IMG/VR virus record: IMGVR_UViG_3300044729_002271
Span: 1 to 33,622 of that record
DNA: 33,622 nt
DNA from: a virus
Direction: 5' to 3' (one strand)
In this document: positions 1 to 33,622 of the stretch, in pieces
How the letters are laid out: each line of letters opens with the position of its first letter
Numbering within the stretch: the stretch's first letter is position 1
Made by a program: the position numbers and the translations under genes
The notes under the pieces: model-generated
The model's input: only the letters and a program-made list of their open reading frames with translations
What the model was told of the DNA's origin: nothing
The model's database searches: none

Positions 1-1122
1 AACGCAGCGGCCACCGTTGGCGGGCATCAGCCCGTGGCCATTGCTTCACTGTCCAACGTCACGACCACGGCAACCGCCACCACCGCGCACCCGCATCAGT
101 TCCGCGTTGGCGAGTTGGTCACGGTGCGAGGCGCAACCGACGCAAACTACAACGTCACCAACGTCGCCATCGCCACGGTTCCGAGTGCGACGACGTTCAC
201 CTACACGATGGCGGGCACGCCAGCGAGCAACACGCTGACAGGCTCGCAGTCCACGACCACGCTGACCGACCTGACAAAGAACTGGACAACCAACGAGCAC
301 GCGGGTCGGCTGGTCTACATGAACACCGCCGCGATCACCGCATCGTCGGGCAGCGCGGCTGGTCAGGCGGTTCGCATTACGAGCAACACGGCCACGACGC
401 TCACGTTCGCGGCGACGGTCACGGCCCCAACGAACGGCGTGAGCCGCTACAGCATCGCTCGCGGCGACGCCCTCGGCACGCTGGACTTCGGCGTGGCGAC
501 GGGCACGCAGTCCACTACGACGATTCAGGACACCAGCAAATCGTGGGCGGTGAACATTTGGGCGGGCCGCCGCGTGCGAGTGCTCAACTCTGCCGGTCTT
601 GCCGAAGTGATTATCGCGTCGAACACCTCCAACACGCTGACGGTCGCCACCATCACGCTCCCCGTGACGGGCGTGACGCAGTACGCCATTCTGGAAGGCA
701 ACGCCAAGGGCGTCGGGACCAACGCGAACTGGGCCTTCGGCACGAGCAACGCGGCCATTCGCGGCCAATATATGTGGATCGCTCGCGGCGGCGGTGCCTA
801 CGGCTTCGAGCGGCTGGACCTGACGACCGACCGCATCCGCGTCGTCAACACTGCGCCGCTGTCCGAAACGCTGTCAACCGGCACCATGACCGCCTACGAC
901 GGCGGGGATCGCATCTACTTCCACAAGGACGCCACGCAGCGAATCTACTCGCTGGATGTCGTCACCGGCAAGATCAACGGTGCGAGCATGTACCCCTACG
1001 CCGCTCCGACTGCCATCATCGGCAACCGCATGGAAGTCTTCACCACGAAGGACGGGCTCAAGTACCTCTGGCTCAATCGTGCATCGTTCTCAGAATGCTT
1101 CAGGTGTTTGCTGTTCTGGTAA
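1..1122 (+). CDS. Phage tail/structural protein, beta-propeller-like C-terminus (5' partial)
   Basis: The frame is open from base 1, so the N-terminus lies outside the window; 373 codons are visible. The first two thirds contain two repeats of about 75-85 residues, each starting near GTQSTTT or GSQSTTT, followed by a Trp, a GR-V segment and SNT..TLT, which suggests tandem beta-rich structural domains. The last 120 residues contain YMWIARGGG, YDGGDRIYFHKDA, IIGNRMEV and GLKYLWLNR, ending in CLLFW. I recognise this as a phage virion protein type often annotated as a tail protein; that recollection is unverified. It sits upstream of a tail-nozzle domain and the core proteins, as expected for a tail component. 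Enzymatic motifs are absent. The exact role (nozzle, adaptor or fibre base) is unknown. Confidence 0.7.
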   Translation, partial: NAAATVGGHQPVAIASLSNVTTTATATTAHPHQFRVGELVTVRGATDANYNVTNVAIATVPSATTFTYTMAGTPASNTLTGSQSTTTLTDLTKNWTTNEHAGRLVYMNTAAITASSGSAAGQAVRITSNTATTLTFAATVTAPTNGVSRYSIARGDALGTLDFGVATGTQSTTTIQDTSKSWAVNIWAGRRVRVLNSAGLAEVIIASNTSNTLTVATITLPVTGVTQYAILEGNAKGVGTNANWAFGTSNAAIRGQYMWIARGGGAYGFERLDLTTDRIRVVNTAPLSETLSTGTMTAYDGGDRIYFHKDATQRIYSLDVVTGKINGASMYPYAAPTAIIGNRMEVFTTKDGLKYLWLNRASFSECFRCLLFW

Positions 1123-1140
1123 ACTACCAATGGTGAAACC

Positions 1141-1305
1141 ATGACCATCCAAGAACTGCTGGATCTGGCTCGAAACAAGCTCGCCACGCTGTCGCGGCAG
1201 CGTGAAAACGCATGGCTGCAAGGCGACTCCGCGATTATCGCGTCACTCGACGAGAAGATCGCCACGACGCAGGCCACCATCGCGGCCTTGGAAGGCTTGC
1301 TGTAG
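1141..1305 (+). CDS. Small coiled-coil protein next to tail gene
   Basis: A 54-residue protein starting MTIQELLDLARNKL and ending in AALEGLL. It is entirely helix-forming, with leucine/alanine heptads and a central LQGDSAIIASLDEKI segment, so a short helical hairpin or coiled coil is likely. It starts 18 nt after the preceding tail gene and lies in the same unit. A clear Shine-Dalgarno sequence is lacking, so translational coupling is possible. I recall similar small proteins directly after such tail proteins in other phages, but the function is unknown. Codon use matches its neighbours, supporting a real gene. Confidence 0.7.
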   Translation: MTIQELLDLARNKLATLSRQRENAWLQGDSAIIASLDEKIATTQATIAALEGLL

Positions 1306-1342
1306 CGTGCAGATAGAGGACTGACTTTCAAGGAGACTTCTC

Positions 1343-1789
1343 ATGCCTTTCGGACGCTATCGCCGCGTGCTCAGCGCCGGCACACTTCCCGCAGACACCA
1401 AGCGAACGGCCATCCAAATCGTCTCGCCGGCCACCGCCGCCATCGCCTACGCCATGACGGTTATGACGCGCAGCGGCAACGCCGCAGGCCTCCACACCAA
1501 GCTGGAGATCCGTCGCGGCATCACCGGCGAGACCGCCAACCGCACCGAGGTCTCCTCTTCTATCGTCAACTCCGACGATCAGAGTGCCGACACCTTCGGC
1601 ACCAAGCTTTACACGCACTCCTCAGAGCCCACCGCCGACGGCGAGCTTGTCAACTTTGGCCAGTTCCATCCCCAGTCGCAGCGGACGCTCGTGGGCAGCC
1701 TCAACCCCGCCGAGACGCACACGCTCTTCATCGAGAACGACGAGGCCCACGAAACCACGCTCATGGTTGAAATCTGGGAGCGCATGTAA
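1343..1789 (+). CDS. Hypothetical virion-associated protein
   Basis: A 148-residue protein with a good ribosome site (AAGGAG, 9 nt before ATG). It is rich in Thr, Ser and short beta-like segments, with no cysteine and no membrane segment. Residues 60-95 (ITGETANRTEVSSSI and neighbours) and the C-terminal LFIENDEAHETTLMVEIWERM-like end suggest a compact beta fold. It lies between tail genes, its stop is immediately followed by the ATG of the next gene, and it is probably co-expressed as a structural or assembly protein. I do not recognise the family. Confidence 0.65.
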   Translation: MPFGRYRRVLSAGTLPADTKRTAIQIVSPATAAIAYAMTVMTRSGNAAGLHTKLEIRRGITGETANRTEVSSSIVNSDDQSADTFGTKLYTHSSEPTADGELVNFGQFHPQSQRTLVGSLNPAETHTLFIENDEAHETTLMVEIWERM

Positions 1790-2374
1790 ATGGCCCTTGG
1801 CGACGAGCCCGCCTACCCAACCACGGCACACCCGGTTTTCTTTGACCACAAGGTCATCGCCACGGGCACCTACTCGGCCGGCACCGGCAAGACCACCTAC
1901 ACCTTCCCCTTCCCCTACCGCCCGCTCAAGATGGTCAACGTCGCGACGGGCGCGGTGCGCGATGTGACGATCCTGACCGACACGACCTGCGAAGTGACCG
2001 GCAACTTTGCCGACAAGTGCATCTTCGGTCGCCCGATTGAGATGGACATCTACCTCTCGCGGCCCTACCCCCGCAACGAGCAGGGGCTCGCGATGATCGA
2101 CCATCGCCTCATCGTCAAGAACATCACCGTCAAGCACAGCCGCACCGTCGCCTACGACCTCTTCGTGGACCGTGCCGCCGAAGCATCGTTCGTCGAGTCG
2201 TTCCGCAAGCAGCTCGGCCAAGAGCCCTACGGGTTCGCCGAGGTTGGCGTGCAACGCACCGGCGTTCACTGGAACAGCGAATCGCTGATCCTCGCCGTCT
2301 TCAACAGCACATGCAGGCCGTGCACCATCCTTGGCCTTGAGTACGAGGTCGAGATCGTGGAGGCCACCCGATGA
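1790..2374 (+). CDS. Tail tubular protein B (T7 gp12) C-terminal-domain-like protein
   Basis: This 194-residue protein resembles only the C-terminal part of the T7 nozzle protein gp12 (about 790 residues). The pattern seen is a VTG-NFADK segment, FGRPIEMDIYLSRPYPR, then MIDHRLIVKNITV, and a final block around ESLILAVFNSTCRPCTILGLEYEVE, which mirrors the gp12 end (strand, S-pf-R, gRLqLr, then a closing beta strand set). It starts directly at the stop of the previous gene and overlaps the next gene by 4 nt. I infer a nozzle or nozzle-associated role. The N-terminal part of a classical gp12 would have to be a separate gene, possibly outside the window. The match is by eye and distant. Confidence 0.55.
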   Translation: MALGDEPAYPTTAHPVFFDHKVIATGTYSAGTGKTTYTFPFPYRPLKMVNVATGAVRDVTILTDTTCEVTGNFADKCIFGRPIEMDIYLSRPYPRNEQGLAMIDHRLIVKNITVKHSRTVAYDLFVDRAAEASFVESFRKQLGQEPYGFAEVGVQRTGVHWNSESLILAVFNSTCRPCTILGLEYEVEIVEATR

Positions 2375-2943
2375 GTGGATTCGAGATCCCGATTGCCCTT
2401 GCCGTCGCGGGCGCCGCCACGAGTGCGGCAGGTGCGGTGCAGCAGAACCGGGCCGTCAAGAAGTCGATGGACGCGGCGGCGAAGAACGCCGAGGTCACAC
2501 GCAAGCAGCTCGGCGACGCCACCATGCTCGATATCAAGAAGACCCAGCAGGAGTCGGGCCGCGTGCGCGGCAGGCTCCGCACCGCGGCGGCCGAGAGCGG
2601 CGTTGACTTCACCGGCTCCTACGCCAACTTCGACCGCCAAGCGTTGATCGACGAGGCCACCAACCTCGCCATCATCCGCCAGAACGAGTACAACCAGACA
2701 CTCCGCATCAACAGTGGCCTCACCGCCGACCTTGCCTCGCTCGAGTCGCGCGGCCAGAACGCCCTTCTCTCCAGTCTGCAGGGCGGCATCTCGGGATTCA
2801 GCACGGGCCTCTCAATCCAGAGCGGCCTCAGTGGACTCGAGGGCGCGTCGCCGGCCGACATCGGTGCCCCCGCAACCACCGTCGGCGGCTCGGGTGGCCT
2901 CCCGTCGTTCTCACCCGACTTTGACGCCACGCGGCTCGCTTGA
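2371..2943 (+). CDS. Internal virion protein B-like (T7 gp14 position)
   Basis: A 190-residue protein with an N-terminal hydrophobic, small-residue stretch (IALAVAGAATSAAGAVQQ, residues 6-24), then a long charged helical region with Q- and N-rich segments, and a Gly/Ser-rich tail. This is the layout of T7 gp14, the smallest ejected core protein, which inserts into the outer membrane. Position and order (before large gp15-like and gp16-like genes) agree. It overlaps the previous gene by 4 nt (ATGA). The assignment rests on context plus composition, not on a sequence motif. Confidence 0.65.
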   Translation: MSGFEIPIALAVAGAATSAAGAVQQNRAVKKSMDAAAKNAEVTRKQLGDATMLDIKKTQQESGRVRGRLRTAAAESGVDFTGSYANFDRQALIDEATNLAIIRQNEYNQTLRINSGLTADLASLESRGQNALLSSLQGGISGFSTGLSIQSGLSGLEGASPADIGAPATTVGGSGGLPSFSPDFDATRLA

Positions 2944-2967
2944 CCCACTTGTTAGGGTTTTGGACCC

Positions 2968-2993
2968 GGCTTATGGCAAGTTTGCCATAAGCC
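2968..2993. repeat. Dispersed palindrome, copy R1
   Basis: A perfect inverted repeat: arm GGCTTATGGCAA, 2-nt centre GT, arm TTGCCATAAGCC. It occupies the only gap between the core protein genes (2944-3030). Its right flank (TGTCGGTTG) is the reverse complement of the left flank of copy R4 (CAACCGACA), so R1 lies in the opposite orientation. Other copies are at 12227, 17786 and 31018. It could be an operator, a processing hairpin or a mobile palindrome. Confidence 0.9.
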
Positions 2994-3030
2994 TGTCGGT
3001 TGCCCACAAGTCTTTGCATCAGGAACACTT

Positions 3031-5184
3031 ATGTCACAAATGCAGTCGGGAATCGCCAGCAACAATGCGCCGGTGGTTGCTCGAATCGGCGTGCAGCAGT
3101 CGCTCGCGATCCCTGGCCTTGTGACACCCCCGCCCGTGAGTGGCGACGCCCAGACCATCGCGGCACTGAGCGAGGCCCTCTCGGGTGGTGCCCTCATCGC
3201 GCGGCAGTACACCGAGATGGAAGTCGATGAGCTTCGCCGCCGCGAGCAGGCACGCCGCGTGCAGCTTGCCGAGCAGGACCGGCTCGACCGCGAGGCCCAG
3301 ACCATCGACCGCGGCCTCGCCAGCCGCGCGGCCCGCACCAAGCTCCCCGACCTCCAGCGTCGCATCGCCGAGGAGATCATCGTCCCCGTCGAAGGTGAGG
3401 ACACCGAGGGTGCCATCGAGCGGCTCCTCATTCCCTTCACTGAGAACCAGTCACCCGCCTACGTCGAGCAGATCCGCGACATCATGGAACCCGCGCTCGC
3501 GGGCGCCCTGGCCCAGCAAGAGGCCAAGATCCGCGACCGGATGCAGCAAGAGAACCTGATCTACGTCGGCGAGTCGCTCGCCGCCGAGACCGACCCAGCC
3601 GCCGCGCGGCAGGCCTTCCAGTCCGCCAAGGCCCAGTTCCCCACCATCGGCGAGACCGAATACCTCGCGGCCACCGCTGGGAACGCCATGCTCATCCACG
3701 CCCGTGCGGGCAACCAGCAGGGCGTGGCGGCCATGCAGGAGATCATCGGCGACCGACTCCCCGAAGAGCGGGCTCGTGCGAGCGCGATGCTCACTCAGGC
3801 CAAGATCCAGCAAGAGGCCAAGGTCAACGACGACTACCGCCAGGGCGTCGCCAACCTCTACGTCCAGAGCGCCCCCTTCGACCTCATCGAAGAGCGGATC
3901 CGCGCGGGTGAGGGGACCATCGACCCCACGATCATCAAACAGCAGCTTGACGAGCTTGACGTCCGTCGCCGCCAGTCGGTCGAGGGATCCAACCGCGACG
4001 CCATCCGCGCGTTTGATAAGGCCAAGACCGACGAGGCTTTCCGCACCGCCGCGAGCACAGCCCGCACCGCTGCATGGAGCGGCGGCGTGGCCGCCATCGA
4101 GGACGCCACCTTCGAGCGTGAGGATGGGTCCACCCTCACCATCCCCGCCAAGCAGATTCGCGAGGCCGCGATCAGCCTCAGTATGGAGGCCATCGCCCGC
4201 GAGGAGGCACCGCGCGACGCATCCCCCGAGGAGGCCGCGGCGTCCGCCCGTCGCACGCTCGCGAGGCAGACCGAGCTCCTTGGCCTCAATGGTCAGACCT
4301 ACGCCCCGTGGACCCAGACGATGAACGCGGGCTACCTCGCCAGCCTCTCATCGTTCCGGGCCACCGAAGGCAAGAACGTCGCGATCCCCGCCAACCTTGA
4401 GGCTGGGTTCGACCTCTACAAGCGGCTCAACACCATCAACCCACGCCTCGCCGCAGCTCACGTCGACACCAACGCCCGCATGTACTACGACCTCATCGAT
4501 CTCGCCGAGACCTACGCCACCCCCGGCCAGCGTCCCGCGGCGATCATGATGGCGATGAAGGCCACCGCGGGCGGGCTCACCGAGGATCAATTCGCTTCTG
4601 GCGTGAACAGCAACGCGGTAGCGGACGCCATGGACGAGAGCGACTTCGCCAGCGTCAACAACCGCGGCGAGATCGAGCAGACCGTTCGCCGTGTGGCCCG
4701 CTTCTACGTCGCCACCGGCGTCGTCGGCGATCCCGCCGTTGCCATCGAGAAGGCCGTCGAGAAGGTCACGGGCACCCTCACCAACGACGGTGCCTACGCC
4801 ATCGACCTTGGCCCCATCAACGCGCCCGAGAACTTCCCCGACATCGCCCGCTCCATGAGCGAGGTCTACGCGGCCAAGCACGGCGAGGAGGAGGGGCTCG
4901 ACTCCGACGACATCTCCATCGCACCCGGCGAGACCAGCGGCACCTTCATCCTCTTCAACAACGCCACCGGCCAGCCCGTCGAGAACTGGGCGACCGACGG
5001 CATCTACACCATGGCCGACATCAACGCCTTCGCGCGTGGGCAGGCCATCGAGGGCAGAGAGGCCGTCTTCAACCGCATCCTCGCCAAGCGAGCCGCTCCC
5101 GCCCAGCAGGTCAAGGCCGCGCAGCAGCTCCTCGCCCAGCCGCTCCCGCGTTCGTCCAACCCCCGAGCATCGGAGCGATTCTAA
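3031..5184 (+). CDS. Internal virion protein C-like (T7 gp15 position)
   Basis: A 717-residue protein, close to the 747 of T7 gp15. It is almost wholly alpha-helical, rich in Ala, Glu, Arg and Gln, with coiled-coil-like stretches (residues 60-110, DELRRREQARRVQLAEQ; and around 160-180). It has no signal peptide, membrane segment or catalytic motif. It lies between the gp14-like and gp16-like genes, and its stop directly precedes the next ATG, so the two are translated together. In T7, gp15 and gp16 form the ejected core and the trans-envelope conduit. Identity is inferred from size, composition and order. The start has CAGGA 7 nt upstream. Confidence 0.7.
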   Translation: MSQMQSGIASNNAPVVARIGVQQSLAIPGLVTPPPVSGDAQTIAALSEALSGGALIARQYTEMEVDELRRREQARRVQLAEQDRLDREAQTIDRGLASRAARTKLPDLQRRIAEEIIVPVEGEDTEGAIERLLIPFTENQSPAYVEQIRDIMEPALAGALAQQEAKIRDRMQQENLIYVGESLAAETDPAAARQAFQSAKAQFPTIGETEYLAATAGNAMLIHARAGNQQGVAAMQEIIGDRLPEERARASAMLTQAKIQQEAKVNDDYRQGVANLYVQSAPFDLIEERIRAGEGTIDPTIIKQQLDELDVRRRQSVEGSNRDAIRAFDKAKTDEAFRTAASTARTAAWSGGVAAIEDATFEREDGSTLTIPAKQIREAAISLSMEAIAREEAPRDASPEEAAASARRTLARQTELLGLNGQTYAPWTQTMNAGYLASLSSFRATEGKNVAIPANLEAGFDLYKRLNTINPRLAAAHVDTNARMYYDLIDLAETYATPGQRPAAIMMAMKATAGGLTEDQFASGVNSNAVADAMDESDFASVNNRGEIEQTVRRVARFYVATGVVGDPAVAIEKAVEKVTGTLTNDGAYAIDLGPINAPENFPDIARSMSEVYAAKHGEEEGLDSDDISIAPGETSGTFILFNNATGQPVENWATDGIYTMADINAFARGQAIEGREAVFNRILAKRAAPAQQVKAAQQLLAQPLPRSSNPRASERF

Positions 5185-8100
5185 ATGAGCCAAACCCCCT
5201 CCACGCTCGGCCGCCCCATTTTCGATGCGGGCACCGTCGAGCCCGACACTCGCCCGTCGCCGGCGATGCTGCGTGAGCGAGCCGCCCAGCGTGAGCAGGC
5301 CACCCGCGACGCACGCGAGGGCCGCTCGTTCATCTCCGACCTCATGGAGAGCGAGTTCATCGGCGGCGCGGCATCGCTCTCGCCCCTGGCCGCGGTGGCT
5401 CAGATCGTCACCCAGAAGCCCGGCGGGTTCGGTTCCATCGGCCGCTACCTCACGCGCGAGTACCCCACCGACATCGACCCAAACTTCCGCCTCGACAAGC
5501 CCATGCTTGAGATGCTCACTGAGGGGCTCCCCGAGGATTACTGGGACGCCTTCGGTTCGGCTCGCAGCCTTGAGCACGCGGGCCGCATCCGCGAGGAGCT
5601 TGTCAGCCTCAACCAGTCGCGACAGAACATCGCCAGCTACGGCTACACCGGCGCGGTCGCATCCTTCGCGGCCAACGTCCTCGACCCCGTCAACGTCGCC
5701 ACCGGGTACGTTTCGGGCCCCTTTGCCGCCGCTTCCAAGGGAACGCGACTCGCGCGACTCCTTCGCGGCGGGCTCGTGTCGGCAGCCGCCACCGCACCCG
5801 TCGAGTCGATTCGGCTCATGGGTGATCCAGAAATGGACGCCACCGATATCGCGTGGGCGGTCGGTGGGGCGTTCGCCATCGGTGGCGGCGTCAGTGCCAT
5901 CCTTGGCGGCGGCGAGCTCCAGAAGGCAGGCAGGCGGCTCCAGTTGGCCGCCGATGCAGAGGCCGCCAAGCGGGCGGGATTGCCCCTCACGCCCAAGGGT
6001 GAGAAGGTCATGGGCCGCATCACCGGCGCCCTCGACAGCGACCCCATCGACGTGGAGTGGGCCGACATGGCCCCGGACACGCGGCTCCTCGCCCAGCGTG
6101 AGGCGGCCGAGGCCAAGACGGCAGAGGCAGCAGGCCGCCGGCTCAAGGGCTTGCCTCCCGGCGAGGCTCCAAAGGCCACAGGAGCGGCCGAGACGCCCAC
6201 CCCACCCAGCGACACCCCCCCAGCCGGCGAGACCTTCGACGACGCCTTCAAGGCCGCCGACGGCCCCTCTCGCGGCGTGGGTGCAGCCTCGCCCAACACC
6301 GTCGCCCGCGGCGTCCCCGACGCCCCTGCAGGCCGCCTCGCTACCGACTTCAACCTCGACCCGGCGATGAACGCAGACGCCGGCGCCAAGGGCCGCACGT
6401 TCCTCGACTGGCTTCGCTGGGGCATCGCTGGCCAGAGCATCCAGAGCGAGTCACCCTTCGTCCGCCTTACCGCCGACCGATTGGTTGAGAATGTGCTTCT
6501 GGATGCCCAGGGCGCGCCCGTCACCTTCTCGGCCAGCGAGGCCGCCAGCCGCGTCTTCAAGACCTCGTTCGGAATGTTCACCAAGGACTACGACGGCAAC
6601 TTCTCGGCGTGGGCCAAGGCCAAGGGGTACAACCTCCTCTCGCGCGAGTATGGATGGCAGGCGCGCCGCGACTTCGGCCGTGAGGTCGGCATCGCCGTCC
6701 GCCACGCCCCCGGCACCTACACGCAGGACGCCGCCGTCAACGCCGCGGCCGACCGCGTCCGAGCACTCAACAAGGAGATGCTTGAGTTCGGCAAGCGTAT
6801 GGGCATCGCGGGCTTTGAGACCATCGAAGAGAACCCCCAGTACCTCATGCGCGTCTTCGATCAGGGCGGCATCAACCGCGTCATGAACACTAAGGGTGTG
6901 GGCATCAAGAAGGTCCAGCGGCTGATCGCCGAGTCGATTTACAAGACGCGCGGGGCCAACTCCACCCTCTCCGCACGCGACGCCGTCCGCATCGCCAAGG
7001 GCTACCTCGACAACATCCTCAAACAGCAGAACCTCAGCGACCTCGACAAGTCCCTCATGCTCTCCTCTGACAAGGCCGACGTGCTCAAGCAGGGGATGAT
7101 CAACGCGGGGCTCGGCGCCGACGAGGCCGAGGACGTGCTCAAGCGGGTCGGGCTTCGCAAGGATGGCGACTCGCCCATGGCCCGGGCGAAGTTCCGCCTC
7201 GACCTTGATGAAACCCACAGCTACACCTTCAACGGGCCCGACGGCAAGCCGATCACCATCTCGATCACCGACCTCCTCGAAAACGACGCGATGGAGATCA
7301 GCCGCAACTACACCCGCCAGATGGCCGGCGCCGGCGCAATGGCCGAGGTCTTCCGAGTCTCGGCCCGAGCACCCGACGACATCATCACCTCCACCGCCGA
7401 GATCCTCCGGCGTGCCGAGCAGGAGCTTGACGAGTACGGTGTCTCCAAGGCGCGGCAGGCGTTCATTCTGAACCGCCTCGACACCGCCATGAAGAGCGTG
7501 CTTGGCATCCCCCTTGGCAAGAACGGTGCCTTCGCCCACACGCTTAGGTCCGCCCGCGGCCTCAACTACCTTGTCCGCGCAGGCCAGTTCGGCTTTGCTC
7601 AAGCCGCCGACGTGGGCAGCGTGCTCGCCAACAGCACCATGAAGGCGATGGTCAACTCGATCCCCGTGCTGCGCGACATCGCCAAGCAGATGATCGACGG
7701 CACCGCCTCCCCTCGGTTCCTAGACGAGCTCGAAGAGCTCTGGGGGCTCGGCCTCGACCGCCGCCTCAACCCCGTCACCAGCAAGTTCGACGACGCCGGC
7801 TCCTTCGCCGAGTACGCGGGCCTCAACCGCGTCGACCGCGCGATTGAGACCGGCAAGCGGACTTTGTCGGACCTCTCGGGCCTCGCACCCGTCAACATCA
7901 TCCTCCAAAAGTGGGCCGGCGCCAACGCCGTCAACACCTGGATCGACATCGCTGGCAGCGGCAGGCTCCCCAGTGCGGCACGCCTCGCGTCGATGGGGCT
8001 CGACGAGAAGATGGGCCAGCGGATCATCAACCAGCTCAGCAACCCCAACATCGTCGAGACCGTCGACGGTTTGTTGGGCCGCCGCGTCAAGGCGATCAAC

Positions 8101-8784
8101 GAGAGCAAGTGGACCGACCGCGAGGCCTTCGCCGCCTTCGTCGTCGCCGTGGACAAGTGGTCCCGCCGCGTGGTGCAGCAGAACGACATCGGCCAGATGG
8201 CCCCGTGGATGACCACCGACGCCGGCCGCACGCTGGTTCAGTTCCGATCCTTCGCCGTCGGTGCGTGGGAGAAGCAGCTCCTCTTCAACGCACAGCAGGC
8301 AGACGGCAGGGCCTTCGCCGCGGCGACGATCCCGATGTTCTTTGGCGGCCTCTCCTACATGGCCATGACGTCGATCAACTCGGTCGGCCGCAAGGACGCC
8401 GAGAAGTACCGAAAGAACATGCTCAGCTGGGAGAAGGTCGGCAAAGCCGCCTTCGCCCGCGGCGGCTTCTCCAGCATCATCCCCATGGCCGTCGACACCC
8501 CCCTCTCGTGGATGGGCTACGACCCCGTCTTCTCCTTCGCCCGCACCAGCGGCATCGAGAGTGACCCCCTCTTCGGCAACCCCACCCTCACCGCCTTCTG
8601 GGAAGGCAAGAACGCCGCGCGGATGCTCAGGGCTCCCCTTGAGTCCGACTACTCCTTTAGCCAAGAGGACATGCGGTCCCTTCGCAGCATCCTCCCCTTC
8701 CAGAACCTCACCGGCATCCGAAACGGCCTCGATGCCATCCAGACCCGCTTGCCCAAGCGCAGCGAGAAGGGCTTTCAGCGATGA
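5185..8784 (+). CDS. Internal virion protein D-like (T7 gp16 position), without visible transglycosylase domain
   Basis: A 1199-residue protein, close to T7 gp16 (1318). Size, position before terminase genes and long helical regions fit the large core/ejection protein. Residues about 270-370 form a Pro/Ala/Thr-rich linker (TPTPPSDTPPAGETFDD region). Unlike T7 gp16, the N-terminus does not show a lytic transglycosylase catalytic Glu with the usual SLT motifs; it begins MSQTPSTLGRPIFDAGTVEP and continues with alanine-rich helices and hydrophobic segments (near residues 150-250). The C-terminal third has FAVGAWEKQLLFNAQQ and FQNLTGIRNGLDAIQ. Its stop overlaps the TerS start (ATGA). Confidence 0.7.
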   Translation: MSQTPSTLGRPIFDAGTVEPDTRPSPAMLRERAAQREQATRDAREGRSFISDLMESEFIGGAASLSPLAAVAQIVTQKPGGFGSIGRYLTREYPTDIDPNFRLDKPMLEMLTEGLPEDYWDAFGSARSLEHAGRIREELVSLNQSRQNIASYGYTGAVASFAANVLDPVNVATGYVSGPFAAASKGTRLARLLRGGLVSAAATAPVESIRLMGDPEMDATDIAWAVGGAFAIGGGVSAILGGGELQKAGRRLQLAADAEAAKRAGLPLTPKGEKVMGRITGALDSDPIDVEWADMAPDTRLLAQREAAEAKTAEAAGRRLKGLPPGEAPKATGAAETPTPPSDTPPAGETFDDAFKAADGPSRGVGAASPNTVARGVPDAPAGRLATDFNLDPAMNADAGAKGRTFLDWLRWGIAGQSIQSESPFVRLTADRLVENVLLDAQGAPVTFSASEAASRVFKTSFGMFTKDYDGNFSAWAKAKGYNLLSREYGWQARRDFGREVGIAVRHAPGTYTQDAAVNAAADRVRALNKEMLEFGKRMGIAGFETIEENPQYLMRVFDQGGINRVMNTKGVGIKKVQRLIAESIYKTRGANSTLSARDAVRIAKGYLDNILKQQNLSDLDKSLMLSSDKADVLKQGMINAGLGADEAEDVLKRVGLRKDGDSPMARAKFRLDLDETHSYTFNGPDGKPITISITDLLENDAMEISRNYTRQMAGAGAMAEVFRVSARAPDDIITSTAEILRRAEQELDEYGVSKARQAFILNRLDTAMKSVLGIPLGKNGAFAHTLRSARGLNYLVRAGQFGFAQAADVGSVLANSTMKAMVNSIPVLRDIAKQMIDGTASPRFLDELEELWGLGLDRRLNPVTSKFDDAGSFAEYAGLNRVDRAIETGKRTLSDLSGLAPVNIILQKWAGANAVNTWIDIAGSGRLPSAARLASMGLDEKMGQRIINQLSNPNIVETVDGLLGRRVKAINESKWTDREAFAAFVVAVDKWSRRVVQQNDIGQMAPWMTTDAGRTLVQFRSFAVGAWEKQLLFNAQQADGRAFAAATIPMFFGGLSYMAMTSINSVGRKDAEKYRKNMLSWEKVGKAAFARGGFSSIIPMAVDTPLSWMGYDPVFSFARTSGIESDPLFGNPTLTAFWEGKNAARMLRAPLESDYSFSQEDMRSLRSILPFQNLTGIRNGLDAIQTRLPKRSEKGFQR

Positions 8785-9125
8785 GTGACCAGCACGACGA
8801 AGACCACGGCAGCCTCGAATCGCTCAGGAGCGACACCGCCGAGCTTCTGGACGGCTACCTCTACAAGCTCTTGAAACAGGGCGGCATCCGCATCCAAGTG
8901 ACCGACGAGGAGGGCAACGCGAAGGTCGAGATGATCGACCTGACCGCCGCCATGCTCAACGTGATCCGCCAGCGCGTGAAGGACCTCAAGCTCGGTGGCC
9001 TCGCCGTCGAGGGCTCCAGCACAGCCGACCTGATCAAGAAGGCCGAGAGCCGCATGAAGTTCGCAGGCAAGGCCATCCAACTCCCACCCGTCAACACCCG
9101 CGACGACGACGCAGCGACCGCCTAA
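8781..9125 (+). CDS. Terminase small subunit-like (T7 gp18 type)
   Basis: A 114-residue acidic protein immediately upstream of the large terminase, the normal place for TerS. The centre reads as helix, short beta turn, helix: LLKQGGIRIQVTDEEG followed by AAMLNVIRQRVKDLKLGGL. The LN-IRQR-KD stretch is what I associate with T7-type DNA maturase A subunits. It overlaps the gp16-like gene by 4 nt. Its role would be to recognise concatemer DNA and regulate TerL. Assigned by context and weak sequence similarity. Confidence 0.75.
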   Translation: MSDQHDEDHGSLESLRSDTAELLDGYLYKLLKQGGIRIQVTDEEGNAKVEMIDLTAAMLNVIRQRVKDLKLGGLAVEGSSTADLIKKAESRMKFAGKAIQLPPVNTRDDDAATA

Positions 9126-9140
9126 ACCACCCTGTCACAC

Positions 9141-10895
9141 ATGAGCCAAGCCGCCGACCTGATCAAGCGACTGCGCGATGATCCGGTCTTCTTCGCCGAG
9201 CAAATCTGGCAGGACCGCAACCTCAACCGCTACGCCCCGCTCGGCGACGAAGAGAAGGACATCATCCGCTTCGCCGCCGGCGTGGCCCTCCCCAACAAGT
9301 TCCGCGGCGTCCTCGCACCCCGCAAGATCGGCAAGACCCACTTCGGCACCGCCATCCTCGCCCTCTGGCGACTCTTCCGCGACGCCGACCGCCGGATCCT
9401 GATCGTCAGTAAGTCGCAGGGCGAGGCCAAGAAGACCGTCAAGCTCCTGCGCGACTGGATCGACACGATCTGGTTCCTCCAGCACCTTCGCCCCGGGCCC
9501 AGCCAGCGTGACAACCGCGACATGTTCGACGTGGGGCCAGCCTCCCCGAACCGTCAGGCCAGCGTCACCGCGATGGGCATCGACGGCCAGCTCCCCGGCA
9601 ACCGTGCCCACACGATCATCCCCGACGACGTCGAGACCCCATCCAACACCGAGACCTTCGACGCCCGCACGAAGCTGGACGAGGCCGTCAAAGAGTTCAA
9701 GTTCATCCTCTACGGCGAGCTCCCCACCGACACGCCCGAGGAGAAGACCTCCACCGACCCCACCGAGATCGTCTACATCGGCACCTACCACCACGAGGAG
9801 AGCCTCTACCTCAAGCTCGCCGAACGTGGCTACCTCTTCCGCTCCTGGCCCATCCTCTACCCACGCCGCGACCAGGACATCCTGAACCTCGCCCCGCTCA
9901 TTCAAGGACGCCTTGACCGCGGCGAGAAGAAGCCCGGCGACATCGTCTTTGCCCACCGCTTCGACCGCGTCGCCATCGCCGACCTCGAGGCCGAGGGCGC
10001 CCGCTCCTTCGGCATGCAGTGCATGCTCGTCAAGAACATGGGCGAGGTCAACCGCTACCCGCTCAGGCTCTCCGACATCATGGTCCTTGACCTCGATCCC
10101 CGCAAGGCCCCCGCAAGCCTGACGTGGGGCAAGAGCGACGCCAACGGCTCCACGGCCATCACCGACATCCCCAGCCTTGGGTTCGGCACCGACCGCTTCC
10201 ACAGGCCCGTCTTTATCGACCGCGACTACGTCCCCTACGGCCCCACGATCATGTTCGTGGACCCATCCGGCCGCGGCGCCGACAACACGGGCGTCGCCAT
10301 CGGCAGCCTCATCAACGCCACCATCTACGTCCGCCACGTCAAGGGCTACCCAGGCGGCTCCACCGCCGAAGCCATGCAAGAGCTCGCCCTCGCCGCCGCA
10401 CGCTTCCGCATCAACCGCCTCATCATCGAGGACAACTTCGGACGCGGCATGTTCCAGCAGCTCCTAGAGCCCGTCGTCCAGTCCCTCTTCGTCAAGGCCG
10501 GCGACGACCCAACCACTCCCGACGGGTGGGCCTGCAGCGTCGAGAGCGTCAACGCCACGGGCCAGAAGGAACTGAGGATCATCGACACGCTCGAGCCCGT
10601 GCTCGGCAACCACCGCGTCTGCTTCGACCGGGCGGTAGCGGCGAACACCGACCTGCAGCACCAGATCACCCGCATCACCCGCCAGCCCAAGTGCCTCAAG
10701 CACGACGACGAACTCGATGCCCTCGCCGGCTTGGTCAAGGCCTTCCAGCAAGACCTCGCCAGCGACCCGCGTGAGATCCGCCGCCGCCAAGAGGCCGACG
10801 AACTCCTCCAAGAGTCGCTGGCCTTCGCCCGCGAATGCGGCCTCATGGACTCCTCAGACACCGTCATCCACCATCGCGGATTCACCCGAAAGTGA
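9141..10895 (+). CDS. Terminase large subunit (T7 gp19 type)
   Basis: A 584-residue protein, nearly the length of T7 gp19 (586). The packaging ATPase is marked by a Walker A APRKIGKT at residues 59-66 and a Walker B with catalytic acid IIPDDVE at about 159-165. The C-terminal RNase H-like nuclease has MFVDPSGRG with the first metal Asp near 374, IIEDN near 430 and HDDELDALA near 521-529. It would cut concatemers and pump DNA through the portal encoded at 31708. It starts 15 nt after TerS; there is no strong Shine-Dalgarno before the ATG. All key residues are present. Confidence 0.95.
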   Translation: MSQAADLIKRLRDDPVFFAEQIWQDRNLNRYAPLGDEEKDIIRFAAGVALPNKFRGVLAPRKIGKTHFGTAILALWRLFRDADRRILIVSKSQGEAKKTVKLLRDWIDTIWFLQHLRPGPSQRDNRDMFDVGPASPNRQASVTAMGIDGQLPGNRAHTIIPDDVETPSNTETFDARTKLDEAVKEFKFILYGELPTDTPEEKTSTDPTEIVYIGTYHHEESLYLKLAERGYLFRSWPILYPRRDQDILNLAPLIQGRLDRGEKKPGDIVFAHRFDRVAIADLEAEGARSFGMQCMLVKNMGEVNRYPLRLSDIMVLDLDPRKAPASLTWGKSDANGSTAITDIPSLGFGTDRFHRPVFIDRDYVPYGPTIMFVDPSGRGADNTGVAIGSLINATIYVRHVKGYPGGSTAEAMQELALAAARFRINRLIIEDNFGRGMFQQLLEPVVQSLFVKAGDDPTTPDGWACSVESVNATGQKELRIIDTLEPVLGNHRVCFDRAVAANTDLQHQITRITRQPKCLKHDDELDALAGLVKAFQQDLASDPREIRRRQEADELLQESLAFARECGLMDSSDTVIHHRGFTRK

Positions 10896-10940
10896 CAGAT
10901 TTGGCTCCTTCCAACAAGTCAAGGTCCGCCGGAGACTTCA

Positions 10941-11828
10941 ATGCCAGCCACGAAGACTGTGCCGTTCAAGTTCCGGCAGACATCGCCGGGCGCCATCCGC
11001 GTCGAAGTCCCCATCGACAGCGTCGTCAACTGGGAGCAGTGGTTCCTGCTTCGCTCCGACGTCCACTGGGACAACCCCAAATGCCACCGAGACCTCGAAT
11101 ACAAGCACCTCGAACAAGCCCTTGACCGCCGGGCGGGCATCATCGACGCTGGCGACCTCTTCTGTGCCATGCAGGGCAAGTACGACAAGCGCAGCGACAA
11201 GCGGAGCATCCGCCCCGAGCACTGCGAGGGTGAGTACATCGCCTCCCTCTACCGCACCGCCGCGGACTACTACCGCCCATTCGCCCACAACTTCATCCTC
11301 ATGGGCCAGGGCAACCACGAGACGGCCGTCTACAAGAATCACGAGTTCAACCTGACCGCCCACCTCGCCGAGCGGCTCAACACCCTCACAGGCTCAGAGA
11401 TCATCGCCGGCGGCTACACGGGCTGGATCGCCTTCGCCTTCGACTACCAGGGCCGCCGGATCACCAAGAAGCTCTGGTACACCCACGGCTACGCCGGCGG
11501 CGGCCCCGTGACCAAGGACACCATCCAGCTCCACCGCCAGATGACCTACGTCGAAAACGCCGACTTCGTCCTCTCGGGCCACACCCACGACGCATGGCAG
11601 ATGGAATACACCCGCCTGCGACTCACCGACCTTGGCGAGATCGAGCGGCGGCCTTGCATCGGCATCAAGTGCCCCACCTACAAGGACGAGTACGGGATCG
11701 GCGAGGGGGGCTTTGCCGTCGAGAAGGGCCACCCACCCAAGCCTCTTGGCGCGTGGTGGCTCAAGTTCACCGCCTCATCGGGTGACAACAAGACCATGAT
11801 CCACTGCGACGTGATCCGGGCAACGTGA
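10941..11828 (+). CDS. Calcineurin-like metallophosphoesterase
   Basis: A 295-residue protein with the complete metallophosphoesterase signature: SDVHW (D40, H42), DAGD (71-72 GD), GNHE (124-127), THGY (H182) and GHTHD (213-216). These residues bind two metals and hydrolyse phosphoesters; the substrate cannot be read from sequence. The N-terminal 30 residues form a short beta-rich extension. It follows TerL by 45 nt with GGAG upstream of ATG, so it is in the late block. Possible roles are nucleic-acid end processing or nucleotide hydrolysis after infection. I recall such genes beside terminases in some marine podoviruses. Confidence 0.9.
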   Translation: MPATKTVPFKFRQTSPGAIRVEVPIDSVVNWEQWFLLRSDVHWDNPKCHRDLEYKHLEQALDRRAGIIDAGDLFCAMQGKYDKRSDKRSIRPEHCEGEYIASLYRTAADYYRPFAHNFILMGQGNHETAVYKNHEFNLTAHLAERLNTLTGSEIIAGGYTGWIAFAFDYQGRRITKKLWYTHGYAGGGPVTKDTIQLHRQMTYVENADFVLSGHTHDAWQMEYTRLRLTDLGEIERRPCIGIKCPTYKDEYGIGEGGFAVEKGHPPKPLGAWWLKFTASSGDNKTMIHCDVIRAT

Positions 11829-11857
11829 AAGCATTGTTTACCAGTTGAGGTGCACCC

Positions 11858-12151
11858 ATGACCACCGCCGCCACAGACACGCCCACGCCGCCCGACCCCG
11901 AGAAGCCCAAGGTCCGGCGGAAGAAGGACGCCGGCGAGGCGTGTGCCCCGTTCCTCGACCCCGTCGCACACGCCATGTCGATCCTCTCCGAGCACTTCGG
12001 CTGCGTGGTCCTGCTAGTCCGCCTCTCCCGCGGCACCACCGTCATGGACCTGCGTGCCCTCCACGGCAGCGAGACAGACATCCAGGCCGCCTTGCTGCGT
12101 GCAGGATCAGAGCTGTGCGACCACGAAGCAGAGGAAGAGGATGAGGAGTAG
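11858..12151 (+). CDS. Small hypothetical protein at end of late block
   Basis: A 97-residue protein: a Pro/Lys-rich N-terminus (TPPDPEKPKVRRKKDA), a hydrophobic amphipathic middle (HAMSILSEHFGCVVLLVRL, residues 38-56) and a strongly acidic end (EAEEEDEE). The family is not recognised. The middle is too polar for a convincing membrane helix. It is the last gene before the large non-coding stretch; its stop lies 1 nt before the twin hairpins at 12153. It is probably expressed with the metallophosphoesterase. Confidence 0.65.
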   Translation: MTTAATDTPTPPDPEKPKVRRKKDAGEACAPFLDPVAHAMSILSEHFGCVVLLVRLSRGTTVMDLRALHGSETDIQAALLRAGSELCDHEAEEEDEE

Positions 12152-12152
12152 A

Positions 12153-12198
12153 GCAACCAAATCTGGTTGCTTTGGCAAATGCAACCGAATCCGGTTGC
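12153..12198. repeat. Twin hairpins GCAACC(R)-AATC-(Y)GGTTGC
   Basis: Two inverted repeats lie 28 bp apart start to start: 12153-12170 (GCAACCA, AATC, TGGTTGC) and 12181-12198 (GCAACCG, AATC, CGGTTGC). The stems differ by one compensatory pair (A-T to G-C), while the AATC centre is identical and not itself symmetric. This favours RNA hairpins, although paired protein-binding sites are possible. They begin directly after the last late gene. Confidence 0.8.
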
Positions 12199-12226
12199 AT
12201 TGAGGCCGCAACTCAGGGTTTTTGCC

Positions 12227-12254
12227 GGGCTTATGGCAACATTGCCATAAGCCC
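12227..12254. repeat. Dispersed palindrome, copy R2
   Basis: A perfect inverted repeat with 13-bp arms (GGGCTTATGGCAA and TTGCCATAAGCCC) and centre CA. The right flank is a C run, as in R3 and R4. It is the last element of the late block before the non-coding stretch. As RNA it would be a very stable hairpin, but no T run follows, so it is not a classical intrinsic terminator. Confidence 0.9.
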
Positions 12255-12289
12255 CCCCTACCGTCTAGCACCCAGACCATATCCAGACA

Positions 12290-12430
12290 AAGTGTAAACC
12301 TACGTCCTTACAGAATAAGTACGCTGTCCTATCAGAAGCCTTCTGTACGGTACCTAAATTTTGAGCGAGTTTTTGGCCCAAAACCAAAATCTTCCAGATT
12401 TCCAAAAAAAGTGCCGCGTTTTTAGAGCAG
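12290..12430. other. AT-rich stretch in non-coding region
   Basis: This segment is clearly richer in A and T than its GC-rich surroundings, with several A or T runs of five to seven (for example TTTTT at 12370-12374 and an A7 near 12404) and a small inverted repeat TTTTGG/CCAAAA (12371-12389). No convincing gene or good promoter pair was seen. Beside a palindrome cluster it could be a DNA-unwinding element of an origin. That is inference only. Confidence 0.45.
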
Positions 12431-12496
12431 GAGAGGTTCACAAAACTACACATTCTTGACTCCCATCCCGCAGGGGCTACCTTGGCGTAAGATAAA

Positions 12497-13114
12497 ACCG
12501 TCTTCGCAGCTCGCGCAGCGCAGCGGAGAAGCGGAGAAGACGGTGGCCCGTCAGGGCCACGCTCACGCAGCCTCGCTTTTCTCGACTTGACCTACACGGT
12601 CGATGTCCACACGACATCCAATGACACGACCGAGCGACCCCTCACGGTGAAAGCCGTCGAGGGGAGGTTGACCATGCAAAGGTAGTGAAAGGTAGTTTGG
12701 GCAAAACTACCTCGAAGGGGCTGACGGGGAGAGTGGCCAAAATGTTGTGCCGGGAACTGACGAGGGGGTCGTCGACATCGAACGTCCACGCGACTACCCC
12801 CCTGGGGGGGGTCAACTGACGGACGCGAGGCTACGCCAGACGATGGTAAGCCACCCAACGCACACGACTTACGCTCACGTGAGCCTCGCACCTGTGCCAA
12901 TCGCTGGCACAGTGCACGCAAAGGGTAGCGAAAGGGGTGGGAAAGGCTCACGCAAGCGCATCGGACGACGCACCGCTCGCCTCGCTCGCTTGCTCTCTCA
13001 CCTACCTACTCACCCACTCGCTCACTCACCACCCACCACCATGGTGGCTCGCTCGAGTGGCTCACTACCTGGTAGTGCTCGAGCTTGGCTCACTCTCTAT
13101 CTATAGATGAGCCA
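12497..13114. other. Palindrome-dense non-coding region (candidate origin, control region or structured RNA)
   Basis: A series of perfect or near-perfect inverted repeats fills this stretch: ACCGTCTTC/GAAGACGGT (12497-12544); GTGGCCC-gtca-GGGCCAC (12543-12560); CCCCTCACGG with CCGT-c-GAGGGG (12638-12664); AGGTAGTTT/AAACTACCT (12690-12712); ACCCCCC/GGGGGGT (12796-12812); GCTCACGTGAGC (12873-12884); CTGTGCCA-atcgc-TGGCACAG (12892-12912); CCACCATGGTGG (13036-13047); GCTCGAG/CTCGAGC enclosing CACTACC/GGTAGTG (13051-13084); and TGGCTCA/TGAGCCA (13086-13114) around ATCTATAGAT. Between 12960 and 13140 there is also low-complexity CTCGCT/CTCACC repetition. No open frame here has a ribosome site or protein-like composition. 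Confidence 0.75.
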
Positions 13115-13140
13115 CTCACCCACTCGCTCCCCCAGCTATT

Positions 13141-13202
13141 TTGACAATCTCTACAGATATTCTATGAATCTAGTTGACGGATGTAGCCGATTGTGGTACT
13201 CT
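13141..13202 (+). promoter_or_regulatory. Two candidate sigma70-type promoters before DUF932 gene
   Basis: TTGACA (13141-13146), 16 nt, TATGAA (13163-13168). A second pair overlaps downstream: TTGACG (13174-13179), 17 nt, TACTCT (13197-13202). Initiation from the second would begin at about 13208, exactly where the CTGACA hairpin starts. These are the best host-type promoters I see and would serve the early genes before phage RNA polymerase is made. The second -10 is weak. Confidence 0.5.
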
Positions 13203-13203
13203 G

Positions 13204-13250
13204 TGGTGCCAGTGCTGACACGCTGGCCAACCAAAGGGCTACGAAAGCCC
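13204..13250 (+). promoter_or_regulatory. CTGACA-loop leader, copy E (before DUF932 gene)
   Basis: The hairpin is GCCAGTG (13208-13214), loop CTGACA (13215-13220), CGCTGGC (13221-13227). The stem is fully paired as RNA if one G-U pair is counted. TGGT (13204-13207) and ACCA (13230-13233) extend it across a 2-nt bulge. A second hairpin GGGCT-acgaa-AGCCC follows (13236-13250), then AGAAAGGG and the ATG at 13268. Confidence 0.7.
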
Positions 13251-13267
13251 ATAGAAAGGGACCAGCA

Positions 13268-14218
13268 ATGCTCGATACGCTCATTTCTCGCTCGTTCGCT
13301 CCCTCGTCCGTCACGACCGATCCCTACGCGCTCGCTCGCTTCGCGCTGCGCACCGAGCCCGTACGCTCGGTGAGTGGCGCAGATGTCCCCAACGCTCGCG
13401 CCGTCATTCGCGAGGATACGGGCGTCGCGCTCGCTTGCGTTGGTTCGCGCTACGTCCCCATCCAGTCGGCCGACGCGATCGAGCTCGCTCACTCGCTCGC
13501 CGACGGGCTTGGCTTGGGATCGGCCCGCGTCCAGGTCCTTACTGGTGGCGCCGATGTCGTGATTGAGCACAAGGGAGAGGAAAGCAAGGTCGGATCGGAC
13601 GTGCTGAGGCGCGTCGTCACCGTTCGCACCAACAACACCGGCCGCGCTCCCCTCACCGCATCCGCGGGTGTTTGGCGCAAGGTATGTTCGAACGGGCTCT
13701 TCCTTCCCATCGGCCGCCAGACGTCGATTCGCATCCGTCACACTGCATCGGGCGCCGATCGGGTGAAGATGCTCGGTCGGATGCAAAGGGATATCCAGGC
13801 AAGCCAAGAGACGGGCACCGAGACGATCCTGCGCCTCATGGCTCGCCGAATCGACCACAAGGGTGGGGAGCTGCGCGACTTCTACTCCCAGATCATGCCA
13901 ACGCCGGCCGCGGCCGATGCTGGCGCGACCATCGCTCAGATTCGCGAAGTACAGGAAGAGACTCAGAGGATCATGGCCATCCGTCGCGATTGGGCGGGTA
14001 CTTTCCTGAGGGAGCTCGACGCGCGGGATGCTGGATCGGCCGATGGGCCCAACGCCTGGCTCGCTCTCAACTCCGTCACCAACTGGGCCCAGCATCGGAT
14101 GCCAATCCGCGGCGAGCGTCAGAATCGCGAGCGCCGCGCCTACTCCAATCTCCCGGGTGGCGCTGGCGCCGAGCTCACCGAGCGAGCTTGGTCGGTTGCG
14201 GCGGCCATGGTCAACTAA
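13268..14218 (+). CDS. DUF932 domain protein
   Basis: A 316-residue protein. Its size and pattern (VGSRYVPIQSADAIELAHSLADGL near residues 56-80, GADVVIEHKGE, a conserved-looking VWRKVCSNGLFLP near 137-149, then a helical C-terminal half) are those of the DUF932 or phage/plasmid-like family; the molecular function of this family is not established. AGAAAGGG precedes the ATG by 7 nt; this start is chosen over an upstream alternative because of that site. It is the first gene after the non-coding region, with its own candidate promoter, CTGACA leader and terminator, so it may be an immediate-early gene. Codons of the GCTCGC type are frequent here compared with the late genes. Confidence 0.8.
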   Translation: MLDTLISRSFAPSSVTTDPYALARFALRTEPVRSVSGADVPNARAVIREDTGVALACVGSRYVPIQSADAIELAHSLADGLGLGSARVQVLTGGADVVIEHKGEESKVGSDVLRRVVTVRTNNTGRAPLTASAGVWRKVCSNGLFLPIGRQTSIRIRHTASGADRVKMLGRMQRDIQASQETGTETILRLMARRIDHKGGELRDFYSQIMPTPAAADAGATIAQIREVQEETQRIMAIRRDWAGTFLRELDARDAGSADGPNAWLALNSVTNWAQHRMPIRGERQNRERRAYSNLPGGAGAELTERAWSVAAAMVN

Positions 14219-14222
14219 TCGA

Positions 14223-14260
14223 CTCACCCACCCACCCAGGAAACTGGATGGGTGAGGCTT
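14223..14260 (+). terminator. Terminator-like hairpin after DUF932 gene
   Basis: CTCACCCA (14223-14230) pairs with TGGGTGAG (14249-14256), with an inner CCAG-gaaa-CTGG. GCTT follows. The T run is short. The GAGGCTT end is shared with the hairpins at 15861 and 16293. Confidence 0.6.
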
Positions 14261-14276
14261 GCTCGCTGACACGAGC
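14261..14276 (+). promoter_or_regulatory. CTGACA-loop leader, copy D
   Basis: A perfect 5-bp stem GCTCG / CGAGC around CTGACA (14266-14271), 18 nt before the ATG of the next gene, with AGGGAG between. GTGA (14252-14255) and TCAC (14279-14282) may add an outer helix that competes with the preceding terminator hairpin. Confidence 0.65.
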
Positions 14277-14294
14277 TTTCACAGGGAGCTTTCC

Positions 14295-14453
14295 ATGATC
14301 TACTGCGTTTGGTTCATTGTCCAGGGCGAATCGCATTGGATCGGCCGCGCTGCCGATCCCTCCACCGTCGCTGCCATCGTTGGCGAATACCTCAACTTCC
14401 CTGAGTATCGGGGCGCTGAGGTACGCATCGTGCAGGATGGGGGTGCACTTTGA
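14295..14453 (+). CDS. Small hypothetical protein
   Basis: A 52-residue protein, MIYCVWFIVQGESHWIGRAADP and onward, with ribosome site AGGGAG 6 nt before ATG. It reads as a small alpha/beta protein (strand, helix ADPSTVAAIVGEYL, strand AEVRIV). The family is not recognised. It overlaps the next gene at TTGA. Confidence 0.6.
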   Translation: MIYCVWFIVQGESHWIGRAADPSTVAAIVGEYLNFPEYRGAEVRIVQDGGAL

Positions 14454-14788
14454 AGCACGATCACGGACGACGTGGGCACCTCAACCGGACCATTCTGGAC
14501 CAAGACGATGCTGTCACAGGGTATGGAGTGCACGCCCGTGTAGTGGCATTCTGCCCGGACCATGAGGGCATGTACGTGCGGGTAGACCTTGGGCATGGCA
14601 TCCGCAAGGACGATCCTTCATATCCAATCCTGCCCGAACCGACTCCCGCGCAGATTGTCAAGGCTGCCAAGCGCCGTCAGGGTCCGGACCTCAAGGGAGG
14701 ATGGACCATGAAGACTCGCGAGGTATGGCCCTGCGGGACCTCCATCGACTACGTCTTCGTGCCGCGCAAGATTGGGGGTGTCGCGTGA
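14450..14788 (+). CDS. Small hypothetical protein, TTG start overlapping previous stop
   Basis: A 112-residue frame starting at TTG within TTTGA, so translation is probably coupled to the preceding gene. It contains a YPILPEPTPAQIVKAAKRRQGPD segment in the middle. A second internal start at 14708 (MKTREVWPCG) has a strong AGGGAGG site upstream, so a 26-residue product could also be made. Function unknown. The stop overlaps the GTG of the AAA+ gene. Confidence 0.5.
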   Translation: MKHDHGRRGHLNRTILDQDDAVTGYGVHARVVAFCPDHEGMYVRVDLGHGIRKDDPSYPILPEPTPAQIVKAAKRRQGPDLKGGWTMKTREVWPCGTSIDYVFVPRKIGGVA

Positions 14789-15429
14789 TCCCTCTCACCG
14801 AGAAGTACCGCCCAACCACGCTGGATGAAGTGGTTGGCCAGGATGCGGCCGTGGCCAAGCTCCGCCTGATGCTCGCTCGTGGCATCGGTGGGAAAGCGTT
14901 TTGGGTGAGTGGCGCGAGTGGCACTGGGAAGACCACTATCGCGAGGATCCTCGCTCGCGAAGTCGCCGATCCATTCTTCATTCAGGAATACGACGCGGGC
15001 GATCAAGTGAACGCCACCGAGCTCGCCGATATGGATCGCGCGATGAGCCTCACTGCTTGGGGCAAGGGCGGCCGCGCGTGGATCGTCAACGAAGCTCACG
15101 GCATGCGACGGCCGTCCGTCCGAACCATGCTGGGGATCCTCGAGCGCCTCTCCCCTCGCTGCATCGTCGTCTTCACCACTACCAAAGACGGAGAGGCGGC
15201 TCTCTTCGATGACGATATCGACGCGGGCCCCTTGCTCTCTCGCTGCGTGCCGATCCGACTCACCAACCAGGGTCTAGCCAAGGTATTCGCGGATCGGGTT
15301 CGCACAATCGCCGAGTCTGAGGGGCTTGGGGGAGCCTCACCCGATGCCTACGTCAAACTCGCGCAGCGCGTCAAAAACAACGGCCGCGCGATGCTCCAGG
15401 CTGTGGAGTGCGGCGAGCTTGTTGGATGA
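14785..15429 (+). CDS. Clamp-loader-like AAA+ ATPase, short form
   Basis: A 214-residue protein with the N-terminal signature of clamp-loader ATPases (LTEKYRPTTLDEVVGQD, residues 4-20), Walker A GASGTGKT (43-50), a Walker B position reading WIVNEAH (99-105) where Asn replaces the usual Asp, sensor-like VVFTTTK, and the SRC arginine-finger motif of clamp loaders (152-154). It ends after the ATPase core and a short helical lid; the C-terminal collar domain of DnaX or RFC proteins (usual length 320 or more) is absent. The GTG start overlaps the previous stop; a longer frame from 14701 lacks a ribosome site. It may act on host clamp loading, or as a RarA-like remodeller. A following intrinsic terminator ends the unit. 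Confidence 0.8.
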   Translation: MIPLTEKYRPTTLDEVVGQDAAVAKLRLMLARGIGGKAFWVSGASGTGKTTIARILAREVADPFFIQEYDAGDQVNATELADMDRAMSLTAWGKGGRAWIVNEAHGMRRPSVRTMLGILERLSPRCIVVFTTTKDGEAALFDDDIDAGPLLSRCVPIRLTNQGLAKVFADRVRTIAESEGLGGASPDAYVKLAQRVKNNGRAMLQAVECGELVG

Positions 15430-15437
15430 TCTATCTC

Positions 15438-15468
15438 CCCCGAACCGGACACGGTTCGGGGTAGTTTT
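15438..15468 (+). terminator. Intrinsic terminator after AAA+ gene
   Basis: A perfect 9-bp stem CCCCGAACC / GGTTCGGGG with a 6-nt loop, followed by TAGTTTT. It is the clearest intrinsic terminator in this region, 9 nt after the stop codon. Confidence 0.8.
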
Positions 15469-15529
15469 GGCGGTCGCGCTTTCCCCTTCGCTATTCGCGC
15501 AGGGCGCGGCCGCCGTGGGCTGACACCCA
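15469..15529 (+). promoter_or_regulatory. Structured 5' leader, copy A (P1-P2 plus CTGACA hairpin)
   Basis: P1: GGCGGTCGCG (15469-15478) pairs with CGCGGCCGCC (15505-15514), 10 bp with one T-G. Inside is P2: CCC/GGG, a TT/CA internal loop, CGC/GCG and the loop TATTC. One G follows, then P3 TGGG-CTGACA-CCCA (15516-15529), then GAAAGGGA and the ATG at 15545. It aligns without gaps over 65 nt to copy B, with compensatory changes in P1. Confidence 0.8.
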
Positions 15530-15544
15530 ATGAAAGGGACCACG

Positions 15545-15850
15545 ATGCGACTTTCCAAGACCCTGCAGGATGCCGTTCACTTCGCCAACTTCGCCAAGAA
15601 TCACGATATCGCGCCTCTCCACTTGGCTCATCTGATCACGCTCACGAAGCGTGCGTTCGATGCTGGCGAGCGCGAGGCCAACACCGGCAGCGATGCTGCC
15701 GAGAGGCGCGCCGACGCAGCGCGCCGCAAGGTGGAGGGCTTGGCCAACCGACTCGGCTACTCGACTTCGTGGCCAGGGCTCGCGCCGAGCTTCACAATCG
15801 AGAAGGATTCGTCCGCGCCCGGCCGTATCGACTCTCTCCCGATGCTCTAG
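15545..15850 (+). CDS. Small hypothetical helical protein
   Basis: A 101-residue protein, MRLSKTLQDAVHFANFAKNH and onward. GAAAGGGA upstream selects this ATG over one 15 nt earlier. The first 80 residues look all-helical with an Arg/Ala-rich segment (EREANTGSDAAERRADAARR). The family is not recognised. It is a single-gene unit between terminators, with its own structured leader. Confidence 0.6.
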   Translation: MRLSKTLQDAVHFANFAKNHDIAPLHLAHLITLTKRAFDAGEREANTGSDAAERRADAARRKVEGLANRLGYSTSWPGLAPSFTIEKDSSAPGRIDSLPML

Positions 15851-15860
15851 ACCACTCACC

Positions 15861-15893
15861 CGCCCGAGCTCTACCGAGCCCGGGCGAGGCTTT
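15861..15893 (+). terminator. Terminator-like hairpin
   Basis: CGCCCG-a-GCTC-tacc-GAGC-c-CGGGCG: 10 bp with one 1x1 mismatch, followed by AGGCTTT. The CTTT tail is also the first bases of the copy B leader alignment. Confidence 0.7.
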
Positions 15894-15954
15894 GACCCTC
15901 GCTTCTACCCCTTCGCATTCCGCGCTGGGGGCGATGGTTGTGGGCTGACACCCA
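15894..15954 (+). promoter_or_regulatory. Structured 5' leader, copy B (P1-P2 plus CTGACA hairpin)
   Basis: P1: GACCCTCGCT (15894-15903) with GGCGATGGTT (15930-15939), nine of ten positions paired including two G-U. P2: CCC/GGG, TT/CT loop, CGC/GCG, loop ATTCC. P3: TGGG-CTGACA-CCCA (15941-15954), then AGAAAGGGA and the ATG at 15969. Against copy A, the P1 pairs at alignment positions 6/49 (G-C to A-U), 8/47 (G-C to C-G), 10/45 (U-G to U-A) and 14/41 (G-C to U-G) change while pairing is kept. Confidence 0.8.
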
Positions 15955-15968
15955 GAAAGGGATGGACG

Positions 15969-16283
15969 ATGCAAACCCCGACAGAACGCGCCAACACGCT
16001 CGACTACGTGAAGGATCAGATGGGCAAGGGCTTGATGACCGTCGAGCAGGCCAATGTTTACGTGGCTCGCGCGGGTCGCGTTGTGCTTGTGACGACGCGA
16101 CTACCCGCCGCGATTCGCGCGGCCTACGGCAATGCGGTGAAGTCGGGCACTCTGTGCCACGTCAAGAAAGATGGCAATAAGCCCGAGGCGTACTACCACC
16201 CCGATTTCAAGTATCTGGTTGCTGGTGAACGCAACAAGCACGCTGATGCGACGGCCGCGGCGTTGCGGGCGATCATGGCCTAA
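15969..16283 (+). CDS. Small hypothetical protein
   Basis: A 104-residue protein, MQTPTERANTLDYVKDQMGKG and onward. AGAAAGGGA upstream supports this ATG over one at 15962. The middle has VVLVTTRLPAAIRAAYGNAVKSG and a basic VKKDGNKPEAYYHPDFKY stretch, suggesting a small nucleic-acid-associated protein, which is inference from composition. The family is not recognised. It is a single-gene unit with structured leader and terminator. Confidence 0.65.
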   Translation: MQTPTERANTLDYVKDQMGKGLMTVEQANVYVARAGRVVLVTTRLPAAIRAAYGNAVKSGTLCHVKKDGNKPEAYYHPDFKYLVAGERNKHADATAAALRAIMA

Positions 16284-16292
16284 CCCTCACCC

Positions 16293-16322
16293 CGCCGCGC
16301 CTCACCAGGCCCGGCGAGGCTT
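16293..16322 (+). terminator. Terminator-like hairpin
   Basis: CGCCG-c-GCCT-cacc-AGGC-c-CGGCG, 9 bp with one mismatch, then AGGCTT. It has the same architecture as the hairpin at 15861 with different stem bases. Confidence 0.65.
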
Positions 16323-16413
16323 CGCTATCGGCGCTGTGTGGCGTCGTTGTAGGTTGAAAGCCCCGAGCCCTCTGACAAGGGTGGTTCTCGGGGCAGGGAC
16401 CAGCTCGCGCTGG
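16322..16413 (+). promoter_or_regulatory. Divergent structured leader, copy C
   Basis: Bases 16321-16358 align without gaps to copies A and B from P2 to the P3 loop (CTTCGCTAT..GCGC shared with A; TTGAAA in place of CTGACA), but P1 is lost to the upstream terminator. A separate hairpin follows: GCCCCGAG (16360-16367), CCCT, CTGACA (16372-16377), AGGG, TGGTT bulge, CTCGGGGC (16387-16394). Then comes CCAGC-tcgc-GCTGG (16400-16413), AGGAG, and the ATG at 16425. Confidence 0.6.
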
Positions 16414-16424
16414 CAGGAGATCAT

Positions 16425-16628
16425 ATGCCCAAGGTACGCACAGAGGTGACACTGAACGTGCTCATCGAACTCGGCACGCTCGACAAGGCCAAGCGGCTGG
16501 CCGAAGTGCTCTCACTCATCCATGGCCACCGCGTGACGCGGCCCTACGCCATCGACAAGGCCATCACGGAGGCTCTAGGCCGCGCTGATGCGACCCTTGC
16601 GGAGATGAAGGGGAAGGCCCATGAGTGA
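16425..16628 (+). CDS. Small protein before integrase (possible excisionase or ribbon-helix-helix)
   Basis: A 67-residue protein with strong AGGAG upstream. The layout is a short strand (TEVTLNVLIELG), helix (LDKAKRLAEVLSLIHG), then a second helix (AIDKAITEALGRADATL). This could be a ribbon-helix-helix or a recombination directionality factor; neither is proven. It overlaps the integrase start by 8 nt, so the two are made together. Confidence 0.6.
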   Translation: MPKVRTEVTLNVLIELGTLDKAKRLAEVLSLIHGHRVTRPYAIDKAITEALGRADATLAEMKGKAHE

Positions 16629-17739
16629 TGTTCAACTGCACAAGAATGGCGAGTATTGGCTCGCTCGCTGGCGTGACTCATCGCGCCGGCGGCGAGCCAA
16701 ATCGTTGGGGCCCATCGAGTCGATGAGCCGGGCGGCGGCACTGCGCGCGTGCCGTGAGATCCAGGCCAAGATGATCATCGACCCGGGTGCGAAGGACCGC
16801 GGCCGCGCCCCAACGCTCGGCCAGTGGCGTGATTCGTACTTCGAGCAGCGGGACGACATCAGCGACCTCACCCGCGTGCTTCACCAGCAGACAATCCGGC
16901 TCCTCGTTGAGTTTGCTGGCGAGGGGCTCAGGCTCGACAGGTTCACCAGGACCATGGCGATGGACTGGCGGAAGGAGATGGGGACCAAGGTGGGGCCGGC
17001 AACCGTCGCCAAGCACATCCGCAACGCCAAGGTCTTCTTCTCGTGGGCTCAGCGTCAGGATCTAGTCGCCGTCAACCCCTTTGACCGCATCAGCGGCACG
17101 GCGCCGAAGGTCGCGCACGACTGGAGGGAAGTCACGCACGCCGACGCCGAGAAGATGCTCGAGCACGCACCCACCGCACAGTGGCGATGCCTGATCGCGC
17201 TGTGCCGATGGGCCGGCCTTCGCAGAGGGGAGGCCTTGCGGCTGGCGTGGGGTGACGTTGACTTCGTTGGGAAGACCATCCGCGTGGTCCCAGAGCTGCG
17301 CCATGGCTCTAGGACTGTGGGGACGAAGCAAGGGCCACCACGAGCCGTTCCGATCCGCCCGTCGCTCCTGACGGTCCTACAGGCCGCCCACGACGAAGCG
17401 GAGGACGGGAGCCGCGGGCCGTGTGCCGAGATGCCCGGAATCGGCAACCTTGACAGGGACGCCGAGCGGCTAGCCATCCGTGCGGGCGTAGGCGCCTACG
17501 CCAAGCCCTTCCACACCCTTCGCAAGTGCTGCGAGTCGGAGTGGATGCGAGACTACCCAGCGATGGACGTTTGCAAGTGGATGGGCCACTCGGCACAGGT
17601 GGCGGCCGAGCACTACCACCGGCCGAGCGAGGCATCGGTCTCGCGCGTGACCAGCGGCAAGACTCAGGACCAGACCATCGCCGAGCTGCAGGCCGAGCTG
17701 GCTCGGCTTCGTGCTCGCGAAACTGTCTCCACAAGTTAG
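16621..17739 (+). CDS. Tyrosine recombinase / integrase
   Basis: A 372-residue protein. The N-terminal arm-binding part is followed by a SAM-like core-binding domain (about 65-150) and the catalytic domain. Catalytic residues visible: Arg in WAGLRRGEA (about 200), HTLR (His about 298, Arg about 301), GHS (about 322), and the nucleophile Tyr in EHYHR (about 332). The order CRWAGLRRGEALRL-WGDVDF, then HTLRKCCESEW, then WMGHSAQVAAEHY is what I associate with planctomycete integrases. A leucine-rich helix (TIAELQAELARLRARE) ends the protein. It would integrate the phage into the host chromosome; attP was not identified with certainty. It overlaps the preceding gene by 8 nt. Confidence 0.93.
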   Translation: MSDVQLHKNGEYWLARWRDSSRRRRAKSLGPIESMSRAAALRACREIQAKMIIDPGAKDRGRAPTLGQWRDSYFEQRDDISDLTRVLHQQTIRLLVEFAGEGLRLDRFTRTMAMDWRKEMGTKVGPATVAKHIRNAKVFFSWAQRQDLVAVNPFDRISGTAPKVAHDWREVTHADAEKMLEHAPTAQWRCLIALCRWAGLRRGEALRLAWGDVDFVGKTIRVVPELRHGSRTVGTKQGPPRAVPIRPSLLTVLQAAHDEAEDGSRGPCAEMPGIGNLDRDAERLAIRAGVGAYAKPFHTLRKCCESEWMRDYPAMDVCKWMGHSAQVAAEHYHRPSEASVSRVTSGKTQDQTIAELQAELARLRARETVSTS

Positions 17740-17785
17740 TGAACACCATACATACAGACCAAAAACGCGGTTCTGAGCGTTCTAC

Positions 17786-17817
17786 GGGGGCATATGGCAA
17801 GGTTGCCATAAGCCCCC
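17786..17817. repeat. Dispersed palindrome, copy R3
   Basis: Arms of 15 bp, GGGGGCATATGGCAA and TTGCCATAAGCCCCC, centre GG, one mismatch. It is 46 nt after the integrase stop. The outer G-C pairs are longer than in R1, R2 and R4. The 17740-17964 gap also holds TGTAGA/TCTACA (17847-17864), a possible recombinase core site; otherwise I see nothing there apart from the promoter below. Confidence 0.9.
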
Positions 17818-17910
17818 CTTGCTTTGGTACGAGCATGGCTCACAACTGTAGACATAAATCTACAAGCACACATCCTACCATGCTGCAACCACTTAGGAAA
17901 TAGTGCCACA

Positions 17911-17957
17911 AAATGACACCCTTGGGTCATTGACTGCAAGCAAGTGTACGATACATT
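17911..17957 (+). promoter_or_regulatory. Candidate early promoter with operator-like repeat
   Basis: TTGACT (17930-17935), 16 nt, TACATT (17952-17957). Initiation would fall at about 17964, at the ATG of the next gene (17965), which has no ribosome site: a leaderless arrangement. An imperfect inverted repeat AATGAC-a-CCC / GGGTCATT (17911-17932) overlaps the -35 end and could be a repressor site. Confidence 0.45.
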
Positions 17958-17964
17958 ACTCTAC

Positions 17965-18165
17965 ATGAACACCACACAAGGACGCACGACGCAGCGGACC
18001 ATGCGTATCCGCGAGAGGACATTCAAGCGGATCAAGAAGATCGCCAGTGCCCACAGAGCCATGCCACTCGTTGAGGTTCTAGACGTGCTCCTCGATGGAT
18101 GGGACCAGCTCACCACCGACCAGCAGGCCCAGATCGTCGCGACCCCAAAGAAGGCCGGCACGTGA
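17965..18165 (+). CDS. Small basic protein, ribbon-helix-helix-like
   Basis: A 66-residue protein. The N-terminal TTQRTMRIRERTFKRIKKIAS resembles the strand and first helix of a ribbon-helix-helix DNA-binding protein, followed by PLVEVLDVLLDGW as the second helix. As the first gene of the long early block it may be a regulator. No Shine-Dalgarno is present; the ATG sits at the expected transcription start of the candidate promoter. A GTG 21 nt upstream (17944) is in frame but overlaps the -10. Confidence 0.6.
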   Translation: MNTTQGRTTQRTMRIRERTFKRIKKIASAHRAMPLVEVLDVLLDGWDQLTTDQQAQIVATPKKAGT

Positions 18166-18425
18166 GCCGCAAGCTCACCGAACTCCAGACGCGAGTGCTC
18201 GGAGCCATCACCAACGAGTACGCCACGCCAACCACGGTGGCGCGTCGGTGCGGGTGGGGCAATCGCGGGTGCAGCAGAGACATCTGCCACATCCACCGAG
18301 TGCTCGCCGACCTCACTCGCTACGGCCTCGTCGAGACCAACGACCAGAACCGGATTCGACTCAGAGAGGACTCACATGCCCTGGCCACACACGACCATGG
18401 AATGGACCAAGCGCGCCGTACTTGA
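18162..18425 (+). CDS. Winged-helix-like small protein
   Basis: An 87-residue frame from a GTG overlapping the previous stop. It reads as a winged-helix fold: helix LTELQTRVLGAI, helix PTTVARRCGW, helix DICHIHRVLADLTRYG, then a wing LVETNDQNRIRL. A role in DNA binding or transcription control is inferred from this pattern only. The last 50 nt overlap the next gene in another frame, so the true C-terminus is less certain. Confidence 0.6.
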   Translation: MSRKLTELQTRVLGAITNEYATPTTVARRCGWGNRGCSRDICHIHRVLADLTRYGLVETNDQNRIRLREDSHALATHDHGMDQARRT

Positions 18426-18597
18426 GAGGGCCCACGTCTACGGCAGCGTTGAGAGCAACGACCAGTACGGCAACAACAAGGGCAAGCCCGCCAATCTGTG
18501 CAACGCGATGGTGGAGGAGGGCTTGCTTCAGAGGGATGGATACGCCAGATACGTCATCACCGACAAGGGCCGCGAGTACGCCGTCGGGATCAAGTAA
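18376..18597 (+). CDS. Small winged-helix-like hypothetical protein
   Basis: A 73-residue protein with AGAGAGGA upstream. KRAVLERAHVYG, then KPANLCNAMVEEGLLQRDGYARYVITDKGREYAV resembles a winged helix with a C-terminal beta hairpin (the ITDKGREYA ending is common in MarR- or PadR-like folds). It overlaps the previous gene by 50 nt in a different frame. It may be a second small regulator. Confidence 0.6.
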   Translation: MPWPHTTMEWTKRAVLERAHVYGSVESNDQYGNNKGKPANLCNAMVEEGLLQRDGYARYVITDKGREYAVGIK

Positions 18598-18613
18598 CAC
18601 AAAGGAGATTCGG

Positions 18614-18883
18614 ATGCTCACGAACACGATCAAGCGTTGGGGACGTCGCATCGGCATCGGCAGTGATCGCGGGCACAACTGCCCAGCGTGCCGCGAGGTG
18701 AGGCTCGGTCGACTGATCGGCCAGCGAATCAGCCCAACCAGCGTGCCCAGCAAGTTCAACCGCAACGCCGGCCACATCGAGGCCGCGACCGACATCCTCG
18801 CCGCCGAGGACTGCATCGACCCGCACGCCGCGCCGCTCGTGCGGCTCGGCCAGGGCGACTACGTCGTGGAGATCAAGCCTTGA
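18614..18883 (+). CDS. Small hypothetical protein with CxxC
   Basis: An 89-residue protein with a strong ribosome site (AAAGGAG). A basic N-terminus (IKRWGRRIGIGSDRGHNC), a CPAC pair at residues 23-26, and an acidic second half. A single CxxC is not enough for a zinc finger unless the nearby His and the later Cys take part. Not recognised. Confidence 0.55.
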   Translation: MLTNTIKRWGRRIGIGSDRGHNCPACREVRLGRLIGQRISPTSVPSKFNRNAGHIEAATDILAAEDCIDPHAAPLVRLGQGDYVVEIKP

Positions 18884-19254
18884 CGCCCTCCACCGCCGCC
18901 CTCTGTGAGCGAGCTCTGCGAATGCGTATCGACTACGACGTGGGCCTCAGCATGACAGAGATGAGACGCAAGCACGCCGTACCCGAGCGTGAGTTGGTCC
19001 TGACTCACATGCACGACCTCAACCTCAAAGCTCTCTCGATGATCGAAGTAGACCGCGAAGTAGAAAGGCTCAGAAGTGTCACAAGCACCGCCACCACGCA
19101 AGATCCCCGTAGGACCAGCGAGCCCGCCGCGCCCGACTACCTCCAAGCGGCTCGGGACGCTCTCGCCCGCTCAGCCACCGCCCCTGATCCCTCGCATCTT
19201 TCTGTACGCGACGGAGAAGTTCGGCAAGACGACGATGGCGGCCCACGCGCCTGA
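18880..19254 (+). CDS. Small hypothetical protein, C-terminal half uncertain
   Basis: A 124-codon frame with TTG start overlapping the previous stop (TTGA); an ATG at 18922 is an alternative. The first 65 residues are coding-like and helical (MRIDYDVGLSMTEMRRKH and onward). The last 60 residues overlap the start of the RecA-like gene by 179 nt and look like out-of-frame translation, so either the overlap is real or the product is shorter through a frameshift. Confidence 0.45.
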   Translation: MTPSTAALCERALRMRIDYDVGLSMTEMRRKHAVPERELVLTHMHDLNLKALSMIEVDREVERLRSVTSTATTQDPRRTSEPAAPDYLQAARDALARSATAPDPSHLSVRDGEVRQDDDGGPRA

Positions 19255-19954
19255 CCCCGTCATCTTCATGGCCAAGGGCGAGACGGGCTACATGACACTC
19301 CTCAGTGCCGGCTCGATCCCGGCGATTCCAGCGATCCAGGTCGATGCGTGGCCAGAGCTTATGGGCTACCTCGAGGACCTCGCCGCCGACACGCAGGGCC
19401 GCAAGACCGTGATCCTTGACGCCATCGGCGGCTTTGAGGCACTGTGCAGGCAGTATGTGTGCAGCACGAGGTTCGGTGGCGACTGGGGTGAGAACGGATT
19501 CGCGGGCTTCCAACGCGGCAATGAGATGGTCTCAACCGAGTGGCTCGCGATGCTCGACAAACTCGACAGGCTCAACAGCCAAGGCCTCATCATCATCATC
19601 ATTGGCCACGCCACGGTGAAGACGATGAGCCCGCCCGACGGCGCCGCGTTCGACCGCTACCAGCCCGACGTGCATCAGAAGGTCCTCAATCCAACAGCAC
19701 GATGGGCCGACGCCATCCTCTTCGGCAAGTTCTATTCGATGGTGGACACCGTCAAGAGCACCGGCAACATCGCCAAGGACAAGGGCAAGGGCATCGGCGG
19801 CACAACCCGCGTCATCTACACGCAGTCGCGCGACGCCATGCTCGCGGGCGGCCGGTATCGCGGCATGGCTCCAGAGTTCAGCCTTCCAGACGACCCAGCG
19901 GCCATGTGGTCGGTGGTGTGGGATCAGATCACAAAGTGCAAGGAGATCAAGTAA
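19076..19954 (+). CDS. RecA-like ATPase, Sak4-type recombination protein
   Basis: A 292-residue protein. The P-loop is ATEKFGKTT (45-53), preceded by IFLY; the Walker B is TVILDAIGG with Asp115. Further family features are WLAMLDKLDRLNSQG, the hydrophobic strand ending in GHA (about 180-188), DRYQPDVHQKV and WADAILFG. This is the pattern of phage Sak4/AAA_24 ATPases, which act with an SSB in single-strand annealing and recombination. The GTG start at 19076 is forced by the P-loop near the N-terminus. The next gene, an SSB-like protein, overlaps by one base (TAATG), which supports the pairing. Confidence 0.82.
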   Translation: MSQAPPPRKIPVGPASPPRPTTSKRLGTLSPAQPPPLIPRIFLYATEKFGKTTMAAHAPDPVIFMAKGETGYMTLLSAGSIPAIPAIQVDAWPELMGYLEDLAADTQGRKTVILDAIGGFEALCRQYVCSTRFGGDWGENGFAGFQRGNEMVSTEWLAMLDKLDRLNSQGLIIIIIGHATVKTMSPPDGAAFDRYQPDVHQKVLNPTARWADAILFGKFYSMVDTVKSTGNIAKDKGKGIGGTTRVIYTQSRDAMLAGGRYRGMAPEFSLPDDPAAMWSVVWDQITKCKEIK

Positions 19955-20610
19955 TGCGAATCGGACACGACTGGCCAGCGGGCGACTACGAAGCTCAATC
20001 AATCCTCAGAGGCTCGCCACGCAGCGCCCAGACCGGCAACGTCGGCCTCGAGGTGGTGTTCAGCGTCGATGGGAACGAAGTGCCCGTCACGATGTGGCTC
20101 AGCGAGAAGGCCTTTGAGCGTTCGCGTCGCCAGCTCGACAGCCTGGGCTTCAACGGCGACTTCGACTCGCCCCAGTTCACCGCCACGGGCCCCTTCACCT
20201 TGAGCCTCAAGCACGAGCTCTACAAGGAGAAGATGCAGCCTCAGTGGAACCTGGCGGGCAGCGAGAGCAAGCCCGACCCCGTCAAGCTCGCGGCCATGAG
20301 CCAGCGGTTCAAGGCGCTCGCCGAGCGTGCGGGCGGACCGCCGCCCGTCGCGACGCCGGCGAAGGCAGCAACGCCGCCAGCGGCACCGGCAAAGGCACCG
20401 CCAGCCCCGCCAGCGAAGAAGGTGAGCGAGCCACGCGACCGCAACACCGCATGGGCTCACTTCAACACCGCTTACCCGCGCGACGCGGCGAGTATGTGGG
20501 ACAAGGCGATCATCGCCATCTCCACCCTCTCCAAGAAGTCTGAGGAGGAGTTCACCGAGGCCGAGTACGGCAAGGTGTACGACCTCGCGGGCTCAGACAT
20601 CCCCTTCTGA
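19954..20610 (+). CDS. SSB-like protein with DIPF C-terminal tip
   Basis: A 218-residue protein. The N-terminal 90 residues (MRIGHDWPAGDYEAQSILRG, later GLEVVFSV, VPVTMWLSEKAFERS, LDSLGF) look like the OB-fold of DUF669-like phage single-strand binding proteins. A Pro/Ala/Lys-rich linker (about 130-155) follows, then a helical segment and a final SDIPF. The DIPF end matches the SSB tail that binds partner proteins. With the overlapping Sak4-like gene this forms a recombination pair. The start is the ATG in TAATG, with AAGGAG upstream. Confidence 0.75.
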   Translation: MRIGHDWPAGDYEAQSILRGSPRSAQTGNVGLEVVFSVDGNEVPVTMWLSEKAFERSRRQLDSLGFNGDFDSPQFTATGPFTLSLKHELYKEKMQPQWNLAGSESKPDPVKLAAMSQRFKALAERAGGPPPVATPAKAATPPAAPAKAPPAPPAKKVSEPRDRNTAWAHFNTAYPRDAASMWDKAIIAISTLSKKSEEEFTEAEYGKVYDLAGSDIPF

Positions 20611-20626
20611 TCTCTCTCTCCTCCCT

Positions 20627-20657
20627 CCGTCGCGGTGTAACAGCCGCGGCGGGGTTT
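20627..20657 (+). terminator. Terminator, first of a tandem set
   Basis: CCGTCGCGG pairs with CCGCGGCGG (20644-20652) with one T-G pair, followed by GGTTT. It lies 17 nt after the SSB-like gene. Confidence 0.7.
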
Positions 20658-20673
20658 GAAGTCTCACTCTACT

Positions 20674-20707
20674 CCGCCGTGCTCGTGAACCCGACGCGGC
20701 GGGGTTT
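20674..20707 (+). terminator. Terminator, second of a tandem set
   Basis: CCGCCGTG pairs with CGCGGCGG (20695-20702) with one T-G pair and an inner TCG/CGA, followed by GGTTTC. Between this and the third hairpin (20708-20818) I see no gene. Confidence 0.7.
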
Positions 20708-20818
20708 CTAAGACTAGCCGCACCCTCGCGGGACTGAGCAGGTCGCGCAAGGGATTCAGCGTCTTGCTAAGCCCAGCCGTGCGTGGCGACGTAACGCCGG
20801 CCACCTCCTTTCGCTCCT

Positions 20819-20847
20819 CGCCCGACACACCAGCGGGCGGGGGGTTT
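20819..20847 (+). terminator. Terminator-like hairpin directly before ParB-like gene
   Basis: CGCCCG (20819-20824) and CGGGCG (20834-20839), then a G run and TTTC. It ends 17 nt before the next ATG, so it could also be a leader hairpin. Confidence 0.6.
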
Positions 20848-20864
20848 CAACACCGGAGAATCGA

Positions 20865-21671
20865 ATGCAAATCGACCCACTTTCCACCGCCTTTCCAGCG
20901 ATGGACGACGACGACTACGCGCACCTTCGCGACTCGATCAAACGCTACGGCGTGCGTGAGCCCGTCGTGACCTTTGAGGGCCGCATCATCGACGGCAGGC
21001 ACCGATGGCGTGCGTGCGAGGAGCTTGGCATCGAGTGCCCGACCGTCGAGTGGGATGGTGAGGGTTCGCTGATCGACTTCGTCATCGACAAGAACGTCCA
21101 CCGTCGCCACCTCACCCCCTCACAGCGCGCGGCAGCCGCGGCGAGGTTGATGCCGATGTTCGAGGCTGAGGCAGCGAAGCGAAAGCACCACGCCGCCGAC
21201 GCCGACATGGACGACGCGGGCCCAGCACGCGAGAAGGCAGCGAAGGCGACAGGCGCGTCGGCCCGCATGGTGCAGGACGCCATTCGAGTTGAGCGTGAAG
21301 ATCCGAAACTCTTGGATCAGGTTGTGGCCGGCGAGATCAGCGTCACATCGGCAAGGCTCAAGCTCCCGCCGCCGCCAGTCAAGAAGCGTGAGCGTGACGA
21401 GATCAGCGAGGCCATCGACCGAGCCGACGAGTTCAACGAGATCGCTCGCTCGATCCACGAGATCAAGCACCAGGTGCAGGCCATCGCAACGCAGGCCATC
21501 GGACGCGAGCTTCGCATCCAGCACATCGAGGCCCACCTTGAGAACGCGGCGACGTCGATCAGGCACGCGGCGCCACACGCGCGGTGCGAGTGCAAGGGTG
21601 CGAACGAGAAGTGTGCAGCGTGCCAGGGCATGGGGTGGGTGACGAAAGAACAAAAGGCGAGGCAGGGATGA
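20865..21671 (+). CDS. ParB/Spo0J-type nuclease-domain protein with C-terminal zinc cluster
   Basis: A 268-residue protein. The ParB N-terminal domain is marked by LRDSIKRYGVREPV and the IIDGRHRWRAC motif (41-51). Next comes a helical part with RRHLTPSQRAAAAARL and a probable helix-turn-helix (AAKATGASARMVQDAIRVE). The C-terminus carries CEC, KCAACQGMGW (four Cys in about 20 residues), a probable zinc site of the DnaJ-like type. Phage ParB-like proteins act as CTP-dependent or nuclease-type DNA-binding proteins; which applies here is unknown. CCGGAGAA precedes the ATG. It heads the next transcription unit after three terminator-like hairpins. Confidence 0.85.
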   Translation: MQIDPLSTAFPAMDDDDYAHLRDSIKRYGVREPVVTFEGRIIDGRHRWRACEELGIECPTVEWDGEGSLIDFVIDKNVHRRHLTPSQRAAAAARLMPMFEAEAAKRKHHAADADMDDAGPAREKAAKATGASARMVQDAIRVEREDPKLLDQVVAGEISVTSARLKLPPPPVKKRERDEISEAIDRADEFNEIARSIHEIKHQVQAIATQAIGRELRIQHIEAHLENAATSIRHAAPHARCECKGANEKCAACQGMGWVTKEQKARQG

Positions 21672-21730
21672 GACACATCGCCGCCCTCGCTGCCTGCACG
21701 ACCCCGCCGCCGGATTGGAGGCAGCCATGA
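21668..21730 (+). CDS. 20-residue leader-type ORF
   Basis: An ATG overlapping the ParB-like stop opens a 20-codon frame (MRHIAALAACTTPPPDWRQP) whose TGA overlaps the ATG of the next gene (ATGA at both ends). It contains a PPP stretch near its end, which slows ribosomes. It may serve only to carry ribosomes from one gene to the next. Chance cannot be excluded. Confidence 0.35.
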   Translation: MRHIAALAACTTPPPDWRQP

Positions 21731-22278
21731 AGGTAGCCGTCCTCTGCGAGTTCAGCGGCACCGTACGCGACAGCTTTATCCGTCGCGGCCACGACGCCAT
21801 CTCATGCGACCTGTTGCCAACCGAGGCACCAGGCCCGCACATCCAAGGCGACCTGCGCGAGCATGACTGGAGCAGTTACGACCTGATCATTGCCCATCCG
21901 CCATGCACGCACCTTGCCGTCTCCGGCTCGCGGTGGTTCAAGGACAAGCAGCCCCAGCAGGCCGAGGCGTTGGAGTTCGTGCGGTGGATCATGGCCCTGC
22001 CAGTGCCGCGGCTGGCGTTGGAGAACCCCGTCTCGATCATCTCCAGCCGGATCAGGAAGCCGGACCAGATCATCCAGCCCTGGCAGTTCGGGCACGGCGA
22101 GACGAAGGCAACGTGCCTCTGGTTGCGGGGCTTGCCGAAGCTGGTACCGACCAACATCGTCGAGGGCCGGGCCGCCAAGGTTCACAAGTGCCCGCCCGGT
22201 CCTGATCGTTGGAAGATCCGAAGCAAGACGTACCAGGGGGTCGCGGAAGCAATGGCGGACCAGCGGGGTGCAACGTGA
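21727..22278 (+). CDS. Cytosine-methyltransferase-like phage protein (short)
   Basis: A 183-residue protein. An N-terminal glycine-loop-like CEFSGTVRDSFIRRGH and DLLPTE is followed by an AHPPCTHLAV motif (PPC is the catalytic motif IV of C5-cytosine methyltransferases) and LALENPVSII (ENP, comparable to motif VI ENV). Later HGETKATCLWLRGLPKL is typical of the phage version. A target-recognition domain is missing: it is roughly half the length of full enzymes. It may be a minimal or inactive methyltransferase that protects phage DNA. GGAGG upstream supports the ATG at 21727 rather than the TTG at 21715. Confidence 0.7.
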   Translation: MKVAVLCEFSGTVRDSFIRRGHDAISCDLLPTEAPGPHIQGDLREHDWSSYDLIIAHPPCTHLAVSGSRWFKDKQPQQAEALEFVRWIMALPVPRLALENPVSIISSRIRKPDQIIQPWQFGHGETKATCLWLRGLPKLVPTNIVEGRAAKVHKCPPGPDRWKIRSKTYQGVAEAMADQRGAT

Positions 22279-22610
22279 CACCAGATCCTGACCACCCCAT
22301 CGCCGCCCCGATCCGCCTAGTCCTTGAGCGGCGCGGCATTCTCCCCACGCCAGCCCACGGGCGGGTTGCCATCGAGGTGGTCAGCGACGACACGGATGCC
22401 GACGAGATGGTGGTCAAAGCGCACGTGCGTTCAAGGAGCGGGGTGGTGGAGATATTGGGGCCGATCACGGTGCAGGGCCAAGGCCGCCTGACTACGCGCG
22501 AGTGGTTCGCGGCGTGGAAGCGAGCGACGAACGACCTGATCGACCGTGCCGCGTCGGTGCGTGCGGCTGAGGAGATTGCGGAGAGGCAACACATGGAGTG
22601 CAAGGCGTGA
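22275..22610 (+). CDS. Small hypothetical protein
   Basis: A 111-residue frame from a GTG overlapping the previous stop. Central strands VAIEVVSDDTDADEMVVKAHVRS, then a helical C-terminus (WKRATNDLIDRAASVRAAEEIAE). Not recognised. Codon usage and tight overlap at both ends support it as a real early gene. Confidence 0.6.
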   Translation: MTPDPDHPIAAPIRLVLERRGILPTPAHGRVAIEVVSDDTDADEMVVKAHVRSRSGVVEILGPITVQGQGRLTTREWFAAWKRATNDLIDRAASVRAAEEIAERQHMECKA

Positions 22611-22894
22611 AGAGCAAGCGTTGCGGGTTGCGAGGGTTCGAGGCGGAGCAGTGCATCAAGCCCAAGGGACACAAGGGCGAGCACGCGATGGGCTATCTCA
22701 TCGAGGACAGCGCCGACGAGAAGCGGGTAAAGCGGAGGATCGCGGCAGCGGTGCGGAAGGCGGTCAAGGCGGAGCGGGAGAGGTGTGTTGAGGTGATTCA
22801 GACGCACCGTAAAGCATCGTTTACCGGCGCAGTCCGTCACGAGGCGTTCGTGTGTGACGACCTGATAGCCGCCATCCGCGAGGCCAAGCCATGA
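22607..22894 (+). CDS. Small protein with Cys/His metal-binding pattern
   Basis: A 95-residue frame from a GTG overlapping the previous stop. The N-terminus has CGLRGFEAEQC, then KPKGHKGEHAM: two Cys and two His in a compact pattern seen in small phage zinc-binding proteins. A basic helix (KRVKRRIAAAVRKAVKAERERC) follows. Function unknown. It ends overlapping the first of two membrane microproteins. Confidence 0.6.
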   Translation: MKSKRCGLRGFEAEQCIKPKGHKGEHAMGYLIEDSADEKRVKRRIAAAVRKAVKAERERCVEVIQTHRKASFTGAVRHEAFVCDDLIAAIREAKP

Positions 22895-23001
22895 ACCTAC
22901 AGGAAGTGCTCGGCCTGATCGTTGTGATGTTTGGCGGTGCGGCGGTGGTCTGTGCGTTCGTGTGCGCACTGACGCCAAGCAACGGGAGGACCAAGAAGTG
23001 A
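22891..23001 (+). CDS. 36-residue membrane microprotein
   Basis: Starts at an ATG overlapping the previous stop. One hydrophobic segment (VLGLIVVMFGGAAVVCAFVC, residues 6-25) followed by a polar, basic tail: a single-pass membrane peptide with the charged end probably inside. Role unknown. A second membrane peptide follows with a GTGA overlap. They could be accessory inner-membrane or lysis-related peptides, but there is no direct evidence. Confidence 0.55.
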   Translation: MNLQEVLGLIVVMFGGAAVVCAFVCALTPSNGRTKK

Positions 23002-23096
23002 CCCGCCGCACCCGCGAGTACCTGACCCTGACATTCGCCGCCATGTCGCTGGCCGTTGTGCCGGTGGCGTGTGCGGTACTGGAGCTACTGACATGA
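22998..23096 (+). CDS. 32-residue membrane microprotein
   Basis: GTG start overlapping the previous stop. A basic start (VTRRTREY) then a hydrophobic stretch (LTLTFAAMSLAVVPVACAVL) of about 20 residues. Positive-inside topology predicts N-in. Its stop overlaps the ATG of the next gene. Paired with the preceding peptide by position and size. Confidence 0.5.
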   Translation: MTRRTREYLTLTFAAMSLAVVPVACAVLELLT

Positions 23097-23482
23097 CCAT
23101 GAACCTCGACGAACTACGCGACGCGCATGCGAAGCGGCTGGGGTGGGAGCCGTTCCAGACAAGCGTTGGGCCTGTGGTGTGGCACCGAGGCTCGTTCCTG
23201 TCTGGTGAACCGTACTCACAAGGCAATCCGGGCTGCCACCCCGTCCCCGCCACGCTCGACGCCATCGCGGGGTTGATGCCGCCGGGCTACCACATCACCG
23301 TTGGCCAGTATTGCACTCCGCCGTACCACTGGTGGGCAGACGCAAGACCGCATGGCATGACCGAATACCGGTACGAAGGAAGCGACACGCCGCTGTATCC
23401 GTACGTCAGCAGCAGCGAGTCTGAGATTCTGGCCCGCGCCCGCCTGGCCAAGCTCGCGTGGGAGGCGGAGGAAGCCAAGTGA
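23093..23482 (+). CDS. Hypothetical protein
   Basis: A 129-residue protein (ATG 23093 or 23099). Rich in aromatic residues and Pro/Gly in the middle (MPPGYHITVGQYCTPPYHWWADA) with a helical end (SEILARARLAKLAWEAEEAK). Not recognised. It overlaps the RusA-like gene by 4 nt. Confidence 0.6.
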   Translation: MTMNLDELRDAHAKRLGWEPFQTSVGPVVWHRGSFLSGEPYSQGNPGCHPVPATLDAIAGLMPPGYHITVGQYCTPPYHWWADARPHGMTEYRYEGSDTPLYPYVSSSESEILARARLAKLAWEAEEAK

Positions 23483-23862
23483 ACTCAATCACCATCACCA
23501 TCCCGATCCCGCACCGCTCGCTCAGCCCCAACGCACGCACGCACTGGGCGACGAAGGCGAAGAAGGTCAAGGCGGCGCGTCGGTGTGCCCGCTGGTACGC
23601 ACAGATCGACTCAGAACTGGGCGTGACCAACTGGACCAACGCCATCTCCACCGTGGTCTGGTATGCAAAGACAGCAACGCATCCCGACCCGGACAACGCG
23701 CTGGCCATGCTCAAACCCTACTTCGACGGGCTGGCCGATGCTGGCGTGCTGGCGAACGACCGGAACCTAGCACACAACCCGATCCGGTTTGATAAGGACA
23801 AGGCCAACCCGAGAGTAGAACTCACCATCACCCGCGTCGGCGGGGAGGAGGTAGGCAAGTGA
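23479..23862 (+). CDS. rusA: RusA-type Holliday junction resolvase
   Basis: A 127-residue protein, the usual RusA length (about 120). The catalytic pattern is HPDPDNALAMLKPYFDGL with Asp70 and Asp72, then Lys79, and a further acidic site in ANDRN (Asp94). The N-terminal strand ITITIPIPHRSLSPNARTHW (residues 4-23 region) is also typical. It cuts four-way DNA junctions so that branched recombination or replication intermediates can be packaged. It fits the Sak4/SSB recombination set. The GTG start overlaps the previous stop. Confidence 0.88.
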   Translation: MNSITITIPIPHRSLSPNARTHWATKAKKVKAARRCARWYAQIDSELGVTNWTNAISTVVWYAKTATHPDPDNALAMLKPYFDGLADAGVLANDRNLAHNPIRFDKDKANPRVELTITRVGGEEVGK

Positions 23863-24227
23863 CAGCACAAGAACTGTACGAGATCGTCAAGGACGTGGAC
23901 CGGGCAGCGTGGCCCAAGACCAACGGCGTGACTTACCACTACAGACTTGAGGAAGACGGGCCACACGATGTTGAGTGGTGGTTTTGGGGCGGAACCGAAG
24001 AAGATCCGTCCGGCCATGTCGAGGCCAGAATGGTTCTGCTTGAAGCCGCCTTCGTCGGGTCGATGGTGGCGTGGTTGCTGGACCACAACACATACCCCAT
24101 CAAGAGCCCGGCGGGTGAGTACTGGACGTTCAATCCTTTTGCTCCGTCGCAAACAATCTCGCCCCAACCCACCCTCATCCAAGCCCTCGCCGCCGCGTGC
24201 AAGGCTTCTCAGGAGGCCCGCCCATGA
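23859..24227 (+). CDS. Hypothetical protein
   Basis: A 122-residue frame from a GTG overlapping the RusA-like stop. The middle is aromatic-rich (VEWWFWGG). A C-terminal helix PTLIQALAAACKASQEA resembles the helix seen at the end of phage proteins that carry ALA-A repeats, with no assigned function. Not recognised. Confidence 0.6.
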   Translation: MTAQELYEIVKDVDRAAWPKTNGVTYHYRLEEDGPHDVEWWFWGGTEEDPSGHVEARMVLLEAAFVGSMVAWLLDHNTYPIKSPAGEYWTFNPFAPSQTISPQPTLIQALAAACKASQEARP

Positions 24228-24415
24228 AGTACGTCGCACAGATCACGGTGTTTGTGGAAACTAACACAGACGACCGAGACGAGGCCCGTTCCATTGCAGA
24301 CGAGGTGTGTAGCGTGATTGAGTCCAAAGCAGAGCACGTAGACGGCGCGGTGTCGGTCTCCGCTCAGGTCTACGCGATGCGCGAAGAGGACGACGATGAG
24401 GAGGCCCGCCCATGA
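24224..24415 (+). CDS. Small acidic protein
   Basis: A 63-residue protein: strand MKYVAQITVFVETN, helix DEARSIADEVCSVIE, strand VSVSAQVYAM and an acidic tail (REEDDDEEA). A compact beta-alpha-beta design. Possible inhibitor or DNA mimic by charge, but this is inference. Overlaps at both ends. Confidence 0.6.
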   Translation: MKYVAQITVFVETNTDDRDEARSIADEVCSVIESKAEHVDGAVSVSAQVYAMREEDDDEEARP

Positions 24416-24852
24416 CCAACCAACCCAACGCCGCGCCGGGGCACACGCCGGAGGAAGAGTGGACCATCAAGGAACACTCGCCCGAGACAATCACAAACGG
24501 GCGGTACGTCATCGCTCGTTACTTTCCCGTCGGCATCGGATCGCACGAGTCCTGCGCAAACGCGACCCGTTCGCTTCGGTGTGTCCAAGCCATGAAGGAC
24601 ATCCCCGACCCAGCCGCGTTTGTGGCACAGGCGAGAGAGAACGGAGAACAGGGCATCAAGGACAACATTGAACTTGATCGGCTCCGGCAGGAAAACGCCC
24701 AACTTCGCACCGCGATTGCCAACGCCCTCGCCGGAGTCCCCAACCCAGCCCGGTTCGTCTCGCTCGTGCGTGACGCGGTGCAGGCCGGGGCAGTCGATGA
24801 GGTGTACCTGGGCCTGCTTAGGGAGGCGATGGGAGGGAAGGAGACGCCATGA
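24412..24852 (+). CDS. Hypothetical protein with coiled coil
   Basis: A 146-residue protein. The N-terminal domain has strands (NGRYVIARYF) and CANATRSLRC. A leucine-zipper-like stretch (DRLRQENAQLRTAIANAL, about 93-110) follows. Not recognised. The middle motif (DIPDPAAFVAQARENGE) is paired with a similar NPARFVSLVRDAVQ further on, suggesting an internal repeat. Confidence 0.6.
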   Translation: MTNQPNAAPGHTPEEEWTIKEHSPETITNGRYVIARYFPVGIGSHESCANATRSLRCVQAMKDIPDPAAFVAQARENGEQGIKDNIELDRLRQENAQLRTAIANALAGVPNPARFVSLVRDAVQAGAVDEVYLGLLREAMGGKETP

Positions 24853-25151
24853 ACACATACAGCAGTGTCAGAGCGGATTTGATCCGCGAAATCAACCGCC
24901 GGGCTGAAGCCGGTATGCCGCCCATGACAGATGCCGAGAAGTGTGCGTTTGTTGAAGAGCGATGGCCGGACCCGCTGGCCGCAGTCCAGGCCGAGCGGGA
25001 GAGGTGCTTGAAGATCATCAAGCGGGACTACGACATCACCGGATTGCAGTACGACAACGCAAAGCAGTCGGGAAGAAAGCACACGTTCGGGTCCATCCTT
25101 CTGGCCCTTGGAAAGATTCGGGACCGCATCGAAAGCGGGGAGACGCCATGA
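24849..25151 (+). CDS. Small helical hypothetical protein
   Basis: A 100-residue protein, largely helical, with a PLAAVQAERERCLKIIKRDYD segment that resembles the AVRAERERCVEVI stretch in the protein encoded at 22607. This is a phage motif (A-RAERERC---I) I have seen often in small early proteins; the function is unknown. Start and stop overlap neighbours. Confidence 0.6.
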   Translation: MNTYSSVRADLIREINRRAEAGMPPMTDAEKCAFVEERWPDPLAAVQAERERCLKIIKRDYDITGLQYDNAKQSGRKHTFGSILLALGKIRDRIESGETP

Positions 25152-25519
25152 AGAACAGCACCATCAAGTCAGAGATTTGGTACGTGGTTGGACCGCTTGC
25201 CGAGGAAGAGTGCGGCACGGCTGGCGGCATTCCAGCGTCGGTCGTCCGGTGCCTGACGTTCCACGACGGGCATGAGAGCCAAGAAACAATTTGCGACGAA
25301 CTAGATGAGGACGTTGCCAACCAGATCGCCGCAGGCGTAAACAGCCTCGGCCGCATCGCCGAACTGGAAGCCGAACTCGCCCGGCTCCGGCCCCTCGCGG
25401 AGCTTTACCCGCTGGCGTGGGAGGAGTGCAGGATTGGGCGAGCTTACTACGGCGAGCCACTCACGGACGTTCACAACTCTCATGACGAAGCCCGTAGGAA
25501 GGCAGGGTTAGACCAGTGA
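25148..25519 (+). CDS. Hypothetical protein with leucine-rich helix
   Basis: A 123-residue protein. N-terminal strands (IKSEIWYVVGPL), an acidic region (CDELDEDVANQI), then a coiled-coil-like stretch IAELEAELARLRPLAELY (about 80-97). Not recognised. ATG start overlapping the previous stop. Confidence 0.55.
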   Translation: MKNSTIKSEIWYVVGPLAEEECGTAGGIPASVVRCLTFHDGHESQETICDELDEDVANQIAAGVNSLGRIAELEAELARLRPLAELYPLAWEECRIGRAYYGEPLTDVHNSHDEARRKAGLDQ

Positions 25520-25722
25520 ACGACACCTACTCGTGCACCGTCACCATCAAGACCGTCCGCAACGGCCTCGAATCTGTGACGACGCGAAGCACTGGCTCAG
25601 ATCAGTTTCACGAGCTCGACACCGTTACGCGAGCGTGCCTTGATCACTATGGCCCGCAAGTCACCCGCGACATCGGCCGGCAGATGGTGGAAGAAGCAGA
25701 AGAGAGGATGGCCCGCGAATGA
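25516..25722 (+). CDS. Small hypothetical protein
   Basis: A 68-residue frame from a GTG overlapping the previous stop. Strands CTVTIKTVRNG and ESVTTRSTG, then a helix (QMVEEAEERMARE). Its stop overlaps the helicase start (ATGA). Not recognised. Confidence 0.55.
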   Translation: MNDTYSCTVTIKTVRNGLESVTTRSTGSDQFHELDTVTRACLDHYGPQVTRDIGRQMVEEAEERMARE

Positions 25723-27368
25723 ACCTCAGAGACTACCAAACTCGCGCCGTCAACTCGGCCATCGAATCGCTCGAAGAGAACGACTCCACCCTCATCGTCA
25801 TGCCCACCGGTTGCGGCAAGACTGTGGTGTTCGCCTCCATCATCGAGCGATGGAAGCGTGGCCGCATCATGGTCCTCGCCCACCGCGAGGAACTCATCAC
25901 TCAGGCCGCTGAGAAGATCAAGTCTGTCACGGGCGAAGAACCTGATATCGAGATGGCCGACCGCCGTGCGGACTCTGGAATGTGGACCCGCTCGCGCGTC
26001 GTCGTCTCTTCCATCCAGACGCAGACCGCCGGCAACCCGCCACGCATGCAGCGGTTCAACCCCCACGACTTCGGGCTCGTGATCATTGACGAGGCCCACC
26101 ATGCCACCGCCGACTCATACCGCCGCGTCATCGAGCACTACAAGGGCTCCAAGATCCTTGGCGTCACCGCCACCCCCGACCGCGCAGACGAGGCCGCACT
26201 CGGCCAAATCTTCGACTCGGTCGCGTTCTGCTACGAACTCAGCGACGCCATCACCGACGGATGGCTCGTGCCCATCCACCAGACCTCGGTGGCCATCGCC
26301 TCGCTGGACTACTCGCAGGTCCGCGTCACCGCCGGCGACCTCAACCAAGCCGACATCGCCCGCGTGCAGAGTGGCGAGCGCATCATCCACGAGATGGCTG
26401 CCCCCATCGTCGAGCTCGCCAAGGGACGCCGCACCATCGTCTTCGCCACGCCAGGAAGTGTGAAGGGTCAGGACTTCAAGATCGCCGAACGCATGACCGA
26501 GATCCTCAATCGCTACACACCCGAGTCGGCCCGCCGCGTCTCCATGGACACGCCAAAGGACGAACGGCGTCAGATCCTTCGCGACTACAAGGATGGTCGG
26601 TTCCAGTTTCTCGTGAACGTCGGCGTCCTCACCGAAGGATTCGATGAGCCCGGCATCGAGTGCGTGGCCATCACGCGCCCCACAACCAGCCGCGCCCTCT
26701 TCGCACAGATGATCGGCCGCGGCACCCGCCCCCTTCCCGGTACTGTTGATGGCCTCATGCTCGACAGCCCTGAGCATCGCCGCGACGCCATCGCACGCAG
26801 CAAGAAGAGCAAGGTTGAGATTATCGACTTCGTCGGCAACGCAGGCCGTCACAAGCTCGTGCACGCCACCGACGTGCTCGGTGGCAACTACGACCCCCGC
26901 GCGGTGGAGCGAGCCAACGAGCGAGTGCTCGAAGAAGGTGGCGACGTTGGTGAGGCTCTGCAGGAAGCTGAAGCTGCGATCAAGGCCGAGGACCATGCCA
27001 AGAAGCTCCTCGAAGAGGAGCGGCGACGCGCCATCACCGCCAAGGTCAAGTACGCCGTGGAGAGCCTGGATCCTTTCGACGTGCTCGACATCGCACCCCC
27101 GGTGCAGCGTGGGTGGGACGTGGGCCATCCACTCTCGCCGCGGCAGCGTGAGATCCTTGAAGGCAACGGCATCGCCGTCACCGACACCATGACACGGCGG
27201 CAGGCAGCAGCGATCATCGACGAAATCTTCAACCGCCGCGAGAGTGGTCGCGTGGGATTCAAGCAGGCCAAGCAGCTCAAGGCACTCGGATACGAAGGCA
27301 ACATGACCACGGGCGAGGCGATGAACATCCTCTTCCGTGAGCGGTTCAAGACTGCGAGGGCGACATGA
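25719..27368 (+). CDS. Superfamily 2 DEAH-type helicase
   Basis: A 549-residue protein. RecA domain 1: Q-like LRDYQTRAV, Walker A MPTGCGKT (28-35), motif Ia LAHREEL, DEAHH (about 123-127) and motif III GVTATPDR. RecA domain 2: IVFATPG, LVNVGVLTEGFDEP and the motif VI segment QMIGRGTRP (about 330). The C-terminal 170 residues are helical and specific. It resembles UvsW/RecG-like or type-III-helicase-like phage enzymes that unwind branched DNA or R-loops. Together with RusA and the Sak4 pair it suggests recombination-dependent processing. It overlaps both neighbours by 4 nt. Confidence 0.92.
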   Translation: MNLRDYQTRAVNSAIESLEENDSTLIVMPTGCGKTVVFASIIERWKRGRIMVLAHREELITQAAEKIKSVTGEEPDIEMADRRADSGMWTRSRVVVSSIQTQTAGNPPRMQRFNPHDFGLVIIDEAHHATADSYRRVIEHYKGSKILGVTATPDRADEAALGQIFDSVAFCYELSDAITDGWLVPIHQTSVAIASLDYSQVRVTAGDLNQADIARVQSGERIIHEMAAPIVELAKGRRTIVFATPGSVKGQDFKIAERMTEILNRYTPESARRVSMDTPKDERRQILRDYKDGRFQFLVNVGVLTEGFDEPGIECVAITRPTTSRALFAQMIGRGTRPLPGTVDGLMLDSPEHRRDAIARSKKSKVEIIDFVGNAGRHKLVHATDVLGGNYDPRAVERANERVLEEGGDVGEALQEAEAAIKAEDHAKKLLEEERRRAITAKVKYAVESLDPFDVLDIAPPVQRGWDVGHPLSPRQREILEGNGIAVTDTMTRRQAAAIIDEIFNRRESGRVGFKQAKQLKALGYEGNMTTGEAMNILFRERFKTARAT

Positions 27369-27673
27369 CCAGACTCGCGTACATCCTTGTCAGAGTCGAG
27401 ACGATGCTCGAGCCTATGGCCAGCATGAGCAAGGTCGCCGTGTGCACCGCCATCGACAACAACGGCATCAGAGGCAGCGTCATCTACGTCAGGCCCGAAG
27501 AACTCATGGACGAGATCCCATGCACGAATCCGTCCGCTCGGACCCCATCGCCTACGTCCTCTCCCACGCCTTTGCCGCCGCCACAGCCAATCAGGAAGAT
27601 CCCCACGCCCTTGTCGCGGACCTCTGCGCCTCCCGCCTCTACGCCGACGCGATGGTCATCGCCATCGCCATAG
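27365..27673 (+). CDS. Small hypothetical protein, tail overlaps next gene
   Basis: A 102-codon frame starting at the ATG overlapping the helicase stop. The first 52 residues are protein-like (strands LAYILVRVETM, KVAVCTAIDNNGIRGSVIYV). The rest is a Pro/Ser/Thr-rich stretch that overlaps the following gene by 154 nt in another frame and looks like shadow translation. The N-terminal part is credible; the true end is unclear. Confidence 0.45.
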   Translation: MTRLAYILVRVETMLEPMASMSKVAVCTAIDNNGIRGSVIYVRPEELMDEIPCTNPSARTPSPTSSPTPLPPPQPIRKIPTPLSRTSAPPASTPTRWSSPSP

Positions 27674-27930
27674 AAGTCTCCAAGGCCAAGCAGCGAGAGG
27701 CCGAAGGGTTTTGGTGCAAGGAAATGGACCTCATCAACCACCTTGGCATCGACAAGACCGTCGTGCTCGACGAACTCGGCAAACGCACTCTGTTCTGGTT
27801 CCTCGCGACCCACCGCAACGACTGGCGCGACATGAAGATCCAAGCCACCCCACTCAAGGACGAACCATGCCCGACGACCTCTTTGGAACAGAGCCCGCCC
27901 CCACCCCCACCGCCCCGTCGCAAGACGTGA
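27520..27930 (+). CDS. Hypothetical protein
   Basis: A 136-residue protein, helical (HALVADLCASRLYADAMVIA and the following EVSKAKQREAEGFW) with a WFLATHRNDWRDM segment and a Pro-rich tail (PPPPPPP) that overlaps the next gene. Not recognised. The ATG at 27520 was chosen as the first in-frame start after plausible coding; the upstream part of the frame overlaps the helicase. Confidence 0.6.
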   Translation: MHESVRSDPIAYVLSHAFAAATANQEDPHALVADLCASRLYADAMVIAIAIEVSKAKQREAEGFWCKEMDLINHLGIDKTVVLDELGKRTLFWFLATHRNDWRDMKIQATPLKDEPCPTTSLEQSPPPPPPPRRKT

Positions 27931-28151
27931 TCGTCGTCGCGCTCGTGTGGCTCCCCACCACGCCGCCTCGCCCGGCACCGGCGATTATGACCGAAGATGA
28001 GGTGTGTGTCATGCTCAGCATCACCGGGCGGTGCCTTCGTGCCTACCACGACGGAGGCAGGCTCCGCGGGTTCCGTTGCGGCCGCACGCTCCGCTGGAAG
28101 CTCACCGACATCCTCGCCTTCGCCGACGCACAGAAGGAACTCAAGCCATGA
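27867..28151 (+). CDS. Helix-turn-helix DNA-binding protein (excisionase-like)
   Basis: A 94-residue protein with a Pro-rich N-terminus and a C-terminal MerR/excisionase-type domain: MTEDEVCVMLSITGRCLRAYHDG (helix-turn-helix), then GRLRGFRCGRTLRWKLTDILAFAD (wing), residues about 40-90. This pattern (tee-va--L-is-r-l-r----G-l-g-r-G---rw---di--f) is typical of HTH_17 proteins. As it sits directly before the RNA polymerase gene with a 4-nt overlap, it may regulate that gene or act as an excisionase for the distant integrase. Both are inference. Confidence 0.8.
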   Translation: MPDDLFGTEPAPTPTAPSQDVIVVALVWLPTTPPRPAPAIMTEDEVCVMLSITGRCLRAYHDGGRLRGFRCGRTLRWKLTDILAFADAQKELKP

Positions 28152-30670
28152 GAACCACCCCCAACCCCCACCGAGCGGTCCTCACCGAGCCCCTTCTCGC
28201 AGGCCCATCCAACTTGAGTCGCCAACTCGAGATCGAGGACTCTTCGATCCGGCTCGGCATCACCCGCTACCACCACCTTGCGCAGAAGGCCGTGCACGAC
28301 GGCCAAGGCGCCATGCTCAAGCCCGCCGAGCGGATCCTTGGCTACTGGTTCGACGCCATGCGTGCGGCCGTAACCAAGGAGAAGCGAGACCTCGCACGCG
28401 GCAAGAAGCTCCCCACCGCGCACATCTACGCCGAGGTCTTTCTCAAGGTGGACGCCGACATCACCGCCGCGGTCGCGATGCAGGAGATGATGAGCCAGTG
28501 CATGCAGGATCCCATCGGCGGCGTGAAGCTCCACACGCTGGCCTACGACATCGGCAGGGCCGTCCTCGCCGAGCATGACATGGCCAGCATGAGGACCGAC
28601 AACCGCGAGGTCTACGACGGCCTGATCATGGCCTACGAGGCTCCCACCCCCAAGATCGTCACGCACTGGGCCCGCAAACACGGCGCCCAGAACGTCCCCG
28701 ACTACCGCAGGGTGTGTGCAGCCATCGGCGTCCGCATGGTCTGGATGGCCATCGAGAACTGCCTACTCCCCAGCACCGACGGGAAGTGGATTCTCTGCTT
28801 TCACCACCGTCGCAAGCGGATCGAAGGCAAGAAGGGTGCCGCGTTCATCATCCCCGACCCCGCGATGATCGACGTGATCGACCAGGGCCACTCAGAGCGG
28901 CAACACATGCGGCCTCGCTACCGCCCCATGGTGGTCCCCCCGTACCCGTGGGTCTACGCCGAGAACCAGCAGGGCGAGAAGGTGGTGAGCGGCGGCTACG
29001 TCAAGATCAGAACGCCACTCGTGAGCGGCCCCAGCCGCAGCCAGAAGCGAGCCTACCGCGCGGCCGACCTCACCGGCATCTTCGATGGTCTGTCGGCCCT
29101 TGGCCAAACACCCATGGCCATCGACACGCGGATGAAGGCGGCGATTGAGGCGGTCTACGAGCAGGGTGGCGGCGTGGGCTATTGCCCCCTCGCGGGCAAC
29201 GTCGAGAAGCCGCCACGCCCCGACATCTTCGAGGATGAGGAGAGCGAGAAGAAGTGGCGGCGCGAGGCCGTCGAGGTCCGCCGCACCAACCTCGCCCGCG
29301 CGGCACGCCGCGATGAGTATCGCTCGCAGATGGCCATCGCCACCGAGTTCGAGAACGACGCGGCGATCTACTTCCCCCATCAGCTCGACTTCCGCGGCCG
29401 TGCCTACCCCATCCCCGTCTACCTCCACCATCAGGGCAACGACCTTTGCCGCGGCCTCCTCAAGTTCGCAGACGGCAAGGGCGTTGACGAGCGTGGCCGG
29501 CGGTGGCTCAGCGTGCACGCGGCCAACTGTTGGGGCCACGGCATCGACAAGCAGGGCTTCGACGGCCGCGTCCAGTTCATCGAGACCAAGGCCCGCGAGA
29601 TGCTCGACTCGGCCAAGGATCCGGTGGGCACGACATTCTGGCGCGAGGCCGAGAAGCCGTGGCAGTTCCTCGCGGCCTGCATGGCCATGAGGTTCCCCGA
29701 CGCCGCGGCCCATCTCCCCTTGCAGCAGGACGCCACCTGCAACGGCCTCCAGCACTACGCCGCGCTCGGCCGCGACCGCGACGGGGCCCGCGCCACCAAC
29801 CTCATCAGGAACGAGCTCGGCAAGCCCGCAGACCTCTACTCCGACGTGCTCACCATCGCGACGGCCATCGTGCGGGCCGACACGATCAACGGCGAGGGGG
29901 AGATCGTTTTGAAGCGAAGGGAAGGCACCGTCACCCGCACCATCCAGCAGATCGCCACCACGCTCCTCCCCTACCTCACCCGCAAGGTGGTCAAGCAGCC
30001 CGTCATGACGAGCGTGTACGGCGTCACCCGCTCGGGCGCCCGCGTCCAGATCGGCGGCCAACTCACCGACGCGGGCTACCCAAAGGAGGAGCTCTCGTTC
30101 GCTTCGTCCTATCTCGCCATGGTGGTGGAGCGTGCACTCGCGGGCGTCTGCCGCGCGGCGACTCAGATCATGGATTGGATCAGGCGGTGTGCACGACTCA
30201 TCGCCCTCGCGGGCCACGAAGTTTCATGGACCTCCCCCATGGGCCTTCCAGTGGTGCAGGACGCACGACGCTGGCGGAACATCCGCATCGTCACCGTGCT
30301 CGGCTCGCTCACGCTGGCGGCCGACGACGACGACGTCCCCATCGACGTGCGACGCCAGATCAACTCGTCGGCCCCCAACATTGTGCACAGCATCGACAGC
30401 TCCCATATGTTCGCCATCGCCAAGGCGTGCAGGAAGCAAGCCATCGACATGGCCGCAGTGCACGATTGTTTCATGGTCCACCTCAACCACGGCGACGACA
30501 TCGGGTCGATCTACCGCCGCACCTTCATGGAGCTTCACGACCGCCCCATCCTCCACGAGATCCTGGCCGGCTGGCGAGCCACGCACCCCGAGATGGAGTT
30601 CCCCGATCCACCCGAGCAGGGCGACTTTGACCTTCGCGACGTGCTGCATGCCCCCTACTGCATCTCGTGA
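28148..30670 (+). CDS. Single-subunit DNA-directed RNA polymerase (T7 type)
   Basis: An 840-residue protein (T7 enzyme 883). Catalytic motifs: DFRGRAYPIP (about 414; T7 DWRGRVY), QQDATCNGLQH (about 526; T7 D537 region), RKVVKQPVMTSVYG (about 610-624; T7 K631 and Y639) and HDCFMVH (about 772; T7 D812). The C-terminus FDLRDVLHAPYCIS corresponds to the T7 FAFA foot region. It transcribes late genes, which in this genome follow directly, as in phiKMV-like phages. The first ATG overlaps the HTH gene stop. I could not recognise its promoters. Confidence 0.96.
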   Translation: MRTTPNPHRAVLTEPLLAGPSNLSRQLEIEDSSIRLGITRYHHLAQKAVHDGQGAMLKPAERILGYWFDAMRAAVTKEKRDLARGKKLPTAHIYAEVFLKVDADITAAVAMQEMMSQCMQDPIGGVKLHTLAYDIGRAVLAEHDMASMRTDNREVYDGLIMAYEAPTPKIVTHWARKHGAQNVPDYRRVCAAIGVRMVWMAIENCLLPSTDGKWILCFHHRRKRIEGKKGAAFIIPDPAMIDVIDQGHSERQHMRPRYRPMVVPPYPWVYAENQQGEKVVSGGYVKIRTPLVSGPSRSQKRAYRAADLTGIFDGLSALGQTPMAIDTRMKAAIEAVYEQGGGVGYCPLAGNVEKPPRPDIFEDEESEKKWRREAVEVRRTNLARAARRDEYRSQMAIATEFENDAAIYFPHQLDFRGRAYPIPVYLHHQGNDLCRGLLKFADGKGVDERGRRWLSVHAANCWGHGIDKQGFDGRVQFIETKAREMLDSAKDPVGTTFWREAEKPWQFLAACMAMRFPDAAAHLPLQQDATCNGLQHYAALGRDRDGARATNLIRNELGKPADLYSDVLTIATAIVRADTINGEGEIVLKRREGTVTRTIQQIATTLLPYLTRKVVKQPVMTSVYGVTRSGARVQIGGQLTDAGYPKEELSFASSYLAMVVERALAGVCRAATQIMDWIRRCARLIALAGHEVSWTSPMGLPVVQDARRWRNIRIVTVLGSLTLAADDDDVPIDVRRQINSSAPNIVHSIDSSHMFAIAKACRKQAIDMAAVHDCFMVHLNHGDDIGSIYRRTFMELHDRPILHEILAGWRATHPEMEFPDPPEQGDFDLRDVLHAPYCIS

Positions 30671-31257
30671 TCGTGACGCGGTACGGCGAGAAGATGCCGC
30701 ACCACCGGAACACCAGCAGGCCTTGTTTCGGACAGCCCCGCCGAAAGCGTCCCGTGGTCAGGGTCTACTTCACTTGCCCTCTCAGTCATGGCCCAAGGCC
30801 ACGGACGGCTTGGGCCATGGTTTTGTGGTGGGTGCAGCGCAGCGTCACACGGTGCGAGCTCGATCACGTTTCGGTCGCTTCTCGCGGCGTCGTGCTCGAC
30901 CCGAGCGTCCTTCGCGGCGACACGCTCTACCCTGAGATCACCTACGTCAAGGCCCACAACGCCCTCGCGTGGATGATCGAGGTGCCATGCCTAACAAAGA
31001 CTTACGAACAACCGACAGGCTTATGGCAAGTTTGCCATAAGCCCCCCCCTCTCCTAAACAGGGACCCCCGCCCCAAGACCCCCATCCGGGCGTTTCTCCG
31101 GTGGCTCACACGCGGGCGTGTCTACAGCCGTGACTGTGTGACGCGTGTGGCGGGCGTGCTGGATGAGGCGGGCCATGCGGTTCCCCGGTGGGTGGTCACA
31201 CCCGACCACCTCTACGACTGGCTCCGCAGCCAAGGACATCCGCAGCATGAACTCTGA
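30667..31257 (+). CDS. Permuted papain-like (cysteine hydrolase fold) hypothetical protein
   Basis: A 196-residue frame from a GTG overlapping the RNA polymerase stop; an ATG at 30817 would give 146 residues. The conserved part has ELDHVSVASRGVVLDPS (His) and, further on, a basic RAFLRWLTRGRVYSRDCVTR (Cys), then VVTPDHLYDWLRSQG. The order His before Cys and the TP--LY--L ending match small phage proteins of the permuted papain-like type, usually near the portal gene; this is from memory. A dispersed palindrome (R4) lies between the two halves, encoding a PTGLWQVCHKPPP stretch that looks unrelated. The N-terminal 50 residues are doubtful. Function in phage unknown. Confidence 0.6.
   Translation: MIVTRYGEKMPHHRNTSRPCFGQPRRKRPVVRVYFTCPLSHGPRPRTAWAMVLWWVQRSVTRCELDHVSVASRGVVLDPSVLRGDTLYPEITYVKAHNALAWMIEVPCLTKTYEQPTGLWQVCHKPPPLLNRDPRPKTPIRAFLRWLTRGRVYSRDCVTRVAGVLDEAGHAVPRWVVTPDHLYDWLRSQGHPQHEL
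30788..30824 (+). terminator. Terminator-like hairpin after RNA polymerase, overlapping a possible start codon
   Basis: A perfect 10-bp stem ATGGCCCAAG (30788-30797) / CTTGGGCCAT (30809-30818) with an 11-nt loop, followed by GGTTTT. It fits an intrinsic terminator of the early unit. The 3' arm contains the ATG at 30817, an alternative start of the papain-like gene, so it could instead gate translation. Confidence 0.6.
31018..31043. repeat. Dispersed palindrome, copy R4 (inside a coding frame)
   Basis: A perfect repeat with 12-bp arms GGCTTATGGCAA / TTGCCATAAGCC, centre GT, with a C run to the right and CAACCGACA to the left. It lies in frame within the papain-like gene, between the His-containing and Cys-containing conserved segments. 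Confidence 0.9.
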
Positions 31258-31510
31258 GAAGTTTCGCGCGACGGTCGCGGCGTTCAAGAAGAACCCCAAG
31301 GCCATGAGCGAGATCGGCATCCCGCGCGAGCACATGGCCCGAATCGCTGCGTGGCTCGTGTCTGTCTATGGCGACGTCGCCGTGAGCGTGACGGACTTCC
31401 ACACCGAGGAGTCTCGCCTCGAGCTTGCCAAGCGAGTCGGCCAGCAGGAGATCGCCCTTGCGGCGGTCGCGTCCCTCAATCTCAACGAAGACCCCCAGCC
31501 AGAGGAGTAG
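31247..31510 (+). CDS. Small hypothetical protein before portal module
   Basis: An 87-residue protein with ATG overlapping the end of the preceding frame. All-helical, with a basic start (NSEKFRATVAAFKKNPKAM) and SVTDFHTEESRLELAKRVG. Not recognised. It lies where T7-like phages carry small morphogenesis proteins. Confidence 0.6.
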   Translation: MNSEKFRATVAAFKKNPKAMSEIGIPREHMARIAAWLVSVYGDVAVSVTDFHTEESRLELAKRVGQQEIALAAVASLNLNEDPQPEE

Positions 31511-31512
31511 CC

Positions 31513-31701
31513 ATGTTCTCACCAAGTGCGCCGGCCGCTCCGCTTGCTCCACCCGAGCCAGTTGACCCCAGCATGAACGATGAGGAGCTCCAGCGAGCCA
31601 TCGCTTTCCGCCAGCGGCTCAACCGCGAGCGTGGCGGGCGTCAGTCCCTCTTCATCGAGCCGTCGGCACAGAAGCCATCCACGGGTCTTTCGATCCAGTA
31701 A
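31513..31701 (+). CDS. Small proline-rich virion-associated protein (gp7.3/gp6.7-like)
   Basis: A 62-residue protein: a Pro/Ala-rich N-terminus (SPSAPAAPLAPPEPVDPS), a short Arg-rich helix and a C-terminal GGRQSLFIEPSAQ with a final TGLSIQ. The ending resembles that of T7 gp7.3 (G--SL-----G--I), a small virion protein needed for tail assembly. Position directly before the portal gene agrees. Assigned by pattern and position only. Confidence 0.55.
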   Translation: MFSPSAPAAPLAPPEPVDPSMNDEELQRAIAFRQRLNRERGGRQSLFIEPSAQKPSTGLSIQ

Positions 31702-31707
31702 CACACA

Positions 31708-33309
31708 ATGGCAAACACCGACGGCACGATCAAGACGCTCTGGCACAGGGAGCACGGCCAGCGCACCGCCATTCTTGACCGGATGCGCCAATGCGCGGCA
31801 CTCACCGATCCAACGCTGATCCCCTTCGAGGGTCAGACGCCCGACCAGACGCTCCCCACAAGCTTCCAGTCGCTCGGCTCCTACGGGTTGTCGAACCTTG
31901 AGGGCAAGAGCCTCGCGGCGTTGTGGGGTGGTCCGTGGTTCCGCTACCTTCCCGCGGCTCACATCCGCCACTCGCCCGCGATGAATCCGGCGATGCTCCA
32001 GCAAGTCGAGCAGCAGCTCTTCATGCGCGAGCTCACGATGCTCGCGACGCTGGAGTCGGCCCAGCAGTCCAAGGACCGCGGCGCCATCGACAACGCCCCC
32101 CGTCGCAAGTCAGGATTCAAGAGTCGCAAGCGGCTCGCACTCTCCTACATCTTTGGATGCGGCGACGTGCTCGAGCAGCTTACCGACTCCTACCGCATCA
32201 AGGTCTTCCGCCCCGATCAGTACACGACGCTCCGCGACTCGTGCGGCGACGTGCTTCACCATTGCATCCGCGAGAAGATCGACGTCGCGACCCTCCCCCC
32301 GGAGGCCATCGCCAAGGCGAATCTCGAGAGCGTGGCCAAGGCCAGCACTGCCGTTGCCGAGCGGATGAAGGACCTCTACACCGTTGTGGAGTGGTCCCCG
32401 TTCAAGAAGGCGTGGGTGATCCGGCAAGAGGTCAACAACAAAGAGATCATCGAGAGCGAAGAGAAGGTTTCGCCCTACTTTGCCACGCCTTACAAGCTGG
32501 TTTCCGGCGAGAACTACGGCCGCGGCAAGATCGAAGAGTTGCTCGCCGACCTCCAGAGCTTCGACAATCTCCGCGAGCGGCTCCTCGACTACGCCCATGC
32601 GTGCAGCGACTTCAAGGTCATCAAGGACTATGGCTCGCAGGTCCGCGACCAGGACCTCGCCGGCCCCAGCGGAAAGATCATGTTCGGCCGCGTGCAGGGT
32701 GGGCAGGTTCAGGACGTGGCCTACCTCAAGACCGAGAAGCTCAGCGACTTCAACGTCTGCTATCAGACGATGGAGGCCATCCGCCGCGACCTTGGCCGTG
32801 CGTTCCTCATCGAGGGCGAGACGACTCCCCGCGGCGAGCGTGTGACGGCCTATCAGGTCTCGCGTGTGGCCAAGGAACTCGAAGAGGGTCTCGGCGGCGC
32901 GTACAGCAGCATCGCCGACTACCAGCAGGTCCCCCTCATCGAGCGGCTCGAGTACCAGATGGTCCGCGACCGGCTCATCAACAAGCTCCCCGAGCGTTCG
33001 GTGGAAGTCTCGATCCTGACCGGCGTCTCGGCCATCGAGGCATCCAGCCGCGCGGGCGCGATCCTTGAGTACGCGCAGGTGGTGGCATCGCTTGGTGAAG
33101 AGGCGATCCGTCGCATCGACATGGGCGTCCTCACCGACGTATTGGCCCGCTTCTCCCGCATTCAGGAGCCCGGGCTCATCAAGACGCGCGAGCAGATGCA
33201 GCAAGAGCAGCAAGAGGCGATGAGGCAGCAGCAGGCGATGATGATCGGCGAGAAGGCCACCGACGTGCTCGGCAACGTCGCGCAGGCGGCTCTCTCCCCG
33301 CAAGCCTGA
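31708..33309 (+). CDS. Head-to-tail connector / portal protein (T7 gp8 type)
   Basis: A 533-residue protein (T7 gp8: 536). Visible family features are a GENYGRGKIEELLADLQ block (about residues 268-284), a basic KSGFKSRKRLALSYIFGCGDVL region, GPSGKIMFGRVQGG and a Gln/Met-rich C-terminus (REQMQQEQQEAMRQQQAMM). It forms the dodecameric ring through which TerL packages DNA and to which the tail binds. It starts 6 nt after the preceding stop. Length and motifs are complete. Confidence 0.93.
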   Translation: MANTDGTIKTLWHREHGQRTAILDRMRQCAALTDPTLIPFEGQTPDQTLPTSFQSLGSYGLSNLEGKSLAALWGGPWFRYLPAAHIRHSPAMNPAMLQQVEQQLFMRELTMLATLESAQQSKDRGAIDNAPRRKSGFKSRKRLALSYIFGCGDVLEQLTDSYRIKVFRPDQYTTLRDSCGDVLHHCIREKIDVATLPPEAIAKANLESVAKASTAVAERMKDLYTVVEWSPFKKAWVIRQEVNNKEIIESEEKVSPYFATPYKLVSGENYGRGKIEELLADLQSFDNLRERLLDYAHACSDFKVIKDYGSQVRDQDLAGPSGKIMFGRVQGGQVQDVAYLKTEKLSDFNVCYQTMEAIRRDLGRAFLIEGETTPRGERVTAYQVSRVAKELEEGLGGAYSSIADYQQVPLIERLEYQMVRDRLINKLPERSVEVSILTGVSAIEASSRAGAILEYAQVVASLGEEAIRRIDMGVLTDVLARFSRIQEPGLIKTREQMQQEQQEAMRQQQAMMIGEKATDVLGNVAQAALSPQA

Positions 33310-33323
33310 TCACAGAGGAACAA

Positions 33324-33622
33324 ATGGCAGAGACTCCAATCGTTCAGCCCGCAACTCCAACCGTCACGCCCCCCGCCACTCCACCAGCAGGTGAGACCCC
33401 GGCGGGCGAGCGTGTCTACGCGGGCAAGTACAAGACCGTCGAAGACCTTGAGAAGAGCTACGTCGAGCTCCAGAAGAAGCTGGGCGGCCCCAAGCCGCCA
33501 GCCGACGCCGACGCACTCAAGATCGACACCACGCCAGCGCCGAAGGTCGAGGAGATCCCAGACACCGCCGACCTTGGCGTTGTGCTCGAGAAGGCTGGCC
33601 TCAAGCAAGAGGAAGTCGCCAA
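33324..33622 (+). CDS. Capsid assembly / scaffolding protein (T7 gp9 type), 3' partial
   Basis: Frame open to the window end (about 99 residues visible). The start has AGAGGA 8 nt upstream. A Pro/Thr-rich N-terminus (QPATPTVTPPATPPAG) is followed by a short helix YAGKYKTVEDLEKSYVELQK (residues 31-50), the classic gp9-type motif (GK-kt-e-L--aY-elq), then an acidic linker. It follows the portal gene as in T7; the capsid gene would come next outside the window. Confidence 0.8.
   Translation, partial: MAETPIVQPATPTVTPPATPPAGETPAGERVYAGKYKTVEDLEKSYVELQKKLGGPKPPADADALKIDTTPAPKVEEIPDTADLGVVLEKAGLKQEEVA

Follow-up and report, generated by a model that had tools for sequence, protein, structure and literature searches.

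A hairpin with the constant hexaloop CTGACA stands in the leaders of five early genes of a T7-type phage that encodes its own RNA polymerase and an integrase, and its stem changes from copy to copy while remaining paired. That this hairpin is a conserved RNA structure is well supported by the comparison of its copies, and a loop that stays the same on a changing, paired stem suggests an undescribed RNA tag on the early messages of this phage, the host of which probably belongs to the Planctomycetota. We put at about an even chance the reading that the hairpin acts in cis as a 5'-leader RNA element whose loop is read in trans, such that the early messages would be handled as a set. The window, by which we mean the whole stretch of 33,622 nucleotides that was analysed, is IMG/VR record IMGVR_UViG_3300044729_002271.

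CTGACA hairpins in the early leaders

An earlier note on this DNA had reported five leaders with a CTGACA hairpin, each followed by a ribosome site, and both statements held. Exactly five CTGACA-hexaloop hairpins (C1 to C5) were found in the window, each shortly 5' of the SD of genes 13268, 14295, 15545, 15969 and 16425, with the SD outside the hairpin and an ATG after it in every case.

13208-13227, +, hairpin C1, GCCAGTG-CTGACA-CGCTGGC, 7 bp with one G-U, leader of gene 13268
13255-13261, +, SD AAAGGGA of gene 13268
13268-14218, +, early gene 1, DUF932 protein
14261-14276, +, hairpin C2, GCTCG-CTGACA-CGAGC, 5 bp, leader of gene 14295
14283-14288, +, SD AGGGAG of gene 14295
14295-14453, +, early gene 2, 52-aa protein, L052 counterpart 94% identical
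14788-15429, +, clamp-loader-like AAA protein
15516-15529, +, hairpin C3, TGGG-CTGACA-CCCA, 4 bp, leader of gene 15545
15533-15539, +, SD of gene 15545
15545-15850, +, early gene, 101 aa, no family assigned, L052 slot holds DUF3560
15941-15954, +, hairpin C4, TGGG-CTGACA-CCCA, 4 bp, leader of gene 15969
15956-15962, +, SD of gene 15969
15969-16283, +, early gene, 104 aa, no known function, relatives in Pseudomonas phages
16360-16394, +, hairpin C5, CCCT-CTGACA-AGGG (16368-16381) inside GCCCCGAG/CTCGGGGC, leader of gene 16425
16415-16419, +, SD AGGAG of gene 16425
16425-16628, +, 67-aa gene immediately 5' of the integrase
16621-17739, +, tyrosine integrase
28004-30670, +, phage-encoded T7-type single-subunit RNA polymerase

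As a word, CTGACA is not over-represented in the window (13 occurrences vs 16 expected), and its other eight occurrences are flanked by stems of only 0-3 bp. CTGACA is the sole 6-nt hairpin loop common to the five leaders, and in 5000 dinucleotide shuffles of these leaders no loop occurred in more than two of the five. The arms differ between copies around an unchanging centre, the opposite of an operator, and for this reason the note's proposal of an RNA element rather than a DNA site is well supported; recognition by a protein or ligand, also proposed there, is an inference. The five leaders scored 23-26.6 bits with a covariance model, and no other place in the window exceeded 12.5; as the model had been built from the same copies, the gap is informative and the score is not.

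The C3 and C4 leaders are 73% identical over 64 nt, and the five copies thus represent only four independent contexts. C5 is the weakest member, since its predicted optimum is a shifted register with a GACA loop rather than a 6-nt loop, leaving the register ambiguous. The 4-bp stems are weak (-3.9 kcal/mol) and other folds compete with them. Across the five leaders, no constant partner was found for pairing of the loop with another part of the leader.

Stem covariation and companion structures

Covariation, the check proposed in the earlier note, was assessed with the relative L052, the single further contig found to carry the element, in which three leaders are present. Each of the five stem pairs covaries over the seven distinct copies, with compensatory changes on both sides. 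These changes numbered 14 cells vs a shuffled mean of 4.7, which 0 of 500 shuffles reached, and 94% of stem cells were paired vs 55% after shuffling, in controls that ignore kinship among the copies; sliding the pairing abolished the signal. The first L052 leader, orthologous to that of C1, reads TCCCTCG-CTGACA-CGAGGGA, fully paired over 7 bp and with a loop identical at 6/6 positions, on a stem that has been almost wholly replaced: the arms are identical to those of C1 at 7/16 positions (44%), vs 32/39 and 50/64 (about 80%) in the flanks. The C1 stem has evolved faster than its surroundings and is still paired, a natural demonstration that loop and pairing are kept.

The C2 hairpin is identical in L052, and the C3 counterpart, at L052:6813, lies 5' of an unrelated DUF3560 gene. 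In slot 1 of L052 the DUF932 gene is replaced by an unrelated 97-aa gene; a search found no relatives of the DUF932 protein. Since the leaders persist in L052 with other genes in slots 1 and 3 than in the window, the element belongs to the slot and not to the gene, and is bound neither to one protein nor to a gene regulating itself.

A predicted promoter and further hairpins lie in the same region:

13174-13202, +, predicted host sigma70-type early promoter TTGACG-17-TACTCT, read from the sequence
13236-13250, +, hairpin D, GGGCT-acgaa-AGCCC, between C1 and the SD
14227-14257, +, hairpin A at the end of gene 13268: 6 bp, 1x1, 4 bp, 4-nt loop, bulged A, 2 bp
15438-15461, +, canonical terminator-like hairpin, 10 bp, TAGTTTT tail, L052 counterpart with changed stem
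15469-15514, +, hairpin B, outer stem around CCCTTCGC-n5-GCGCnGGG
15859-15889, +, hairpin A, geometry as at 14227, other stem sequence
15894-15939, +, hairpin B, second copy, outer stem with compensatory changes relative to 15469
16290-16319, +, hairpin A, shorter variant

Transcription is predicted to start near 13209, at the base of C1. The L052 promoter has the same layout (TTGCGT-17-TACCAT), and TTGATT-16-TACGAT lies 5' of the first early gene of L075; a generic promoter scan gave no score to the promoter at 13174-13202. Hairpin D reads GGCCT-actaa-AGGCC in L052, with one compensatory pair. Terminators had been placed before four of the five leaders, an assignment that stands for 15438-15461, the only one with a U-rich tail; those at 14227, 15859 and 16290 are hairpin A, a distinct conserved hairpin of fixed geometry with six covarying pairs, which ends in aGGCUU without a U-run; about 0.69 Mb of fetched sequence contained no other copy of it.

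Distribution and likeness to known elements

The earlier note had also predicted that the element would recur in related phages and planctomycete genomes, which was borne out in L052 only. T7-type relatives with terminases about 31-47% identical lack the element, which is carried by one relative only and is therefore not conserved at greater distance. The covariance model, run on 392 Planctomycetota genomes, gave a best E of 0.002 per genome, which is not above chance; matches at E<=0.5 were no more than the chance expectation (about 196), and the best ones fetched were mostly not 5' of genes. Rfam 15 gave no match near the gathering threshold for the window or the region. The pattern GGGCTGACACCC-N-AAAGG occurred in 45 IMG/VR stretches, which contained no further CTGACA leader hairpins; about seven were independent leader-located cases, one per contig, and they do not speak for a wider family, as a rough chance estimate gives about the same number. 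The pattern CTGACA-N-AAAGGGACCA-N-ATG occurred in 17 stretches, with a convincing stem in L052 only. A literature search on CUGACA loops returned nothing relevant.

The likeness to mycobacteriophage start-associated repeats that had been suggested is functional: in both cases some of the non-structural phage genes carry a repeated element just 5' of their start codons. The SAS of Cluster K mycobacteriophages is a constant, asymmetric 13-bp sequence, GGGATAGGAGCCC, with the SD inside it, and the ESAS adds 17-bp inverted repeats with conserved arm sequence, the function of both being unknown (PMC3203893). The sequence features of neither were found here, as the five leaders share only CTGACA and a separate SD instead of GGGATAGGAGCCC, and the arms vary and covary around a constant loop. 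In its short stem and constant loop of similar length and sequence the hairpin resembles lambdoid boxB (phi21 CUAACC hexaloop, P22 GACAA pentaloop), and the leader position of the first copy recalls lambdoid nut sites, from which the present arrangement differs in its many copies directly 5' of SDs, without boxA and with no N gene recognised. Structures at early-block boundaries of a T7-type phage recall the intercistronic RNase III sites of the T7 early region, but these are short hairpins with a constant hexaloop, and long double-stranded stems are absent except possibly in B. The RNA operators of the MS2 and PP7 coat proteins and of T4 gp43 are also small hairpins near an SD with loop-specific recognition, which we propose here as well; they differ in that a set of five genes shares the hairpin in this phage, and no repressor is known.

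Mechanism and rival readings

Under the reading that we prefer, a single host-type promoter near 13174 would drive the early block, with C1 at the predicted 5' end of the early transcript. Each other copy would close an intercistronic module that opens with the 3' hairpin of the gene before it, in some cases continues with a further structured stem, and ends in the CTGACA hairpin, which lies between a few and about 35 nt 5' of the SD. The stem would serve to present the loop and nothing more, and the CUGACA loop would be read by a trans-acting factor, most likely a phage or host RNA-binding protein, that may treat all early messages together, either in translation or in 5'-end stability or processing, with either sign of effect. 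It is plausible from sequence resemblance that the loop adopts a GNRA-like fold, as does the phi21 boxB hexaloop CUAACC, which is of the UMAC (GNRA-like) kind and is read by a protein (PMC12550061), with the qualification that UGAC is not a strict UMAC loop. More tentatively, the phage may possess an undescribed RNA regulon in which every message of an exchangeable early slot is loop-tagged, a dedicated RNA-binding protein reads the tag, and incoming genes fall under common post-transcriptional control by the mere fact of occupying a slot.

The position of these structures at gene boundaries in the early block of a T7-type phage could instead reflect an intercistronic module for processing and stabilisation, in which the early transcript would be polycistronic, A would protect the upstream 3' end, cleavage would occur in or near B, C would cap the new 5' end in the way of T7 early RNase III sites, and the loop would be kept by slot exchange and not by a binder. 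Hairpin A has no U-run, C2 begins 3 nt after the hairpin A that ends at 14257, such that no promoter fits between them, and B pairs over about 16 bp, interrupted by an asymmetric internal loop. However, slot 2 is without B, RNase III would need longer stems than those of C (4-7 bp), and a mere cap needs no constant loop on a changing stem; the core of the L052 C1 stem, CTCG/CGAG, resembles the slot 2 stem and could reflect exchange between slots, but exchange would have brought the stem too. We regard this module as possible but on the doubtful side. An arginine-rich N-like phage protein acting at boxB-like sites, letting host polymerase pass the early terminator-like hairpins, would account for C1 at the predicted early start, for the other copies after terminator-like hairpins and for the resemblance of CUGACA to phi21 CUAACC. 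Antitermination is nonetheless improbable: inspection of the five leaders by eye found no CGCTCTTTAACA-like boxA 5' of the hairpins, one nut site is normally enough, a single canonical terminator is present, and none of the early proteins searched was recognised as N-like, although a diverged one could escape.

Three further readings, like a boxA-dependent nut site, are not supported. The phage encodes its own polymerase, which has some relatives annotated as 'N4-like', and the hairpins might be promoters for it, either DNA hairpins like those used by N4 virion RNA polymerase or ordinary T7-type promoters. This is very unlikely, given that by sequence the enzyme is of T7/mitochondrial type along its length (RPOL_N plus RNA_pol; T7 RNAP at E about 5e-67), with N4 virion polymerase absent among its matches, and that stems of 4-7 bp come with no start motif at a fixed distance and hairpins are absent 5' of late genes; no consensus for a phage polymerase promoter was found in the intergenic regions. 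The exchange of genes between conserved boundary structures beside an integrase gene recalls gene-cassette recombination at folded single-stranded DNA read by the adjacent tyrosine integrase, as at integron attC. We consider this highly improbable: no RYYYAAC/GTTRRRY core framing the boundary structures was found by eye, the integrase is of ordinary phage type, L075 has a syntenic relative of it and lacks such sites at its early genes, and homologous recombination at the shared leaders suffices. Scarcely likely, too, is a riboswitch-like switch between hairpin C and a mutually exclusive fold hiding the SD; SD access was somewhat higher with C formed in slots 1 and 2 for the shortest stretch, but no consistent effect appeared in slots 3, 4 and 5, nor in slot 1 with coding sequence included, and the leaders match no Rfam family.

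If the reading of a loop-tagged leader is true, the early region of this phage would be a plug-in gene block kept under one post-transcriptional control, with a tag that belongs to the slot, and any gene recombining into a slot would become regulated. The constant hexaloop on a free stem would then form part of a new compact RNA-protein recognition pair, a useful sort of tethering tool, and would come from phages of Planctomycetota, whose biology is little known.

The phage and its early block

By its protein families, the phage of the source record (an IMG/VR virus of 33,622 bases) is of T7 type, and it is probably a temperate T7-type phage of Planctomycetota. The following genes were assigned from protein families:

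5185-8784, internal virion protein
9141-10895, large terminase
16621-17739, integrase
20865-21671, ParB-like protein
25719-27368, helicase
28004-30670, full-length RNA polymerase, T7/mitochondrial-type
31708-33309, head-tail adaptor

The integrase and the T7-type RNA polymerase coexist in one phage, a layout shared with the syntenic T7-type relative L075, whose early genes also have the same location as the 13.2-16.6 kb early block of the window, flanked by the terminase side and the integrase. Planctomycetota are the probable hosts, since the clamp-loader protein has a 55% relative in a metagenome-assembled genome of that phylum, and related terminases occur in 4 of 392 genomes of the phylum (approximately 31-37% by tblastn, 35-41% by another search).

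The stretch 12152-13170, ~1 kb without convincing genes and near-identical in the related contig L052, contains many GCTC/CACC repeats and palindromes, e.g., CTCGAGTGGCTCACTACCTGGTAGTGCTCGAG, and is possibly a genome-end or control region; two more hairpins, GCAACCAAATCTGGTTGC and AATGCAACCGAATCCGGTTGCATT, lie at 12160-12200, immediately 3' of the last late-block gene. Four copies of a near-perfect 26-28 bp palindrome, GGCTTATGGCAAnnTTGCCATAAGCC(CCCC), are found behind the late block, behind the integrase, in a gap separating structural genes, and close to the RNA polymerase gene, this last within an open frame (2968-2993, 12226-12253, 17788-17814, 31018-31043). These are candidate phage-polymerase terminators or protein sites, and in L075 a different palindrome stands at the two corresponding positions (11728 and 15575).

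CTGACA hairpins and their companions

The five CTGACA-loop hairpins (C) of the earlier note, in the leaders of the early genes at 13268, 14295, 15545, 15969 and 16425 (slots 1 to 5), are present as it described them. As a plain word CTGACA is not enriched in the window; 5 of its 13 sites have paired flanks of at least 4 bp, all five in leaders and on the + strand, where CTGACA is the commonest hexaloop. A hexaloop common to more than two of the five leaders appeared in none of 5000 shuffles of those leaders, and a covariance model scored the five hairpins at 23.0-26.6 bits and the rest of the window at no more than 12.5.

L052, retrieved by a search with the clamp-loader protein, is 97.5% identical to window 8781-13272, divergent beyond, and carries three CTGACA hairpins at homologous boundaries. 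The slot 2 leader hairpin is identical in the two, and slot 3 has the same hairpin in L052 but an unrelated DUF3560 gene behind it. In the gapless alignment of the slot 1 leaders, the loop is identical and the arms keep 3/8 and 4/8 bases, compared with 32/39 in the remaining leader and 50/64 in the promoter stretch; despite this divergence seven pairs form in both, with three pairs altered on both sides and one U-G replaced by C-G. One pair is likewise altered on both sides in the leader's second hairpin. We regard slot 1 as the decisive case.

The gene exchange is sharply bordered (window 13268-16283, L052 5554-7988), with leaders and 3' hairpins retained: an unrelated 97-aa gene stands in L052 for the slot 1 DUF932 gene and DUF3560 for the 101-aa gene, and the 112-aa gene at 14450 is absent from the counterpart stretch.

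Terminators had been proposed before four of the five leaders. The one at 15438-15461 is canonical, the only such terminator in the early block, and the others are something different: a companion hairpin, A, opens three window leaders and, in L052, the one that corresponds to slot 2. Its geometry is nearly fixed (6 bp, a 1x1 mismatch, 4 bp, a 4-nt loop, a bulged A and GG CUU), with 6 of 12 pairs changed on both sides; slot 5 has a shorter variant, and the exact geometry did not recur in ~0.69 Mb of fetched sequence. Another companion, B, in slots 3 and 4 and in L052 slot 3, has an outer stem enclosing CCCTTCGC-n5-GCGCnGGG. In slot 2, C begins 3 nt after the end of A, which leaves no room for a promoter between them; a single transcript, started at the predicted promoter at 13174, therefore probably covers the early block.

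RNA structure and loop reading

The covariation that the earlier note proposed to look for was found, with compensatory changes at all five helix pairs over seven distinct copies, and sliding the pairing register abolished the pairing. Because a duplication links copies 3 and 4 and the covariation controls ignore the relatedness of copies, the structural claim rests mainly on slot 1 and on four unrelated contexts. A duplex-DNA operator or promoter would not account for compensatory stem changes around a constant loop, and the earlier preference for an RNA element over a DNA site is thus upheld; from this pattern of change, the C hairpin behaves as a structure acting single-stranded with its loop under selection. 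That the RNA structure is conserved and its loop constant we hold to be very probable.

Whether a factor reads the loop is evenly balanced in our judgement; such a factor, favoured as the best account of a loop that stays constant while stems vary freely and the genes behind them are exchanged, would act on translation, stability or processing. Conditional fold sampling lent no support to a simple switch masking the SD. The protein-read hexaloop CUAACC of phi21 boxB (PMC12550061) resembles the CTGACA loop and may serve as a lead only. The comparison with the start-associated sequences of Cluster K mycobacteriophages (PMC3203893) stands as regards a somewhat similar working and does not extend to membership.

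Structured leaders among relatives

The spread to related phages and planctomycete genomes that the earlier note had envisaged did not materialize: L052 is the sole further carrier found. None of the T7-type relatives L047, L074-L076 and L083-L088 showed the element; it was not retrieved with two sequence patterns elsewhere in IMG/VR, was not above chance by covariance model in Planctomycetota genomes, and has no matching Rfam family. The early genes of L075 have hairpins ahead of their SDs, read by eye, without a common loop. A start-associated palindrome of another sequence, TTTCGCCAATTGGCGAAA, is present in eight exact copies in L053, a 51 kb record whose clamp-loader relative is at 54%; the first four lie immediately 5' of an SD and ATG:

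5288, 5718, 7390, 7659, 19093, 21576, 29477, 40523, exact copies of TTTCGCCAATTGGCGAAA in L053

Given the leader hairpins of L075 and the palindrome of L053, structured early leaders may be a recurrent feature in this group of phages, of which the CTGACA form may be peculiar to one lineage.
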